Source of the DNA: Archangium gephyra
Lineage (GTDB): Bacteria > Myxococcota > Myxococcia > Myxococcales > Myxococcaceae
Direction of reading: 5' to 3'
DNA: 64,000 bases
Assembly (NCBI RefSeq): GCF_001027285.1
Contig: NZ_CP011509.1
Coordinates: 6,286,501 to 6,350,500 of the forward strand
Shown here: positions 1 to 64,000 of the stretch, piece by piece
Layout: each line of letters starts with the position of its first letter
How positions within the stretch are numbered: position 1 is the stretch's first letter
Notes under the pieces: generated by a model
What the model saw: the letters and a program-made list of their open reading frames with translations, nothing else
Told to the model about the DNA's origin: nothing
Database searches by the model: none
Made by a program: the position numbers and the translations under genes

Positions 1-290
1 GGGGCGGCCGCGATGGGCGCGGCGGCGGAAGGGGCCGTCGCCGAAGGAGGGGGGGCGGAAGGGCCGGTGGCGGAAGGAGTGGCGGCGGTGGCGCCGGCCT
101 CCCCGGAGCCCATGGCCACGGGCGCGGTGAGCTGCTGCTCGGTCGTGGCGGGAGGCGTCTCCGAGGCGAGCCGTTGCTTCCACCACCATACGCCTCCAGC
201 GCTCAGACCGAGCAGCAAGGAGACGACCATCACCGGACCTACAGGGCTTTTCTTCGGCTGTGGTCCGAGGGTGGGAAGAGGCGGCCGCAT
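1..290 (-). CDS. Membrane-anchored Ala/Pro/Ser-rich protein, partial (runs off left edge)
   Basis: Only the first ~96 residues are inside the window. The ATG at 288-290 has GGGAG five bases upstream. Residues 1-19 are basic and Pro-rich, residues ~20-37 form one hydrophobic helix ending WWWK, and from ~45 on there is an Ala/Pro/Ser/Thr linker with repeated SAT-PSA units. This fits an N-in, single-pass anchor holding a domain outside the cytoplasm, but that domain lies beyond the edge and the function cannot be judged. It follows the response-regulator gene by 75 bases on the same strand and may be the last gene of that operon. The reading frame, start and helix are seen directly; the topology is inferred. 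Confidence 0.6.
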
Positions 291-365
291 TCAAGCTCCC
301 AGAGAGGAAAGGGGTTGTGGCCGGGACCGAACCGATGGTTTCGCGGCGATATTTCGCCGTCCCGA

Positions 366-1784
<1,419 letters not shown>

Positions 1785-1810
1785 GGGGGGCTGGCGGGGG
1801 CTCCGCCGGA

Positions 1811-2668
1811 CTAGCCGCGGTTCGGCGTGGATTCCAGGGTGCAGATGGAGTCGGGGTGCTTGATGCGGAGGATGAGCGACTCCAGCACCCGGAAGGGATG
1901 GTTCATCCGCGAGGCGCCCAGGTAGGCGGCCACCATGTCCATGGCCACCGCCAGGTCCATGTTCTCGCGGCCGGTGGAGACGACCACGCCCGAGTCGCCG
2001 CGCAGCCGGTTGGACTGGTAGACGCCGTCGGCGGCGAGCTGGCGGATGGTCTCGATCTCCAGCACGCCCGTCTTCTCGAAGATGCGGTGCAGCATGGAGA
2101 AGAGGCGGGGAGAGAGGACGACGGCGTAGGGGCCGTAGTGGCCGGACTCGTTGAGGCGGCGCGTGGCCTCGACGATGGCCAGGTAGCCGCTGCCAGGCGT
2201 GGCCCAGTCACCGAGCGGCACGGTGAGGCGGCCGGTGGCGTTCATCAGCCCCTCGTGGCCGAGCTTGGGGTCCCCGTAGAAGATGAGCTCGTCTTCCTGC
2301 TGGGCGCAGAGGGCCGCGGCCCCGGCGGCGGCGGACACGTCCAGGGGCATGTTGTGCAGGCGCGCGGCCTCGATGTCGCGCCAGTGCAGCAGGAAGTCCT
2401 TGTAGATGATGGGGATCGTCTTGAACTTGCGCGCGTCGGTGAAGACGGAGGCCGTCTCCTGCTCGCCGACGATGTCCACCGCGCCCGGGCTCACACCGGT
2501 GTACTCGTCATGGGGGACGGTCTGCACGCCGGCACCCAGCGGGCCGTAGATGTCCAGGATGCGACGGCCGACGAGCGAACGGCGGGCGACCTGGATGACG
2601 GTCTCGTTGAGGCGGGCCCACTCGTCCTCGCGCAACGGGTTCTCGGCATGTCCAAGGAAGTCAGGCAT
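1811..2668 (-). CDS. encA: Encapsulin nanocompartment shell protein
   Basis: This 285-residue protein is recognisable as the HK97-fold shell protein of the myxobacterial iron-storing encapsulin. It begins [20 protein letters not shown] and carries the conserved stretches [10 protein letters not shown] and [20 protein letters not shown], and is nearly collinear with Myxococcus xanthus EncA. The family self-assembles into a protein cage that packages ferritin-like cargo and mineralises iron, protecting cells from oxidative stress and starvation. The cargo gene lies 27 bases upstream on the same strand, the usual arrangement. Shell identity is certain at family level. The cage size (T=3 in M. 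xanthus) is inferred from homology. Confidence 0.97.
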
Positions 2669-2695
2669 GGGGACGCTCCAGGGGGAGGTACGGCG

Positions 2696-3208
2696 TCAGC
2701 GGCTGCGCCGCAGCGAGCCGACGGTCAAGGGTTGGACGCCCGGGCTGGGCGGCGGGGCGGGCACGCCATACAGGACGCGCTCGGGTTGAACGAGGCCAGG
2801 AGGCGGCTCGGCCTGGCCATTGGCATTGCGTCCGCCACGGGCCGGGCCCCGGGAAGCGGGCTCGGACGGAGCGGCCGGAGACGGCGCCGCCGCGGCGGGC
2901 GCGGAGGCCGGGGCACGAGCGGGGGCAGGGGCAGGCTTGCCCTCGATGGCGCCCTGGAAGTGGCCCGTGGTGACGGGCTTGGCGAAGTGCGCCTCCTGCC
3001 CCGCGTCGAGGAGACGCAGCATGTGGACGGCCTCGGCCACGTGCTCCTTCTCCTCGGCGGCCAGGTGCAGGAAGAAGTCGCGCAGCTCCGGGGTGGAGGC
3101 AGCGCGCGCATGGGCCTCGTACTCGTTGATGGTCTCCAGTTCGCGCGCCAGGACCTGGCGGACGAGCGCCACATCGGTCGAAAGGTCGTTATCTGGGGGA
3201 CCGGCCAT
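2696..3208 (-). CDS. encB: Encapsulin cargo, ferritin-like protein with LTVGSLRR targeting peptide
   Basis: About 170 residues. The N-terminal ~75 form a helical ferritin-like domain: an early ELETINEYEAHARA helix and a second with AAEEKEHVAEAVHML, giving the E...E/ExxH iron ligands of encapsulated ferritins. A ~75-residue Ala/Pro/Gly linker follows, and the protein ends PLTVGSLRRSR. LTVGSLRR is the encapsulation signal of myxobacterial cargo proteins. Start choice: the ATG at 3206-3208 gives MAGPPDNDL. An in-frame ATG at 3223 adds five residues, and neither has a strong ribosome site. Only one targeting motif is visible, in a protein of EncB-like length and position. EncC is the alternative name, but EncB fits better because it neighbours encA. 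Confidence 0.9.
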   Translation of the reverse strand: MAGPPDNDLSTDVALVRQVLARELETINEYEAHARAASTPELRDFFLHLAAEEKEHVAEAVHMLRLLDAGQEAHFAKPVTTGHFQGAIEGKPAPAPARAPASAPAAAAPSPAAPSEPASRGPARGGRNANGQAEPPPGLVQPERVLYGVPAPPPSPGVQPLTVGSLRRSR

Positions 3209-3315
3209 GGGAGCGCTGACCATCGCGGCCCGCAGGGGAACCGTCAAGAGAAACCATGGCGCGGGAGTTCGCGCTTCAAGCAGGTGAACGCTCCGCATAG
3301 AGTGCGTGCCCTCTT

Positions 3316-5019
3316 GTGACCGTTCCCCCTCCAAGCTCCGCTCCCTCTCCCGTTCCCGAACCCCGTCCCGTGTCACCCGGGACGCGAGCCCGAGGCGGAG
3401 GCGCGCTGTTCGTCGCGGTGGGCATCTTCGCCTCGCGGTTGATGGGACTGGTGCGCGAGCGCTTCTTCGCGCACTACCTGGGCAACGGCATGGCCGCCGC
3501 GGTGTTCAAGGCCGCCCTGCGCATCCCCAACTTCCTGCAGAACCTCTTCGGCGAGGGCGTGCTCTCCGGCTCGTTCATCCCCGTGTACGCGGGCCTGCTG
3601 GGCAAGGGCGACACGAAGGAGGCGGACCGGGTCGCGGGCGCGGTGTTCGGGCTGCTCGCGCTGGCCACCAGCGTGATGGTGGCGCTGGGCATGCTCGCCA
3701 CGCCGCTCTTCGTGGACACCATCGCCCCGGGCTTCGAGGGCGAGGCGCGGTCCATGGCCATCCAGCTGGTCCGCATCCTCTTCCCGGGCACGGGCATGCT
3801 GGTGCTGTCCGCGTGGTGCCTGGGCGTGCTCAACAGCCACCGGAAGTTCCTCCTGTCGTATCTGGCCCCGGTGGTGTGGAACCTGGCCATCATCACCACG
3901 CTGGTGGTGGCGGGCCTGCGCGGGCTGCCGGAAGAGCGGCTGGTGGTGGTGCTCTCCTATGGTGTGGTGGCGGGCTGTCTGTTGCAGTTCGCCGTGCAGG
4001 TGCCATCGGTGATGCGGGTGCTCGGCGGCTTCCGGCCCACGCTGTCCACGGCGAGCGAGTCCGTGCGCCAGGTGCTGCGCAGCTTCGGCACGGTGGTCAT
4101 CGGCCGTGGCGTGGTGCAGGTGAGCGCCTACGTGGACACGTCCTATGCGTCGCTCATCGCGGACCGGGCGCTGTCCACGCTGACGTACGCGCAGACCATC
4201 TACCTCATCCCGGTGAGCCTCTTCGGCATGTCCATCTCCGCGGCCGAGCTGCCGGAGATGTCGCGCACGGCGGGGGCGGGGGAGGAGGTGGCCACGAAGC
4301 TGCGCACGCGCATTGAAGCGGGCGCGCGCCGCATCGCCTTCTTCGTGGTGCCCTCGGCGGCGGCGCTGCTCTTCATTGGAGACGTGGTGGCGGGCGGGCT
4401 GCTGCAGACGGGCCGCTTCACCGCCGCGGACACGCGCTACCTCTGGTACCTGCTGATGGGCTCGGCGGTGGGCCTGGTGGCCTCCGCGCTGGGCCGGCTG
4501 TACGCCTCGGCCTTCTATGCGCTGAAGGACACCCGGACGCCGCTGCGCTTCGCGGTGGTGCGCGTGAGCCTGGGGGCCGCGGCGGCCTGGTTCCTGGCGC
4601 TGCGGCTGCCGGGACTGGTGGGCCTGCCGGAGCACCTGGGCGCGGTGTTCCTCACGGTGACGAGCGGAATGGTGGCCTGGTTCGAGTCGCAGATGCTGCG
4701 GCGGGCGCTCATGGGGCAGATCGGCCACGTGGGGGTCCCCCGGGCGTTGCTGCTCAAATTGTGGGGCGCCGGACTGGCGGCGGGACTCACGGGGCTGGGC
4801 ATCAAGCTGGCCCTGGCCCGGGCGCTGGGGACCATGCCGGGGGTGGAGGCGGAGTGGGGGGGAAGCCTGCTCGCTCCACCCCACCTACATCCGATCATCC
4901 TCTTCCTGGCGGTGGTGCTGCCCTTCGGGGCGGTCTACTTCGGAGTCACGGGCGCCCTGGGCATCCCCGAGGCGAGGGCCGTCTTCCAGCGCATCCTCCG
5001 CCGGAGAGCCGCTCGCTGA
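3316..5019 (+). CDS. murJ: Lipid II flippase MurJ (MviN family)
   Basis: Integral membrane protein of 567 residues with about 14 hydrophobic segments. The family signature follows the first helix: SRLMGLVRERFFAHYLG, then FKAALRIPNFLQNLFGEG. It flips the undecaprenyl-linked peptidoglycan precursor across the inner membrane. The chosen start is the GTG at 3316. A second GTG at 3370 would remove a Pro-rich stretch of 18 residues and cannot be excluded. It is divergent from the encapsulin operon, sharing a 107-base spacer, and is followed by 230 bases before the S1-domain gene. Length is typical for the family (500-570). Confidence 0.93.
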   Translation: MTVPPPSSAPSPVPEPRPVSPGTRARGGGALFVAVGIFASRLMGLVRERFFAHYLGNGMAAAVFKAALRIPNFLQNLFGEGVLSGSFIPVYAGLLGKGDTKEADRVAGAVFGLLALATSVMVALGMLATPLFVDTIAPGFEGEARSMAIQLVRILFPGTGMLVLSAWCLGVLNSHRKFLLSYLAPVVWNLAIITTLVVAGLRGLPEERLVVVLSYGVVAGCLLQFAVQVPSVMRVLGGFRPTLSTASESVRQVLRSFGTVVIGRGVVQVSAYVDTSYASLIADRALSTLTYAQTIYLIPVSLFGMSISAAELPEMSRTAGAGEEVATKLRTRIEAGARRIAFFVVPSAAALLFIGDVVAGGLLQTGRFTAADTRYLWYLLMGSAVGLVASALGRLYASAFYALKDTRTPLRFAVVRVSLGAAAAWFLALRLPGLVGLPEHLGAVFLTVTSGMVAWFESQMLRRALMGQIGHVGVPRALLLKLWGAGLAAGLTGLGIKLALARALGTMPGVEAEWGGSLLAPPHLHPIILFLAVVLPFGAVYFGVTGALGIPEARAVFQRILRRRAAR

Positions 5020-5249
5020 CCCGGGCCGGAGCCATGGAGGGCGGGCGGGCGAGCCCGATTCCAGTGGTGGGGGATGGGACAGGCGACATGTCGCGTTATG
5101 GAGGGGTTCCGGGTGCGCTTGACAGAAGATGACCACATGCGTCTTCCGTCCAAGCACGGCGCGTGTGTAGAGTGCGCCGCCTTTTGACCCAGCATGGGGG
5201 TACGGTCTCCCAAAGCTGGATTCCGATTACGTTCAGGAAGGTCCTGGCA

Positions 5250-7328
5250 GTGAGCGACGAGAAGAACGGTTCCGTTGGTTCTGGTGGCGGTGGCGGTCCT
5301 GGGGGCTTCGGCCCCAAGAAGCCCAAGGCCACCTTTGGCGACGTGATGCTCGGCATCCCGGCGGGCCGTGGCGGCGAGCGCGAGGAGCGCGGCGGCCGGG
5401 ACCGCGGGTCGGATCGCCCGCGCGGCGAGAAGGGTGGCGAGCAGCGTGAGGCCCGTCCGGCGAAGCCGGAGGGCGAGGCGGGTGCCCAGCCGCAGCAGGG
5501 TGCTCCGCGCGAGGGCGCGCCGCGTGAGGATCGCCGTCCGCGGGGTGACCGTGGCGGTGAGCGCGGTGGCCGTGGCGGCGACCGGGGTGGCAAGGGTGGC
5601 GGCGAGCGCCGTGCCCAGGGCCCCATGGTGGTCGTCAAGCGCGCCTCGGGTGCGGTGGAGACGCGGGGCCCGGTGACCCCGGCGCCGTCGTCGACCGCTC
5701 CGGTCGAGCCCGCCGAGGCTTCGGCCCCGGCCGAGACGGCCGCTCCGGCGGCGTCCGTGACTCCGGCCCCCAAGGCTCCTCCCGCGCCGGCTCCCAGCGC
5801 CGCGCTGTACGAGGAGGTCCCCGAGTCCCAGTCCTTCGCCGAGATGTTCGAGGCGCAGCAGAAGGACGGCGGCGTCCCGGGCCGGCGCGCGGTGCGCATC
5901 GGCGAGAAGGTGTCGGGCACGATCTTCCAGCTCGGCGCGGACACGGCCTTCGTGACGCTGTCCAACGCCAAGAGCGAGGCGATGATCGAGCTGCGCGAGC
6001 TCAAGGACGACGAGGGCGTGCTGCGCTACGGCGTGGGTGACACCATCGAGGCGCACGTCATCGAGGCGGGCGCCCGGGGCATCCTGCTCAGCCGCGCGCT
6101 GGCCAAGGGCAGCGCCAACATGGCCATGCTCGCCGAGGCCCGCGCCTCCGGCATGCCCGTGGAGGGCATGGTCCTCTCCGTCAACAAGGGTGGCGTCGAG
6201 GTCGCGATCGGCGACGTGCGCGCCTTCTGCCCCATCAGCCAGCTGGACATCCGCTTCGTGGAGAAGCCGGACGCGTTCATCGGCGAGAAGCTCACCTTCC
6301 GCGTCACCGAGGTGCGCGACCGCAACGTGGTGCTCTCGCGCCGCTCGCTGCTCGAGGACGAGCAGCGCAAGCTCGCCGCCAAGACGCGCGAGACGCTCGC
6401 CGAGGGCAAGGTGGTCAAGGGCAAGGTCACCGGCGTGCGTGACTTCGGCGCCTTCGTGGACCTGGGCGGAGTCGAGGGCATGATCCCCGTCTCCGAGATG
6501 TCCTACATGCGCGTGGCCCACCCGAGCGACGTGGTGAAGCAGGGTGACGAGGTCGAGGTGGAGATCCTCCGCATGGAGGCCGCCCAGCCCAACTCGCCCG
6601 ACAAGGCCAAGCAGAAGGAGCGGATCACCCTCTCCATGCGCGCCCGCCAGGAGGATCCCTTCAAGACGGCGCTCGCGGAGCTCAAGGAGGGCGACCGGCT
6701 GCAGGGCAAGGTGGTGCGGCTGCAGCCCTTCGGCGCCTTCGTGGAGCTGCGTCCGGGCGTGGACGGCCTGGTGCACATCTCCGCGCTGTCCGAGCGCCGC
6801 ATCGCGCACCCGCGCGACGTGGTGCAGGTGGGCGAGTCCATCTGGGTGCAGGTGGAGAAGATCGAGCCCAGCGACAAGCGCATCGGCCTGCGCCGGATCA
6901 CCGAGGAGGAGGCCCAGCGCCCCGCCGAGGAGCGTCCGGCCGCCGCCGCCGCCCAGCAGGAGAAGAAGCCCGCCGAGCCCGCGGCGCCTCGCCCGAAGGT
7001 GGGCCAGGTGGTGGTGGGCAAGGTGGACCGCATCGAGCCCTACGGCGTGTTCCTCGTGTTCCCCGGCGGCAAGGGTCTCATTCCCGCCTCCGAGACGGGC
7101 ACCGAGCGCGGCACGGACCTGCGCAAGAAGTTCTCGCTCGGCCAGGAGCTGAAGGTGGCCCTCGTGGACATCGACGCCTCCGGGAAGATCCGCCTCTCCA
7201 TCACCGCCGCCGAGCGGGCCGAGGAGCGCGCGGAGGTCGAGGCGTGGACGAAGAGCCAGCAGCCCGTGGGCGGCGGCAAGAAGGGATTCGGCACGTTCGC
7301 CGATCTGTTGAAGAAGTCGGGCAAGTAA
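5250..7328 (+). CDS. S1 RNA-binding-domain protein (ribosomal protein S1-like)
   Basis: The start is the GTG at 5250, eight bases after AGGAAGG; it gives 692 residues beginning MSDEKNGSVG. The first ~200 residues are low-complexity, first Gly/Arg-rich (RGGxRGG-like) and then Ala/Pro-rich. Five S1/OB domains follow, including VKGKVTGVRDFGAFVDLGG, LQGKVVRLQPFGAFVEL and VVGKVDRIEPYGVFLVF. The best match in kind is a bacterial S1-type protein that binds mRNA on the ribosome. The basic, disordered N-terminal extension is unlike E. coli S1, so this may be an auxiliary S1 homologue and not rpsA itself. An 11-bp inverted repeat (7351-7384) follows the stop codon. Confidence 0.88.
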   Translation: MSDEKNGSVGSGGGGGPGGFGPKKPKATFGDVMLGIPAGRGGEREERGGRDRGSDRPRGEKGGEQREARPAKPEGEAGAQPQQGAPREGAPREDRRPRGDRGGERGGRGGDRGGKGGGERRAQGPMVVVKRASGAVETRGPVTPAPSSTAPVEPAEASAPAETAAPAASVTPAPKAPPAPAPSAALYEEVPESQSFAEMFEAQQKDGGVPGRRAVRIGEKVSGTIFQLGADTAFVTLSNAKSEAMIELRELKDDEGVLRYGVGDTIEAHVIEAGARGILLSRALAKGSANMAMLAEARASGMPVEGMVLSVNKGGVEVAIGDVRAFCPISQLDIRFVEKPDAFIGEKLTFRVTEVRDRNVVLSRRSLLEDEQRKLAAKTRETLAEGKVVKGKVTGVRDFGAFVDLGGVEGMIPVSEMSYMRVAHPSDVVKQGDEVEVEILRMEAAQPNSPDKAKQKERITLSMRARQEDPFKTALAELKEGDRLQGKVVRLQPFGAFVELRPGVDGLVHISALSERRIAHPRDVVQVGESIWVQVEKIEPSDKRIGLRRITEEEAQRPAEERPAAAAAQQEKKPAEPAAPRPKVGQVVVGKVDRIEPYGVFLVFPGGKGLIPASETGTERGTDLRKKFSLGQELKVALVDIDASGKIRLSITAAERAEERAEVEAWTKSQQPVGGGKKGFGTFADLLKKSGK

Positions 7329-7350
7329 CGCCCGGCACGTTGTGCGCACG

Positions 7351-7384
7351 CGGGAGGCGCGGGGAATGGAATACGCGCCTCCCG
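7351..7384 (+). terminator. Possible terminator hairpin after the S1-protein gene
   Basis: Perfect 11-bp stem CGGGAGGCGCG / CGCGCCTCCCG with a 12-base loop, 22 bases after the stop codon. No T-run follows, so it may only protect the transcript end or act with Rho. Confidence 0.45.
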
Positions 7385-7401
7385 TCGTTCGAGGAAAACA
7401 G

Positions 7402-7430
7402 TTGACGGTACAGGGGGAGGGCGGTACTTA
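7402..7430 (+). promoter_or_regulatory. Sigma-70-type promoter of the initiator tRNA cluster
   Basis: TTGACG at 7402-7407, a 17-base spacer, then TACTTA at 7425-7430. Expected start near 7437, about ten bases before the first tRNA. It is the only good -35/-10 pair in the spacer. Confidence 0.6.
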
Positions 7431-7447
7431 GCCTCCCGCTTCGACGC

Positions 7448-7522
<75 letters not shown>

Positions 7523-7534
7523 TCAGACAAGCCG

Positions 7535-7566
7535 GAGACCCTGCCGGAAATAGATGACAGGGTCTC
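7535..7566 (+). terminator. Weak hairpin in spacer 1 of the tRNA cluster
   Basis: GAGACCCTG / CAGGGTCTC 9-bp stem with a 14-base loop. The following sequence is TGGTGTTTG, without a proper U-run, so it may be a processing or attenuation hairpin. Confidence 0.35.
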
Positions 7567-7612
7567 TGGTGTTTGACATAGAGCAGCAGCAGTAAAGCGC
7601 AGCAAACGGTAT

Positions 7613-7687
<75 letters not shown>

Positions 7688-7698
7688 TCGTGGATGAG

Positions 7699-7730
7699 GC
7701 CCCGCTGGTGATGAGCCAGCGGGGCTTTAT
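7699..7730 (+). terminator. Terminator-like hairpin after tRNA copy 2
   Basis: Perfect 10-bp stem GCCCCGCTGG / CCAGCGGGGC with a 7-base loop, followed by TTTAT. The short T-run suggests partial termination. Confidence 0.55.
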
Positions 7731-7773
7731 CGTTGCAAGCCGTAGGATGTGTGTTGTCTGTGTAGAGCCATGT

Positions 7774-7848
<75 letters not shown>

Positions 7849-7863
7849 TCGAAGAAGACGAAG

Positions 7864-7894
7864 CCCCGCCGGTGATGAACCGGCGGGGTTTTTT
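7864..7894 (+). terminator. Intrinsic terminator of the tRNA cluster
   Basis: 10-bp GC stem CCCCGCCGGT / ACCGGCGGGG, loop GATGA, then six T. A classic Rho-independent terminator closing the three-tRNA unit. Confidence 0.85.
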
Positions 7895-7988
7895 CGTTTC
7901 CGGGCTTCCGGGCGACGCGAGCCACACCACTTTCGGAGTCACCCGCGCGCAGGTGACGTTTCCGGTGGGGGTGCTTAGACTTGGCCCG

Positions 7989-8666
7989 ATGAACCGGAAG
8001 CACGGTGGCCAAGAAGGAAGCGTACCGGCGCTGAGGGCGGCGCTCCGGGCCCAGTTGGAGTCCTGGCCTCGCGAGTGGCTGCTCGACTTCGCCGTGGAGC
8101 GCCTGCTGGTGGACCCGGAGCTGCGGCGGGTGCTCGCCGCCGGACAACGGGCTCCGGCCGCCGCCGATGCGGCCCTGTCCCAGCGCTTGCGGCGAGCCAT
8201 CGATGAGGCCGTGGGGGTCCGGTACGTCGATTGGCGCGAGGTGGCCAGCTACATCGCGCGGTTGGAGCGGTTGCTCGGGGACATCCGGTCCTTCGCCGAG
8301 GGCTATCCCGTGGAGGGCGTGGCGGTGCTCCGCTACTTCGTGAAGGCCCTTCCCCGGGTGTTCGACCACATCGCGGACGAGGACGAGCTGGCGCTCTTCT
8401 GCTCGCAACTGGCGAGGGTGGCGCTGGGGCTCGCGGCGAGGGTGGCGGGGGCGGCGCGCGCGGTGGCGGAGGAGTTGCTCGCGGCCTGGCTCGCGGATGA
8501 GCACGGCCGCTTCTCGGAGGTGCCCGAGTTGCTGGTGGAGGCGGAGCTGCCGGCGGACGTGCGGCGGGAGGTGGCCGCGGCGGCCGAGGCGCTCGCCCTC
8601 CAGGTGGCACGGACGGACAGCCACAAGTCACGCGAGCTGAGCTCGCTGGCGGCCCGGCTGCGGTAG
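7989..8666 (+). CDS. Hypothetical helical protein (possibly DUF6880-like)
   Basis: 225 residues from the ATG at 7989. An upstream in-frame start would begin inside the tRNA terminator and is unlikely. The sequence is Ala/Leu/Arg-rich and predicted all-helical, with a DWREVASYIARLERLLGDI segment and paired helices around FDHIADEDELALFCSQLA. That pattern reminds me of the helical DUF6880 region found in SWIM zinc-finger proteins, but no zinc-finger part is present and the match is weak. No function is assigned. Its stop lies 13 bases from the stop of the convergent oxygenase gene. Confidence 0.6.
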   Translation: MNRKHGGQEGSVPALRAALRAQLESWPREWLLDFAVERLLVDPELRRVLAAGQRAPAAADAALSQRLRRAIDEAVGVRYVDWREVASYIARLERLLGDIRSFAEGYPVEGVAVLRYFVKALPRVFDHIADEDELALFCSQLARVALGLAARVAGAARAVAEELLAAWLADEHGRFSEVPELLVEAELPADVRREVAAAAEALALQVARTDSHKSRELSSLAARLR

Positions 8667-8679
8667 AGGGCCGCGTGCT

Positions 8680-9381
8680 CTACGTGCCGCGCTCGCGGTG
8701 CTCCTGCAGGTACGCCGCGAAGCCCGCCTTGGACTGGATGCGGAACTCGGGCAGCCGCGCGAGCGCCTCGGGCTCGAAGGCGTACTGCTCGCACACGAGG
8801 CTCGCCCGCAGAGCACCCTCGGGGCCTCCCGTGAAGGGCTGGACCTCGTGGGTCAGGTCCCCCCGGAAGTGCACCAGCATCCCCGGCCTTGGACGGACCT
8901 CGCCCGACGGCTGCGCTCCTCGCGAGAGCACCAGCACGCCTCCCTTCACGCCCGCGGGGACGTTCAGGTAGAGCACGCTCACGTGCTCGGGCGTTGCCCC
9001 CGGCACTCCGCTCGGCTCCTGCAGCGTCGCGTCGATGTGCCGGCCCACGCCCCGTCCGGGCTCCAGCAGCAGCAGGTTCACATAGAAGGCGTTCGGCCGC
9101 CGCCGCTCCTTCCTCGGGCCCAGGAGCCGCTCCCGCCAGGGCAGCAGCCCTCGCGCGCTCGCCGGGTCCATCACCAGCGCCAGGTAGTCGCGGAGGAACG
9201 GGAAGCGCTCCTCCAGCTTCGCCCGCCCCGCCTCCGTGAAGATGAGCGCGAAGCCCCGGCTGCTCTGGAACGTCCCCATCAGCGGGCTCCGCGCCACGAA
9301 GCGCGAGGAGAGCAGGGCCTCCCGCAGGGCCTCCAGCTTCGCCGCGGGCATGGCGGCGCGGTGGGTGACGAACTCGCTCAC
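8680..9381 (-). CDS. 2-oxoglutarate/Fe(II)-dependent oxygenase family protein
   Basis: 233 residues from the GTG at 9379-9381 (MSEFVTHRAAMPAAKLE); an ATG ten codons in is an alternative. The jelly-roll core shows the metal triad H115-x-D117 (GRHIDATL) and H178 (GDLTHEV), with R192 (LRASLV) placed to bind 2-oxoglutarate. Between them lies a VSVLYLNVPAGVKGGVLVL strand pair typical of prolyl-4-hydroxylase-like enzymes. Such enzymes hydroxylate or demethylate protein, nucleic-acid or small-molecule substrates; nothing here tells which. It stands alone, divergent from the uvrA-like gene (142-base spacer). Confidence 0.85.
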   Translation of the reverse strand: MSEFVTHRAAMPAAKLEALREALLSSRFVARSPLMGTFQSSRGFALIFTEAGRAKLEERFPFLRDYLALVMDPASARGLLPWRERLLGPRKERRRPNAFYVNLLLLEPGRGVGRHIDATLQEPSGVPGATPEHVSVLYLNVPAGVKGGVLVLSRGAQPSGEVRPRPGMLVHFRGDLTHEVQPFTGGPEGALRASLVCEQYAFEPEALARLPEFRIQSKAGFAAYLQEHRERGT

Positions 9382-9523
9382 GCCCCGGAGCTTAGCGGGT
9401 CCAGGCCCGGAGTCCCGGGGCGAAGACGCGACACCCGGGCGGACAGGCAGGCCCCCTTTTCCTTCATTGTCCCCGGCACCACATTCAGCCAAGAGCAGGT
9501 CACCGACCTTCCCGAGGGTGCGC

Positions 9524-12085
9524 ATGCCCAAGAATCGCGGTCATCACCTTCCAGAGACGCCAGGCGACACGAGGACGGGCTTCGTCCGGGTGCGTGGGGC
9601 CCGTGAGCACAACCTGAAGAACGTGGACGTCGAGCTGCCCCGTGATGCCCTGGTCGTCTTCACGGGCGTGTCCGGCTCGGGCAAGTCCTCGCTGGCCTTC
9701 GGGACGCTCTACGCGGAGGCGCAGCGGCGGTACTTCGAATCCGTGGCCCCGTACGCGCGGCGGCTGATCGACCAGGCGGGCGTCCCCGAGTTCGACGCGA
9801 TCGACGGCCTGCCCCCGGCGGTGGCCCTCCAGCAGCACCGCGGCACACCCACCACCCGCTCGTCGGTGGGCAGCGTGACCACGATCGCCAACTCCCTGCG
9901 CCTGCTGTACTCGCGCGCCGGAACCTATCCGCCCGGCCAGCCGCACCTCGACTCCGATGCGTTCTCGCCCAACACCCCGGCGGGTGCCTGTCCCAACTGC
10001 CATGGCCTGGGCCGCGTCTACGAGGTGACCGAGCAGTCGATGGTGCCGGATGACTCGCTGACCATCCGCGAGCGCGCCATCGCCGCGTGGCCTCCCGCGT
10101 GGCACGGCCAGAACCTGCGCGACATCCTGGTGACGCTCGGTTACGACGTGGACCGCCCCTGGCGCGATCTCCCCCAGAAGGACCGGGACTGGATCCTCTT
10201 CACGGACGAGCAGCCGACCGTCCCGGTCTACGCGGGCTTCACTCCGGCGGAGACGCGCCGCGCGCTCAAGCGCAAGGAGCCTCCTAGCTACATGGGGACG
10301 TTCACGGGGGCCCGGAAGTACGTGCTGCAGACCTTCGCCACGACGCAGAGCGCGCTGATGAAGAAGCGCGTGTCGCAGTACATGGTGAGTGGGGAGTGCC
10401 GTCTCTGCCAGGGCAAGCGGCTGCGCCGCGAGTCCCTGTCCGTCACCTTCGCGGGGCTCGACATCGGCGAGCTTTCCCGGCTGCCCCTGAAGCGTGTCGC
10501 CGGCATCCTGCGGCCCGCCGCGGATGGGACGGCGCCCGGAGCGGCGAAGCTGGCGCGCGAGCACCCGGAGAAGGCGCTGGTCACCCAGCGGATCGCCAAG
10601 GATCTGCTGGCGCGCATCCAGGTCCTCACCGAGCTCGGGCTGGGCTACCTCTCGCTCGAGCGCAGCACGCCGACGCTCTCTCCCGGCGAGCTCCAGCGGC
10701 TGCGGCTCGCCACCCAGGTGCGCTCCAACCTGTTCGGCGTGGTGTACGTGCTCGACGAGCCCTCCGCGGGGCTCCATCCGGCGGACACCGAGTCGCTGCT
10801 GAAGGCGCTCGATCAGCTCAAGGGCTCGGGGAACTCGCTGTTCGTGGTGGAGCATGAGGTGGACGTCATCCGCCACGCCGACTGGATCGTCGACGTCGGG
10901 CCGGCCGCGGGTGAGAAGGGCGGGCAGATTCTCTACAGCGGTCCGCTCGAAGGGCTCGCGGCCGTGGAGGCCTCCCAGACGCGGCGTTACCTCTTCGGCG
11001 CCGGGACGACCACGAAGCGCCGCACGCCTCGCGAGCCCAAGGGATGGCTCCGCCTCGAGGGCGTCACCCGCAACAACCTGCACGGCCTCGATGTCGACTT
11101 CCCACTCGGCGTCTTCACCTCCGTGACGGGTGTCTCCGGCTCGGGCAAGTCGAGCCTGGTGAGCCAGGTCCTGGTGGAGCTGGTCGCCGAGCAGCTCGGC
11201 CATGAGATCCCCGAGGAGGAAGAGGAGGGTGAGGAGCTGGAGCGCTCCGTCGTGCTCACCACGGGCGGCCGGATCGTCGCGGGGATGGAGGGCATCAAGC
11301 GGCTGGTGCGGGTCGATCAGAAGCCCATCGGTCGCACACCGCGCTCCAACCTGGCGACCTACACGGGGCTCTTCGACAACGTCCGCAAGCTCTTCGCCGC
11401 GACGAAGGCCGCACGGGCCCGGAACTACGACGTCGGGCGCTTCTCGTTCAACGTGGCCAAGGGCCGCTGCGAGACCTGCGAGGGCGAGGGCTTCGTGAGT
11501 GTCGAGCTGCTCTTCCTGCCCAGCGTCTACGCGCCGTGTCCCACGTGCCACGGGGCGCGCTACAACGCCAAGACCCTGGAGATTCAGTACCGAGGAAAGA
11601 ACATCGCCGAGGTGCTGGGGATGACCGTCGACGCGGCCTACGACTTCTTCTCCGAGGAGCCCCAGGTGCTGCGCTCGCTCGGCGTGCTGCGGGAGGTGGG
11701 CCTGGGCTATCTGCGGCTGGGCCAGCCCGCGACCGAGCTCTCCGGCGGCGAGGCCCAGCGCATCAAACTCGCGACGGAGCTGCAGCGCGTGCAGCGCGGC
11801 AACACGCTCTACATCCTGGACGAGCCCACCACGGGACTGCATCCCGCGGACGTGGACAAGCTCATGACGCAGCTCGATGGACTGGTCGAAGCGGGCAACA
11901 CCGTCATCCTCGTCGAGCACGACATGCGGGTGGTCGCGGCGAGCGACTGGGTCATCGATATCGGCCCTGGCGCTGGTGACGAGGGGGGCCGGGTGGTGGT
12001 AGCTGGAACTCCCGCGGAGGTCGCCGCCTCGTCCGCGAGCCGTACGGCGCCTTTTCTGGCGGAGGAGGGGGAAGCACATGTCTGA
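9524..12085 (+). CDS. UvrA-like excinuclease ATPase (UvrA2 class)
   Basis: 853 residues from the ATG at 9524. Two ABC ATPase modules: first Walker [11 protein letters not shown] near residue 48, second near 538, and the second signature [16 protein letters not shown] intact. The first signature reads [10 protein letters not shown], with Pro for Gly. Zinc-binding cysteine pairs are present ([32 protein letters not shown]). It is about 90 residues shorter than true UvrA, mainly N-terminally, where UvrB is bound. This fits class II UvrA proteins, linked to resistance to DNA-binding drugs rather than to general excision repair. Its stop overlaps the start of the HEAT-repeat gene by eight bases, so the two are translationally coupled. 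Confidence 0.9.
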
Positions 12086-13856
12086 CGCTTCTTTGGACGC
12101 CGAGGTGGTCAGGGCGCTCGAGGCGACGAGAGAAGAAGAGTTCTTTGACCGGTCCTGGCACATCGGCAGCAGGACCTATATGGGCGTCCATACCCATGGT
12201 GAGCAGCAGGAGGCCAGGCTCCGTGCCTTGTACATCCGCCGCCGGTTGCGGGATCCCGATCCTCGCGTACGCGCGTGCATGCTCTACGCACTCGGTGGAA
12301 CCCATGATCCCTCGCTCGCGCCCGTAGCGGTGGAGATGACCCGCGAGGAGTCGCCTCGCCTGCGCGCCCTGGCCTACGAAGCCCTGGGTGGCACGCTGCA
12401 ATTCCCGGACGTGCACGGCGGTCAGGCGCTGCGCTTCCTGGCCACGTTCGAGGCGGGTCTCGCCGACCCGGATCCCCTCGTCCAGGTCCACACCCTCAGG
12501 AGCATGCGGCGTATCGAGCCCCTGCGGCAGGTCATCGAGCTCCTCCTTCCCTTTGTCTCGCACGAGAACCCGGCTCTCCGGAAGCAGGCCGCTTGGAGTC
12601 TGTGCTCCCGAGGCACTCCCGCCATGGTGGAGGACATCGTGTCCGCGTTGAGCCGCGCGACGGAGGATCCGGAGGAGCCGGTGCGTGTCTCCGCCTCGAT
12701 CGCACTGACCTCCTACAAGCACCCCAGCTCGATCCCGACGCTCCTCCGGTTGCTCGAGCCCACCTCGGGCATGATGCCCGGCTCGAGCAGGTTGTGGCAG
12801 GACTGCCTGTCGGTTCTGGGGCTCATCGGTGATGTGTCCGTGGTCCCGGAGATGCTGCGGACGCTGGAGTGGCGCGGGCCGGAGGCGATGCAGCACCTCC
12901 TGCGGGGGCTGAGTCACTTCGAGTCCACCGCGCTCATGCCGAAACTGCTCGAGGCCATCGAGCACCCCCAGGCCAGCGTGCGCGAGGCGGCCACCCTCGT
13001 GCTGGGCGCGAAGGGCGGCGCCAAGGAGGTGACGGCGCTGGGCAGGAAGCTCGGCGACGCGCGAGGCGAGGTTCGGGCCAGCGCGGCACGCGCCCTGGCG
13101 AACATTGGCAAGCGGTTGGCCAAACAGCGCGATCGCATCATCGAGCTCCTGAAGCCACTCTCGGACGACACCCGCGTGCTACTCGCGGAGCTGGCGCCCC
13201 CCGCGGCTGCTCCCCAGGAGGAGGTGACCGAGCTCGAGCCCACGACCGGGACGCGGCAGGAGCCGGAGACCGTCATGCGCTCCCTGGCGGAGCTGCGCTT
13301 CTTCGAGGGTCTGCCCGCGGTCTCGCCCACGGCGATCCAGAAGGAGCTCCAGGGCGGGAAGTTCGGAGCGGTGTTCCAGGAATGCGGCTACGGCATGCGG
13401 CACCTGCGCCTCGAGCATTTCGATCTGTGCTCCAAGGGCCGGGCCGGGTCGGTGCTCGAAACGCTGAAGCCCTACCTGGAGCGCAAGGGTGTGCCCGCGC
13501 TCTCCATCGCGCATCTCCCGGGGGGGAAGGGGGATGAGCAGCTGATGGTGAATGGCTCATCCGTGATGCTGTCGACCGCGCGAGAGCGCAAGAATCTCGA
13601 TCACTACAAGCTGCTGCCCCTGCGGTTCATGAACGCGATCGATGGGCTGTTGCGTGCCGCGGGGAGCGCCGAGCGGGTCTTCTTCAGCCCGCAGGAGGGC
13701 AGTCCCGACCTGGACATGTACCTGCTCACGCTCCCCATGGCCCGGGTGCTGGCCGGGAGCGGATATTGGCCGACGAAGCTCGTGCTCGCCGCGGCGGCGC
13801 TCCAACAGGGTGGGGCGCCCCCACGCAAGCCGAAGGCACGGAGCGCGAAGAAGTAA
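12078..13856 (+). CDS. HEAT-repeat protein coupled to UvrA2
   Basis: 592 residues. Residues ~35-350 form HEAT/PBS-lyase-type helical repeats of ~32 residues, each with DPDPxVRAxALxALG-like spacing (for example DPDPRVRACMLYALGG, ESPRLRALAYEALGG, ARGEVRASAARALANIGK). An acidic linker follows, then a ~200-residue C-terminal domain I do not recognise (RFFEGLPAVSPTAIQKELQ onward), and a basic tail (KPKARSAKK). HEAT arrays are protein-binding scaffolds, and some act as DNA glycosylases in the AlkD family. The eight-base overlap with the UvrA2 gene argues for joint function, perhaps in sensing or repairing bulky lesions, but this is inference. Confidence 0.8.
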   Translation: MSDASLDAEVVRALEATREEEFFDRSWHIGSRTYMGVHTHGEQQEARLRALYIRRRLRDPDPRVRACMLYALGGTHDPSLAPVAVEMTREESPRLRALAYEALGGTLQFPDVHGGQALRFLATFEAGLADPDPLVQVHTLRSMRRIEPLRQVIELLLPFVSHENPALRKQAAWSLCSRGTPAMVEDIVSALSRATEDPEEPVRVSASIALTSYKHPSSIPTLLRLLEPTSGMMPGSSRLWQDCLSVLGLIGDVSVVPEMLRTLEWRGPEAMQHLLRGLSHFESTALMPKLLEAIEHPQASVREAATLVLGAKGGAKEVTALGRKLGDARGEVRASAARALANIGKRLAKQRDRIIELLKPLSDDTRVLLAELAPPAAAPQEEVTELEPTTGTRQEPETVMRSLAELRFFEGLPAVSPTAIQKELQGGKFGAVFQECGYGMRHLRLEHFDLCSKGRAGSVLETLKPYLERKGVPALSIAHLPGGKGDEQLMVNGSSVMLSTARERKNLDHYKLLPLRFMNAIDGLLRAAGSAERVFFSPQEGSPDLDMYLLTLPMARVLAGSGYWPTKLVLAAAALQQGGAPPRKPKARSAKK

Positions 13857-13859
13857 CCC

Positions 13860-14900
13860 CTACACCGCGGGCCGCTTTCCCTCCTCCAGCATGTCCAGCA
13901 GCGCCTTCTCCGCGCAGTGCAGCGCCGGCTTCTCGTGCCGCACCAGCTCGTCCACCGACTCGAAGTAGCGCTCCACCACCTGGCCCTTCTCGAACATCGC
14001 CAGCACCGAGGGATAGATGTACGAGTCCCTCGCCACCGCGGGCGTGTTCCCCAGGTGCTCGGACACCTCCTTCACCGCCGCCACCATCGTCTTCTTCGTC
14101 AGCTTCTTTCCGTCCTTCGCGGCCTCCTCGCGCACCCGCTCCTTCGCCCGGGCCAGCGCGCACGCGCAGATGAGCGTCCCGCCCCACGTGCGGAAGTCCT
14201 TCGCGCTGTAGCGCGCTCCCATCACCTCCTGGATGTATTCGTTGATGTGGCGCCGCCTCACGTCCACCACGAACCCATCGTCCAGCACGAACTTGAAGAC
14301 GTCCCGCCCCGGCAGCTTCAGGCACTCGCGCACCACGCGCGCCACCTGCCGATCCTTCAGCTCCCGGTGCTGCTGCTTCCCGCTCTTGCCCGGGAAGTCG
14401 AAGATGACCGTGTCCCCCTTCACCTTCACGTGCTTCGCCCTCAGCGTCGCCAGCCCGAAGCTCTTGTTCTCGTCCGCGTACTGCTGGCTCCCCGCTCGGA
14501 TGAAGCACGTCCCCAGGATTCTCAGCAGGCACGCCATCACCTTGTCGCGCCCCAGCCCCGGCTGGCGCAGATCCGCCGCCACCCGCCGCCGCAGCTTCGG
14601 CAACGCCCTCGCGAAGTCCACCACCCGCTTGTACTTCTCCACCTCGCGCCGCTTCGTGAAGGACTCGTGGTAGCGGTACTGCCACCGCCCCGCGCTGTCC
14701 TTTCCCATCGCCTGCAGCTTCGACGTCGCCGACGGGCTGATCAGCACGTCCGTCCACGCTGGCGGCAGCTTCAGCGCCCCGATGCGCTCGCGCTCCTTCG
14801 CGGGCACCGGCTTCCCGTTCGTCAGCACGTACTGGAAGCCTCGCTGGGGGCTCCCGCGCCGACGGATTCCGTCCTGCCGCAGTCTCTCGATGTGCGTCAT
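13860..14900 (-). CDS. DNA topoisomerase IB
   Basis: 346 residues from the ATG at 14898-14900. It is a eukaryote/poxvirus-type type IB enzyme that relaxes supercoils by nicking one strand through a 3'-phosphotyrosine. Seen are the N-terminal DNA-clamp segment (IGALKLPPAWTDVLISP), the catalytic core around CFIRAGSQQYADENKSFG (R135), the FRTWGGTL motif at 236-243, and the active-site tyrosine Y294 in NTPAVARDSYIYPSVL. The family is common in myxobacteria and deinococci. Longer in-frame starts exist upstream, but the conserved part begins near this ATG. It is convergent with the HEAT gene, three bases apart at the stops. Confidence 0.92.
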   Translation of the reverse strand: MTHIERLRQDGIRRRGSPQRGFQYVLTNGKPVPAKERERIGALKLPPAWTDVLISPSATSKLQAMGKDSAGRWQYRYHESFTKRREVEKYKRVVDFARALPKLRRRVAADLRQPGLGRDKVMACLLRILGTCFIRAGSQQYADENKSFGLATLRAKHVKVKGDTVIFDFPGKSGKQQHRELKDRQVARVVRECLKLPGRDVFKFVLDDGFVVDVRRRHINEYIQEVMGARYSAKDFRTWGGTLICACALARAKERVREEAAKDGKKLTKKTMVAAVKEVSEHLGNTPAVARDSYIYPSVLAMFEKGQVVERYFESVDELVRHEKPALHCAEKALLDMLEEGKRPAV

Positions 14901-15093
14901 GCCCGTGCCCTGGCTCCCGGCCGTGCGCCTCGTGCGCCCGTCTCCGCAATGCCTGTGCAGCCGGACGCACCCCGTCAACGCAGCCCCGGCTCGCCCGCCT
15001 GGAGTGGGGCCGGGCTGGAAATCGTCGGGAAGGATTGCCGTATCCCCGCAAGCCTGGACTAGACTCCCAGCCACCTCTCTGCTTGCAGGCCCG

Positions 15094-15897
15094 ATGACCG
15101 AGTTCCTCGCCGCCATCCTCGCCTTTCCCACCGTCCTCTTCACCATCCCGCTCGGCGTGGTGGTCGGCTACTGGCTCATCGTCATGGTCGGGGCCGTGGG
15201 TGTCGATCTGCTCGACGGCGACCTCGGCGACTTCGCCCTGGGCGCCAAGGCGGGCGCGGCCGAGGCACTCGAAGGTGGCGTGAAGGGCGCGATGGAGGGA
15301 GGCGCCAAGGCGGCCATGGAAGGCGGCGCCAAGGCGGCGCTCGAAGGGGGTGCCAAGGCCGGTGCCAGCGTCTTCGAGGTGCTCGGCTTCGGCGGCGTCC
15401 CCGTGACAGTGTCCGTCAGCTTCGTGGTCTTCCTCTCCTGGTTGATGTCGCTGGCCTTCGCCCGCCCGGCCCAGGAGGCGCTCGGCTTCCTGCCTGGCGC
15501 TCTCGTCAGTGGTGGCCTCGCCGCGCTGTGCCTCGCCGCGGGCCTGGTGCTCGCGGGACTCGCGGTGCGGCCCCTGCGGCCCATGTTCGCCACGCACCAG
15601 GCGCCCCGCCGCTCCGAGCTGATGGGCCGCGTCTGCGTCATCTCCAGCGGCAATGTGGATGGCAAGTTCGGCCACGCCACCTTCGAGGACGGCGGCGCCG
15701 GCCTCCTGCTCAACGTGGTGTGTGACAAGGCCAACCAACTCACTCGCGGTGAAAAGGCGCTCATCCTCAACTATGACTCCGCCCGCGACGCCTATGAGGT
15801 GGAGCCGGTGGACTGGCTTCTGCCTCAGGAGTTGGAGCACCTGAAGGATCCACTCACCGCCGCGGCGCTCGCCCGGGACAAGTCCCGCACGCGGTAG
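15094..15897 (+). CDS. YqiJ-like inner-membrane protein with OB-fold domain
   Basis: 267 residues from the ATG at 15094. Three hydrophobic segments (residues ~5-35, ~105-125 and ~133-155) precede a cytoplasmic beta-barrel of the NfeD/YqiJ type (GRVCVISSGNVDGKFGHATF). Between the first two helices lies a Gly/Ala-rich repeat, four near-copies of an 8-residue EGGAKAAM unit (residues ~55-88). In enterobacteria yqiJ lies directly before the flotillin gene yqiK and its product partners with it in membrane microdomains. The same order here (flotillin 119 bases downstream) supports the call. Confidence 0.8.
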   Translation: MTEFLAAILAFPTVLFTIPLGVVVGYWLIVMVGAVGVDLLDGDLGDFALGAKAGAAEALEGGVKGAMEGGAKAAMEGGAKAALEGGAKAGASVFEVLGFGGVPVTVSVSFVVFLSWLMSLAFARPAQEALGFLPGALVSGGLAALCLAAGLVLAGLAVRPLRPMFATHQAPRRSELMGRVCVISSGNVDGKFGHATFEDGGAGLLLNVVCDKANQLTRGEKALILNYDSARDAYEVEPVDWLLPQELEHLKDPLTAAALARDKSRTR

Positions 15898-16016
15898 CAC
15901 GGCGCTTCGTCACCTTCTTCCTTCGAGACTTCTCAATGCCGCGCCGGGGCTGTTAGCGGGGGACTCCGGCCGCGTGATAGGTTCCCCCGGTCTACTCGCT
16001 CGGGAATCGCACCGAC

Positions 16017-18251
16017 ATGGATCTTCCAATCGTCTTCAGTGGAATCGCCGGAGGACTTTTCTTCCTCTTCTGCTCCGCGTTCGTCGTCTCCAGGTTCTAC
16101 CGGCAGGTGGACCAGGGACGGGCGCTGATCATCAACCCCTTCAAGGGAGAGCCGGTCGTCACCTTCACCGGCTCCATCGTGTGGCCCATCATCAACCGGG
16201 CCGAGGTGATGGACATCTCCCTGAAGACGATCGACATCGACCGTCGCGGCAAGGAGGGCCTGATCTGCCAGGACAACATCCGCGCGGACATCAAGGTGAC
16301 CTTCTTCGTCCGGGTGAACAAGACGCGTGAGGACGTGCTCAAGGTGGCCCAGGCCATCGGCTGCGAGCGCGCCAGCCACCCGGAGACGCTCGAGCACCTC
16401 TTCGAGGCCAAGTTCTCCGAGGCCCTCAAGACGGGCGGCAAGAAGTTCGACTTCAAGGATCTCTACACCGAGCGCGAGGCCATCAAGGACGAGGTCCTCC
16501 GCGTCATCGGCAAGGACCTCAACGGCTACATGCTCGAGGACTGCGCCATCGACTTCCTGGAGCAGACCCCCGTCGAGCTGCTGGACAAGGACAACATCCT
16601 CGACGCCGAGGGCATCCGGAAGATCACCGAGCTCACGTCCGTCCAGAACGTCCAGACGAACGAGTTCCGGCAGAACGAGCGCATGAACATCACCAAGCGC
16701 AACGTCGAGTCGGACGAGGCCATCTTCGCCCTCGAGCGCCAGCGCGCCGAGGCCGCCGCCAAGCAGAAGCGCGAGATCGACTCCATCACCGCCCGGGAGA
16801 CCGCCGAGGCCGAGCGCGTGAAGGCCGAGGAGTACGCCAAGCAGCAGCTGGCGCGCATCAAGGCCGAGGAGGAGATCCTCATCAACGAGCAGAACAAGCA
16901 CCGCCAGGTGGAAGTGGCGCAGAAGAACCGCGAGCGCGTGGTGGGCGTGGAGGCCGAGCGCGTGGAGAAGGACCGCGCCCTCGAGGCCATCAACCGCGAG
17001 CGCGAGGTGGAGCTGTCGCGCATCGGCAAGGAGAAGCAGCTCGAGGCCGAGAAGAAGGCCATCGCCGACGTGGTGCGCACCCGCATCGCCGTGGAGAAGG
17101 GCGTGGCGGAGGAGGAGGAGCGCATCAAGGACTTGCGCGTGAAGGCCGAGGCCACGCGCCGCAAGGATGCGCTGCTCATCACCGCCGAGGCCCAGGCGCA
17201 GGAGAAGCTCGTCAAGGACATCAAGGCCGCCGAGGCCAGCAACGAGGTGGCCAAGTTCTCCGCCAAGGAGAAGCTCACCCTGGCCGAGGCCGACCTGCAG
17301 GCCTCCGACATGACGGCCAAGGCGAAGATGCGCCTGTCCGAGGGTGTCCAGGCCGAGGAGGCCGCCCACGGCCTGGCCGAGGCGCGCGTGAAGGAGGCCG
17401 ACGCCCTGGCCACCGAGAAGCAGGGCATGGCCGCGATGCGCGTGAAGGAGGCCGAGGCCGCCGTCATCGAGAAGCAGGGCATGGCCCAGGCCACCGTCCT
17501 CAAGGAGCGCGGGCTCGCCGAGGCCTTCTCCGCCAAGGAGCGCGGGCTCGCCGAGGCCTCCGCCACGCGCGAGAAGCTGCTCGCCGAGGCCGCCGGTGAG
17601 AAGGAGAAGGGGCTGGCCCGCACGAGCATCGGCGAGGCCGAGGCCCAGGTCATCCAGAAGCGCGGCGAGGCCGAGGCCATCGCCATCCGCGAGAAGCTGC
17701 TCGCCGAGGCCAAGTCCATCGAGGAGAAGCTGCTCGCCGAGGCGCGCGGCCTCGCCGAGAAGGCCGAGTCCATGAAGCTGCTCCAGGGCGCCACCCGCGA
17801 GCACGAGGAGTTCCGCCTGCGCCTGCAGAAGGAGCGCGACGTGGAGCTCGCCACCATCCAGGTGCGCAAGGACATCGCCGAGGCGCAGTCCAAGGTGCTC
17901 GCCGAGACCATGGGCCACGCGAAGATCAACATCGTCGGCGGCGACGGCCAGTTCTTCGAGCGCTTCATCAAGGCCATCTCCGTGGGCCAGTCCGTGGACG
18001 GCGCGCTCGACCAGAGCGAGACGCTGCGCAAGGCCTTCAGCGGCTACCTCAACGGCGAGAAGGACTTCTCGGCCGACCTCAAGGAGATCCTCTCCAAGCC
18101 GGGCCTCACCAGCGACGCGCAGAACCTGGCCATGGCCGCCCTGCTGCATCGCATGGCGCCCAATCCCGCCGCCGCGGCCGCCTCCAACCTCAAGTCCCTC
18201 GTGGAGTCCGAGCCCGCCCGGGTCTCGGCTCCCGAGAAGACCCAGGGCTGA
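16017..18251 (+). CDS. Flotillin family protein (YqiK-like)
   Basis: 744 residues. One N-terminal membrane helix (residues ~8-28) is followed by an SPFH/band-7 domain to ~210 (RALIINPFKGEPVVTFTGS onward). About 400 residues of nearly uninterrupted coiled coil rich in AEAxAxxEK and EKLLAEA units follow, then a ~110-residue C-terminal region after NIVGGDGQFFERF, the usual flotillin end. Flotillins oligomerise and scaffold functional membrane microdomains. At 744 residues it is longer than E. coli YqiK (~550), the excess being coiled coil. It lies between its YqiJ-like partner and a giant AAA ATPase on the same strand. Confidence 0.93.
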   Translation: MDLPIVFSGIAGGLFFLFCSAFVVSRFYRQVDQGRALIINPFKGEPVVTFTGSIVWPIINRAEVMDISLKTIDIDRRGKEGLICQDNIRADIKVTFFVRVNKTREDVLKVAQAIGCERASHPETLEHLFEAKFSEALKTGGKKFDFKDLYTEREAIKDEVLRVIGKDLNGYMLEDCAIDFLEQTPVELLDKDNILDAEGIRKITELTSVQNVQTNEFRQNERMNITKRNVESDEAIFALERQRAEAAAKQKREIDSITARETAEAERVKAEEYAKQQLARIKAEEEILINEQNKHRQVEVAQKNRERVVGVEAERVEKDRALEAINREREVELSRIGKEKQLEAEKKAIADVVRTRIAVEKGVAEEEERIKDLRVKAEATRRKDALLITAEAQAQEKLVKDIKAAEASNEVAKFSAKEKLTLAEADLQASDMTAKAKMRLSEGVQAEEAAHGLAEARVKEADALATEKQGMAAMRVKEAEAAVIEKQGMAQATVLKERGLAEAFSAKERGLAEASATREKLLAEAAGEKEKGLARTSIGEAEAQVIQKRGEAEAIAIREKLLAEAKSIEEKLLAEARGLAEKAESMKLLQGATREHEEFRLRLQKERDVELATIQVRKDIAEAQSKVLAETMGHAKINIVGGDGQFFERFIKAISVGQSVDGALDQSETLRKAFSGYLNGEKDFSADLKEILSKPGLTSDAQNLAMAALLHRMAPNPAAAAASNLKSLVESEPARVSAPEKTQG

Positions 18252-18332
18252 GCCGGTTCGTCACTGGCGGTCATGTGCCGCGCGGATCCGGTGGTGACAC
18301 GGTGTCCGCGCGGTGTGGAGTACGGATCTTCG

Positions 18333-18416
18333 ACACCCTCACCCCCGCCCTCTCCCGAGGGGAGAGGGGGCAACACCAGTCCCTCTCCCGTCGGGAGAGG
18401 GTCGGGGTGAGGGTGT
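18333..18416. repeat. REP-like cruciform element between flotillin and ATPase genes
   Basis: An outer 13-bp perfect stem (ACACCCTCACCCC at 18333-18345 with its complement at 18404-18416) encloses two hairpins that share the same 9-bp arm: CCCTCTCCC/GGGAGAGGG at 18348-18368 and 18381-18401. The RNA or DNA would fold as a three-way junction. A shorter relative lies at 24001-24053. Confidence 0.75.
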
Positions 18417-18455
18417 GTGCACCCCTGGTTCCCCCCCTTTCCCGGTGAACTGAAG

Positions 18456-21400
18456 ATGGCAACTGAAAGCACCCCCCCCGCGTCCGGCGAGGCCACGCTG
18501 GCGGGTGGCAGCTACGAGGTCATCCGCGCCCGCCTGCTCAACCAGGCCGAGGCGCTCGGCTCCAAGGCCACGGACCTCAACGAGCGGCGCAAGAAGCTCT
18601 TCGGTGGCACCGAGCTCACCGTCATCGGCAACGAGCGCGTCCGCACCGAGAACAACTGCATCCCGCGCGACATCGTCGGCGTCGGGAAGTACCTGCTCTT
18701 CGGCTACAACGTCTTCATCGGCCTGAAGAAGGAGATGAACGTCGCGGACGTCTTCTCGCTGCACAAGTTCGAGAAGACCGCCGAGGGCTTCGACTTCTCC
18801 GAGGTGCCGTCCTCCGAGGCCGGCGGATTCCTCAAGGATCCGCGCTTCGTCAAGGACTTCAGCGAGCTCTACAAGTACTACAAGGACGCGCGGCTGCTGC
18901 AGCTGCGCCGCAACGAGACGCGGCTGCTCGCCATCTTCCAGACGGGCAAGTCCGATCGCGACATCAAGGTCTTCCGCTTCGGACTCGATGTGGAGGGCAA
19001 CGCCACCTACATCGACAACCAGGGCGAGCGCGATCACGTCTTCCCCCCGTCCCATGACTTCGAGTGGAAGGTGGCCACGCGCGAGGACTACGTGCTCGGC
19101 CAGCACCCGCACGTCAACGTCCTCGACCAGGTGTTCGTCGAGACGGTGAAGGGGGACCTCACCGTCAAGGTGGAGGACAACACCGCGGACGGCCTGGGCA
19201 TCTACCGCGAGCCGGTGGAGGACCCGGACCAGTCGCTGGATGACGCCGAGTTCGCCTACGCGCAGGTGGGCGCCCTCATCCTGCTGCGCGTGCTGCCCTT
19301 CCGCGAGCAGAAGCACCGCTACCTCGTCTTCAACACCCGCACCCAGCACGTGGTGCGCATCGACGCCATCGGCAACGCCTGCATCCGCCTGCCCGAGGAC
19401 CAGGGCATCGTCTTCCCCGGCGGCTACTACCTCCAGACGGGCGACTACAAGGTCTTCGAGAACATCGGCGAGGGCCTCCAGTTCAAGCGCGCCATCCGCT
19501 CGCCCAACGGTGAGGACGTCCTCTACGTCTTCTTCCGCCGCGACGAGGGCGCCTACGTCCTCTTCCCGTACAACCTCGTGCGCAAGGAGGTGCAGAACCC
19601 GCTGCTCGGCAACGGCTTCAGCCTCTTCTCGGACGGGCGCATGGTGGTGTTCCGCTCCACCTCCAACGAGCCCACCCGCGTGCACCCCATGCAGGTGTGG
19701 CAGACGCCCTTCGTCTCCGCCGAACACGCCGCGAAGATGCCTCCCGCGCCCGGCTACCTGGGCAAGGTGGGCAACGCCGAGCTCGTGCGCGGCATCTCCG
19801 ACGCCCTCACGCTCGTGCGCATGGCGCGCACGGACAAGCCCTCGCGGCGCACCTACGAGGACCTCGCCGCCGCCGCCACCCGCATGCTCGATGCCTTCTA
19901 CTGGCTCGGGCACGAGGAGACGAAGCTCCAGGAGGGGATTGAAACGCTCCGGCGCACCTCCGAGCTCATCATCGACGAGTTCGAGAAGGTGCTCGCGCTG
20001 CAGAAGCGCGCCACCGAGTCCATGGCCGAGGCCCAGAAGCACCAGGAGCAGGTGCTCCTGCGCGTGCGGCCCGAGGAGCTCCAGAACGCCGAGGGCTTCA
20101 TGAATGCCCTCTCGGATCTGCGCAAGCAGCGCGGCCACCTCATCACCCTCAAGGAGATCCGCTACATCGACACGGCGCGGCTCGACGCCCTCGAGAAGCA
20201 GGTCATCGAGGAGACCGATCGCGTCAGCACCGATGCCGTGCAGTTCCTCCAGCGCGGTGAAGCGCTCAATCCGCTGGCCGAGCGCCTGGACGTGCTGCTG
20301 CAGAAGCTGGAGCCCATCCAGACCACCCAGGAGCTGGCGCCGCTCGGCGAGGACGTGGAGCAGGTGGGCAAGGGTCTGGAGGTGCTCAGCGAGACGGTGG
20401 GCGGCCTGCAGGTGGGCGACCCACTCGCGCGCGCCCGGATCCTCGAGGGCATTTCGGAGCTGTTCTCCCGCCTCAACCGCGTGCGCGCGGGCCTGAGCGT
20501 CAAGCGCAAGGAGCTGGTGGGCCGCGAGAAGCGGGCCGAGTTCGGCGCCCAGTTCAAGCTGCTCGGCCAGGCGGTGGAGAGCGCGCTGTCCGTGGCGGAC
20601 TCGCCGGAGAAGTGCGACGAGGGCCTGTCACGCCTCACCGTGCAGCTGGAGGAGATGGAGGGGCGCTTCGGCGAGTTCGACGAGTTCCTCGGCCAGCTCA
20701 CCCAGAAGCGCGAGGAGCTGCTCGAGGCCTTCGGCCAGAAGAAGCAGGCCCTGGTGGACGAGCGCCAGCGCCGCGCGCAGAACCTCTTCGGCGCCGCCGA
20801 GCGCATCCTCACCGGCGTCAGCCGCCGCGCGAAGTCCTTCAAGTCCGAGGACGAGCTCAACACGTACTTCGCCTCCGACTCGATGGTGCTCAAGCTGCGG
20901 CAGCTCGCCGAGCAGCTCCTCGAGCTCCAGGACAGCGTGCGCTCGGACGAGGTGCAGAGCCGCCTGAAGACGGCGCGCCAGGATGCGCTGCGCGCGATGC
21001 GCGACCGCAACGACCTCTTCGAGGAGGGCTCGGGCGCGCCGGTCATCAAGTTCGGCAAGCACCGCTTCAACGTCAACACCCAGCAGCTGGATCTGACGCT
21101 GCTGCCGCGCGACGGCGCGCTGTACCTGCAGCTCACCGGCACCGACTACGCCCAGAAGCTGGAGGAGCCGGAGCTGGAGAAGTACCGCGAGCTGTGGGAG
21201 CAGCATCTCATCTCCGAGACGCCCCAGGTGTACCGCGCCGAGTACCTCGCGGCGCAGGTGCTGCTGGACGCCGAGGAGGGGAAGGGGAGCGTGACGCTCG
21301 CGGCCCTGCACCAGGCGGTGCTGGAGCCGAACGGGCTGCTGGAGAAGGTGCGCGCGTACTCGGCGGACAAGTACGACGAGGGCTACGAGCGGGGCATCCA

Positions 21401-23978
21401 CGACGTGGACGCGGCGGCCATCCTGGAGAAGCTGCTGGCGATGCACACGGGAGCGGGGCTGTTGCGCTTCGCGCCCACGCCGCGCGCCTGGGCGGCCCTG
21501 TACTGGGCTTTCGGGGGCGAGGGCGAGGAGAAGGCGCTCATCCACCGGCGCGCGCGCAGCCTGCACCGTCTCCGCGCGGCCTTCGGTGAGTCGGCGGAGC
21601 TGGTGGTCCTCGGCAACGAGGCGGGCGAGCGGATTGGCACCTTCCTGAAGGCCTCGGGCGTGGCGTGTGGCCCCGCGGAGGCGCGGCTCGCCGGGCGCTA
21701 CCTCGTCGAGGAGCTGGCCGGGGACAGGCCTCGCTTCACCACCAGTGGCGAGGCCGTGGCGCTCAAGGACGCGCTGCTGTCGCAGCTGGACCGGGCGGGC
21801 ACGCGCTCGGCCTTCGAGGACGATCTGCGCGGCCTGGAGAAGAACCTCCCCGAGCGGCTGCGCACCGTGCGCGCGTGGGTGGAGGCGTACCTGGCGCGGC
21901 GCGAGGGCGGTCCGGGCGCGGCGGCCCACGTGGCGGTGGAGGCCGCGGTGGTGCTGCTCACCGAGCGCAAGCTGGACCGCGAGGTGGCCGGTGCCCTCAC
22001 CTCCACCGAGGTGCAGGGCATGCTCGGCCAGCACCCGCGCATCCAGGACCGGAAGCTGCCGCTGCGGCTGGATGAGTTCCTCACCCGCCTGAGTGACTTC
22101 CGGCAGGTGCGCGTGCCGGCCTACCACGCCTACCGCACGCTGCTGCGCGACTTGCTGGACCGCGAGCGCCGCCGGCTGCGCCTGGAGGAGTTCACGCCGA
22201 AGGTGCTGTCGTCCTTCGTGCGCAACCGGCTCATCGACGAGGTGTACCTGCCGCTCATCGGCGCCAACCTGGCCAAGCAGCTCGGCTCGGCGGGCGAGAA
22301 CAAGCGCACGGACCGCATGGGCATGCTGCTGCTCATGTCGCCTCCGGGTTACGGCAAGACGACGTTGATGGAGTACGTGGCCAGCCGGCTCGGCCTCACC
22401 TTCGTGAAGGTGAACGGCCCGGCGCTCGGTCACTCGGTGAAGTCGCTGGATCCGGCCGAGGCTCCCAACGCCACGGCCCGCCAGGAGGTGGAGCGCATCA
22501 ACCTGTCCTTCGAGATGGGCAACAACGTGATGCTCTACCTCGACGACATCCAGCACACGGATCCCGAGCTGCTCCAGAAGTTCATCTCGCTGTGCGACGG
22601 CCAGCGCCGGATCGAAGGCGTGTGGAACGGCAAGACGCGCACGTATGACCTGCGCGGCAAGAAGTTCTGCGTGGTGATGGCCGGCAACCCGTACACCGAG
22701 ACGGGCGATCGCTTCCGCATCCCGGACATGCTCGCCAACCGCGCCGACACCTACAACCTGGGTGACATCCTCGACGGCAAGGCGGACCTGTTCGCGCTGA
22801 GCTACATCGAGAACGCGCTCACGTCGAACAGCGCGCTGGCGCCGCTGGCCACGCGCGAGCCGGGGGACATCCACAAGCTCATCCGCATGGCGAAGGGCGA
22901 GGAGGTGCCCACCGGCGAGCTGTCGTACGGCTACGCGGCGGCGGAGCTGCAGGAGATCATCGCGGTGTTCCAGCGGCTGTTCCGCGTGCAGCAGGTGCTG
23001 CTGAAGGTGAACCTGGAGTACATCGCCTCGGCGGCGCAGGACGAGCGCTTCCGCACGGAGCCCGCGTTCAAGTTGCAGGGCAGCTACCGCAACATGGGCA
23101 AGATCACCGAGAAGGTGGTGGCGGCCATGACGGAAGATGAGCTGGAGCGGCTCATCGACGATCACTACCAGGGCGAGTCGCAGACGCTCACCACGGCGGC
23201 CGAGCAGAACCTGCTCAAGCTGCAGGAGATGCGCGGGCGGCTGACGCCGGAGAAGGCGAAGCGCTGGGAGGAGATCAAGCAGGGCTTCGCGCGGGTGAAG
23301 CGGATGGGCGGGAAGGAGGACGATCCGGTGGCCCGGGTGACGGGCCAGCTGAGCGCCATCGAGGAGCAGCTGGGCTCGGTGGCGGGCGCGGTGGTGAAGG
23401 CGGCCGAGGTGTCGCGGCAGCCGTCGGGCCCGAGCCCGGTGGCCGAGGTGATGCCGCGGCTGGAGTCGCTGCGCGAGGCGCTGCTGGAGCTGGCGAAGAA
23501 GGAGACGCCGGCGCCGGTGGTGCAGGGGCCGGATCTGACGCCGTACCTGCAACACCTGGCGAAGGTGCTGCGGGCGCTGGCCGAGCGCGCGGTGGCGGCG
23601 CCGGCCCAGTCGGTGGACATGGGGCCGGTGATGGAGCAGCTGACGCAGGCGGTGAAGTCCATGGCGGAGCGCCAGCCGGTGGCGGCGCCCGTGGCCGCGC
23701 CGCCCGCGGACCTGGGGCGGTACATGGAGCAGATGTCCCAGGCGGTGAAGTCCATGGCGGAGCGGGCGCCAGTGCCCTCGCCGCAACGGGCCTCGGCGCC
23801 GCTGCCCGCGGACCTGGGCAAGCAGATCGTGCTGGTGGAGAGCGCGCTGGCGCCGCTGGAGCGCCTGGCGAAGCGGACGCTGCAGAGCGGCGACGAGAAC
23901 CTCAAGGCCATGCAGGTCTGGCAGGCCGTCACCGAGGCGCTGGAGCTGCTCCAGGCCATGCAGCGCCCGGTGGGCTGA
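18456..23978 (+). CDS. Giant AAA-type ATPase (often annotated 'DNA repair ATPase')
   Basis: 1840 residues from the ATG at 18456. The N-terminal ~550 residues (KLFGGTELTVIGNERVRTEN onward) match in style the proteins named DNA repair ATPase in actinobacteria and myxobacteria, some of which sit beside flotillin genes. A coiled-coil region runs from ~480 to ~860. The AAA domain has Walker A SPPGYGKTT near residue 1295 and Walker B NVMLYLDDIQH near 1358. The C-terminal ~280 residues are low-complexity with two copies of a MEQ-AVKSMAER unit. Evidence for DNA repair is weak; the fixed association with flotillin and YqiJ suggests a membrane-linked role. It is single-copy here and intact. Confidence 0.8.
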   Translation: MATESTPPASGEATLAGGSYEVIRARLLNQAEALGSKATDLNERRKKLFGGTELTVIGNERVRTENNCIPRDIVGVGKYLLFGYNVFIGLKKEMNVADVFSLHKFEKTAEGFDFSEVPSSEAGGFLKDPRFVKDFSELYKYYKDARLLQLRRNETRLLAIFQTGKSDRDIKVFRFGLDVEGNATYIDNQGERDHVFPPSHDFEWKVATREDYVLGQHPHVNVLDQVFVETVKGDLTVKVEDNTADGLGIYREPVEDPDQSLDDAEFAYAQVGALILLRVLPFREQKHRYLVFNTRTQHVVRIDAIGNACIRLPEDQGIVFPGGYYLQTGDYKVFENIGEGLQFKRAIRSPNGEDVLYVFFRRDEGAYVLFPYNLVRKEVQNPLLGNGFSLFSDGRMVVFRSTSNEPTRVHPMQVWQTPFVSAEHAAKMPPAPGYLGKVGNAELVRGISDALTLVRMARTDKPSRRTYEDLAAAATRMLDAFYWLGHEETKLQEGIETLRRTSELIIDEFEKVLALQKRATESMAEAQKHQEQVLLRVRPEELQNAEGFMNALSDLRKQRGHLITLKEIRYIDTARLDALEKQVIEETDRVSTDAVQFLQRGEALNPLAERLDVLLQKLEPIQTTQELAPLGEDVEQVGKGLEVLSETVGGLQVGDPLARARILEGISELFSRLNRVRAGLSVKRKELVGREKRAEFGAQFKLLGQAVESALSVADSPEKCDEGLSRLTVQLEEMEGRFGEFDEFLGQLTQKREELLEAFGQKKQALVDERQRRAQNLFGAAERILTGVSRRAKSFKSEDELNTYFASDSMVLKLRQLAEQLLELQDSVRSDEVQSRLKTARQDALRAMRDRNDLFEEGSGAPVIKFGKHRFNVNTQQLDLTLLPRDGALYLQLTGTDYAQKLEEPELEKYRELWEQHLISETPQVYRAEYLAAQVLLDAEEGKGSVTLAALHQAVLEPNGLLEKVRAYSADKYDEGYERGIHDVDAAAILEKLLAMHTGAGLLRFAPTPRAWAALYWAFGGEGEEKALIHRRARSLHRLRAAFGESAELVVLGNEAGERIGTFLKASGVACGPAEARLAGRYLVEELAGDRPRFTTSGEAVALKDALLSQLDRAGTRSAFEDDLRGLEKNLPERLRTVRAWVEAYLARREGGPGAAAHVAVEAAVVLLTERKLDREVAGALTSTEVQGMLGQHPRIQDRKLPLRLDEFLTRLSDFRQVRVPAYHAYRTLLRDLLDRERRRLRLEEFTPKVLSSFVRNRLIDEVYLPLIGANLAKQLGSAGENKRTDRMGMLLLMSPPGYGKTTLMEYVASRLGLTFVKVNGPALGHSVKSLDPAEAPNATARQEVERINLSFEMGNNVMLYLDDIQHTDPELLQKFISLCDGQRRIEGVWNGKTRTYDLRGKKFCVVMAGNPYTETGDRFRIPDMLANRADTYNLGDILDGKADLFALSYIENALTSNSALAPLATREPGDIHKLIRMAKGEEVPTGELSYGYAAAELQEIIAVFQRLFRVQQVLLKVNLEYIASAAQDERFRTEPAFKLQGSYRNMGKITEKVVAAMTEDELERLIDDHYQGESQTLTTAAEQNLLKLQEMRGRLTPEKAKRWEEIKQGFARVKRMGGKEDDPVARVTGQLSAIEEQLGSVAGAVVKAAEVSRQPSGPSPVAEVMPRLESLREALLELAKKETPAPVVQGPDLTPYLQHLAKVLRALAERAVAAPAQSVDMGPVMEQLTQAVKSMAERQPVAAPVAAPPADLGRYMEQMSQAVKSMAERAPVPSPQRASAPLPADLGKQIVLVESALAPLERLAKRTLQSGDENLKAMQVWQAVTEALELLQAMQRPVG

Positions 23979-24000
23979 AGCAGTCTCCGTCCATCCCGTC

Positions 24001-24053
24001 CCCTCACTCCGGCCCACAACCCCTCGCCCTCCGGGAGAGGGACGGGGTGAGGG
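24001..24053. repeat. REP-like element after the giant ATPase gene
   Basis: An outer imperfect stem (CCCTCACTCC with GGGGTGAGGG) encloses a GCCCTCCGGGAGAGGG hairpin. The arms are the same words as in the element at 18333-18416, so both belong to one repeat family. The two copies lie either side of the ATPase gene. Confidence 0.6.
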
Positions 24054-24078
24054 TGGCGCGGGCCCCAGGTTGGCTCCG

Positions 24079-25860
24079 CTAGCGTGGCAGTGGCTCCCGG
24101 ATCGTCCTTTGCAGCAACTCGAACGCCCGGCGCCCGATGTCCAGCTCACGCCCGAGTTGGGTGAGTGCGTGCTGGAGCACCCGGGGAAACAGCGCCTCGA
24201 GCTCGGCAATCACCCGATCGTCGGCCCTGCTGGCCACCCGGTCGCGGAGCTGGGCCGCGGCGAGCACGGCGGAACCCAACACCGTCTTGATGAGCACCTC
24301 GGGTTTGGGACCGGCGCCCAGAAGTCCCGCCAGACTCATCTGGGGTAACTCTGAGGGCTTGGGCACCGGGTCCCAGATGTCGATGAGGTCCTCCACCCAC
24401 TCCCACGGTGGAATCTTGGGATGGAACAGGATGCGTTTGACCTCGTAGACGGCGCACGCTCCGCGGGCCTTCTGAAGGTATTCCTCGGCGAGCTGGCCGA
24501 GATAATAGAAATGTTTGAACGTGTATCCCTCCAATGCGGAGGGTTGCAGTTCCTCCAGCAGCCGAGGCCGCAGGGTGAGCTGGACCATCGAGTGCCATGC
24601 GATGGAGTGCATGCGCTTGGCGGGAATCAGCCAGTAGACGAGATTGCGGAAGTACCACTCGATCATCTTGTACTGCTCGTTCGGCACCCGTCCGGCCGAG
24701 CCGGGCTCGAGCACGAAGAAGCCGAACAGCCGCTGATCGTTCGCCGAGACCTCCTGCTCATCGGCGAGGTACATGTCTCCCACGAGATTGATGTTGAAGA
24801 AGTGGTGCCACGTCGAATCGACCACGACGCGGCCCTTGTCGACACGATGCCCATCCCACGCGCAGATCACACCAAAGGTCTTTCCCACCGTGAGAGGCAA
24901 CGCCGCGGCGTGCTCCTGGTCGATGACGGGTGTTGAATGCCCGGGCAAGACGGTGCCGTTGGCGACGAGCTCCGGTGCCAAGGGCTCGTTGTTGGGGCCA
25001 TGGACCGGGTACTCCGGTAGGGTCTGCGGACCGAGCGTGAACGTGCGCCCCGCCAGCTTGTCCGGCACCTCGCACCAGCCTTCGTGCATGTGGTCGGGGA
25101 GATAGGTGACCGCACCCAAGGGAGAGCACAGCAGCGGGTGCGGATACTTCACCCGCGCTGGATAGCCAGCCTTGACGGCGAAACCACCGGGGTACCAGGT
25201 GGGCTCGATTTCCTGCGCCACCTCATCCGACTGATTCTCGAACAGGATCTGGCCGTCAGGTCCGGGGCGGGTGGTGTCGTGCCGATCAGCGCTGGTCGGG
25301 GAGGGGGACACGGGTTCACCTTGTGGACCCGGGTTGACGGCGTACCACCGCCGCATGCTTCGCACCCGAGGGATCAGCTTGCAGAGCGGTGCACCCAGAT
25401 TCGCGTGGTCTCCCGTGGCGAAGAATCCTCCCCCGTTCTCCATGAACTGGGCGATCGCCTCGGCCTCCTTCTTCAGCTTGTCCTCCGAGTCGTCTTGCGC
25501 GGGAGAGATCGGAAAGAACAAGACGAGATCGTAATCGGAGAGCTTCCGCGTCTCGCCCTTGAGGCTGAAACTCTCATCAAACCGGAACCCGACGACGTCC
25601 GCTCCCCGGTCCTGGGCCAGTTGAGTGGCCGTGATGTTGCCGCTGGGCCGGGTGCGGTGCGCTCGCGTCAGTTCAACGGAGAATCCCACCCAGGCCGTCT
25701 CTTGCAGCACCCGCATGAACTCGCCCAGATGAAACTCACGGGCCTGAGGTGGGTCGATCCTGTCTGGCAGGGGTTGATCGGGCCAGGTCAGAAACCCGCC
25801 GTTGACCACACCTACCCAGTCGTCCGTGACGATCAACACTCGTACTACAGGCTTTCCCAT
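24079..25860 (-). CDS. Hypothetical protein with a ThuA/glutamine-amidotransferase-like N-terminal fold
   Basis: 593 residues. The start VVRVLIVTDDW, a later DYDLVLFFPIS strand and MENGGGFFATGDHANLG follow the alternating beta/alpha and 'gate' pattern of ThuA or class-I-amidotransferase-like domains, which often lack catalytic residues; no GATase Cys-His-Glu triad is evident. The middle part has aromatic loops with several His (DSTWHHFFNIN), and the last ~150 residues look helical. There is no signal peptide or membrane segment. It stands alone, convergent with the ATPase gene. The fold is a guess from sequence style only, and no role is assigned. Confidence 0.55.
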   Translation of the reverse strand: MGKPVVRVLIVTDDWVGVVNGGFLTWPDQPLPDRIDPPQAREFHLGEFMRVLQETAWVGFSVELTRAHRTRPSGNITATQLAQDRGADVVGFRFDESFSLKGETRKLSDYDLVLFFPISPAQDDSEDKLKKEAEAIAQFMENGGGFFATGDHANLGAPLCKLIPRVRSMRRWYAVNPGPQGEPVSPSPTSADRHDTTRPGPDGQILFENQSDEVAQEIEPTWYPGGFAVKAGYPARVKYPHPLLCSPLGAVTYLPDHMHEGWCEVPDKLAGRTFTLGPQTLPEYPVHGPNNEPLAPELVANGTVLPGHSTPVIDQEHAAALPLTVGKTFGVICAWDGHRVDKGRVVVDSTWHHFFNINLVGDMYLADEQEVSANDQRLFGFFVLEPGSAGRVPNEQYKMIEWYFRNLVYWLIPAKRMHSIAWHSMVQLTLRPRLLEELQPSALEGYTFKHFYYLGQLAEEYLQKARGACAVYEVKRILFHPKIPPWEWVEDLIDIWDPVPKPSELPQMSLAGLLGAGPKPEVLIKTVLGSAVLAAAQLRDRVASRADDRVIAELEALFPRVLQHALTQLGRELDIGRRAFELLQRTIREPLPR

Positions 25861-26287
25861 GATGGCCTCAGCGACGATTGAGACGTCCTGTCGCGCGTCC
25901 CGGGGTGGAGTGTTTTCCGCGCGGGATCGGCGCCAAGCTGTTCACCGGGGGTGGGGGTGGCAATGACTCGTCATTCGCCGCAAACGTGCGCTGCGGCGGA
26001 GAAGAGTGGCCGCGGGGATGACCTCCTGTTGGTTCCCACGCAGTGAACCTGGAGAAAGAGACGGGCCCCGTCCGCGCGAAGGTCTTCCCCGCGCCACGGG
26101 CCTGCGACCACCGTGCGTCTCCGGCCCGAGAGAGGAGACGGGTTACTCCGTCTTGCTGGGCTTCTTCTTGGACTTCCGTCTTCCCCGAGCCACCACCCAA
26201 CGGTTACCGTGCGGCTCCCGAGCGCGCACAGGCGGGCCCGCTCTCCTCGTCCCCCCATCTTCGCTCCGCCCGCCCGAGGTCCCCTGT
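25861..26287. other. 427-base intergenic region between divergent genes
   Basis: No credible gene on either strand. It contains a short perfect inverted repeat AATGAC-TC-GTCATT (25962-25975) and a CGCCGCA/TGCGGCG hairpin (25976-25998), either of which could be an operator or leader structure. It must hold the promoters of the hypothetical gene to the left and the desaturase to the right. Confidence 0.5.
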
Positions 26288-27424
26288 ATGTCCCGCGCCA
26301 CCCCTGACTTCGATCCCTCGACCGTCGACGTGGACGCCTTCCTGGCCGACATCCGCGCCCTGCGCACCGAGATGGATGCCTCCGTCAGCGAGGCGGACCT
26401 CGCCCACCTGCGGAAGATCGAGAACTGGGGCCGCGCGGCCTCCGTGCTCGGCCTGGCCACCTGCTGGATGATGCCCAACCCGCTCAGCGCCGCGGCCCTG
26501 GGGCTCGGCCGCTCCACGCGCTGGCTGCTCATGCACCACGTGGGTCACCGCGGCTACGACCGCGTCCCCGGCGCCCCCGTCGAGCGCACCAGCAAGGGCT
26601 TCGCCAAGGGCAACCGCCGCTTCGTCGACTGGCTCGATTGGATCCTCCCCGACGCCTGGGTCTACGAGCACAACGTCCTCCACCACTCGCACACCGGCGA
26701 GGACGCGGACCCGGATCTCCTCGAGCGCAACGCCGAGGGCACCCTGCGCAACCCCCACCGCCCGCTCGCCCTGCGCTACCTCCAGCTCGTCCTGCTCGCC
26801 ATCACCTGGCGCGCCAGCTACTACTCCCCCGAGACGCTCGCCTCGCTGCGCCGCAAGCACCGCCCCGGCGGCCCCCTCACCCGCGAGGAGTGGCGCGAGG
26901 TGCTGCTCAGCGGTTACGCCCCCTACATCCTCTGGAACTTCGCCGTCCTCCCCGCGCTCTTCCTGCCCCTGGGCGCCTGGGCCGGCTTCAGCGCCCTGTG
27001 CAACTCGCTCATGGCCGAGGTCATCACCAACGTGCACACCTTCCTCGTCGTGGGCCCCAACCACACCGGCGAGGATCTCTACCGCTTCGACTCCAAGCCG
27101 GAGAACAAGGGCGAGCGCTACCTCCAGCAGGTGATCGGCAGCGCCAACTACCGCACCGGGGGCGATCTCAACGACTACCTGCACCTCTGGCTCAACTACC
27201 AGATCGAGCACCACATCTTCCCCGACCTCTCCATGCTCCAGTACCAGCGCATGCAGCCCAAGGTGCGCGCGCTCTGCGAGAAGTACGGCATTCCCTACGT
27301 CCAGGAGAGCGTCTGGACGCGCGCGCGGAAGATGGTGGACATCGTCGTGGGCAAGGCCTCCATGCGCCGGCTCCCGCGCCGTGAGGCGGCTCCGGCTTCC
27401 GGTCCCCTCCCCGAAGTCGCGTGA
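26288..27424 (+). CDS. Membrane fatty acid desaturase
   Basis: 378 residues from the ATG at 26288. The three histidine clusters of di-iron membrane desaturases are present: HHVGH at 83-87, HNVLHH at 128-133 and QIEHHIFP at 305-312. The glutamine in the third box is the mark of front-end (delta-5/6-like) desaturases, but the cytochrome b5 domain of that class is absent. Two long hydrophobic regions (around residues 50-75 and 210-250) fit the usual topology. It probably inserts a double bond in membrane phospholipid acyl chains. A small AsnC-type gene starts 15 bases downstream. Confidence 0.9.
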   Translation: MSRATPDFDPSTVDVDAFLADIRALRTEMDASVSEADLAHLRKIENWGRAASVLGLATCWMMPNPLSAAALGLGRSTRWLLMHHVGHRGYDRVPGAPVERTSKGFAKGNRRFVDWLDWILPDAWVYEHNVLHHSHTGEDADPDLLERNAEGTLRNPHRPLALRYLQLVLLAITWRASYYSPETLASLRRKHRPGGPLTREEWREVLLSGYAPYILWNFAVLPALFLPLGAWAGFSALCNSLMAEVITNVHTFLVVGPNHTGEDLYRFDSKPENKGERYLQQVIGSANYRTGGDLNDYLHLWLNYQIEHHIFPDLSMLQYQRMQPKVRALCEKYGIPYVQESVWTRARKMVDIVVGKASMRRLPRREAAPASGPLPEVA

Positions 27425-27438
27425 TAGGGTGCTCGCCC

Positions 27439-27678
27439 GTGCACACCATCTTCGTCATGATCAAGTGTGAGCTGGGGCAGACCTACAAGACCGCCGCGAT
27501 GATCGCCGACCAGGTCGACGAGGCGGCCGAGGTCTACTCCACCTCCGGCGGCTACGATCTGCTCGCCAAGTTCCACCTCGACAAGGACCAGGACCTCGGC
27601 CGCTTCGTCACCGAGCGCATCCAGACCCTGCCCGGTGTCAAAGACACCTACACCATCACCACCTTCAAGGCCTTCTGA
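27439..27678 (+). CDS. Stand-alone Lrp/AsnC ligand-binding (RAM) domain protein
   Basis: 79 residues from the GTG at 27439 (MHTIFVMIKCELGQ). It is the alpha/beta ligand-binding half of Lrp/AsnC regulators (VYSTSGGYDLLAKFHL, then a C-terminal VKDTYTITTFKAF strand) without the helix-turn-helix. Such small proteins form dimers or octamers and bind amino acids or similar effectors. Being 15 bases after the desaturase it is likely cotranscribed. A GTG at 27421 would overlap the desaturase stop codon and is less likely. Confidence 0.85.
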   Translation: MHTIFVMIKCELGQTYKTAAMIADQVDEAAEVYSTSGGYDLLAKFHLDKDQDLGRFVTERIQTLPGVKDTYTITTFKAF

Positions 27679-27714
27679 ACCTGGACTCCGGGTGTACCCA
27701 GCGGTGTCGGAGAA

Positions 27715-27751
27715 ACACTTCATTCCAGTGAATCAGGAAAAGTGTGGAATG
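27715..27751. other. Interleaved inverted repeats upstream of the PhnD-type kinase gene
   Basis: ACACTT-CATTCCA ... AAGTGT-GGAATG: two six-base complementary pairs in order 1-2-1'-2'. They could form alternative hairpins in a transcript or be a protein-binding site. Located 85-121 bases before the kinase start. Confidence 0.3.
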
Positions 27752-27835
27752 GGCTGAAAATATCGTGCATCATGGCTGCCGCAACGAACTTGGGCCGCCC
27801 CCGGGCCCTGGGGGGTAACCAAGGAGGCAGCGCAC

Positions 27836-30046
27836 GTGATCACGCCGACCACCCCCATCCGCTTCATGCTCTACCCGTCACTCGGCGAGGTGAGGGAGCA
27901 CGTTCGTGTGGAGCTGTTCGGGCGAGCGCTGTCGGAGCGGCTGGGCCGGCCGGTGGTGCTGGAGCTGGCGCCCACGTACGAGGCGCTGGAGGCGGAGCTG
28001 GCGGCGGGCCGGGTGGACATGGCGTGGGCCACGGCCGAGCAGTGTGATGCCTTCGCGCCGAGGGCGCGGGCGGTCCTGCGGGCGGTGCGCTCGGGCAGCT
28101 GCCACTACCACTCCGCCCTGGTGTGCCGCTCGGAGGAGCCGCTCACCCTGGAGACGCTGAAGGGCAAGCGCGCCGCCTGGGTGGCGCCTCGCTCCACCGG
28201 GGGGCACCTGTTGCCGGTGCGCTTCCTGGAGTCGCGGGGGTTGCGCACCCAGGAGCTCTTCTCCGAGCAGCGCTTCTGGGGCACCTACCGCAAGGCCTTC
28301 CAGGCGCTGCTCGACGGCGAGGCGGATGTGGCCGCCATCTTCTCCAACCACGCGGACGAGCATGCCATGCGCGCCACCCTGGCCTCGTACGTGGGAGCGG
28401 AGGAGCCCAGGCTCATGACGTTCGCCTTCACCCCGCCCACGCTGGCCGACGGCATCGTCCTCACCCGGCGGCTGTCCGAGGCCGACGCGGCCGCGCTGGT
28501 GTCCGTGCTCACGCGGATGAACACGGACGGCTCGGGCCTGGAGATGTTGATGGGGCCGTTCCGGGTGGAGGGCTTCGTCCTGTCGCCGGATGGGCGGGAG
28601 CAGGCCCCGGTCCCCCGCAGGTCGCGCAGCGCCGAGTACGTGGTGGCGGAGCTGGACGGCGAGGAGCGGTGCCGGCGGCTGTGGTCGCCCACGGGCAGGG
28701 CCTTTGGCCGGGACGTGAGCGACGCCGAGGGGCGCACGCTGACGGAGGTGCTGGGGACGGAGGCCGCCGAGCCGCTGCTGTCGCTGATGCGCGCGGTGCG
28801 CCACGGCGGGGCGGATGGACGGCTGGAGTACCGGCTGGAGGTGGAGGGCGAGACGCGCTGGTACGCGGCGGAGATCACCCCGTGCGCTCCGGTGCCCGGC
28901 GAGACGCGGCCGCGCCTGGGGCTGATGGTGCGCGACGTGTCGGGGATGCGCGCGCTGGAGGATCCGATGTACCGGCTGGCCTCCTTCCCGCTGCTGCACC
29001 CGGAGCCGCTGCTGGAGCTGAGCCTGGAGGGCGAGCTGCGCTACGCCAACCCGGCCACGCACAAGGCCTTCCCGGAGCTGCTGGTGGAGGGCGGAAAGCA
29101 CCCGCTGGTGCAGGCGGCGATGCAGTGGTCCTGGCGGGGCGCGCCCGCGGGCGAGCCCGCTCCCACGGTGCACCTGGAGGGCCGCTACTGGGAGCTGACG
29201 GTGACGCAGCTGTGTGATCCGGCGGGCCTGCGGGTGTTCGCCCGGGACGTGACGCTGCGCAAGCAGATGGAGGCGCGGCTCATCCAGGCGGATCGGCTCT
29301 CGGCGCTGGGCTCGCTGGCGGCGGCGGTGGGGCACGAGATGAACAACCCGCTGGCCTTCATGCTGGCCAACCTCTCCTACGCGCGCGAGGAGCTGGAGCG
29401 CATGGGCGAGTCACTGCGGGGCCAGGACGAGGCCGTGGCGCAGGAGCTGGGCGAGGTGCTGGAGGCCCTGTCCGAGACGGCCGAGGGGGCGCTGCGGCTC
29501 AAGCACATCGTGCAGGATCTCCGGACGCTCTCGCGCAAGCCGCCGGAGCACCAGGCGCGGGTGGAGCTGCAGCCGGTGCTGGAGAACGCGCTGAAGCTCA
29601 TCCGCGGACAGATCGGCCAGCGGGGCCGGCTGGAGCGGGACTTCTTCGAGCTGCCCGCGGTGGACGCGGACGAGGCCCGGCTCACCCAGCTCTTCCTCAA
29701 CCTGCTGAGTAACGCGTTGCAGTCGATGAACCCGGCGGACGCCGCGCGCAACGTGCTGCGGGTGGCCGCCTACACCGGCGAGGACGGGGAGGCGGTGGTG
29801 GAGGTGCAGGACACGGGCAAGGGCCTGGCGCCCGAGGCGCTCTCGCGCATCTTCGAGCCCTTCGTCGCCACGGTGCCCGGCAGCTCGGGCCTGGGGCTGT
29901 CGGTGAGCCACGCCATCGTCACCAGCCTGGGCGGCACGCTGCGCGCGGAGAGCCGCGAGGGCCGGGGCACCCTCATCACCATCACCCTGCCCGCGGCGGC
30001 TGCCGAGTCCGCTCCGTCCCGTCAGCAGGTGCTGCTGGCCGGGTAG
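27836..30046 (+). CDS. Histidine kinase with a PhnD/SsuA-like substrate-binding sensor domain and PAS domains
   Basis: 736 residues. The GTG start at 27836 has a perfect AAGGAGG ten bases upstream. Residues 1-250 resemble the periplasmic phosphonate/sulfonate-binding (PhnD-type) fold: IRFMLYPSLGEVREHV, AAWVAPRSTGGHLLPV, RMNTDGSGLEMLMG. There is no signal peptide or membrane helix, so the domain is cytoplasmic. Two PAS-like segments follow (~265-370 and ~375-470). The HisKA H-box is GHEMNNPLAFM near residue 502, and the ATPase domain has LFLNLLSNALQSM, DTGKGLAP and SGLGLSVSHAIV. It is a complete cytoplasmic kinase, with no receiver or response regulator beside it. Confidence 0.88.
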   Translation: MITPTTPIRFMLYPSLGEVREHVRVELFGRALSERLGRPVVLELAPTYEALEAELAAGRVDMAWATAEQCDAFAPRARAVLRAVRSGSCHYHSALVCRSEEPLTLETLKGKRAAWVAPRSTGGHLLPVRFLESRGLRTQELFSEQRFWGTYRKAFQALLDGEADVAAIFSNHADEHAMRATLASYVGAEEPRLMTFAFTPPTLADGIVLTRRLSEADAAALVSVLTRMNTDGSGLEMLMGPFRVEGFVLSPDGREQAPVPRRSRSAEYVVAELDGEERCRRLWSPTGRAFGRDVSDAEGRTLTEVLGTEAAEPLLSLMRAVRHGGADGRLEYRLEVEGETRWYAAEITPCAPVPGETRPRLGLMVRDVSGMRALEDPMYRLASFPLLHPEPLLELSLEGELRYANPATHKAFPELLVEGGKHPLVQAAMQWSWRGAPAGEPAPTVHLEGRYWELTVTQLCDPAGLRVFARDVTLRKQMEARLIQADRLSALGSLAAAVGHEMNNPLAFMLANLSYAREELERMGESLRGQDEAVAQELGEVLEALSETAEGALRLKHIVQDLRTLSRKPPEHQARVELQPVLENALKLIRGQIGQRGRLERDFFELPAVDADEARLTQLFLNLLSNALQSMNPADAARNVLRVAAYTGEDGEAVVEVQDTGKGLAPEALSRIFEPFVATVPGSSGLGLSVSHAIVTSLGGTLRAESREGRGTLITITLPAAAAESAPSRQQVLLAG

Positions 30047-30053
30047 GCACGTC

Positions 30054-30548
30054 TCAAGCGGGCGCGCTGACCGCGGCCCCGAAGCGCTTGTCGAGCTTGG
30101 TGAGCTGGCTGGTGAAGCCCTCCAGCTGCATCTGGGTGAACTCGGGGTTGTGCATGGGGCTCAGGGTCACGACCATGCGGACGCTGTTCCCGGACGGGAA
30201 CAGCTCCATCTCCATGGTGCTCTCGTAGGGCTTCACACCGGGGATGAAGTCGATCACGTGGGTGAGCACGAGACGCTGGTGGACCTCGAGCTCCGAGAAC
30301 GTGCCGCGGGTCGCGTGGGAGAGGGGCTGTCCCTGCTTCTTCATCTCCTTGATGACCTCGGGAGCGTCGGCGATCATGTCGTAGTGCAGGGTGCCGCCGA
30401 TGCGCGGGGCGATTTCGTGGACCTCCACACGGAAGCCCTCCGGCCCCCACCAGGATTCGAAGCCTTCCTTGGTGGTCCACAGCTCCCACAGCTCCTGCAC
30501 GCTCGCGCGGTACGTCCGCTCCAGGATCAGCTTCTTGGCTTCACTCAT
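30054..30548 (-). CDS. SRPBCC/AHSA1-family protein
   Basis: 164 residues with the START-like helix-grip fold: ILERTYRASVQELWELWTT, the WWGPEGF motif, and a strand pattern through DFIPGVKPYESTMEMELF. Members bind hydrophobic ligands; in this ArsR-paired group they are often called activators of Hsp90 ATPase homologues without proof. The start overlaps the end of the ArsR regulator gene by eight bases, so the pair is translationally coupled, the usual arrangement. Confidence 0.88.
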   Translation of the reverse strand: MSEAKKLILERTYRASVQELWELWTTKEGFESWWGPEGFRVEVHEIAPRIGGTLHYDMIADAPEVIKEMKKQGQPLSHATRGTFSELEVHQRLVLTHVIDFIPGVKPYESTMEMELFPSGNSVRMVVTLSPMHNPEFTQMQLEGFTSQLTKLDKRFGAAVSAPA

Positions 30549-30888
30549 CTGCCTTGCTCCTGTTCGTTGTTCCCGGGTTCTTCCGTCGTTGCTTCAGGGC
30601 GGTGTCCAGCCTGTCCAGCCGCGCCTCCCACAGGCCCCGGTACTGCGAGAGCCACTCCTCGAGCTCTCGGAATGGCTCGGGCCTGAGTGAATAGAGCCGG
30701 TGCTGGCCGTCCGGCCGCACGGAGACGAACCCCGACTCGTGGAGGATGCGGAGATGACGCGAGACACCGGACTGGTGGATTCCCGCCTCCTGGACGATCT
30801 CGCCAACCTGCCGTTCACCCCTCCGCAACGTCTCGACGATGCGTCGCCGGGTGGGATCCGCCAGGCTCTGGAAGGCATCAAGATGCAT
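30541..30888 (-). CDS. ArsR-family winged-helix repressor
   Basis: 115 residues. A typical ArsR N-terminus (FQSLADPTRRRIVETLRRGE), recognition helix GIHQSGVSRHLRILHESGF and a wing RPDGQHRLYSL. No metal-binding cysteine cluster is visible, so this is the non-metal ArsR subtype that pairs with SRPBCC proteins. A TGCATATGCA-centred palindrome lies directly upstream of its start, a probable self-regulating operator. Confidence 0.9.
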   Translation of the reverse strand: MHLDAFQSLADPTRRRIVETLRRGERQVGEIVQEAGIHQSGVSRHLRILHESGFVSVRPDGQHRLYSLRPEPFRELEEWLSQYRGLWEARLDRLDTALKQRRKNPGTTNRSKADE

Positions 30889-30893
30889 GATGG

Positions 30894-30906
30894 TGCATAT
30901 GCATAT
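30894..30906. promoter_or_regulatory. Candidate ArsR operator
   Basis: Overlapping palindromes TGCATATGCA (30894-30903) and ATATGCATAT (30897-30906) begin six bases upstream of the ArsR start codon, with a further GTGCAT just beyond. It is an AT-rich island in GC-rich DNA, at the place expected for autorepression. Confidence 0.5.
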
Positions 30907-31096
30907 CAGTGCATGTATCCCCGGGTCAATGCGGGAAGCCCTTCACCAGGGTGTTGGCCGCGGCCTACAGGCCCGGCCCCCCCTGTTGTCTCGAGCCTAC
31001 AACCCCCGCATCGTCTCCTCGTCGTTTCGCGGGTTTGGCGTTGGTCCGCCCCTTGCTCATGGGGAGCGCGAGACCCCCCAACACGAGGAAGTTCCC

Positions 31097-32083
31097 ATGA
31101 AGAAGATGATCGGCGCGCTGGCTTCCCTCACCCTCGCCGCGTGCGGCCCCCAGATCGAGACGGTGTCCTTCAAGGACGGCATGCCCTCCCAGGAGATGGC
31201 GAAGCTGGACGTGCCCGAGAAGACCTCGCAGCGCATCGACGACGGCGTCGCCACCGTGCGGCAGCAGGGCCGGGGCGACCTGTCCGGCACCTGGCTCGTC
31301 ACGGGCGGCACGGTGCTCTTCGTCAACGGCGTCACCCTGTGGACGCTCGGCTCGCTCAACTTCGTGGCGGGCTTCGAGCCGGCCTCCGACAACGGCACCA
31401 CCGCCGTGTGGGGTCCGCACACCAACGACTGGGAGCGCACCACCTGGAAGCTGACGGCCGTGCGCACCGCCCCCAACGCCTTCACGTACACCCTCGAGGC
31501 CAAGCCCAAGGGCTCCGCCGACAGCGAGTACGCCGCCATCATCACCGGCTCGCACACGGTGGCGGTGGATGAGGACGGCAAGGCCATCAAGGGCTACGGC
31601 GAGGGCCGCTTCGACATCGACTACGACAAGGCCGCCCGCCTCCCGTCCCAGGACAGCAAGCGGGGCCGTGTCAGCTTCCACTACGCCCGCCCCAACCCCA
31701 CCGCCGCCGTCACCGTGGACGTGGACCTGAAGGAGTTCGTCAACGACGCCACCGTGCCCAACACGGCCGCCTACCGCTACAGCCAGGTGCCCGGGGGCGA
31801 GGGCGCCTTCGAGTTCGCCACCGACTCCAACATCCACTGGTTCGATCCGACCAAGGTGGCCCTGGAGCGCTGGACCATCAAGAGCCGCTGGCTGGCCACG
31901 GGCGCGGGCCGCGCGGACGTGCGCGCCACCGGGGGCGATCTCGCCAGCCCCGTCACGCTGAACGAGTGCTGGGACACGAACTTCCGCTCCACCTTCCTGG
32001 ACGGCAGCGCCTCCTGGCAGGAGCGGTGGGGCGTGGAGTCCTCGGACTGCGCCTTCACCGGCGCGTCCTACTCCACGCGCTGA
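31097..32083 (+). CDS. Lipoprotein of unknown function
   Basis: 328 residues. The ATG at 31097 has GAGGAA six bases upstream. The signal peptide ends in lipobox LTLAAC, giving acylated Cys16; no Asp follows, so outer-membrane sorting is plausible. The mature part is beta-rich with alternating polar/apolar strands (TGTRADVRAT-like repeats near the end, many T, V and aromatic residues) and two cysteines near the C-terminus that could form a disulfide. I do not recognise a family. It ends three bases before the stop of the convergent Cys-rich lipoprotein gene. Confidence 0.75.
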   Translation: MKKMIGALASLTLAACGPQIETVSFKDGMPSQEMAKLDVPEKTSQRIDDGVATVRQQGRGDLSGTWLVTGGTVLFVNGVTLWTLGSLNFVAGFEPASDNGTTAVWGPHTNDWERTTWKLTAVRTAPNAFTYTLEAKPKGSADSEYAAIITGSHTVAVDEDGKAIKGYGEGRFDIDYDKAARLPSQDSKRGRVSFHYARPNPTAAVTVDVDLKEFVNDATVPNTAAYRYSQVPGGEGAFEFATDSNIHWFDPTKVALERWTIKSRWLATGAGRADVRATGGDLASPVTLNECWDTNFRSTFLDGSASWQERWGVESSDCAFTGASYSTR

Positions 32084-32086
32084 GGC

Positions 32087-33178
32087 TCACCGGCACCAGG
32101 TGCTGACGCAGACCTTGTTGCGGCAGGCACCCGTGGGGCCGCAGTCCCCGTCCGCCGAGCAGGCCGCTCCCAGGGCGACGTACTGCTGGCAGACGAGCTG
32201 GAAGAAGGCACCGAAGGCGCACCGGCTCCCGAGGCACAGGGCCAGCTCCTTCGTGCCATCCGGATCGAAGCACGTCTGTCCCAGCTCCCTCCAGGGACGG
32301 CAGCGCGCCGTGGCGGCCTCGCAGTAGAGCAGGCCGCCACACTCGGAGGCGCCGGGCGTGCAGGCCTCGTCCAGGCCCCGGGCCGGGCGGCACTCGCGCG
32401 GGGCATCCGGGCCCGCGTCCGCGTTCAGCTTCACGCACGCCTGGCCGGGCTCGCACTCGTCCGCGGTCTTGCACGGGCCGGAGGCCTTGCGCGCGACGCA
32501 CCGGTTGTCCACGCACGCGGCGTTGGCCTCCGGCGCGCAGCGGACTCCCCAGGCGCAGGACTCGCCCAGGTTCGCATGCGCGCGGCACACGTTGAGCGAG
32601 CAGGTGGAGCCGGGCTGGCACGGGACGCTCCCGTCACACCCGCTCCCCGCGGGCACGTAGCGCTTGCACACGCCCGTGCAGCCGGCGCTCGTGTCACACC
32701 AGCCGCCCTGGCAGTCAAGGTTGCTGCCACACGCGTTGCCTTCCGCCGCCTGGGGCTCCAGCGCCTCGCAGCGCGCCAGCAGGTTGCCCTGGCTGAAGTC
32801 GTCGAGCGTCATCGCGCCACAGGGCAGGTCGCGCAGCTGACGGACGCACGCGCCGAACCGCTCCGGGACGAAGGCCTGCCGGCCCGCCTGGACGCTCGCC
32901 ACCACCGAGGCGCACACCGACTCCGCGTCCGCCAGCCGCGGGTAGCTCTCCGGGGTCCTCCCGCCGTAGCACTGGTCCGCGCGCCGGGCGAGTGTCTCCA
33001 TCGCCGTGCGGCAGGACTCGAGCAGGTGCTCCCCGGAGCGGGCGCCCGCCACGCATTGCCCCTCGGGGGTGCAGCGCTGGGCGCTCGGGCACTGCAGGTC
33101 GTCCTGGCACGGCGCGCCCGTCACCTGCACGCTGCAACCCGCCAGGGCCATCATCATCACCACCAGCCATGCGCGCAC
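32087..33178 (-). CDS. Cysteine-rich lipoprotein with Dickkopf/EB-like repeats
   Basis: 363 residues. The signal peptide ends MMMALAGC, giving acylated Cys15. The mature protein has about 30 cysteines in modules such as CQDDLQCPSAQRCTPEGQC, GNACGSNLDCQGGWC and CSADGDCGPTGACRNKVC. This is a disulfide-knotted repeat type very common in secreted myxobacterial proteins. It is the last gene of a four-gene leftward operon, one base after the TPR/PEGA gene. Function unknown; probably a cell-surface binding or structural protein. Confidence 0.85.
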   Translation of the reverse strand: MRAWLVVMMMALAGCSVQVTGAPCQDDLQCPSAQRCTPEGQCVAGARSGEHLLESCRTAMETLARRADQCYGGRTPESYPRLADAESVCASVVASVQAGRQAFVPERFGACVRQLRDLPCGAMTLDDFSQGNLLARCEALEPQAAEGNACGSNLDCQGGWCDTSAGCTGVCKRYVPAGSGCDGSVPCQPGSTCSLNVCRAHANLGESCAWGVRCAPEANAACVDNRCVARKASGPCKTADECEPGQACVKLNADAGPDAPRECRPARGLDEACTPGASECGGLLYCEAATARCRPWRELGQTCFDPDGTKELALCLGSRCAFGAFFQLVCQQYVALGAACSADGDCGPTGACRNKVCVSTWCR

Positions 33179-33179
33179 G

Positions 33180-34052
33180 TCAGAAGCTCCCCTCGAAGAA
33201 GAACAGGGCCGTGCCCGCCAGCAGGGCCACGCCCGCGGTGCCAGTGAGGAGGTTGGAGGCCCTCGCCCGGCCCAGGGCCGAGTCGTGCAGCCGCTGCGCC
33301 TCGGCGCGCTCGTGCGGCCGGGCCAGCAGCTCCCGCGAGTCCGAGCGCGCCAGCAGCCCCAGCGTCACCGCCCCCGCCGTCGCCACCCCCGCCGCGCCCG
33401 CCGCCACCCACGTCCAGACGCGCCGCCTCGGTTGTCCCGGGCGGAGCTCACCCGCCACCTCGCGCTTCGACAGGGGCGTGAGCATCAGCTGGAGCTCGAG
33501 CGGCTCGCCGGGCCGCAGTTGCACGTCGCGCCGCAGCGGCTGGTAGCCCTCGTGCGTCACCTCGAGCCGGTGCGGGCCCACCTCCAGCTTGTCGCTCCAG
33601 GGCGTCACCCCGCGCGCCTCGCCATCCACCTGCACCCGCGCTCCCGCGGGCTCGCTGGAGACGCTCACCTGGGGACGGCGCTCCTCTTCGTAGCGCTTCT
33701 CCAGCCGGGCGATGAGGGACTCGACGAGCGGCCGATCCTCCGCGTTGGGCACCATGCGCAGGTAGTCGCGGTAGTAGCCGATGGCCCGCTGGAGCTCGCC
33801 GAGCTTCTCGTAGCACTGGCCCAGGTTGTAGAGCACCACGCCGTTGGCGAGCGTCTCGTAGGCGGCCTCGAAGGCGGCGGCGGCCTCGGCGTAGCGGCCC
33901 TCCTTGTAGAGGGTGGTGCCGCGCTCGAAGTGCCGGCGGGCGGCGGCACGGGCGGGCCCGGGCTCGGCGGCGCTCGCCCCCGGACCTCCCAGGGCGAGCA
34001 GCAGCGCGACGAGGAGCGCCGGGAAGGACATGCGGCGGTGGCGGAGGGTCAT
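33180..34052 (-). CDS. TPR/PEGA-domain exported protein
   Basis: 290 residues from the ATG at 34050-34052, with a signal peptide of ~27 residues (ending ASAAEP). Residues ~35-135 hold TPR-like helices (RGTTLYKEGRYAEAAAAFEAAY, VVLYNLGQCYEKLGELQRAI). A PEGA beta domain follows (VSSEPAGARVQVDGEARG ... PHRLEVTHEGYQPL), and two hydrophobic segments near the C-terminus. PEGA and TPR modules together suggest envelope protein-protein binding. It sits seven bases after the Ser/Thr kinase gene and one base before the Cys-rich lipoprotein gene, so all are cotranscribed. Confidence 0.88.
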   Translation of the reverse strand: MTLRHRRMSFPALLVALLLALGGPGASAAEPGPARAAARRHFERGTTLYKEGRYAEAAAAFEAAYETLANGVVLYNLGQCYEKLGELQRAIGYYRDYLRMVPNAEDRPLVESLIARLEKRYEEERRPQVSVSSEPAGARVQVDGEARGVTPWSDKLEVGPHRLEVTHEGYQPLRRDVQLRPGEPLELQLMLTPLSKREVAGELRPGQPRRRVWTWVAAGAAGVATAGAVTLGLLARSDSRELLARPHERAEAQRLHDSALGRARASNLLTGTAGVALLAGTALFFFEGSF

Positions 34053-34059
34053 CGTCGTT

Positions 34060-35481
34060 TCAGAAGGGGTTGGGCTTGAGGTCCTGGACCTTGTCCGGGA
34101 CCTTGCCGGGCCGGGGCTTGTCGGGCCGCGGGCGCGCGGGAGGCTGCTTCTTCGGGGGGACTTCCCGCCGCTCACCCTCGGGCAGCTGCTCACGGGCCGT
34201 TGCCGGTGGGGGAGCGGACTCCTTCGGTGGCTCCGTGGCTGGAGCTGGCGCGGGGGCCGCTACCGGGGCGGGAGCCGCTGCCGGCGCGGAGACGGCGGGA
34301 GGCTCCACTGCCGGGCCGCGCGAGGTGGCCGCCCACAGTCCCACGCCGCCGAGCAGCAGCAGCGTGCCCACGCCTCCCACGAGGAGCCCGCCGCGCCTGG
34401 CCCGGTGGACGGCCTCCAGGCTCCGGGTGGACACGAGGGTGGGCTCGAGCGGCTCGGCCACGGCGGGCGCAGCGGGAGCGGGTGGTGCGGCGGGCGGGAG
34501 CGCGGGCACGCGGCCGGTGGCCATGGCCGGCGTGAGCTGGAGGGGCACCCGGCCCGGGACGAGCGCCTCCAGCCCGGCGCGGAACGCCTCCAGGGTGGGG
34601 CGAGCGGCAGGGTCCTTGGCGAGCGCGCCCAGCACCAGCGCGTCCAGCTCCGGCGGCAGGCCGAGGTCCGGGCGGCGCCGGCTGGGAGGCTCGGCGGTGG
34701 CCTCCAGGTGCTGCAACATCGTGGCGAAGGTGTTGTCCCCGCGGAAGGGGAGCGAGCCGGTGCAGACCTCGTAGGTGAGCACACCCACCGCGTACACATC
34801 CGCCCGGGCATCCACCGTCCCACCCGAGGCCTGCTCCGGGGCCATGTAGTGGGCGGTGCCGAGGATGGCGCCCGCCTCGGTGAGCCCGCTGGCCTGCTGC
34901 CCCTGCAGCACCTTGGAGATGCCGAAGTCCACCACCTTGACGAAGTCCGCCTGCCCCTGGCGCTGCAGGAGCATCACGTTCTGCGGCTTCACGTCCCGGT
35001 GGACGATGCCGCGCGCGTGCGCCGCCTCGAGCGCCCGGCACACCTGCGTGAGGATGGGCACGGCGCGCCACAGCGGGAGGAAGCGCTCGCGCAGCAGCAG
35101 CGCGCCGAGGCTCTCTCCCTCCAGCAGCTCCATGACGTAGAAGAGCTCGCCGGTGGGCGTGCGGCCCAGGTCCGTCACGTTGACGATGTGCTCGTGGCCG
35201 ATCTGGCTGGCGGCGATGGCCTCCTGCTCGAAGCGGCGGGCGAAGGTGGGCTCCCGCGACAGCTCGCCGCGCAGCAGCTTCACCGCCACGCTCTTGCGCA
35301 GGCCCAGGTGCTCGGCGAGGTACACCACGCCCATGCCTCCCGCGCCGAGCTGGGACAGCAACCGGTAGCGGCCCTCCAGCACCGCGGGCAGCAGCGCCGC
35401 CCCGTCACGGGGGCAGTACGAGATGTCCTCCGCGTACTCGCTCTGGCACGTCGGGCAGCGCGGCATGGCACTCGGTTTCAT
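34060..35481 (-). CDS. Transmembrane Ser/Thr protein kinase with N-terminal zinc ribbon
   Basis: 473 residues. A short zinc-ribbon-like start (CPTC at 9-12, then YCPRDG) precedes a Hanks-type kinase: Gly loop LGAGGMGVVYLAEH, VAVKLL lysine, HRDVKPQNVML catalytic loop, DFGIS and APEQ. One membrane helix follows near residue 350 (GGLLVGGVGTLLLLGGVGL), then an extracytoplasmic Pro/Ala-rich tail ending in a basic Arg/Lys/Pro stretch. All catalytic residues are present. It is the second gene in an operon led by an FHA-sigma-54 activator, so kinase and FHA protein may be a signalling pair. A start five codons in (MPRCPTC) is also possible. Confidence 0.92.
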   Translation of the reverse strand: MKPSAMPRCPTCQSEYAEDISYCPRDGAALLPAVLEGRYRLLSQLGAGGMGVVYLAEHLGLRKSVAVKLLRGELSREPTFARRFEQEAIAASQIGHEHIVNVTDLGRTPTGELFYVMELLEGESLGALLLRERFLPLWRAVPILTQVCRALEAAHARGIVHRDVKPQNVMLLQRQGQADFVKVVDFGISKVLQGQQASGLTEAGAILGTAHYMAPEQASGGTVDARADVYAVGVLTYEVCTGSLPFRGDNTFATMLQHLEATAEPPSRRRPDLGLPPELDALVLGALAKDPAARPTLEAFRAGLEALVPGRVPLQLTPAMATGRVPALPPAAPPAPAAPAVAEPLEPTLVSTRSLEAVHRARRGGLLVGGVGTLLLLGGVGLWAATSRGPAVEPPAVSAPAAAPAPVAAPAPAPATEPPKESAPPPATAREQLPEGERREVPPKKQPPARPRPDKPRPGKVPDKVQDLKPNPF

Positions 35482-35509
35482 GGCACGGGGGGAGGGGAGA
35501 TCATGGCCG

Positions 35510-36850
<1,341 letters not shown>

Positions 36851-36913
36851 GTCCGCCGTCCATAGCACCTTCCGTCCGGGGAGGGCACGCGGCGAGGAAG
36901 CACGGGCACGCCC

Positions 36914-36952
36914 GCGTCACGCCTCCTCGTCCCCCCGGCCTTCGAGCAGGGC
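36914..36952. repeat. 39-bp direct repeat, left copy (kinase tail duplicate)
   Basis: Matches 41519-41557 at 38 of 39 positions. Read on the minus strand it encodes ALLEGRGDEEA and a stop, the exact C-terminus of the Ser/Thr kinase at the right border; the single difference (GGG for GGA) is synonymous. Similarity stops sharply on both sides. Confidence 0.85.
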
Positions 36953-37009
36953 CCAAATCCCATATCGCCTCTCGGGGGCGGTGGGTGTAGGTAGAGAGTG
37001 GTGTCATCC

Positions 37010-37479
37010 ATGTCGGAGGAGCGCGGGATGTCGGGTGCGTCGCAACCGCCTCAGGAGCCCCTCGAGTTGCTCATCGCTCAGGGGCTCGCGCTCTGTCGCT
37101 ACCCTGGAAGGACTACGAGGCCTATGCGGCGAAGGTGCTTCGCTGGGAGCGCTTGTTGCCCACGAGCCCCAAGGGAAGGCTCCTGTTCCTCTGGTCCGAC
37201 GACGGCTTCTCTTCGATGGAGGTTGCGCGGGACCAACTCATGTGGCCTTGCCTGCTTGCGGTGCGCGAGGAGATGTCTCGCGGTGCATTTCCACTTGTCT
37301 GGCTCGAGCAGATGGGGGCTCCCGTGTGGAAGGAGTCCATCTCTAGCGCGGGGAACCCATTTGTCTGTTCCGGGATGGACGGTGGCTCCGCGCCCGTCAC
37401 GGAGATGGCCCTTTGCGACGGAGGCTCCGTGCTAGGGTCCGCGCTGTCCACGGCCTGTGTCTGGCCCGGGTGGACATGA
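37010..37479 (+). pseudogene. Frameshifted small gene upstream of the protease module
   Basis: The ATG at 37010 opens MSEERGMSGASQPPQEPLEL, whose plausible reading ends near 37105. There the coding character moves to another frame (LPWKDYEAYAAKVLRWERLL), which continues to a stop at 37479. Joined, the product would be ~155 residues and of unknown family, with FLWSDDGFSSMEVARDQ and VWLEQMGAP segments. A single-base indel near 37100 explains it, either real decay or a sequencing error. It is in line with, and 16 bases before, the metalloprotease gene, and lies inside the 39-bp-repeat-bounded segment. Confidence 0.45.
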
Positions 37480-37495
37480 TTCGGAGGGGGCGCAC

Positions 37496-38179
37496 ATGAC
37501 CCAGGAAGAGTTGGACAAGCTTCACGTGTGTGTTGACAGGCGAGTCGTGCCTGTTGGCCAGGCCGAGCGGATGGCCCTGGTCAAGGATTGCAGGTGGACG
37601 GACGATTCCCTCAGCATCCGTTTCCTCGATGGGGATCCCGGCCTGCAGGAGCGGGTCAAGAAGGTCGCTCGGATCTGGACCGAGTTCGCGAACATCAAAT
37701 TCCTCTTCGGCAACGACCCGGAGGCGCAGATCCGCATCTCCTTCAAGGAGCGCGGGTCCTGGTCCTATGTGGGCACCCAGTGCCTGGGCATCGCGAAGCA
37801 CGCGCCCACCATGAACTTCGGCTGGCTGACTCCCGCGACCGGGGACGAGGAAGTGATGCGGGTCGTCCTGCACGAGTTCGGCCACGCCCTCGGCTGCATC
37901 CACGAGCACCAGAACCCCGCCGGTGGCATCCAGTGGAACAAGGAGGCCGTGTACGCGTACTACTCGGGGCATCCCAACTACTGGTCCCGGAAGGACGTCG
38001 ATACGAACCTCTTCCAGCTCTACGACAAGGATCTGACGGCGCACACCCAGCTCGATCCGCACTCCATCATGCTGTACCCCGTCCCCGCCGCGTTCACCCT
38101 GGACGGCAAGGCGATCGGGGGTTCCAACAAAGTCCTCTCCGACATGGACAAGGAGTTCATTGGCAAGCTGTATCCTTGA
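37496..38179 (+). CDS. Astacin-like zinc metalloprotease (free copy)
   Basis: 227 residues from the ATG at 37496, with GGAGGGG seven bases upstream. The metzincin zinc site is complete: HEFGHALGCIHEH at 126-138 (His126, His130, His136; Glu127 catalytic), and a Met-turn SIMLYP at 190-195. The HExxHxxGxxHE pattern is that of astacin-like M12 enzymes. No signal peptide or propeptide is evident, so it may act in the cytoplasm, unusual for this class. The same domain recurs at the end of the third gene of the module with about 60% visible identity (IRISFKERGSWSYVGT vs IRISFRERGSWSFVGT). The caspase gene follows by 32 bases. Confidence 0.9.
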   Translation: MTQEELDKLHVCVDRRVVPVGQAERMALVKDCRWTDDSLSIRFLDGDPGLQERVKKVARIWTEFANIKFLFGNDPEAQIRISFKERGSWSYVGTQCLGIAKHAPTMNFGWLTPATGDEEVMRVVLHEFGHALGCIHEHQNPAGGIQWNKEAVYAYYSGHPNYWSRKDVDTNLFQLYDKDLTAHTQLDPHSIMLYPVPAAFTLDGKAIGGSNKVLSDMDKEFIGKLYP

Positions 38180-38211
38180 GCGGGTTCGCGCGGGGATGAA
38201 GGACGGCAGCG

Positions 38212-39246
38212 ATGAACGCGGATGATTTTGGAATTGTCGTGGGCATCAACCACTACCCGGAGCTGGGCAACCTCGGTGGCCCCGAGAACGATGCCCGGGA
38301 CTTCCGGGAGTGGTTGATCTCCACGGAGGGAGGTGCCGTCCCTCCAGACAACGTCACCCTGATCACCTGTCCCCAACCGCCGGCCAGCTCGCCCTGGGAG
38401 GCGCGGCCCACGACCGTGGAGCTCGACACGGCCTTCGAGCGGCTGTTGGTGCGCGCCGACGAGGAGGGCCGCGGAGGGTTCGCGGGGCGCCGCCTGTACA
38501 TCTTCCTCGCGGGTCATGGCTTCGCCCAGAACATCGAGGACGCCGCGCTGCTGATGGCCAACGCGGGCAAGACGCGGACAGGGCACCACATTCCGGGCCG
38601 GCCCTACGCCAACTCGTTCCGCGAGGCGGCCTATTTCCGGGAGGTGGTGCTGTTCATGGACTGCTGCCGGGAGAACTACCGGAAGCCCGTGGGCCGGAAG
38701 CAACCCCCCTGGGACGAAGAGCGCAACCCCTCCCGCGCCATCAACGTGCGGCACTTCTATGGCTTCGCGACCGAGTGGTCCCGCGCCGCGCGCGAGATGC
38801 CTCATCAGCCCGATCTCCAGGTCCGCGGCCACTTCACCACGGCGTTGCTCGCCGGTCTGCGCGGAGGCGCGGCCGATGAGCACGGGCGCATCACGGGGAA
38901 GGCGCTCAAGAACTTCGTTCTCAACTACCTGCCCTCGCTGCTTCCGCCCGGGCAGCCGCAGGTGCCTGTCTTCGATTTCGACGACACGAAGGACATCGAG
39001 TTCGGGACCACGCGGATTCCCAGGATCCGCGTGGAGATTCACCTCTCCGGGTCCAATGTCGGCAAGGACGTCCTGCTTCGTGACGGGAATCTGCAGCCGA
39101 TGCCCGGCACGGCGCTTCGTGTGAGTCCGGAGCTGTGGGAGGCCCAGCTCCTGCGCGGGCTCTACCAGGTGAGCATCCCGGGGGGCGAGTCCAAGATGTT
39201 CCAGGTTCTCGGAGACGAGACGGGAGAGGTCCATGTCAACCTCTGA
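38212..39246 (+). CDS. Caspase-like cysteine protease (peptidase C14 family)
   Basis: 344 residues. The N-terminal p20-like domain starts FGIVVGINHYPELGNLGGPENDA, a standard bacterial caspase opening. The catalytic His is H102 in YIFLAGHGFA; the Cys is C152 in VVLFMDCCREN (D-x-C pattern). After ~270 a beta-rich C-terminal domain appears (RIRVEIHLSGSNVGKDVLL ... RGLYQVSIPGG) that resembles the opening domain of the next gene's product. No signal peptide. Its last 14 bases overlap the next gene, showing coupled translation. Bacterial caspase-like proteases act in cell-death and conflict systems; the partners here suggest one. Confidence 0.9.
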   Translation: MNADDFGIVVGINHYPELGNLGGPENDARDFREWLISTEGGAVPPDNVTLITCPQPPASSPWEARPTTVELDTAFERLLVRADEEGRGGFAGRRLYIFLAGHGFAQNIEDAALLMANAGKTRTGHHIPGRPYANSFREAAYFREVVLFMDCCRENYRKPVGRKQPPWDEERNPSRAINVRHFYGFATEWSRAAREMPHQPDLQVRGHFTTALLAGLRGGAADEHGRITGKALKNFVLNYLPSLLPPGQPQVPVFDFDDTKDIEFGTTRIPRIRVEIHLSGSNVGKDVLLRDGNLQPMPGTALRVSPELWEAQLLRGLYQVSIPGGESKMFQVLGDETGEVHVNL

Positions 39247-41515
39247 GCCCCAGGCGAGCAAGGTGCGGCTGGAGATTCGTGGCCGTGAGCCGGAGACCGA
39301 GATCTCGGTCATCGACAGCTCCTTCCGGACCCTCGAGTGTCAGATGGATCACCTCGTGACCGAGCTGCCGCCCGGTCTGTACAAGATCCGGTTCCGGGTG
39401 GGGCCGTTCCTGCAGGAGCTCCATCAAGCCCTGGAGCCTGGGAGCCAGGGGGTGTTGGTGGAAGCGCCGTGGATGCGCTTCGATTCACCTGCTCCCCTGG
39501 CGAACACCCGGTTGACCCACGAGTACCACGAGGAGGCGGCCGAGAAGTTGAGCAGGAGCGATCGGGTCCATGTCCAGCTGGGCGCCGGGAGTCGGCTCTT
39601 CGTCTTCACGCGGGACTGGGAACTCAAGGGAGAGGGACACCCCGCCAACGGGCTGTCCCTGCACGACGTGGAGGGCCGGCTGCTGGTCGAATTCTGGCGG
39701 GCGGGCGAGCAGGGCGGGGCGGGGCTGGATGCCTGGGCCGCCTGTCACCTCGAGCTGAAGCCCGGCTCGTATCGCCTTCGGGTCGATGCGGGGCCGGAGG
39801 GCGTATTCGAGCAGATCATCGTGACGTGTGCGGGCTGGCAGACGCAGGTGTTCCTGCTGCGGACGCGGTATGGCGTTCACGACGACGCACCGTGGAGGCC
39901 GGATCTGTCCAACGCCTCCATCCTCATGGAGCACGCGAGCCAGGACAGAGGGTTCCAGGCCTGGGACGAGCGGCTCCGGCTCGCCGAGCTGGCCCGGCTC
40001 TCGTTGGGTGGCCGCCAGCCCTACCTGCTCCAGAAACATCTGGGCGAGTTGCTGAAGGGGAAGTTCGAGAACCCCATGCTCGGCCTTTATGCCGCGCATG
40101 CTCTGCTTGAGAATCGCACCTCGGCGCCAGCGTCGGTCGACTCCCACCGCCCGCTCCTGCACGAGGTGGTGTCCAACCTCCAGGGGCTCATCCCGGGTCA
40201 TCCCGATGTGGAGGCCTTGCGGCTCTGGTTGGAGCTCGTCTCGCCCGAGACGCTCAGCGGACGCTACGCCAGCCCTCCGATGCTGCGCGGCAGCTGGTCC
40301 ATCATCGTGGAGAAGACGGGAACGCATCCCGCGCTCATCCCCGCGGACTCGCTCGCGGCGCGGATCTCGCGGAACGTCTGGGGCAGCAGCCCCTGGCTCA
40401 TCTGGCAGCTCGAGAACGCTCCGGCTCCGCATCGGGTCGCGACTCCCTTCATGCTGGAGATGCTGGGGTCACCCGCCGGAGAGGCGAGTCCCCTGGAGAG
40501 CCTGGAGCTCCTCAGCTTCCTCTCGGCGGACAGCGCCCTCTCGATGGAGCCGGAGCGGGGGGCGGAATGGGACGAGGTGGAGGAATCCCTCCTGGAGCTG
40601 CTGAGGCGCAAGTCCTCCCGGGGCGCACTGCGCGGCGCCTCGCCAGACACGCGGTCGCTCCTCGCGAGCCTGGAGACACTGACCCTTCCCCAGCTCGTGC
40701 GCCATCTGGAACTGCCCTCCTCGACGGTCGAGGCCGCGGTCTCCAAGTTGCGCGAGAAGCTGCGCGAGCAGCACAAGGCCCGCGTCTTGAGGGCCCGGAT
40801 GGGGCCTCCGCGTCCTTCGCAGCCCCAGAAGAGCCTGGGGCTGGCGGAGGGGCTGCATGTCTGTATCGACAGGAGTGAGGGGCAGCCCCGTGATGCCCTG
40901 GCCCGGAGGTCCTGGATGAAATCCCGCGGGTGGGCGCCCGGCCGTGTCCTCCGTGTGGGTTTCCTCGATGGAGACCCGGTGCTTCAGGAGCGGGTGCGGC
41001 ACGTCGCGAGTCTCTGGACCCAGGAGGCGGACGTCCGTTTCCGTTTCGAGAAGACCGCGGAGGCGGAGATCCGGATCTCCTTCCGCGAGCGGGGCTCCTG
41101 GTCCTTCGTGGGGACGGATTGTCTACGCGTTCCACGGAGCCAGCCCACCATGAACTTCGGCTGGCTGACCCTGGCCTCCCCGGACCCGGAGGTGTCGGCT
41201 GTCGTGCTGCACGAGTTCGGTCACGCGCTGGGCTGCCTGCACGAGCACCACACTCCCCCCGGAGGCATTGCGTGGAACAAGCAGGCCATCTACGCCTGCT
41301 TCCAGGGGGCGCCGACCTTCTGGACTCGCGAGGAGGTGGATCGCCACTTCTTCGGACTCTACGAACAGGACCTCACCGTTCACGACCAGTCCGATACCCG
41401 GTCCATCATGCTGAATCCCATCCCCCCGGAGTTCACGCTGAACGGGTTCCACGTGGGCTTCAACACCCGCCTCTCCGAGCGGGACAAGGCCTTCATCCGT
41501 CAGCTCTACCCCTGA
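39233..41515 (+). CDS. Multidomain protein with C-terminal astacin-like metalloprotease
   Basis: 760 residues. The start (KVRLEIRGREPETEISVID ... LPPGLYKIRFRVG) is a beta domain like the tail of the upstream caspase. A second beta domain covers ~100-220 (HLELKPGSYRLRVDAG). A mostly helical middle of ~300 residues has no recognised family. The last ~200 residues are a second copy of the metalloprotease, with HEFGHALGCLHEH near 660-672, Met-turn SIMLNP, and the same KAFIRQLYP/KEFIGKLYP end. No signal peptide. It could be a sensor or platform carrying its own effector, activated by the caspase or cleaving the same targets. It overlaps the caspase gene by 14 bases and ends just before the right 39-bp repeat. 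Confidence 0.88.
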   Translation: MSTSEPQASKVRLEIRGREPETEISVIDSSFRTLECQMDHLVTELPPGLYKIRFRVGPFLQELHQALEPGSQGVLVEAPWMRFDSPAPLANTRLTHEYHEEAAEKLSRSDRVHVQLGAGSRLFVFTRDWELKGEGHPANGLSLHDVEGRLLVEFWRAGEQGGAGLDAWAACHLELKPGSYRLRVDAGPEGVFEQIIVTCAGWQTQVFLLRTRYGVHDDAPWRPDLSNASILMEHASQDRGFQAWDERLRLAELARLSLGGRQPYLLQKHLGELLKGKFENPMLGLYAAHALLENRTSAPASVDSHRPLLHEVVSNLQGLIPGHPDVEALRLWLELVSPETLSGRYASPPMLRGSWSIIVEKTGTHPALIPADSLAARISRNVWGSSPWLIWQLENAPAPHRVATPFMLEMLGSPAGEASPLESLELLSFLSADSALSMEPERGAEWDEVEESLLELLRRKSSRGALRGASPDTRSLLASLETLTLPQLVRHLELPSSTVEAAVSKLREKLREQHKARVLRARMGPPRPSQPQKSLGLAEGLHVCIDRSEGQPRDALARRSWMKSRGWAPGRVLRVGFLDGDPVLQERVRHVASLWTQEADVRFRFEKTAEAEIRISFRERGSWSFVGTDCLRVPRSQPTMNFGWLTLASPDPEVSAVVLHEFGHALGCLHEHHTPPGGIAWNKQAIYACFQGAPTFWTREEVDRHFFGLYEQDLTVHDQSDTRSIMLNPIPPEFTLNGFHVGFNTRLSERDKAFIRQLYP

Positions 41516-41518
41516 GAG

Positions 41519-41557
41519 GCGTCACGCCTCCTCGTCTCCCCGGCCTTCGAGCAGGGC
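41519..41557. repeat. 39-bp direct repeat, right copy (3' end of kinase gene)
   Basis: The genuine 3' end of the Ser/Thr kinase gene (minus strand, C-terminus ALLEGRGDEEA). It begins three bases after the stop of the metalloprotease fusion gene. With the left copy at 36914-36952 it brackets the whole protease module. Confidence 0.85.
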
Positions 41558-42529
41558 GGCGGAGAAGGGACTCGCGGCCTTTTTCCCAGGAGCCGAGACC
41601 CCCGGGTCTCGCCCGGTGGCGAGCGTCTCCGCCACCAGCCCGGCCACGTGCCAGGGCTGCTCCGCCCCGGAGCCGGTGTCCACGGCCAGCAGGGCGCGCG
41701 CCATGTCTCCCGCGGAGGCGTAGCGCTCGGCGGGGTGGGGGCGCAGGGCGCGTTGGAGGACGCCCGCCAGGGCAGGCCCGGCCCGTTGCAGCAGGGTGTC
41801 GGCGGGCTCCAGGCGCGCGTCCCGCACGGCGAGCAGCAGCTGCGCGTCCGTGGCCGCGGCGAAGGGGCTGCGGCCCACCACCGCCTCGTACAGGAGCACC
41901 CCGAGCGAGAAGAGATCGGCCCGTGCGTCCAGGGGGCCGCCACGCAGCTGCTCGGGAGACATGTAGCGCAGCGTACCGCGCGTGCTGCCGGGCGCGGTGC
42001 GCGAGGGCGTGCGCAGCCCCTTGGCGATGCCGAAGTCCCCCAGCTTCACGTCGCCGGTATGCCCGAGCAGCACGTTGGCGGGGCTCACGTCCCGGTGGAC
42101 GAGCCCCAGCCACTCGCCCCGGGTGTCGTGCAGGCCGTGCACGTGCTCGAGCGCGCGCAGCAGGCACAGGCCCAGGTGCCGCACGAGCGCGGGGGCGAGC
42201 GGTCCCCTCGCGGCGAGCGCCCGGGCCAGGTCCACCCCCTCCACGTACTCCAGCACCAGGTAGGGCGCGCCCGCCTCCAGCCCGAAATCCAGCACCGAGA
42301 CGACATGCGCGTGGCCGAAGGTGGCCATCAGCCGCGCCTCCTGGGCGAACATCTGCCGGTAGGCCTCCTGCCCGGCCAGCTCCGGCAACAGCCGTTTGAC
42401 CACCACCGGCTTCTCGAAGCCCTCGGGCCCGGGCAGGACGCCGAGGAACACCTCCGCCATTCCTCCGCGCGCCAGGCGGGACACCAGCCGGTAGCGGCCC
42501 ACCGTCCCTGCCTCTCCTGCCTGCGTCAT
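41522..42529 (-). CDS. Soluble Ser/Thr protein kinase
   Basis: 335 residues from the ATG at 42527-42529. A Hanks-type kinase: LARGGMAEVFLGVL, VVVKRLL, HRDVSPANVLL (Ser for the usual Lys two after Asp, as in many myxobacterial kinases), DFGIAKG and SPEQL. No membrane helix follows the kinase domain; the ~60-residue tail is polar and ends ALLEGRGDEEA. Those last codons are duplicated 4.6 kb away at 36.9 kb. It is divergent from the PAS/GAF histidine kinase (94-base spacer). Before insertion of the protease module it probably stood directly upstream of the FHA-activator operon. Confidence 0.9.
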   Translation of the reverse strand: MTQAGEAGTVGRYRLVSRLARGGMAEVFLGVLPGPEGFEKPVVVKRLLPELAGQEAYRQMFAQEARLMATFGHAHVVSVLDFGLEAGAPYLVLEYVEGVDLARALAARGPLAPALVRHLGLCLLRALEHVHGLHDTRGEWLGLVHRDVSPANVLLGHTGDVKLGDFGIAKGLRTPSRTAPGSTRGTLRYMSPEQLRGGPLDARADLFSLGVLLYEAVVGRSPFAAATDAQLLLAVRDARLEPADTLLQRAGPALAGVLQRALRPHPAERYASAGDMARALLAVDTGSGAEQPWHVAGLVAETLATGRDPGVSAPGKKAASPFSAALLEGRGDEEA

Positions 42530-42623
42530 CGCGCCAACATAGCGGGCGCTCCACGCCCTTCGCTCGGGCACTTCTGCTGAGCATGCGGCGTGCAGCTGGG
42601 CTAGAAAGTACCGTTCCCCCTAC

Positions 42624-44741
42624 ATGCGTGCCCCCGTGCCCACCCCCTCCCTCAGCGACTTCGTCGACAAGCTGCTGCTGCTCGATCGCTCCTTCCAGCA
42701 GCCCGGCTCCGGTGGGGAGGAGCATGGCTTTCTCGAGAAGCTGCTCGTCACCGCGGACACCGCGCCCGTGCTGCTGTCGTACGTGGACAGCGCGGGGCGC
42801 TACCGTTTCTGCAACCAGGCGTACGAGCGGTGGTTCGGGGAGAAGCGGGAGCTCATCCTCGGCAGGCCCATCCAGGAGGTCCTCGGCGAGGCCGCGTACG
42901 AGAGCATCCGGGGGACCGTCCAGGCGGCGCTGTCGGGGCAGCGGATGCACTTCGAGCGCGTGGTGCCCTACCGCTCCGGAGGCACCCGGATGGTGCGCGC
43001 GGACTACGTGCCGCACCTGTTGCCGGATGGGCGGGTGGCCGGCTTCGTGGCCATGGTGGAGGACATCACCGAGCTGCGCCAGGGCGAGCAGGCCCGGCGG
43101 GACCACGCGCGCGCGGAGCGGCTGTACGCCGTGTCGTCGGCGCTCTCCCAGGTCCTGCTGCCCGAGGAGGTGGCGCGGGTGGTGGTGCGCGAGGGGGCCG
43201 CGGCACTCGGGGCCCTCTCGGCCTCGCTCGCGCTGGTGTGCGAGGAGGGCACCGCCTTCGAGCTGAGCGCGGCCCACGGCTTCCCCGAGGGCGTGCTGAA
43301 CGAGAGCTGGCGGCGCTTTCCGATCGACACGCCGGTGATGTACCGCGAGGCCGTCCGCACCGGCCGGCCCGTGCTGTACGGGAACCTGGAGGCCTTCCTC
43401 CGCGAATACCCGGAGCAGGCGGGCTCCCCGGCGCTGCTGGGCCGTGCGTTCGCGGCGCTGCCGCTGCGCGTGGACGAGCGCATCATCGGCGCCTTCGGTT
43501 TCAGCTTCGAGCACGAGCGGGAGTTCTCCTCCGAGGATCTCCAGTTCATGGAATCGCTCGGGCAGCAGTGCGCCGTGGCCATCGAGCGCGCGCGCCTCTA
43601 TGCGGCCGAGCGCCAGGCGCGCGCCGAGGCGGAGCAGCTGAGGGATCGGCTCGCCGCCCAGACCGCGCTGCTCGAGACCGTGCTGCAGCAACTGCCGGTG
43701 AGCGTCGTCATCGCCGAGCCCGGAGGCCGGATCGTCCGGGGGAACGCGGCCGTGGAGACCATCTGGGGCCAGCCCTTCGTGGCCTCGGCGAACATCCCGG
43801 AGTACGTGGCCTACCGGGGCTTCCATCCGGACGGGCGGCCCTATACCCCCGAGGAGTGGCCCCTGGCGCGCACGTTGCTCCACGGGGAGACGGTGGTGCG
43901 TGAGCCCGTGACGGTCATCCATTCGGATGGCTCCCGCCATCAAATCGATCTGAGCTCCACCCTGGTGCGTGATGCCGCGGGGCGCCCGGTGGCCGGTGTG
44001 GCGGTGAGCACCGACGTCACCCGGCACCACGAGCTGCAGGAGGCGCTGCGCCGCGAGGGGGACGTGCGCGAGAAGCTGCTCGGCATCGTCAGCCATGATC
44101 TGCGCAACCCCCTGCAGGCCATCTCCACCGCCAGCCACCTGCTGCTGAGCTCCGCCGTGCCCCTCGCGCCCCCCCAGCGCAAGTGGGTGACACGCATCCG
44201 CACGAGCGTGCAGCGGATGGATCGCCTCATCCGGGATCTGCTGGACTTCGTGCGGATCCGCCAGGGCGGGACGCTCCCCATCCAGCGCCAGCCGGTGTGC
44301 CTGGAGGAAGTGGGCCGCACCGCCGTGGACGAGCTGCAGGAGGCACATCCCCGGCGCCAGCTGCTGCTCGAGGCGCGCGGGGAGACGCGCGGGGAGTGGG
44401 ATCCCGAGCGGTTGATGCAGCTGCTGGGCAACCTGTTGTCCAACGCCCTGAGCCATGGCTCGGAGGAGGCCCCCATCCTGGTGCGCGTGGCCGGAGAGGG
44501 CACCCAGGTGGTGCTCGAGGTGGTCAACCAGGGCACCCCCATCCCCGCGGAGCTGCTGCCCCGCATCTTCGAGCCCTTCACGCGCGCGAGCGAGGGGAGC
44601 AACGCCCTCAAGGGCGTGGGGCTCGGCCTGTTCATCGTGCACGAGATCGTCGCCGCGCACGGCGGCCACATCGACGTGAGCTCCTCGGCGCAGGTGGGCA
44701 CGGTGTTCCGGGTGAGGCTCCCCCGGGTGTCCCCCGCCTGA
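42624..44741 (+). CDS. PAS-GAF-PAS hybrid-sensor histidine kinase
   Basis: 705 residues, soluble. PAS domain at ~45-155 (LLSYVDSAGRYRFCNQAYERWFG), GAF at ~165-330, and a second PAS at ~345-470 (LLETVLQQLPVSVVIAEPGG). HisKA has GIVSHDLRNPLQAIS, and the ATPase domain has LLGNLLSNALSHG and GVGLGLFIVHEIV. The G1 box reads VVNQGTPIP in place of DxGxG, a variant also found in phytochrome-type kinases. No response regulator is adjacent, typical for orphan myxobacterial kinases. The signal is unknown; GAF and PAS could bind a small molecule or cofactor. Confidence 0.92.
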   Translation: MRAPVPTPSLSDFVDKLLLLDRSFQQPGSGGEEHGFLEKLLVTADTAPVLLSYVDSAGRYRFCNQAYERWFGEKRELILGRPIQEVLGEAAYESIRGTVQAALSGQRMHFERVVPYRSGGTRMVRADYVPHLLPDGRVAGFVAMVEDITELRQGEQARRDHARAERLYAVSSALSQVLLPEEVARVVVREGAAALGALSASLALVCEEGTAFELSAAHGFPEGVLNESWRRFPIDTPVMYREAVRTGRPVLYGNLEAFLREYPEQAGSPALLGRAFAALPLRVDERIIGAFGFSFEHEREFSSEDLQFMESLGQQCAVAIERARLYAAERQARAEAEQLRDRLAAQTALLETVLQQLPVSVVIAEPGGRIVRGNAAVETIWGQPFVASANIPEYVAYRGFHPDGRPYTPEEWPLARTLLHGETVVREPVTVIHSDGSRHQIDLSSTLVRDAAGRPVAGVAVSTDVTRHHELQEALRREGDVREKLLGIVSHDLRNPLQAISTASHLLLSSAVPLAPPQRKWVTRIRTSVQRMDRLIRDLLDFVRIRQGGTLPIQRQPVCLEEVGRTAVDELQEAHPRRQLLLEARGETRGEWDPERLMQLLGNLLSNALSHGSEEAPILVRVAGEGTQVVLEVVNQGTPIPAELLPRIFEPFTRASEGSNALKGVGLGLFIVHEIVAAHGGHIDVSSSAQVGTVFRVRLPRVSPA

Positions 44742-44750
44742 GTCCCGCCC

Positions 44751-45371
44751 TCAATCCCAGGAGAACGTCACCTCGTTGTCGAGCGGACCGATCTGCCGGC
44801 CGGACACCCGCCCATTCTGGATGCCCAGCGTGCGGAACAGGCCCATCAGCCCGCCCTCGTGGTTCATGTAGAGGAGGAAGTCGCGCTTGGTGGTGAGCAC
44901 GCCGCTCCGGGGCCCCGTCCAGTGCACGATCGCCTCGCCGAAGCTCGACGCCGCCCGGTAGGCCACCGGCATGTTGTTGAGCAGCTGCCTGGGGCCTTCC
45001 TTGGTCAGCAGCATGAAGGCCTTGCCCACCACGGAGCCCAGGAACCCGGGCGCGATCCCCGAGGCGATGCGCCGGACCGCGTTGTCGAAGCCGCCGTGCT
45101 TCTCGCTCAGCAGCCACGCGGCGCTGTACTGCAACCGCAGGTACTCGCTGACGGGGTAGGTGAAGAAGCTCTTGTAGCTCTTCTCCTTCAGTGACTCGAG
45201 GCACCGCTCCATCGCCTCGACGCCCAGGTCCAGGCGCAACACGTCCAGCGTGGTGTGGAAGGACATGCCCCGCACGGTGTCCACGGGCGTGGCCAGCGAG
45301 AGTCTCCGCTTCAGCTCCAGCTCCGTTCCGAGGCCCGACTCGGCACCCGGGGAAGTCTGACCATCACTCAT
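44751..45371 (-). CDS. TIGR02265 family protein (Myxococcales-specific)
   Basis: 206 residues from the ATG at 45369-45371; an in-frame ATG at 45437 is also possible. It shows the pattern of the paralogous myxobacterial family TIGR02265 (DUF2378): an early TPVDTVRGMSFHTTLDVLRL, a central YPVSEYLRLQYSAAWLLSE, and RDFLLYMNHEGGLMGLFRTLG near the end. Members occur in many copies per genome and their function is unknown. This is one of the better taxonomic markers in the window. It is convergent with the histidine kinase gene. Confidence 0.85.
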   Translation of the reverse strand: MSDGQTSPGAESGLGTELELKRRLSLATPVDTVRGMSFHTTLDVLRLDLGVEAMERCLESLKEKSYKSFFTYPVSEYLRLQYSAAWLLSEKHGGFDNAVRRIASGIAPGFLGSVVGKAFMLLTKEGPRQLLNNMPVAYRAASSFGEAIVHWTGPRSGVLTTKRDFLLYMNHEGGLMGLFRTLGIQNGRVSGRQIGPLDNEVTFSWD

Positions 45372-45476
45372 CCGAAGCGGGCTCCCGTCTCTCGTATGGA
45401 CGGAAGAGTGTAGCTGGTCTGGAATGGCCCTTGCCACGGTACTCCGGTACAGGCCGGTGCGACGGAAGGTTGGGGC

Positions 45477-46613
45477 TCAACCAAGCACGGCGTCACGGAC
45501 CTCCTGGAGCTCGCCGAAGACGTAGCGCCGCCGCTGCCCGTCATGGCCCAGCCATCGCTGGAGCAGCACGAGGTAGGCCTTGGCCTCGGGAGGCTGGCCG
45601 GGCTGGAGGACGAGCTTGAGGTGGTTGAGGCGGCGCAGGAAGACGGGGAGGATTTTGGCGCCGAGCGAGGCGGAGAGCGCTCGCAGGTTGCCCGGGAGGG
45701 CCTCGGGGCGAGCGCGCAGGTGGGTATGCCCCAACCAGTCCACGAGGGCGTCCCGCTTGGCGCGCAGGCACAGACCCTGGGTGACGAGCGCGTCCAGCAG
45801 CGAGGCCCAGCGCTCGGAGTCGGCCTCGTGCAGGCTGTCGGAGAGGTGGCACTCCACGCCCAGCCTGGGCAGCACGGCCGGGCCCACGTCGAGGCTCAAC
45901 GCCATGCGCTCCACCCGGCCCGCCACCCGGGCGAGCAGCGCCTCCACGTCGCGGGTGTCTCCGGGCCAGCCGACGCGGGCCAGGTACGCGGGCAGGGTGC
46001 CAGGCCCCAGGCCCTGGAGACACAGCCGCACGCCGTCGAAGCGGCGGGAGAACATGGCGCCCACGGCGGACACGTAGCCCCCGGCGGGCAGGGCCGCCAG
46101 ACACGCCACCACCCGCTCCCGGACGGCGGGCGCGAGCGGCTCGCCCCACAGCAGCGCCAGGGATTCCTCCAGGGCCTCCAGGCGGCGCCAGGCCCGCCGG
46201 TCATATTCGATGAAGAAGGAGGGGATGGGCACCGGGGGCGGTGTCCCCTCGACGTCGAACTCCAGGAAGACGTCGCTGAGCTCCTCTTCCAGCAGGGTTC
46301 CCGGGGTGTCCCAGCGCGCGCCGAAGCGGCGCAGGCGCTGCCAGACGGGGTGGGCGAAGAGCGAGGAGGGCAGGGCGGTGCCAGCGTCCACGCGGCCCGC
46401 GAGCAGGGCGCGGCTGCCATCGCTGGCGAGGAAGCGGACGCCGAAGTCGGCCTGTGCCTCCTCCTTGCCCAACCGGCACTCGAAGCCGGAGGCGGACACG
46501 GGCGGCATCAGGCGGGCGAGCCGCTCCAGGTCCGCCAGCGCCGTGGGTGAGATGAGCCGGGGAGAGAGGTAGGGCTCGGCGAGTCTCAGGTACTCATTCA
46601 ACGCGGTGGACAT
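45477..46613 (-). CDS. Uncharacterised partner protein in the peptide cluster
   Basis: 378 residues from the ATG at 46611-46613, with a GGGGGAA seven bases upstream. A longer start would lie inside the hairpin after the peptide gene. No known motif is visible: no Walker, radical-SAM CxxxCxxC, ATP-grasp, LanM or peptidase signature. There are two similar halves of alternating strands and helices (IPSFFIEYDRRAWRRLEALEE; LGVECHLSDSLHEADSERW). It lies 89 bases downstream of a 39-residue Gly-Gly peptide gene, separated by a terminator-like hairpin. By position it could modify, bind or export-couple the peptide. Assignment rests on context only. Confidence 0.6.
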   Translation of the reverse strand: MSTALNEYLRLAEPYLSPRLISPTALADLERLARLMPPVSASGFECRLGKEEAQADFGVRFLASDGSRALLAGRVDAGTALPSSLFAHPVWQRLRRFGARWDTPGTLLEEELSDVFLEFDVEGTPPPVPIPSFFIEYDRRAWRRLEALEESLALLWGEPLAPAVRERVVACLAALPAGGYVSAVGAMFSRRFDGVRLCLQGLGPGTLPAYLARVGWPGDTRDVEALLARVAGRVERMALSLDVGPAVLPRLGVECHLSDSLHEADSERWASLLDALVTQGLCLRAKRDALVDWLGHTHLRARPEALPGNLRALSASLGAKILPVFLRRLNHLKLVLQPGQPPEAKAYLVLLQRWLGHDGQRRRYVFGELQEVRDAVLG

Positions 46614-46630
46614 GCGATTCCCCCGGGCTC

Positions 46631-46672
46631 GGGAAAAGACAACGGACGGGTGCTCCGGATGCACCCGTCCGT
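46631..46672 (-). terminator. Terminator/attenuator hairpin after the peptide gene
   Basis: Perfect 12-bp stem ACGGACGGGTGC / GCACCCGTCCGT with a 7-base loop (46642-46672). Read on the minus strand it is followed by TTGTCTTTTCCC. It should end most transcripts just after the peptide gene, with some readthrough to the partner gene. Confidence 0.75.
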
Positions 46673-46702
46673 GGTGATGGCAGGTATGCCGTCCTGGTGT
46701 GA

Positions 46703-46822
46703 CTACTCCCAGGCCTGCGTGGCGCTCAGCTCCTGCGCGCCGCCGGAGATGAGATCATCCAGCGCCTCGTCGTTGAGCTCGGTGAGGTTGGCGGTCTGCT
46801 CGGCGATGTTCTCGTTCATCAT
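46703..46822 (-). CDS. Small Gly-Gly-leader peptide (putative RiPP precursor)
   Basis: 39 residues, start at 46820-46822 (two Met in tandem), with AGGGAGG seven bases upstream. The first ~28 residues are an acidic amphipathic leader containing TELNDEALDDLISGG, the E-L-x-D-E-x-L-D-x-L-x-GG form of leaders cleaved after Gly-Gly by C39-type peptidases. The remainder is an 11-residue core, AQELSATQAWE, with Ser, Thr and Trp but no Cys. It has its own promoter and a terminator, the expression layout of a RiPP precursor. Flanking genes encode a terpene-cyclase-fold protein and an unknown protein. No LanM, YcaO or radical-SAM enzyme is nearby, so any modification would be of an unusual kind. The peptide itself is plain in the sequence; its processing is inferred. 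Confidence 0.7.
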   Translation of the reverse strand: MMNENIAEQTANLTELNDEALDDLISGGAQELSATQAWE

Positions 46823-46920
46823 GGCATTGCCCTCCCTTGGGTGTGAAACCCCAGACAAGACTCATCATCCGTCCGGGGGCGCCCGGCGGAGAGTCATCCC
46901 CGCCGCCGGAAGCGATTCGA

Positions 46921-46949
46921 AATATGGAGAAAGGCATTTCCAAAGTCAA
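46921..46949 (-). promoter_or_regulatory. Sigma-70-type promoter of the Gly-Gly peptide gene
   Basis: On the minus strand: TTGACT (46949-46944), a 17-base spacer, CATATT (46926-46921). Both hexamers match the consensus well and lie in an AT-rich patch. Predicted start near 46914 gives a ~92-base leader before the peptide ATG. Confidence 0.6.
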
Positions 46950-47035
46950 ATCAATCAGCGTCAGGGATGGATGTCTTTGATTGCGTGTGAAAGATCCATG
47001 GGCGCGCGAACGGGAAAGACGGGGGAGGTGTGATG

Positions 47036-48127
47036 TCAGGGATTGCCGCGCGAGCCGGAGCGCGAGGCGGCGAGAAAGTCCACCAGGGCTGACACCACCG
47101 TGGCGGTGGTGAAGAGGCGGTTGCGATCCGTCAGCACGGGCAGGAGGAGACAGCCCTCGGGATCCTCCCAGGGCGCATGCACCTCGGGGCGGGGCATCCG
47201 CATGATGGGGACGTGCGCCCAGCTCCCATCCGGTTGCTGGGCCCGCAGCAACCACCGGAGGCCGGCGTCGAGCGCGGCGCCGTGGCGGGCGCGTCCTCCA
47301 TCGAGGAGCAGCACCGGCAGGGCGAGCGCGGTGTGGAAGGCGGCGGCCTCGCTCCCCGTGCCGTTGCCCCAGCCTCCACCGGGTTGCTGCGCCCCCCGCA
47401 GCCAGTGGGCGGCGCGCGTCACGGGCCCGGTGTCTCCCAGGAGGAACAGCAACCGCGCCGCGTGCGTGGTGGTGTACGTGCGGCCGTGCCACCAATAGGC
47501 TTCCCAGAAGCCCTCGGGCGACTGGCTGTCGCGCAGCAGGCGGGCGCAGGCCTCGAGGACGGGGCGGTGGCGTGGGTCTCCCGCGGCGTGCAGGGCCTCC
47601 GCCGCCAGCGCGGTGACACACAGGTGGATGTCACACCAACTGCTGCCCGGGTAGCTGGCCCAGCCATTCAGCGAGGGCCGCTCGGCGGGGCGGTAGGTGC
47701 GAAAGCCCCTCCCGGGCTCATCCCAATACCGCAGCAATTGCGCGCACGCCTCCCCGAGCGCCGCGTCCCATTCCGGCGCGCCCCGCCAGTGCGAGAGGAA
47801 TCGCACCACGTTGGCGGTGGAGTCCGCGTCCGCGGGCGTCGCCAGGCTGAAACCCCACCCACCCCCGGGGTGCGAATGACTCATCAACCAGTCCCGCGCC
47901 GGCTCCAGCGTGGCCGGGCCCGCCCCCGCACGGGCCAGGGCCTCGCCGGCATACGCCGTCACCCATTGCGAGCTGATGACGTCCCGGTCTCCCACCACGA
48001 AGCGGAAGCGGAAATCCAGCCAGCGTCCATCCGCCGTCCGCGCCTTCTCCAGGAAGCGCACGGCCCTCGCGAGGGCCTCGGTGACAGCGGATTCCCTCGC
48101 GTCCTCGTGTTCCAGGCTTGCCTGCAT
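47036..48127 (-). CDS. Prenyltransferase/squalene-cyclase-fold (alpha-alpha toroid) protein
   Basis: 363 residues from the ATG at 48125-48127, with GGGGAGGG just upstream. Repeated QxxGGGWG-type motifs (SHPGGGWGFS, QQPGGGWGNG, QQPDGSWAHV) mark the alpha-alpha toroid of class II terpene cyclases and protein prenyltransferase beta subunits. The class II acid motif DxDDTA is present as DADSTA (residues 100-105), with Ser in place of the final Asp. It is about half the length of squalene-hopene cyclase. There is no signal peptide. It lies 213 bases upstream of the Gly-Gly peptide gene on the same strand. It could act on an isoprenoid or on the peptide; neither is proven. Confidence 0.78.
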   Translation of the reverse strand: MQASLEHEDARESAVTEALARAVRFLEKARTADGRWLDFRFRFVVGDRDVISSQWVTAYAGEALARAGAGPATLEPARDWLMSHSHPGGGWGFSLATPADADSTANVVRFLSHWRGAPEWDAALGEACAQLLRYWDEPGRGFRTYRPAERPSLNGWASYPGSSWCDIHLCVTALAAEALHAAGDPRHRPVLEACARLLRDSQSPEGFWEAYWWHGRTYTTTHAARLLFLLGDTGPVTRAAHWLRGAQQPGGGWGNGTGSEAAAFHTALALPVLLLDGGRARHGAALDAGLRWLLRAQQPDGSWAHVPIMRMPRPEVHAPWEDPEGCLLLPVLTDRNRLFTTATVVSALVDFLAASRSGSRGNP

Positions 48128-48376
48128 CGGTCCCTCCCCGTGATACGTGTAAGGCCTTACCTCCGATCGGGCATCCCCTGCTTGATATCGCTCGTCCTCC
48201 GGGGGCGCTCCTGCTTGTTTGGGATTGCGCTGGAGGGCGATGATTCCTCTCACCGCGAGAGAGGATTCAGCGGGAGGCGCGGGTTTCCGGGAGTCCCCCG
48301 AGCCCCCTGTTCCCCGCCGCCCGTGACCATTAAGCTGGCCCGGCGTCACGAGGGACGCGCGTGAGAGAGGCTGTGC

Positions 48377-51316
48377 ATGCGGCGTGGGTGGGCCATCGGA
48401 GTGGGAGCGGGAGTGCTGGTCCTGCTGCTGTGGCTCGTCTGGCGGCCCGGGACGTCCCCGGAGCCCACCTCGCCGGCCCCGGGCCCTTCGAGGAGACCCC
48501 AGGCGGAGACCCGGGCCACTCCGCGCCTCTGGTCCAACGTCACCCCATCCGAGCCTCGGGGCACGCTGTCCATCCAGGGCCGCGTGGTGGGGCCCTGGGG
48601 ACCGGTGTCCGGAGCCGTCATCGTCGCCCTCGCACCCGCGCCCCGGGAATGGCCTGACCTGCCCCTTCAGCGTGGCCGGAGGGAGGGGCCGCCGTCGCCT
48701 TGCGAGCTGCTCGAGGACGCGCTGCCCCTCCTGGACCTGGCGGCGGAGCTCCGGGGGACGCAGGAGCCGCGGGCTCGCGCGACCACGGATGCCCAGGGGA
48801 ACTTCCGCCTCGAGGGCCTGGACGGTGGCGCCTTCGCGCTCTGGGCCGAGAGCGGGGAGGGCATCGGCCTGCGGGCGGAGGTGGCCGCCGGCAGCACGGA
48901 CGTCGAGGTGCGGCTGGGCCCCGGAAGGACGTTCTCCGGCACGGTGTATGACGAGCAGGGCGGGCCGGTCGCGGGAGCGCTCGTCACCACCCTCCAGCGG
49001 GACGCGGGACGCTTCGTCGAGACCTTCACGAATGACGAGGGCCGGTTCCTGCTCGGCCCGCTGCCGTGGGGACGCTACGACGTGCTCTTCTCGAAGGAGG
49101 GACGGGTGCCCGTGCGGCTGACGCCGGGGCCTCTCGTGCGGGTGACGCTGCCGGCGCCCCGGCGGCTCTCCGGACAGGTGGTGGACGCGCGGGGCGCGGT
49201 TCCGGGTGTCACCGTCCAGGCCGAGGGCGGCACGCGCGTGGCTCCCGCGGTCACGGATGTGAAGGGACGGTTCCAGCTGGAGGGACTGTGTCCGGGACGG
49301 TACGTGCTGACGGCCAGCCACGCGGAGCGCCATGCCCGGCTGGAGGTGTCCGCGGAGGTGCAAGGGGAGCGGGAGTCGATCGTGCTGCTCCTGCGCAACC
49401 GCCTGCGGTTGAGCGGGCGTGTCCTGGGCACCTCGGGCCAGCCCATCGAGAACGCCGAGGTGCTCGTCTTCTCGGAGACGCCGCGGTGGAGCGACGAGGT
49501 CCGGACGGACGCGCGGGGCGGCTTCCTCTTCGAGCGGCTCGTCCCGGGAACGTACACGGTGGTGGTCCTGGCCGAGCGCCATGAGCGGCTGGAGGTGCCG
49601 CCGCGTCAGCTCCTGGAGTCGCGAGAGCTGCCGCCGCTCACCTTGAAGGAGCGGGAGGTGCGCCCCCGCGCCCAGGCCCAGGAGGGGGCCTCCCTCGAGG
49701 TCGAATGGGTGGATGTGACGGGGCAGCCCGTATCCCAGGCCCTCGTCCAGCTCCACCGCGGAGGGCCTTCGGGAGAGACGGCCACCACCGGCAGGGATGG
49801 CAGGGCTGTCTTCCAGGGTCTCTCGCCCGGGCGCTACGTCGTGACGCCCCGGGCCCGCGAGGCGTGGATCCGCTACGCCCCGCGGACCGTGGAGTTGCGG
49901 AGCGAAGAGACCCGGAAGATCCGCCTCCAACCCGAGGAGGGGTGGATCCTCTCGGGCCAGCTCGTGGATGCCGAGGGACGGCCCCTCGAGGGCGCGAACC
50001 TCTCGGCCTCGCGGTGGGTCGAGCGCGGAGCGCCAGCGGAGGCGGATTCCTCGGGACGCCTCCGGAGTGACTCCGTCCAGGGACTCTCCGGGCCGGAAGG
50101 GAGGTTCACGCTGGCCAACCTGCCCGAGGGCCCCTGTACCCTGCGGGTCGAGCTGCCCGGGTACGTGCTCGATGCCCGCGCTTCGAGCGGCCTGGACGAG
50201 CGCGCCGCCTCCCGCGATGAGGCGGTGGTGTCTCCAGGGGGTCCGGACGTGCGGCTCGTGCTCCGGTCGCGGGGACGGCTCCTGGGGCGCGTGGTACGCG
50301 AGGACGGTGGGCCCATCACCTCGTTCCGGATCAACAACGAGACCGTGAGTCATCCCGAGGGCAGGTTCTCCCTGCCCCTGGGTTACGCCAGGACGTGGAT
50401 CATCGAGGCGCTGGGGTTCTCTCCGGTCCGCCGGAGGGGGTCCGCGCCGAGGGGCGAGGATCTCGACCTGGGCGACGTGGTGCTGGTGGAGGACCGGACG
50501 GTGCGCGGGCGGGTGTTGGAGGCCGGGACGTCGGCGCCCGTCGCCGGAGCCTGGGTCGAGGTGGGCCACAGCAGGGCGCGCTCGTCGGGTGGAAGGATGG
50601 ATCCCTCCACGTACACGCTGCCGGATGGGAGCTTCACCGTGGAGGGCGTGAAGGCCGGGAAGAGGTCCGTCCGCGTGAGCCATCCGGACTGGCCGCCGGC
50701 GCGGGTGCTGCTCGCGGAGGAGCAGGGGGAGGTGACGGTGGTGCTCGAGCCCGGGGCCACGCTGGAGGGGCGGGTCGAGTCGGCGGGTGCTCCGGTGCGC
50801 TCGGGCGTCGTGCGGCTCCGCTCGGAGGAGGGAGAGGTGCTCACCACCCTGGGCTTCGGAGAGGGGCGGTACTCGCTGCGGTCCATCGCCGCGGGCCGCT
50901 ATCTGGTCCAGGTGGAGGGGCAGTCCGAGCAGGGCCCGGCGCTGCTGTTCCCGGTGCGGGAGGTGACGCTCTCCCGGGGAGACAGGGTGACGCTGGACTT
51001 CATCGAGCAGAGCGAGGGCGCGCTCCTGGAGGTGCTCGTGCCGGAGCGGAACCTCGAGGTGCATCTGATTCCGGGAGACCTGCCGATCATGGGCCCCAAG
51101 GACGGTCTGTACTCGAAGCTCCGGAGTGGCCTCATGGGGAAGACGGTGCGCGAGGGAGTCCAGCGCTTCCCCCGGTTGCCCGCGGGCCGCTACACGCTCT
51201 TCGCCATGCGGCGCAGCGAGGACTCCACCGAGGTCCACCGGGAGGAGCTGGAGCTGCCCGCCTCGGGCGAGGTCACCTTCACGCTTCTGCCTCAGTGGAT
51301 CCTGTACGACGATTGA
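48377..51316 (+). CDS. Membrane-anchored protein with carboxypeptidase-regulatory-like repeats
   Basis: 979 residues. One N-terminal anchor helix (residues ~5-22), a Pro-rich spacer, then about eight beta-sandwich repeats of the carboxypeptidase D regulatory-like type. Each opens with a strand such as LSGQVVDARG, LSGRVLGTSG, LSGQLVDAEG or VRGRVLEAGT and continues to a GRYxLxA/GTYTVVV strand. Repeats of this type form rods on the cell surface and bind sugars or proteins. Start ATG 48377 follows GAGAGAGG. It is 19 bases before the cyclophilin gene and probably cotranscribed with it. No enzyme domain is visible. Confidence 0.85.
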   Translation: MRRGWAIGVGAGVLVLLLWLVWRPGTSPEPTSPAPGPSRRPQAETRATPRLWSNVTPSEPRGTLSIQGRVVGPWGPVSGAVIVALAPAPREWPDLPLQRGRREGPPSPCELLEDALPLLDLAAELRGTQEPRARATTDAQGNFRLEGLDGGAFALWAESGEGIGLRAEVAAGSTDVEVRLGPGRTFSGTVYDEQGGPVAGALVTTLQRDAGRFVETFTNDEGRFLLGPLPWGRYDVLFSKEGRVPVRLTPGPLVRVTLPAPRRLSGQVVDARGAVPGVTVQAEGGTRVAPAVTDVKGRFQLEGLCPGRYVLTASHAERHARLEVSAEVQGERESIVLLLRNRLRLSGRVLGTSGQPIENAEVLVFSETPRWSDEVRTDARGGFLFERLVPGTYTVVVLAERHERLEVPPRQLLESRELPPLTLKEREVRPRAQAQEGASLEVEWVDVTGQPVSQALVQLHRGGPSGETATTGRDGRAVFQGLSPGRYVVTPRAREAWIRYAPRTVELRSEETRKIRLQPEEGWILSGQLVDAEGRPLEGANLSASRWVERGAPAEADSSGRLRSDSVQGLSGPEGRFTLANLPEGPCTLRVELPGYVLDARASSGLDERAASRDEAVVSPGGPDVRLVLRSRGRLLGRVVREDGGPITSFRINNETVSHPEGRFSLPLGYARTWIIEALGFSPVRRRGSAPRGEDLDLGDVVLVEDRTVRGRVLEAGTSAPVAGAWVEVGHSRARSSGGRMDPSTYTLPDGSFTVEGVKAGKRSVRVSHPDWPPARVLLAEEQGEVTVVLEPGATLEGRVESAGAPVRSGVVRLRSEEGEVLTTLGFGEGRYSLRSIAAGRYLVQVEGQSEQGPALLFPVREVTLSRGDRVTLDFIEQSEGALLEVLVPERNLEVHLIPGDLPIMGPKDGLYSKLRSGLMGKTVREGVQRFPRLPAGRYTLFAMRRSEDSTEVHREELELPASGEVTFTLLPQWILYDD

Positions 51317-51334
51317 ACATTCCTGGAGCCGCCC

Positions 51335-51952
51335 ATGAACCTGTTGTCCTCCGTCTGCCTCGCTGTGTTGCTCGCATTTTCTCCCGCCGTCCAGGCCGCA
51401 CCCCCGAAGAAGGCGGCGAAACCGGAACCGGCCAAAATGGTGCGCGTGGTGCTCCAGACGGAGAAGGGCGAGCTCGAGCTGGAGCTCGACGAGGCCCATG
51501 CGCCCCAGACGGTGCGCAACTTCCTCGTCTACGTGGACGGAGGCTTCTTCGACGGCGGGGTCTTCCACCGCACGGTGAAGCCCGACAACCAGCCGAACAG
51601 CAAGGTGAAGATCGAGGTCATCCAGGGTGGCATCAACCCCGCCCGCGAGTCCGAGCAGCGCCCGCCGATCGCGCTGGAGCGCACGAGCGTGACGGGCCTC
51701 AAGCACAAGGACGGCACGCTCTCCATGGCGCGTGACACGCCGGACACGGCGGTGTCGGACTTCTTCATCTGCATCGGCGATCAGCCCGAGCTGGACTTCG
51801 GTGGCAAGCGCAACCCGGATGGCCAGGGCTTCGCCGCCTTTGGCCGGGTGGTGAAGGGCATGGACGTGGTCCGGGCCATCCAGCAGGCGCCCGCGGAAGG
51901 GCAGAAGCTCACCCCGCCGGTGAAGATTCAGCGCGCGACGCGCAAGCCGTAG
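51335..51952 (+). CDS. Secreted cyclophilin-type peptidyl-prolyl isomerase
   Basis: 205 residues with a signal peptide of ~21 (ends AVQAAP). The mature cyclophilin domain carries VLQTEKGELELELDEAHAP, the FHRTVKP catalytic-arginine motif (usually FHRVI), and GTLSMARDTPDTAVSDFFI, the standard active-site strand. It should catalyse proline isomerisation during folding in the periplasm or outside the cell. Small cyclophilins of 160-200 residues are typical. A TGGAG six bases before the ATG is the ribosome site. Confidence 0.93.
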   Translation: MNLLSSVCLAVLLAFSPAVQAAPPKKAAKPEPAKMVRVVLQTEKGELELELDEAHAPQTVRNFLVYVDGGFFDGGVFHRTVKPDNQPNSKVKIEVIQGGINPARESEQRPPIALERTSVTGLKHKDGTLSMARDTPDTAVSDFFICIGDQPELDFGGKRNPDGQGFAAFGRVVKGMDVVRAIQQAPAEGQKLTPPVKIQRATRKP

Positions 51953-51991
51953 GAGCGTGACCCTCTGGCTCTGGCGGTCCTCGGGAGCGGC

Positions 51992-52008
51992 CCGGTAAGT
52001 CCTACCGG
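51992..52008 (+). promoter_or_regulatory. Candidate enhancer-binding site, copy A
   Basis: Inverted repeat CCGGTA-AGTCC-TACCGG, centred ~108 bases before the predicted sigma-54 start of copy A. The equivalent place in copy B has GTAA-GTC-TTAC. Position and symmetry fit an upstream activator site. Confidence 0.5.
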
Positions 52009-52081
52009 CTTCGGGGCGGGTGGTGCGCACCGCCGCGAGATAACCCCTTGGAATGACAGGTCTCTGCCCCGGAGACCCTGC

Positions 52082-52097
52082 TGGCACGCGGGATGCT
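52082..52097 (+). promoter_or_regulatory. Sigma-54 (-24/-12) promoter, copy A
   Basis: TGGCACGCGGGATGCT: GG and GC elements with the required ten-base spacing, close to consensus TGGCACN5TTGCA. Identical in copy B. Predicted start ~52108, reading right. Confidence 0.65.
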
Positions 52098-52107
52098 CTA
52101 GCTCCTG

Positions 52108-52357
52108 CACGAGAAGTCAGCGGGGCAGGGCGGTGGGGGTGGTCGGGGTCGGTGGGGTGGTGGGGTGGGGCGGGTAGGACGGGCGGCGGGTTGGGGTCGG
52201 TGGGGTGGTGGGGTTGGGCGGGTAGGACGGTTGGGGTTGGGTGGGGCTGAGACAGGAAGGGCAGTACGGGGGCAGGGACGTCTTCGGGGGCAGTGGGGGC
52301 AGGGAAAAGCACGTCGGGGAGGAGCTGCCGTGGGGGCGCTCCTCCCCGATTCTTTTT
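52108..52357 (+). ncRNA. Putative sigma-54-transcribed non-coding RNA, copy A
   Basis: Runs from the predicted sigma-54 start to the end of the intrinsic terminator at 52316-52357, ~250 nt. The body begins with conserved CTCCTGCACGAGAAGTCAGC, passes through ~130 nt of GGTGGGGT-type repeats able to form G-quadruplexes, then a second conserved part (AGTACGGGGGCAGGGA, TCTTCGGGG). No credible reading frame is present in the sense direction. The layout (sigma-54 promoter, terminator, two copies) resembles the myxobacterial developmental sRNA Pxr, but I cannot confirm sequence homology. Confidence 0.5.
52316..52357 (+). terminator. Intrinsic terminator of element copy A
   Basis: 10-bp stem GGGGAGGAGC / GCTCCTCCCC with a 12-base loop, followed by GATTCTTTTT. 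The same hairpin closes copy B. Confidence 0.8.
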
Positions 52358-52375
52358 CGAGACTCATGCAACCCG

Positions 52376-53419
52376 CTACGGGCGGAAGCGAAGCACTTCG
52401 ATGCCCTTGTCCGTCCTGACGGCGAAGCGGCCCCCGGCGGGATCCATCGCGAGCGGTGGCTGCGGCGGGCGGCCGCGGAGGATGCTGCCGGACCGCGTCC
52501 CCGTGACGATCCCGGGCCAGCTCTCCAGGAGGCGGCTGGTGGTGAGCTCGACGAGCTTGGGGTGCTCGTAGAATCCCACCGCCGCGTTTCCCACCACCAT
52601 GAAGGTCCCCAGGGCCTCCGTCACGGGCACCATGGACAGGAAGCGCCGCTCGGTGAGCGAGTACACCCCGAGGCCCACGTCGTCCCCCTCGCCCATCCAC
52701 TTCATTCCAGAGGGCAGCGAGTCCTCGTCGAGGCCGGAACACGTCATGACGAGCGTATCTCCCGCCCCGAAGGCCGCCTCGTGGATCTCCAGGAACGAGT
52801 CGTTCGACACGAAGGATGAAGGCTGGTCCAACGACCCGGGCTGCTCGAGCGCCCGGGCCACGTCGTAGACATACGCCGCGTCCACGGGCTGCCAGATCCA
52901 CCCCGCGCTGAGCAGGTAGCGCCCATCGCGGCTGAACTGGAGCCGGGAGTGGAAGACGTCAGGGGAATCGCTGTCCCGCCGGGTGAGCCGCTCCCCGGTC
53001 TCGGCGTCCTCTATCTCCAGGCGGCAATACTCCTCGGGACAGTGGGCCAGGAGCGTGCGGCCATTGGGCAGGGTATGCAGGGCGATGGGATAGGCGTAGT
53101 CATCCGCGTGGTAGTAGCTGCGGTTGAGCTCGCGCACCTGCTTGCCGTCCCGCAGCAGGATCGCCTTGGTGCCGAGATTCTCGTAGATGGCGGCGTACCG
53201 GCCGTCCTGGGACGACACCGCGGAGTCGAAGCGGTAGCCATACCGGATGGACGCATCGGTGAGGGTTCCATCCAGCCCGTAGCGGATGCCCCCGGACACC
53301 CAATCGATGAGCGCGTCGCCACTCCAGCAAAGAGATTCGGGAGAGGAGGGCGCCGTGGGAATGACGAGATGTTCAGCTTTCATGGAGCCGGGACGAAGGG
53401 AGGCCGGGGAACCTGACAT
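52376..53419 (-). CDS. Beta-propeller-like (WD40-type) protein
   Basis: 347 residues from the ATG at 53417-53419, which has GGGAAG nearby; the in-frame ATG at 53383 (MKAEHLV) is an alternative. Repeated blades of ~45 residues with SxDGRYxxxx strands (SSQDGRYAAIYENLG, FSRDGRYLLSAGWIWQ, MDPAGGRFAVRTDKG) suggest a WD40/PD40-like propeller. There is no signal peptide. It lies between the two copies of the duplicated ncRNA-like element, convergent with copy A and divergent from copy B. Function unknown. Confidence 0.7.
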   Translation of the reverse strand: MSGSPASLRPGSMKAEHLVIPTAPSSPESLCWSGDALIDWVSGGIRYGLDGTLTDASIRYGYRFDSAVSSQDGRYAAIYENLGTKAILLRDGKQVRELNRSYYHADDYAYPIALHTLPNGRTLLAHCPEEYCRLEIEDAETGERLTRRDSDSPDVFHSRLQFSRDGRYLLSAGWIWQPVDAAYVYDVARALEQPGSLDQPSSFVSNDSFLEIHEAAFGAGDTLVMTCSGLDEDSLPSGMKWMGEGDDVGLGVYSLTERRFLSMVPVTEALGTFMVVGNAAVGFYEHPKLVELTTSRLLESWPGIVTGTRSGSILRGRPPQPPLAMDPAGGRFAVRTDKGIEVLRFRP

Positions 53420-53462
53420 GCGGTGCTTCCCGCGCTCAAGGCCTCCCCTCGCCGGAGGCCGC

Positions 53463-53473
53463 GTAAGTCTTAC
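53463..53473 (+). promoter_or_regulatory. Candidate enhancer-binding site, copy B
   Basis: Inverted repeat GTAA-GTC-TTAC, ~108 bases before the predicted sigma-54 start of copy B, at the same place as the CCGGTA/TACCGG repeat in copy A. Confidence 0.45.
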
Positions 53474-53549
53474 CGGCTTCGGGCCCGGTGCCGCGCACGG
53501 CCTCGAGATAACCTCTTGGAATGACACGCACCTGCCCCGGAGACCGTGC

Positions 53550-53565
53550 TGGCACGCGGGATGCT
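53550..53565 (+). promoter_or_regulatory. Sigma-54 (-24/-12) promoter, copy B
   Basis: TGGCACGCGGGATGCT, identical to copy A. Predicted start ~53576. Confidence 0.65.
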
Positions 53566-53575
53566 CTAGCTCCTG

Positions 53576-53818
53576 CACGAGAAGTCAGCGGGGCAGGACG
53601 GTGGGGTGGTCGGGGGCGGTGGGGTGTGGCGGGGGCGGGGTAGGACGGGCGGGTCGGTCGGGGTTGGACGGGCGGGTGGGTCGGGGTTGGGCGGGACGGT
53701 TGGGGTGGGGTGGGGCTGAGAGTCAGTACGGGGGCAGGGAAGTCTTCGGGGCAGTGGGGGACGGGAAAGCACTTCGGGGAGGAGCTGCCGTGGGGGCGGC
53801 TCCTCCCCGATTCTTTTT
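53576..53818 (+). ncRNA. Putative sigma-54-transcribed non-coding RNA, copy B
   Basis: ~243 nt from the predicted start to the end of the terminator at 53776-53818. The conserved 5' part and terminator match copy A, and the G-rich middle has diverged in repeat number and order. No sense-strand reading frame of note. That both ends are kept while the middle drifts supports function at the RNA level. Confidence 0.5.
53776..53818 (+). terminator. Intrinsic terminator of element copy B
   Basis: GGGGAGGAGC / GCTCCTCCCC stem with a 13-base loop, then GATTCTTTTT. Same as copy A. Confidence 0.8.
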
Positions 53819-53852
53819 CGGGAGACGCGCGGCCCACACAGTACAAAGGGGA

Positions 53853-54294
53853 ATGCCTCTCAAGGACCCCACACGCCTGGGCCGCCTGATGGCCTGTGTC
53901 GTGGTTCTCGTCGCCCTTGGCGAGCCGGTGGCTCGGGCCGGCTCCATGGACACTGTTCGATGCGTTTGGCGCGAAGGGACTCGAGCTGATCCGGGTTCCG
54001 GGGAGGAAGGCGTTCCGGATCGAGTTCCGCTCGGGCGCCTTTCCTGTCACCTACACCCGTCTGGCCCTGCTCGATCTCGAAAAAGACTTCCTTTACGAGC
54101 TGTCCAACGTGTCCGTGAGCCAGGAGGACGAGCCCGCGCTGCTGGAGCGGAACGCCCGGTGCCATGTCGTCTGCGGAGAGGACGGCACCTGCGAGGCCGT
54201 GGACTTCGCGCGGGTGCTCGAGTCCGAGGGGAACGCGGGTGTCGAGACCGTCCCCGCGGAGGGAGTCCTTGTCCGTCCTCACCAGCCGCCGTAG
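53853..54294 (+). pseudogene. Small secreted protein gene with a frameshift
   Basis: The ATG at 53853 (AAAGGGGA just before it) opens a clear signal peptide (MACVVVLVALGEPVARAG). The coding character then moves to the next frame (WTLFDAFGAKGLELIRVPG ... SVSQEDEPALLERNARCHVVC), ending at 54294. Joined, the product would be ~146 residues with two close cysteines (CHVVCGEDGTC). One indel near 53940-53960 would restore the gene; it could be a sequencing error. No family recognised. Its 3' end overlaps the convergent VOC gene by 16 bases. Confidence 0.5.
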
Positions 54295-54659
54295 GGGACG
54301 GTGAGGGCCTCCAGGTAATGCCCCGAGGGATCCTGGAAGTAGACCCCTCGGCCTCCGTCGTGGGTGTTGATCTCCCCGGGGTGCTGGCCGCGCGGGTCGG
54401 CCCAGTGCTGGATTCCGCGGGCTCGAATCTTGGAGATCAGTGAATCGAACACGTCCTCCGACACGAGGAAGGCGTAGTGCTGGCCGGGGAAGTCGTTGCT
54501 GCTTTCGATGTAGTCGAGCGACGCCCCATCCGACAGCTTGACCACCAGGAAGTGCCCGAGGGGTTGTGGCTCGGGGAGCCCGAGGAGCTCGGCGAGAAAG
54601 CTCGCGGAACGCACCTTGTCCTTCGCGGCGACGATCGTGTGATTGAAACGAACGGTCAT
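54279..54659 (-). CDS. VOC (glyoxalase/bleomycin-resistance) family protein
   Basis: 126 residues with the paired beta-alpha-beta-beta-beta fold of the vicinal oxygen chelate superfamily: MTVRFNHTIVAAKDKVRSAS start with His7, HYAFLVSEDVFDSLI in the middle (His), and GRGVYFQDPSGHYLEALTVPYG at the end (Glu). These are positions of the divalent metal ligands. The reaction is unknown; the family includes glyoxalases, dioxygenases and antibiotic-binding proteins. Confidence 0.85.
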   Translation of the reverse strand: MTVRFNHTIVAAKDKVRSASFLAELLGLPEPQPLGHFLVVKLSDGASLDYIESSNDFPGQHYAFLVSEDVFDSLISKIRARGIQHWADPRGQHPGEINTHDGGRGVYFQDPSGHYLEALTVPYGGW

Positions 54660-54853
54660 GGATGGGTCCTCCAGGGCTGGCCGGCATGCTACTGGACTTC
54701 ACCGCCGAGGCCCTGGCCCACGGCGTGCCTGGGTGTACCTGCGACATATGCGCGACATGGCGAGGGTGTGCTGCCCTCCGTTGGGCTGTTCAGAACTGAG
54801 TGGCTTGCCGCGCCCTTTCCTGCCTATACGCCGTTGCGGTTGACCACGGCGCA

Positions 54854-55873
54854 TCAAGGTTTGAAGACAGTCGCCTGTGCCCGGCCCTCTTGCTCAACGC
54901 TCGACCCGATGGGCGTCGTTCTTTTGCGGTATTGGTTTGGCGTCATACCGGCGCGTTGCACGAACATCTGCCGGAAGTACGCGATGTCGCTGTAGCCGAC
55001 CAGCTGAGCGATCTCCGCCACCGTCTTGTGTGTTTCGACCAGCATGGTCGCTGCGGCGTCGAAGCGGATCTTCTGGACGAAGGCCCGAGGCGTCCCCTCT
55101 CCGGCCGCATGGAACCGCCGTAGCAAGGTCTGGTGGCTGACACCCAGCCATGCCGCCAGTTCTCCGATCTGAAAGTCGCGTGTGAACCGCTCCTGCATCC
55201 ACAGCTTGGCTTCCGCGACCAGCGGATCAGTCGCGACCTCGCACAGCGGTTCCTGGAATTTGGCTGGCTCCCGAAGGATCAGGTGGCGCGCGACGGAGAT
55301 GCCGAACGCGGCGGCGATCATATGGAAAACCAGTCGCGCATTGGCGACATCGGGACCACATGTCATCAAATGGCCAGCACTGACCACGGGGTTGAAGCTG
55401 TCGATGGCGACGGCAGGAAACATGTGCCTGAAGCTGGTGACGAGCCGGGGATGGACCGCTGCGCTGTGACCATTCAGCAAACCCGCTGCGGCCAGATGAC
55501 AAACGCTTGCACCGCAGGCGCCGATCAACCTTCCGCCCCTATGCTGCTCCCTCAGCCAGCGATGAAGGGGAGCAGCTTTCTTGAGCAGGTCTCCCAGCCG
55601 GTCGAGATCGGCGATCTGGAAGGACGGCAGATAGATCAGCCGCACGTCTCCCAGCCTGCCAAGCGGCATATCTGGTTCCAGGCTACGTCCGCCTGCCAGC
55701 GACAGCTTGCCACCCTGCGCGGCAACCAGCGCGAGGCGGGTCTGCATCTGTGCGTAATCGCCCAAAGGCGGATTGGCGGAAAAGGATTCACCCAGCCGGC
55801 TGTGCGCGTCGACCATCGCGCCAAGACTGGCAATGAACGTTTCGGGCGAAGCGACAATGGCTACGGTCGTCAC
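54854..55873 (-). CDS. GlxA-family AraC-type regulator (DJ-1/PfpI sensor domain)
   Basis: 339 residues. Residues ~1-200 are a DJ-1/PfpI-like domain with the elbow IGACGASVCHLAAAGLL. Residues ~220-325 are an AraC helix-turn-helix pair (IGELAAWLGVSHQTLLRRFH; VAEIAQLVGYSDIAYFRQMF). It probably controls the divergent dioxygenase operon; the shared spacer is 96 bases. Codon use is less GC-biased at third positions than in the neighbouring core genes, suggesting acquisition. Confidence 0.9.
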   Translation of the reverse strand: MTTVAIVASPETFIASLGAMVDAHSRLGESFSANPPLGDYAQMQTRLALVAAQGGKLSLAGGRSLEPDMPLGRLGDVRLIYLPSFQIADLDRLGDLLKKAAPLHRWLREQHRGGRLIGACGASVCHLAAAGLLNGHSAAVHPRLVTSFRHMFPAVAIDSFNPVVSAGHLMTCGPDVANARLVFHMIAAAFGISVARHLILREPAKFQEPLCEVATDPLVAEAKLWMQERFTRDFQIGELAAWLGVSHQTLLRRFHAAGEGTPRAFVQKIRFDAAATMLVETHKTVAEIAQLVGYSDIAYFRQMFVQRAGMTPNQYRKRTTPIGSSVEQEGRAQATVFKP

Positions 55874-55969
55874 GGCGCGTGTTCAAATACCCCTTCTCCT
55901 TCGTTGATTCCACCACTTTTCGCTGGCCGCCACTGGCCTAGTCTCATCGTCCATATCGGAGAGGAAAGG

Positions 55970-56968
55970 ATGACGATGGCGACGCAGCTGGATGCACCCT
56001 CCGCGGACAAGTTTCCAGAGGTCGGAGAACTCAAGACACACAATCACCTGTTGGGAGACCTGGAGGCGCTCGATGCCGCATGGGAGCGGGACGGGTACTG
56101 GTTTTTCCGCGACGTGTTCGACAAGGACGCTGTCGCACGCCTGCGCAAGTCATGGGTCGATGTCCTGGAGCGGGAAGGCGTGATCGACCCGGTCGGCGAT
56201 GCCCCGACCGACAGGAGCATCCGCTACAATGGCGCGAGCCTGGAATCATTTCCGTTCCGCATGGAGCCGCTGGTGGCGCTCAAGCCTTGGCGGACGTTCG
56301 TGGAGGAAAAGCCGATCCACGACTTCTTCACCAGATTGTTCGACGACGAGCCATTCTGGGTACCCGTCGTTGAATATCGCGCGACCCCGCCGCAAGAGGA
56401 CCGCAATCGGCCGCGCATCGACGGCATCCACCAAGACGGGCCCTACAGTCCCGGCATCCCCTTCCGCATCTGCTGGATTCCGCTAGCGGAGATCGACGCC
56501 GAAACCGGCGGCGTGATGCTGGCGGAGGGCATGACCGAAAAAATCAACCGTCACCCCAGGGATGCGGGCGGTACCAATGCCTTCATCCGGCTTGAAGATG
56601 TTCCTGCCGATCGCTGGAGGCGGACCACCTATCAGGCAGGCGACGTCCTGCTGATGAACCTGTGGACGCCGCATACGGGCCTTGCCAATCGCTCCGACCG
56701 TTTCCGGCTGTCGATGGACCATCGCGTCATGGCAAGGCGCGACAAATGCCCGATCGTGGGGCATGTGGAGGAGATCAGCGAACAGCATGTCGTCGTGCGG
56801 GATGCCGGGGGACGGCATGTACTGAGCATCGACCCCGACACCTATGTCCGCAACGATCAGGGCAAGAAGCTCAGTGGCCCAGGGATCGCCGAATGGTATC
56901 GGCCGGGGTCGGAGGTCATCATCGCCCATGATGGCGACAGGGCCTCGGTGGTGCGGCCGCCCCATTGA
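55970..56968 (+). CDS. Phytanoyl-CoA dioxygenase (PhyH) family oxygenase
   Basis: 332 residues. The ATG at 55970 follows GAGGAAAGG, overlapping the start by spacing of one base; a second Met two codons in may be the real start. A non-heme Fe(II)/2-oxoglutarate enzyme: H154-x-D156 in GIHQDGPYSP and distal H235 in LWTPHTGLANRSDRFRLS, with the Arg after it as the co-substrate ligand. Members hydroxylate lipids or natural products. It is followed after 39 bases by a lipocalin-like gene, likely in the same operon, and is divergent from a GlxA-type regulator. Base composition differs from the core genes. Confidence 0.88.
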   Translation: MTMATQLDAPSADKFPEVGELKTHNHLLGDLEALDAAWERDGYWFFRDVFDKDAVARLRKSWVDVLEREGVIDPVGDAPTDRSIRYNGASLESFPFRMEPLVALKPWRTFVEEKPIHDFFTRLFDDEPFWVPVVEYRATPPQEDRNRPRIDGIHQDGPYSPGIPFRICWIPLAEIDAETGGVMLAEGMTEKINRHPRDAGGTNAFIRLEDVPADRWRRTTYQAGDVLLMNLWTPHTGLANRSDRFRLSMDHRVMARRDKCPIVGHVEEISEQHVVVRDAGGRHVLSIDPDTYVRNDQGKKLSGPGIAEWYRPGSEVIIAHDGDRASVVRPPH

Positions 56969-57007
56969 TTGCTGCTCGTCCCCCACTCCATTCAATGAAG
57001 GGATCCC

Positions 57008-58033
57008 ATGACTGAACTCCAATGGCCACCCCGCGGCAACTTCGGCTACAAGGCCCTGGTCGGTCCGCACCAGTATGAACCGGCGCGCCTGATCGAAACC
57101 GACCGCGGCTATTTCGGCCTCACCTGGGAGGGTGCGCTGCACTACGGCTCGCTGCGCGACGAGGAAGGCCATCTGTATTCGCTGACCCGGCGCTTCTGCG
57201 ACCCGTCGAAAGGCGGCCACAACAACTTCATCGTGCAGTCCACGCGCAATGACGACGGCTGCCTGCACTTCGACCCTTCGCTGTTCAAGGGCGCGGCCAG
57301 CGGCACCGGCGTCGTCACCGGCGTTGAGAACGGAAGCGCCTTCCGCCGCAGCCCGGTCGGCGTGGAGGGCCGGGCCTACGAAATCGTGTATGCGCCCAAC
57401 AGCCTGAGCTGGCGGGAGCAGGACGTGATGCAGCTCACCGGCCGCCTGTGCGGCCCGGGCCTGCACTGGTACCTGCCACAGACCGATGTCGGCACCTACT
57501 ACGCGTCGGCCATGTTCCAAGTCGAAGGCACGCTCGGCGGCCGCCGGGTGCGTGGCTTCATCTGCGCCGACACGGTGTTCATGCGCGAAGGTTCAATGCT
57601 GTACGGTGCCGACGACCCGCTGGCGGGGCACCACACGCACGTCACCTGGTACACCTGGGGCACCCGCTACAAGGACGGCTCCTTCGAGGGCGGGCACTTC
57701 TCGTCGGGACACGACCGCTTCGGTTTCGCGCTGTACACCAACGACAGGGAACAGGTCGTCGCGACCACCAACGTCGAAGCGCTGGTCAAGCCCGGCGAGG
57801 ACAACAACTTCCCCAAGGCCGTGTACCTGCGGGCCGACGACGCCTTGTGGGAGTTCATTCCCGATCCCAAAGGCCGCATGCCCGACTTCCTTGGCAAGTC
57901 GCAGCCGTCCACGCCGCAGAACGAAGGCCGCTGGCGCCGCGTGGGCGACACGCGCGAGCCGGATGTCTGGTTCGCCTGGGGCGAAACCAGCCCTGCGACG
58001 GGCGTCGAGCGGAAGCTGCGCTACCGCTTCTGA
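57008..58033 (+). CDS. Hypothetical protein, possibly CrtC/AttH-like lipocalin fold
   Basis: 341 residues. Many Trp/Tyr-rich beta strands (GYFGLTWEGALHYGSL, HHTHVTWYTWGTRYKDG, VWFAWGETSP) and two similar halves recall the double-lipocalin fold of carotenoid hydratase CrtC and AttH proteins, but no specific motif proves it. No signal peptide. It lies 39 bases after the PhyH dioxygenase, so the two may act on the same hydrophobic substrate. It is followed directly by an IS91 transposase remnant, at the edge of the acquired segment. Confidence 0.6.
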   Translation: MTELQWPPRGNFGYKALVGPHQYEPARLIETDRGYFGLTWEGALHYGSLRDEEGHLYSLTRRFCDPSKGGHNNFIVQSTRNDDGCLHFDPSLFKGAASGTGVVTGVENGSAFRRSPVGVEGRAYEIVYAPNSLSWREQDVMQLTGRLCGPGLHWYLPQTDVGTYYASAMFQVEGTLGGRRVRGFICADTVFMREGSMLYGADDPLAGHHTHVTWYTWGTRYKDGSFEGGHFSSGHDRFGFALYTNDREQVVATTNVEALVKPGEDNNFPKAVYLRADDALWEFIPDPKGRMPDFLGKSQPSTPQNEGRWRRVGDTREPDVWFAWGETSPATGVERKLRYRF

Positions 58034-58086
58034 AGACCCACCCAGGGAATACCGGTTCGACAGAGACGCCGCTCCGGCGGCGTTTC

Positions 58087-58275
58087 ACTGAGCTCCCGGC
58101 GGTGAGGGACCACCTCGCCACGCTGCTGGCGGAGGCGAGCGAACTGGGGCGCGGCCTGCCCCGGTACGTGGAGCGGGACTTCGCCAGGTTCCTGGAGTGC
58201 GGAGTGCTGGCGCACGGTTTCGCGCGGGTGCGCGGCGAGAGTTGCAAGGACGAGCTTCTCGTCGCCGTCTCGTGA
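58087..58275 (+). pseudogene. IS91-family transposase remnant (N-terminal part)
   Basis: The frame 58087-58275 gives VRDHLATLLAEASELGRGLP then YVERDFARFLECGVLAHGFA, the start of the zinc-binding domain of IS91/IS801-type rolling-circle transposases. One zinc-ligand Cys reads Gly (RGESC for RCxxC), and the frame stops where the CKGRGFCPSC motif should begin. It is a dead fragment, in direct contact with the end of the lipocalin-like gene. Confidence 0.7.
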
Positions 58276-58369
58276 GTCCAGCACGATCAGCGCCTACAGC
58301 GTCCACGAGCTCAAACTGAGAGTGAAAACCCCAGAACCGCGACTCACGGGATGAACGTCGCGTGCTAGA

Positions 58370-58534
58370 TCATCGCGGAGCTGACGGACACGGGAAACCC
58401 ACCTCGGCCGTCACCGCGACGTCGTCACGCGCCGTGGCGACGACGTTGTGCCCCGCCTCCAGCGCGGCCGTGACGAGGTCGCTGCCAATTCCACGCCCCG
58501 CGCCCGTAATGAACCACACTTTCTGACCCGTCAT
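58370..58534 (-). pseudogene. Truncated short-chain dehydrogenase (SDR) fragment
   Basis: From the ATG at 58532-58534: MTGQKVWFITGAGRGIGSDL, the TGxxxGxG cofactor-binding start of a classical SDR, then NVVATARDD. It stops after 54 residues, lacking the catalytic Ser-Tyr-Lys. A remnant next to other broken genes. Confidence 0.7.
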
Positions 58535-58660
58535 TGTCTCTGCCTCCCGTCTTCGTTTTTGATCGCCGTGCAGTGATGACTGCAACCGGACCGGCGTCAA
58601 CATCAGCAAATCATCCAAGGCGGCACTTCGGTTACACGTTGCAAGCGACGCTGCGGCCGC

Positions 58661-59428
58661 TCACATGAACAATGTGCGATGCACGCGGAGGACGAAGTCA
58701 GCAGGCGGAATCTCCTCGCCCAGCTTCGGGAAGCGTTCGAGGAAGACTTCGGTGGCTAGATTGCGCCGCTTCGCCAGACGGTCTCGCTCGGCGCTCGCCA
58801 AAGCGGCGGGCAGTTCCTCGCGGGTCAGGTCGGTGCAGTAGCTGGGCGCGCCGGGCTGTTGCCGCCACGACTCGGCGAGCGTGCCCGCATCGACCGCATC
58901 GAAGCCGGTGTCCTCAACGAGTCGCATCCCGATCCTCCGATCCCGCTCACGGTCGGCCGCGACGGGGAGCGCGATGCGGCCGGGGCTTCCCGCCGGTCGG
59001 CCCTTGTTCACAAGGGAGTCCGTGACGAGCGAGTTCCACGCCTTGACGATCGGCCGGCCCAACTGCTCGACCACCCACAGGCTCTCGACCTGACCGGCGT
59101 CGATCGCGGCGATCCTGCCGTCCCGGAACGGATGGTAGTTCGACGTGTCCATGACGACCGTCTCGGCGGGCAAGGTGGCGAGCAGCGAGGCGATCTTGAT
59201 CAAGGCCGTAGGCGGCGTCGACAGGATCACCACGTCCACGCCCTGCACCGCCTCGGCGGCGGTGACGGCCTTCGCGCCGGTCGCCACGGTCTCGGCGTCG
59301 ATCGTCTCCGGGCCGCGCGAGTTGGCGACCTTCACGTCGTGGCCGGCCGCCGCCAGCTTCCTCGCCAGCGTCTTGCCGATGGTTCCCGCGCCGAGGATCC
59401 CGATCTTCAACTTGTTCGTGTCGTTCAT
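58661..59428 (-). CDS. NADPH-dependent F420 reductase-like dinucleotide-binding protein
   Basis: 255 residues. The N-terminal Rossmann domain has IGILGAGTIGKTLARKLAAA (GxGxxG) and VANSRGPET, the latter typical of NADP preference in FNO-type proteins, plus DVVILSTPPTALIKI. The C-terminal helical part includes WRQQPGAPSYCTDLT. In bacteria without F420 such proteins are oxidoreductases of unknown substrate. It is intact but lies between an SDR fragment and a broken MarR gene, suggesting a decayed acquired operon. Confidence 0.8.
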   Translation of the reverse strand: MNDTNKLKIGILGAGTIGKTLARKLAAAGHDVKVANSRGPETIDAETVATGAKAVTAAEAVQGVDVVILSTPPTALIKIASLLATLPAETVVMDTSNYHPFRDGRIAAIDAGQVESLWVVEQLGRPIVKAWNSLVTDSLVNKGRPAGSPGRIALPVAADRERDRRIGMRLVEDTGFDAVDAGTLAESWRQQPGAPSYCTDLTREELPAALASAERDRLAKRRNLATEVFLERFPKLGEEIPPADFVLRVHRTLFM

Positions 59429-59464
59429 GGTCAGCCTGTCCTTCGAGAAAAGCGTGCCGCAGGG

Positions 59465-59670
59465 TTACTCGGCCGCCGGGTGCGCCAGCGCTTCCAGCGT
59501 GCGACGAAGCTCGTCGAGGCCCTGGTCGGTGAGCTGGCAGGCCGACTTGATCTTGTCGGAGACGCCCCGGATCTCGGCTTCGAGGGCGCGGCCACGGGGG
59601 TCAGGTCGACCATCACGCGGCGTTCGTCGAAGGAAAGCTGTGTGCCAACGCTCTGTCGCTTGGATGCCAT
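59465..59670 (-). pseudogene. MarR-family regulator remnant with frameshift
   Basis: SFDERRVMVDLTP in one frame continues, after a one-base shift in a C-run at ~59596, as RGRALEAEIRGVSDKIKSAC and QLTDQGLDELRRTLEALAHP to a stop at 59465. That is the wing and C-terminal dimerisation helices of a MarR/OhrR-type repressor. The N-terminal half with the DNA-recognition helix is missing. It is upstream of the F420-reductase-like gene, which it probably once controlled. Confidence 0.7.
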
Positions 59671-59839
59671 CGTCTAGCTCTCTACAATCTAGTGCGCTAG
59701 GTAATAATGAGCCGTGGGGGCGTGTCAAGCCGCCTTCTGCTGTGGCGCGGTTACCGCAGGAGGCCCTGTGGGCGGGCCGGCGGTCGCCATGACGGCATGG
59801 CGAGCGGGGGACTCAACGGGCCGCGCCTACCGCCGATGT

Positions 59840-59945
59840 CGGCCGGAGTCCGAATTGGCACGGGGGCCCAAGCAGGTGAGAAGGCGAGCGTGGCGCTTGA
59901 GGCAGCGACCAGGAAGGAACCGAGGAGGGACGGGCCTGGGGTGCT
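59840..59945 (+). pseudogene. IS91-family transposase remnant, short
   Basis: The stretch with QAGEKASVALEAATRKEPRR is ~80% alike at the DNA level to 63013-63090 (QAGEEGASVEPEAVVSKEPKK), which continues into a recognisable transposase C-terminus. Alignment starts at CCCAAGCAGGTGAG in both. It ends abruptly at the 3' end of the penicillin acylase gene. Confidence 0.5.
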
Positions 59946-59955
59946 CCAAGGAATA

Positions 59956-62082
59956 TTACGGCCGGTAGCTCCGCTCGGCATGCGCCTGCAGCTCCGCCGG
60001 ATCGAACCACACCGGCTTGAACTGGTGCCGCACGAAGAGCCGCGCCTGATCGGTGTAGTGCGGCGAATCCGGCCGCGTGCTGGCCGACCCGAACGGCTGG
60101 ACCGATTCCGAACGCACCTGGCCCGCCTTGTCCCACGTCACGAACAGGATGAAGCTGTCACCGTGGCGGATCGCGAGGCGGCCGTCGGGCGCCTCGTCGT
60201 AAGTGGTCGCGGCACGGAGCGAATCCGGTCCGCCATCCAAAGGGAGGTCGACCTTGCCCTGGCGCAGGCGGATCAGCTCGCCGAGCGGCACGTCGAGCTT
60301 GCCGAAATGCTTCCGCAGATAGCCCGCCGCCTCGGCCATCACCCCGAGCGGATCGGGCTTGGGCTTGCGCTCGTAATGGAAGCGATGGGGCAAGCGCAGG
60401 AGCGAGAAAGCGAGTGCGTCGGCCGGTCCCTTGCCGTCCCAGTTCCAGTCCCACTGGGAGAGCAACTCGCGCGCTTGCGCGACCCGTTTGTCGCCATGGG
60501 GATCCACCGCGAGAAGTTCCTTGAACCACGCCTCCAGATAGCCGCCCTTGGCGACGCCGGTATCGAACTTGATCCGCTTCAAGTCCCCCTCGGAGATGAA
60601 AGGCAGGGCGCTCATCAGCTCCAGCGCGCGGTCACCGCGATTGGTGGTGTCGGTCTCGACGCCGAGCAAGGGCGGTTGGGGCGGGATTTCCGACCCCGGC
60701 CCCGCCGCCTGATACGGGGAGTTGTTGCCGTTGACCAGGAAGCCCGAGGCCGGATTCACGTTGCGCGGGACCAGGCTCCACGCAACGGTGCCCGGAGCAT
60801 AAGCGTCCGAGGTGTCACCCGGCAGCACCTTCGAATAGTCGAAGCCCGGCTTCCGGTTGGGGAAGCTGGCATTGTAGAAAAAGGCGATGTTTCCGGCGGC
60901 GTCGCCATAGAAGAAATTGGTGCCGGGAATGCCCTGCATCGCCAACGCCGCCTGCCATTGAGTGAAATCGGTGGCCCGGTTGAGCCGGTAATACTCCTCC
61001 ACCATCTTGAGCTGATCGGCGCCCCCGTAGCGGATCGCATAGCTGCCGCTCCTGTTGGTGAGCACGGGCCCCTGCTCAGCGCGATGGACCGTCCTGGGCA
61101 CCGGCAGCACCAACGGTCCCCAGAGCTTGACCGGCAGCCAGACACGCTGCTTCTCCAACCGCCGCCACTGGCCGTCATAGCGATAGCGCTCGCCGTCGGT
61201 GACGAGCTGGTAGACATCAATCAGGTCGGGGCGGTTGACGGTGTTGGTCCAGCCGAGCGTCTTGTTGTGCCCCATCAGCGGATAGGGCGCGCCGGGGAGG
61301 AGCGCGCCAGCGAAATCCCAGCCGGCCTGCGAATGGACGACGAGCTCGTACCACGCCGCGCCGCCGCGCCAGGGCTGGTGCGAATTGGAGACGAGGCGGG
61401 TGAAGCCGTCCGCCGAACGGCTGGGCGCGACGACGAAGGCGTTGGAGCCGGACTGGCCCGGTTCGGGTCCGAGCGGCGTGATGGCGGGCGCTCCGGGCCG
61501 CGCTCCGGCGCTTTCGATCGGTAGCGGCTTGTCGCCGGTGAGCGCACCGAGCACGCCCTCGAGCCCGAAGAAGAAGGGCGAGCGGACGACGAAACCGGTC
61601 GCGATATCCTCGCCATTGACGGGGAACAGCCTCGCCAGCCGCACTTCGCCCGGATGTGTCTCGGCATAGCGGTTGAGGCCCGAAGCGTAGCCATCGAGCA
61701 ACGCGCGAACGTCGGCGGGCTGTTGCATGTAGTCGCGCGCGACCGTGGCGCGGGCACCGAGGAGGTGGACGACGAAGTCGGTCTTGGCGCCGTCCTGGCC
61801 GATGAGCGCGCCGAGCCGGCCGCGGGTCATCGCCACCACTTCCTGCAGCGTCGAGAAATCATCCTCGGCATGGGCATAGGCGATGCCATAGGCGACGTCG
61901 GGATCGGTCTTGCCGAAGATGTGAGGCACGCCGAAATTGTCGCGGGTGATCGTCACGTCGTATGGGTGCGCGGGCGGCGGAGCGGCGCGGGCGGCGAGCA
62001 ACGGCTCCCAGGTGGTGAGCCCGAGCGCGGCGGCCAGGATCAGCACGCCGAGTCCGAACAGGATTCTCCGAACGATCCGCAT
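59956..62082 (-). CDS. Penicillin acylase family N-terminal-nucleophile hydrolase
   Basis: 708 residues from the ATG at 62080-62082. A membrane/signal helix at ~5-25 is followed by the alpha chain (YDVTITRDNFGVPHIFGKTD, family start). The autocleavage site is QSGSNAFVVAP with Ser213 as the future beta-chain N-terminal nucleophile. The beta chain contains SNSHQPW and the conserved GNNSPY Asn. Members cleave beta-lactams, N-acyl-homoserine lactones or lipopeptides; AHL acylase (quorum quenching) is a reasonable guess. Third-base GC is lower than in neighbours. IS91 remnants lie at or near both sides, supporting transfer. Confidence 0.88.
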   Translation of the reverse strand: MRIVRRILFGLGVLILAAALGLTTWEPLLAARAAPPPAHPYDVTITRDNFGVPHIFGKTDPDVAYGIAYAHAEDDFSTLQEVVAMTRGRLGALIGQDGAKTDFVVHLLGARATVARDYMQQPADVRALLDGYASGLNRYAETHPGEVRLARLFPVNGEDIATGFVVRSPFFFGLEGVLGALTGDKPLPIESAGARPGAPAITPLGPEPGQSGSNAFVVAPSRSADGFTRLVSNSHQPWRGGAAWYELVVHSQAGWDFAGALLPGAPYPLMGHNKTLGWTNTVNRPDLIDVYQLVTDGERYRYDGQWRRLEKQRVWLPVKLWGPLVLPVPRTVHRAEQGPVLTNRSGSYAIRYGGADQLKMVEEYYRLNRATDFTQWQAALAMQGIPGTNFFYGDAAGNIAFFYNASFPNRKPGFDYSKVLPGDTSDAYAPGTVAWSLVPRNVNPASGFLVNGNNSPYQAAGPGSEIPPQPPLLGVETDTTNRGDRALELMSALPFISEGDLKRIKFDTGVAKGGYLEAWFKELLAVDPHGDKRVAQARELLSQWDWNWDGKGPADALAFSLLRLPHRFHYERKPKPDPLGVMAEAAGYLRKHFGKLDVPLGELIRLRQGKVDLPLDGGPDSLRAATTYDEAPDGRLAIRHGDSFILFVTWDKAGQVRSESVQPFGSASTRPDSPHYTDQARLFVRHQFKPVWFDPAELQAHAERSYRP

Positions 62083-62371
62083 TCCAGCCGCTCCCCGGCC
62101 GCTGGGAATCGCGGCCTGCACAAAGGGCTTACCACGCTCTGGTGGCTCTCCCGGCAGCAGCCGGAGCGCCGCTCTGGTTCCACGAGGGGGGGCGGCCGCG
62201 CGATCACGCGCAGGTGGGCCACGGTCCAGGGGGCGACCTTCGTCGACGCACCCCGTCAAAGCGCTGATTCCCCTGGGTTTTTCTTCCCATGAATGTCCCC
62301 ACGCAACTTCCCACCGCCCCCTCCGATAATCCTTTCAACGAAGTACCTGCTTCCACACAAGAGAGTGCGCC

Positions 62372-62827
62372 ATGGGCTTTATCAAGGGAATCGGCAAGGC
62401 GTTCAGCAAGATCGGTGACTTCGCGAAGAAGGCCGTTGGCTTCGCCAACAAGATCCTCAATGGCCCCCTGGGTCAGATCGCCTCGTTCATCCCGGGCGTG
62501 GGTCCCTTCATCGCGGGGGCCCGGAAGATCGTCGGCATCGCCGATGGCGTGCTCAACGGTGGTGGCCTCAAGGGCATCATCGGCGGCCTGGTGGGCAACC
62601 TCGGTGGCGGTCTGCTGGGCAAGGCCGGCTCGCTCCTGAGCAAGACGGGTCTTGGCGCCGCGATCGGCCTGGGCTCGCAGGCCAACAGCTCCGGCGGCGT
62701 GCTGGACCTGGTCAAGGGCCTGATGAGCTCCCGCAAGGGCGACGCGTCTCCTCTCGCCCAGGGCGACAAGTACAACCTGGGCCAGTTCGCGGCCTTCAAG
62801 GTCGCCAACCTGCTCCGCGCCGCCTGA
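62372..62827 (+). CDS. Small Gly/Ala-rich amphipathic protein, unknown function
   Basis: 151 residues from the ATG at 62372 (AAGAGAG upstream). N-terminal IKGIGKAFSKIGDFAKKAVG is a cationic amphipathic helix. Then come Gly-rich hydrophobic helices (GLKGIIGGLVGNLGGGLLGK) and a polar C-terminus with DKYNLGQFAAFKVANLLRA. No signal peptide, no cysteine. The pattern recalls membrane-active peptides or small scaffold proteins of injection systems, but no relative is recognised. It has its own intrinsic terminator and is well separated on both sides, so it is expressed alone. Confidence 0.75.
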   Translation: MGFIKGIGKAFSKIGDFAKKAVGFANKILNGPLGQIASFIPGVGPFIAGARKIVGIADGVLNGGGLKGIIGGLVGNLGGGLLGKAGSLLSKTGLGAAIGLGSQANSSGGVLDLVKGLMSSRKGDASPLAQGDKYNLGQFAAFKVANLLRAA

Positions 62828-62851
62828 TTCGGCTCGCTTCCGCTTCACTCC

Positions 62852-62893
62852 AAGGGGTGCACGCTCTCGGGCGTGTGCCCCTTGTTCCTTTTC
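62852..62893 (+). terminator. Intrinsic terminator after the Gly-rich gene
   Basis: 13-bp stem AAGGGGTGCACGC / GCGTGTGCCCCTT (two G:U pairs), 6-base loop, then GTTCCTTTTC. 25 bases after the stop codon. Confidence 0.7.
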
Positions 62894-62999
62894 AGGCGTC
62901 CTCTCTGGAAGTGAAGGGGCTCGGCTGGGGAGGGGATCGGGTCCCCGCTCCTGGCGTAGTGTGGGGCGCATGACGGCTTCTTCCCTCCGTGTCCCCGGT

Positions 63000-63224
63000 T
63001 CTGGGACCGTTGCTCCTTGTCCCCCAAGCAGGTGAGGAGGGGGCGAGCGTGGAACCTGAGGCAGTGGTCAGCAAGGAGCCGAAGAAGGAGCGGATGCCGC
63101 GAGAGGACTGGGCGAAGCTGCTGCGCAGGACGTTCGCGTCTGGGGGCGAGCAGCAGCAAGCCCAGCAGCAGGCAGAGGCGTCCTCTCATGCGTCGTTCCG
63201 CTCCAGGAAGGGGAGCGCACCATA
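63000..63224 (+). pseudogene. IS91-family transposase remnant (C-terminal part)
   Basis: The frame contains QAGEEGASVEPEAVVSKEPKK, then ERMPREDWAKLLRRTFA. P-R-x-x-W-A-x-L-L-R-R-x-F is the conserved C-terminal motif of IS91/IS801-type transposases, but the following CPxCGG part is replaced by a Gln/Ser-rich end. A dead fragment, related to 59840-59945 and probably to the N-terminal fragment at 58.1 kb. Confidence 0.65.
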
Positions 63225-63252
63225 GCGCATGCCTGCTGCGGGAATGCCGCGG

Positions 63253-64000
63253 TCACGGCTGCACGGAGTGCGGCTCGCGTCGCTTCTTCTCGTGGGATTT
63301 CGCTGAGACCGGCATGTAACACTTGCCCTGGTGCTCGGCTTGGTCGTCGTAGCAGGGCGGGCGCTTCGCCAGTTCCACCCAGCATCCACCGTTGATCTCC
63401 ACCTCGCCCGACTTGGGGAAGCAGGGGGCCTTGGCCTGATCACTGAACGGCCTGACGGGCAGCGGATAGGTGATGGTCGGCACGCCTGAGCCATCGAGGT
63501 CCACCAGCACGGGCGCTTGGACTTCGGCCACCGCCAACGCGCCGGCACTGGCTCGTGCCTCGCTATCGGGTCCTTCAGACTCTCCCGAGAAGCGTGGCAA
63601 CAGGAGCGCTCCGAGGGCGAGCGCGGTGAGTCCCGCGACCAGGAGTCCGCGGGGGGAGCGCAGCAGCCGCTTCATACGCCCCATCCACCGAGTCCAGGCG
63701 CTCACCGAGCCGCCCGTCAGATGGGCTCGGGCCTCCTCGTTCTTCTCCAAGCACTCCACGGCGGAAGTGAGGAGGTCGAGCATGTTGGACAAGTCTGGCA
63801 GCCGGCCCGAGGCGGGCGCCTGCTCTACCTCCAGGGCGAAGTAGGGAGGCTCGGCCTGTGAAGTGGCGCGGACGCTCCAGGACTCCCCAGGCTCCGAGTC
63901 CGTGCGTGCTCCGGGCATGACGACCAGGGCCGCGTTGCCTGTGTCGGTATTATGTGCCGCGTAGAGACGGCTCAGGTCCACCCCCACATTCTTGTACCGC
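63253..64000 (-). CDS. C-terminal part of a membrane protein, partial (runs off right edge)
   Basis: The frame is open to the window edge; codons before the GTG at 63985 read RYKN, so the true start is outside. Seen are a ~100-residue cytoplasmic domain (YAAHNTDTGNAALVVMPG, PPYFALEVEQAP), a basic stretch then a membrane helix (GLLVAGLTALALGALLLP) and ~90 residues outside. That tail contains CFPKSGEVEINGGCWVEL and PPCYDDQAEHQGKCYMPV, likely two disulfides. The tail resembles those of membrane-bound Ser/Thr kinases or their relatives in myxobacteria; the kinase part, if any, lies beyond the edge. Confidence 0.65.
   Translation of the reverse strand, partial: RYKNVGVDLSRLYAAHNTDTGNAALVVMPGARTDSEPGESWSVRATSQAEPPYFALEVEQAPASGRLPDLSNMLDLLTSAVECLEKNEEARAHLTGGSVSAWTRWMGRMKRLLRSPRGLLVAGLTALALGALLLPRFSGESEGPDSEARASAGALAVAEVQAPVLVDLDGSGVPTITYPLPVRPFSDQAKAPCFPKSGEVEINGGCWVELAKRPPCYDDQAEHQGKCYMPVSAKSHEKKRREPHSVQP

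Follow-up and report, generated by a model that had tools for sequence, protein, structure and literature searches.

A candidate minimal terpenoid-RiPP locus in Archangium gephyra, with a putative prenyltransferase and a crystallised terpene cyclase beside a 39-residue precursor peptide

Three adjacent genes of the soil myxobacterium Archangium gephyra probably form a minimal terpenoid-RiPP locus, in which Trp38 of a 39-residue peptide would be prenylated with a C15 or C20 chain, terpene rings would be closed on it by an alpha-alpha-toroid enzyme, and the whole would have originated from a lanthipeptide cluster. The locus lies in a 64-kb stretch of DNA (64,000 nucleotides), hereafter called the window. 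The list of ORFs with their translations places the toroid, the peptide and a 378-residue protein on the minus strand (Table 1), confirming the coordinates given in an earlier note for a 39-residue ORF between genes of 363 and 378 residues on one strand. Genes were called with our own codon-usage script, which kept eight of the ten neighbouring ORFs scanned with Pfam (36675-37346 and 38020-39312 were not kept).

Table 1. Features of the locus, with positions in the window
Feature	Position	Strand	Evidence
Toroid, a class II terpene cyclase with one domain (363 aa)	47036..48127	-	PDB 8PAJ identity, Pfam SQHop_cyclase_C
Asp102 codon in D-A-D-S-T, predicted proton donor	47822..47824	-	HMMER alignment with MstE Asp109
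Precursor peptide (39 aa), with the leader predicted at 1-28 and the core AQELSATQAWE at 29-39	46703..46822	-	Translation, orthologues, dN/dS
Leader motif L16-N-D-E-A-L21, L(X)4L	46760..46777	-	Sequence; MppC motif in PMC12715784
Trp38 codon, predicted prenylation site	46709..46711	-	Invariance in precursor alignment
ABBA-barrel prenyltransferase (predicted), 378 aa	45477..46613	-	AlphaFold2, Foldseek, structure comparison
TIGR02265/DUF2378 protein, 206 aa	44751..45371	-	Pfam 1.5e-33, NCBIfam 1.2e-39 (both on 228-aa form)

The peptide, MMNENIAEQTANLTELNDEALDDLISGG (leader) / AQELSATQAWE (core), has no family match in Pfam or NCBIfam. Its ORF is a real gene, as follows from its conservation with the partner genes, from dN values below dS and from the retention of coding bases relative to the spacers. 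For four of the six orthologues, each of the six pairwise comparisons gave a dN lower than dS (dN/dS about 0.25-0.52), and between the window and genome G032 99 of the 117 coding bases were kept, compared with 119/213 and 50/84 aligned bases in the flanking spacers. A chance ORF was ruled out by the conservation across genomes together with dN/dS. The sequence GGGAGGG upstream of the ORF provides a ribosome-binding site, and the sole length change among the orthologues is one whole added residue, in L139.

The peptide was found in six of 195 Myxococcota genomes (E ≤ 7.2e-12), and the same genomes, at least six of the 195, carry the toroid at ≥70 % identity among the best candidates scored (at most ten per genome, and at most six in a first look at cyanobacteria). 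One scan of genome contigs gave five loci. The three genes are adjacent and on one strand in all six loci, so that loci with the two large genes and no peptide, which the earlier note had named as evidence against its proposal, were not encountered. This co-occurrence supports the view, taken from sequence, that the peptide is a precursor of RiPP type and that the two large proteins are its likely modifying enzymes. The enzyme genes are open, and their products share 69-92 % (prenyltransferase) and 70-89 % (cyclase) identity with the window proteins across two genera. Genome G005 has, at L045, a decayed copy of the prenyltransferase and cyclase pair, beside which the peptide was not found, the matches being at chance level. 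The gene adjoining that of the 378-residue protein, overlooked in the earlier note, encodes a TIGR02265/DUF2378 protein. By eye, a 206-residue gene with matching ends is found at the same place in the other five loci, and the gene in this position is still open in L045, where the cassette decays (90.5 % between L029 and L045, blastn).

The 378-residue protein, which had been described as of no known family and has no match in Pfam or NCBIfam, appears from its predicted structure to be an ABBA-barrel (PT-barrel) prenyltransferase. The AlphaFold2 model (pLDDT 82.4, pTM 0.84) contains the five alpha-alpha-beta-beta repeats of that barrel, each of the 22 matches that Foldseek gave at E ≤ 0.001 was an aromatic or indole prenyltransferase, and all 50 VIA rows listed for the model were prenyltransferases. 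The best fold matches include the tryptophan/indole prenyltransferases CymD (Z 17.8, 295 aligned, rmsd 4.1), PriB, IptA and MpnD. A sequence search of the PDB with the prenyltransferase profile gave no match at E ≤ 1. Residues E45, R47, E118, D120, R190, R196, K333, K345 and Y347, which may include the charged barrel residues for the diphosphate and the acidic base, are invariant in six aligned prenyltransferase sequences.

The toroid is, by its size and sequence relatedness, an MstE-type monodomain class II terpene cyclase. It is 100 % identical over 363 residues (phmmer) to the chain of PDB 8PAJ, titled 'Squalene-Hopene cyclase from Archangium gephyra'; 8PAJ is thus the window toroid itself. 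The next matches were 8PAK and then MstE (6SBx, E 5e-28; for 6SBG, E 5.2e-28 over residues 16-350), and Pfam recognised SQHop_cyclase_C (5.6e-16). In the stretch printed, 8PAK (Cystobacter fuscus, also titled squalene-hopene cyclase) showed no difference by eye from the cyclase of L030. With MstE (PDB 6SBB-6SBG) the toroid shares a single domain of ~360 aa, the DAD[ST]T acid motif and the WCxxHxCV and YWW stretches, and D-[AG]-D-[ST]-T and YWW-x4-Y-[TSCA]-T are common to the seven cyclases aligned. A LanC-like or farnesyltransferase-beta-like peptide binder was set aside, since the nearest solved relatives beyond 8PAJ and 8PAK are MstE-type cyclases. An AlphaFold model of the toroid from a two-row alignment was poor (pLDDT 47) and was used only to reach the titles of 8PAJ/8PAK and MstE. 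A literature text search for the names of the 8PAJ and 8PAK entries returned only unrelated papers carrying the string.

Many relatives of the 378-residue protein are encoded in myxobacterial and cyanobacterial RiPP clusters, and by sequence its closest grouping is with prenyltransferases from class II lanthipeptide clusters. In the phylogenetic tree, which was rooted at its midpoint, the window clade (support 99/96) has L138 as its sister (100/99; 60 % identity; locus order LanT-precursor-PT-LanM start) and L032 next (99/96), while the fork uniting window-type, L138 and L032 with other LanM-type rows has support of only 86/89. Proteins of <280 aa were excluded from the tree and those of >420 aa reduced to their last 370 residues; L057, L151, L152 and L043 are not in it, nor are the cyanobacterial L094-L096 and L108, whose prenyltransferase was lost in ORF picking through overlap. 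In all nine myxobacterial loci of the nearest LanM-type relatives (L031, L032, L033, L057, L138 and L141-L144; eight from the tree fork plus L057), the prenyltransferase is accompanied by LanM, a precursor and a C39-ABC transporter; L143 hardly differs from L144, and L032 shares one genome with L030. The leaders of these precursors end as in the window peptide, their cores hold both Trp and Cys, and no cyclase was found in the stretches of these loci that were read.

The core AQELSxTQAW(E/Q) is conserved among the window-type peptides, and Trp is the sole invariant core residue in eight aligned precursors, four window-type and four of the Cys-rich lanthipeptide type. A pattern search of the loci found Trp in all 16 accepted myxobacterial precursors, three matches inside another gene (L030, L139, L140) being disregarded; the precursors of L146, L147, L151 and L109, which the pattern did not catch, were read from the loci separately. 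In these four loci, three myxobacterial and the last cyanobacterial, precursor, prenyltransferase and cyclase are also consecutive, in another order (the cyclase is last in L109, whereas it is first in the window), and the cores are of the types SCTWGANCGK and GCTWGVSCQSSSN. Some members of the family speak against the terpenoid-RiPP reading: the cyanobacterial precursors of L058 and L090 end without Trp, L100-L102 (three of 20 cyanobacterial loci) showed neither a precursor nor a LanM nor a labelled radical SAM, the myxobacterial L035 and L148 have no recognised RiPP partner, and ten paralogues adjoin a 164-201 aa protein instead. An N-terminal extension of the L034 type gave a weak profile match as a fused cyclase (E 0.0026, probability 11.7), and a toroid-like neighbour in L093 matched at E 3.3e-4 (probability 38) and, below the cut-off, Pfam SQHop_cyclase_C (1.7e-5).

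The prenyltransferase and cyclase might instead make a small-molecule meroterpenoid, comparable to the action of MstE on geranylgeranyl dihydroxybenzoate, the peptide being a neighbour or regulator and not a substrate. According to their PDB titles the solved MstE complexes hold prenylated dihydroxybenzoate, and the enzymes that best match the fold of the 378-residue protein have small arenes such as free Trp and indoles as substrates, as this explanation would have it. We nevertheless consider it unlikely: relatives adjoin RiPP precursors and LanM, with a LanM, radical-SAM or Nif11 label in 14 of the 20 cyanobacterial loci for which wider stretches were read (of 24 places); the peptide stays with the enzyme pair in every window-type locus and its sequence retains L(X)4L and Trp; and Pfam names no arene-forming gene in the ten neighbouring ORFs scanned.

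Asp102, aligned with the catalytic Asp109 of MstE, is the predicted proton donor of the toroid. D109N is an MstE mutant named in a PDB title. We consider it improbable that the peptide is prenylated while the toroid binds or presents the lipidated peptide without cyclising it. The toroid does have Ser at the fourth DxDD position, and MstE Y157 and R337 are without counterpart in it (by eye, in the HMMER alignment), for which reason its substrate must differ from that of MstE; however, MstE itself reads D-A-D-T-T at the same motif, and the aligned catalytic Asp is kept in all seven cyclases. The earlier proposal that the toroid or its partner modifies or binds the peptide is probably right as to modification by the toroid.

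The same proposal went on to a class of peptide wholly outside the range of known enzymes, and this part is too strong in view of the predicted ABBA prenyltransferase fold, the MstE-type cyclase and the ribosomal peptides with prenylated, cyclised Trp that were reported in 2024, as summarised in a review (PMC13290415). The terpenoid RiPPs of NctPC and ChrPC are attributed there to Hubrich et al. (2024, Chem 10:3224), and NctPC is described as a single enzyme joining an ABBA prenyltransferase and an MstE-like cyclase, which geranylgeranylates Trp and then cyclises (PMC13290415). The window locus, with genes for a prenyltransferase, an MstE-like cyclase and a Trp-containing precursor, matches this class as the review presents it, its enzymes being likewise predicted to act on Trp of a ribosomal peptide. 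It differs in that the enzymes are two separate genes, whereas NctPC is fused and P and C domains are present in ChrPC, and in its 39-aa precursor with a Cys-free core and the lack of a lanthionine synthetase or C39 transporter. MppC, which prenylates Trp of a lanthipeptide and requires the leader and L(X)4L (PMC12715784), resembles the window prenyltransferase in its ABBA fold, a Trp target in a leader-bearing precursor and the L(X)4L motif, as far as these are predicted for the window; MppC has a LanM partner, a Nif11 leader and a preference for C10, whereas the window has no LanM, no leader nucleus and an adjoining cyclase. Both likenesses are drawn by description, as analogies of fold, domain type and setting.

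With one LanM query, no match at E ≤ 1e-6 was found in the window, in agreement with the earlier note, or in the five sister loci (~20 kb each), and one LanT query likewise gave no C39 transporter, either in the window or in any of the six loci. Elsewhere in the Archangium gephyra genome there are two DUF4135 genes, outside the locus, and eight C39 matches. YcaO, radical SAM and ATP-grasp enzymes were sought with Pfam in the ten neighbouring ORFs only. None of the six window-type cores contains Cys. Gly-Gly is present in three of the six peptides, with Gly-Glu instead in L030, L139 and L140; with no C39 transporter from the LanT query either, cleavage by a C39 peptidase at Gly-Gly, as had been suggested, is doubtful. 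Of the marks of a class II lanthipeptide, the locus showed neither LanM nor a core Cys nor a double-Gly leader with a C39 transporter, and a lanthipeptide was ruled out as the nature of the peptide by the core without Cys and the loci without LanM and LanT. The prenyltransferase-bearing class II lanthipeptides share with the window the leader end, the core Trp and a homologous prenyltransferase; they have LanM, LanT and Cys, whereas the window cassette is without these and has the cyclase. That a lanthipeptide cluster is simply dying here and yields no product, as the missing LanM, LanT, core Cys and N-terminal half of the leader, the loss of Gly-Gly in half of the peptides and the decayed copy in G005 might suggest, is very improbable given purifying selection on the peptide, its conserved core, open and similar enzyme genes across two genera, and a cyclase that was not seen in the LanM-type relatives.

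The three-gene pathway apparently descended from a lanthipeptide pathway minus its ring-forming enzyme. In the proposed pathway, the prenyltransferase would dock on the leader through the L(X)4L stretch, in the manner of MppC, and would move a long isoprenyl chain from its diphosphate onto the indole of Trp38. The chain length of C15 or C20 is a guess, because MppC prefers C10 and requires an N-terminal leader nucleus (PMC12715784) that is missing from the shortened window precursor. Asp102 would then protonate the chain end and rings would close on the peptide-bound chain, comparable to the action of MstE on a prenylated arene. The product would be a lipopeptide of 11 residues, or of 39 if uncut, which is possible since the protease site is lost in half of the orthologues, and its terpene end may bind a membrane or receptor. 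On this view thioether chemistry would have disappeared from a lanthipeptide cluster, and terpene cyclisation would have been added. We give roughly even chances to the fuller version of this history, in which thioether rings were swapped for terpene rings: LanM, LanT, all Cys of the core and half of the leader disappeared, the Trp prenyltransferase was kept and a separate cyclase joined, the product possibly being an uncut 39-mer with a polycyclic terpene on its penultimate Trp that serves as membrane anchor or signal.

If this is true, the locus would be, to our knowledge, the smallest terpenoid-RiPP pathway, with one peptide and two enzymes. It offers a likely biological substrate for the crystal structures 8PAJ and 8PAK, which are titled only as squalene-hopene cyclases, and draws attention to a family of prenyltransferases of which the member in the window is nameless in Pfam and NCBIfam. 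The three genes would provide a system for placing ring terpenes on peptides in which the enzymes are separate and the cyclase structure is solved, and may represent a case of a RiPP pathway that switched its chemistry yet retained the leader motif and the target residue.

The three open reading frames that the earlier note had placed on one strand, encoding an alpha-alpha toroid of 363 amino acids (a putative terpene cyclase), a 39-residue precursor peptide and a 378-amino acid protein (a putative prenyltransferase), are present where it had located them.

Genes of the cassette and the adjoining gene, in window numbering
Feature	Position	Strand	Place
Toroid	47036-48127	minus	first in cassette
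Precursor peptide	46703-46822	minus	second in cassette
378-amino acid protein	45477-46613	minus	third in cassette
TIGR02265/DUF2378 protein	44751-45371	minus	after 378-amino acid gene

Searches of 195 Myxococcota genomes found the toroid at ≥70 % identity in six (the window genome, G004, G002, G032, G417 and G418), and exactly those six also gave the peptide at E ≤ 7.2e-12. Cyclase, peptide and 378-amino acid protein are consecutive on one strand in all of these, and thus the proposal that the peptide is kept with both partner genes in related genomes held at 6 of 6 cassette loci among the 195 genomes. A gene of 206 amino acids comes next in each, DUF2378 in the window and with matching ends in the other five. 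In G005, of the same genus, a decayed cassette (L045:9500-10100), reduced to fragments of the 378-amino acid gene and 44 residues of the cyclase, lies beside an intact 206-amino acid gene, and the genome search gave no match to the peptide. Three genes at 26288-30046 of the window (378, 79 and 736 amino acids), about 15 kb from the cassette, resemble by eye cassette neighbours elsewhere; likenesses of all three adjoin the cassette in L029 and L045 and, among the genes read, in L030, L139 and L140, which is taken as local rearrangement or insertion.

Purifying selection acts on the peptide: dN was lower than dS in all six pairs among four orthologues, and between the window and G032 99 of 117 peptide coding bases were kept, compared with 119 of 213 and 50 of 84 in the spacers. 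The core AQELSxTQAW(E/Q) is found in all six peptides, and the Gly-Gly is replaced by Gly-Glu in three (L030, L139 and L140).

The 378-amino acid protein had no match in Pfam, NCBIfam or PDB sequences. Its AlphaFold model, built on six sequences (pLDDT 82.4, pTM 0.84), has five helix-helix-strand-strand units. Foldseek gave 22 matches at E ≤ 0.001, every one of them an aromatic or indole prenyltransferase of the ABBA type. The best VIA-align match was CymD (Z 17.8, rmsd 4.1, 295 residues), followed by MpnD, PriB and IptA, the substrates of all four being, according to their titles, tryptophan or indoles. Their Foldseek TM-scores were only moderate (0.35-0.52 on the query), and the comparison therefore establishes the fold of the model and not its detailed geometry.

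The whole family of this protein occurs in 29 of the 195 Myxococcota genomes (E ≤ 1e-15) and in 21 of 291 cyanobacterial genomes, and many relatives sit with RiPPs. The nearest LanM-type relatives in myxobacteria stand with a lanthionine synthetase (LanM), a C39-ABC transporter (LanT) and a precursor at 9 of 9 loci (L031, L032, L033, L057, L138 and L141-L144; the L138 contig stops inside LanM), with leaders ending EL.[DN]E.L and cores containing Trp and Cys, such as KQVSSCCWESC and AASCDWCSC; no cyclase was found within the stretches read. A LanM, radical-SAM or Nif11-precursor label (1e-5) was obtained at 14 of 20 cyanobacterial loci, LanM at 10 of the 14; L097, L098 and L105 are RiPP-like by eye, and no RiPP-like neighbours were seen in L100-L102 among the loci read. 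L060 carries a member fused to a methyltransferase, and in cyanobacterial L093 (6155-9007) three consecutive genes encode a Nif11 precursor, a prenyltransferase and a toroid-like protein that carries the motif DLDDTA.

Against the RiPP pattern count the myxobacterial loci L035 and L148, where no RiPP partner was recognised, and ten paralogues (L026, L027, L036-L042 and L044; e.g. L026:9215-10783) directly after a gene for a protein of 164-201 amino acids, which they possibly prenylate. These small proteins begin with a leader-like stretch of LigA type (1.4e-4 to Pfam LigA in L026, short of the family cut-off), which is followed by a Trp in a similar position and then by what, by eye, is an apparent Ig/TIG domain; a large kinase-like protein is often nearby. 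In L034, L145, L149 and L150 the prenyltransferase domain has a long N-terminal extension of unrecognised fold, with a weak radical-SAM match near L145 and L150.

In a midpoint-rooted tree of 53 prenyltransferases the six window-type proteins formed one clade (support 99/96), with L138 (60 % identity; order LanT-precursor-prenyltransferase-LanM) as sister (100/99) and L032 branching next (99/96); the fork joining the other LanM-type proteins was weaker (86/89). The L138 precursor and the window peptide share 65 % identity over 26 residues at the leader end, and Trp is the sole core residue common to eight aligned precursors. The tree, the leader likeness and the shared Trp suggest that LanM, LanT, all Cys and the front half of the leader were lost in the window type and that a cyclase was gained. 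Elsewhere the window genome carries two genes of LanM type and eight matches to C39, the nearest C39 transporter lying about 56 kb beyond the window; processing of the peptide in trans is therefore possible.

The toroid is identical throughout to PDB 8PAJ, titled squalene-hopene cyclase from Archangium gephyra; after 8PAJ and 8PAK its closest solved relative is the monodomain class II terpene cyclase MstE (E 5e-28). Its D-A-D-S-T aligns with D-A-D-T-T of MstE, Asp102 corresponding to D109 given a one-residue numbering offset inferred from mutant names. Y157 and R337 of MstE have no counterpart in the window protein. An MstE-like cyclase at L177:9480-10397 (35-39 % to that of the window) had no related prenyltransferase within 20 kb.

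A second pairing has the cyclase last instead of first (precursor-prenyltransferase-cyclase), with the core SCTWGANCGK in myxobacterial L146, L147 and L151 and GCTWGVSCQSSSN in cyanobacterial L109 (11741-14381); precursors with the core motif CTWGxxC stand beside both enzymes in these myxobacteria and this cyanobacterium. LanM is also present in L146, L151 and L109, and the cyclases of L146, L147 and L109 retain a Tyr in the Y157 region. WelO5-like and PhyH-type oxygenases adjoin the L146 cassette (10042-12459); the window has a PhyH-type oxygenase (55970-56968, E 2.2e-7) on the opposite strand, about 8 kb from its cassette. The second-pairing prenyltransferases formed their own clade (100/100; L151 was absent from the tree), suggesting that prenyltransferase and cyclase met at least twice, or that the pair is old and was often lost.

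According to PMC13290415, NctPC joins an ABBA prenyltransferase and an MstE-like cyclase in one fused enzyme, which geranylgeranylates Trp and cyclises it; ChrPC is reported alongside (Hubrich et al. 2024, as cited there). In PMC12715784, MppC geranylates Trp82 of a lanthipeptide in dependence on the leader and its L(X)4L motif. Archangium violaceum is described in PMC9576775 as the source of a class II lanthipeptide. The literature search returned no title or abstract opening on the locus, the cyclase or its PDB entries, which, with thin subscription coverage, is weak evidence of absence.

In the proposed mechanism the leader would dock through L(X)4L, a predicted C15 or C20 chain would be transferred to Trp38, the penultimate residue of the peptide, and the toroid would start ring closure by protonation. 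We consider it probable, as regards the class of mechanism, that the cassette is a conserved three-gene terpenoid-RiPP pathway of this kind; the terpenoid-RiPP class itself was published in 2024, and the three-gene form would be a new variant of it.
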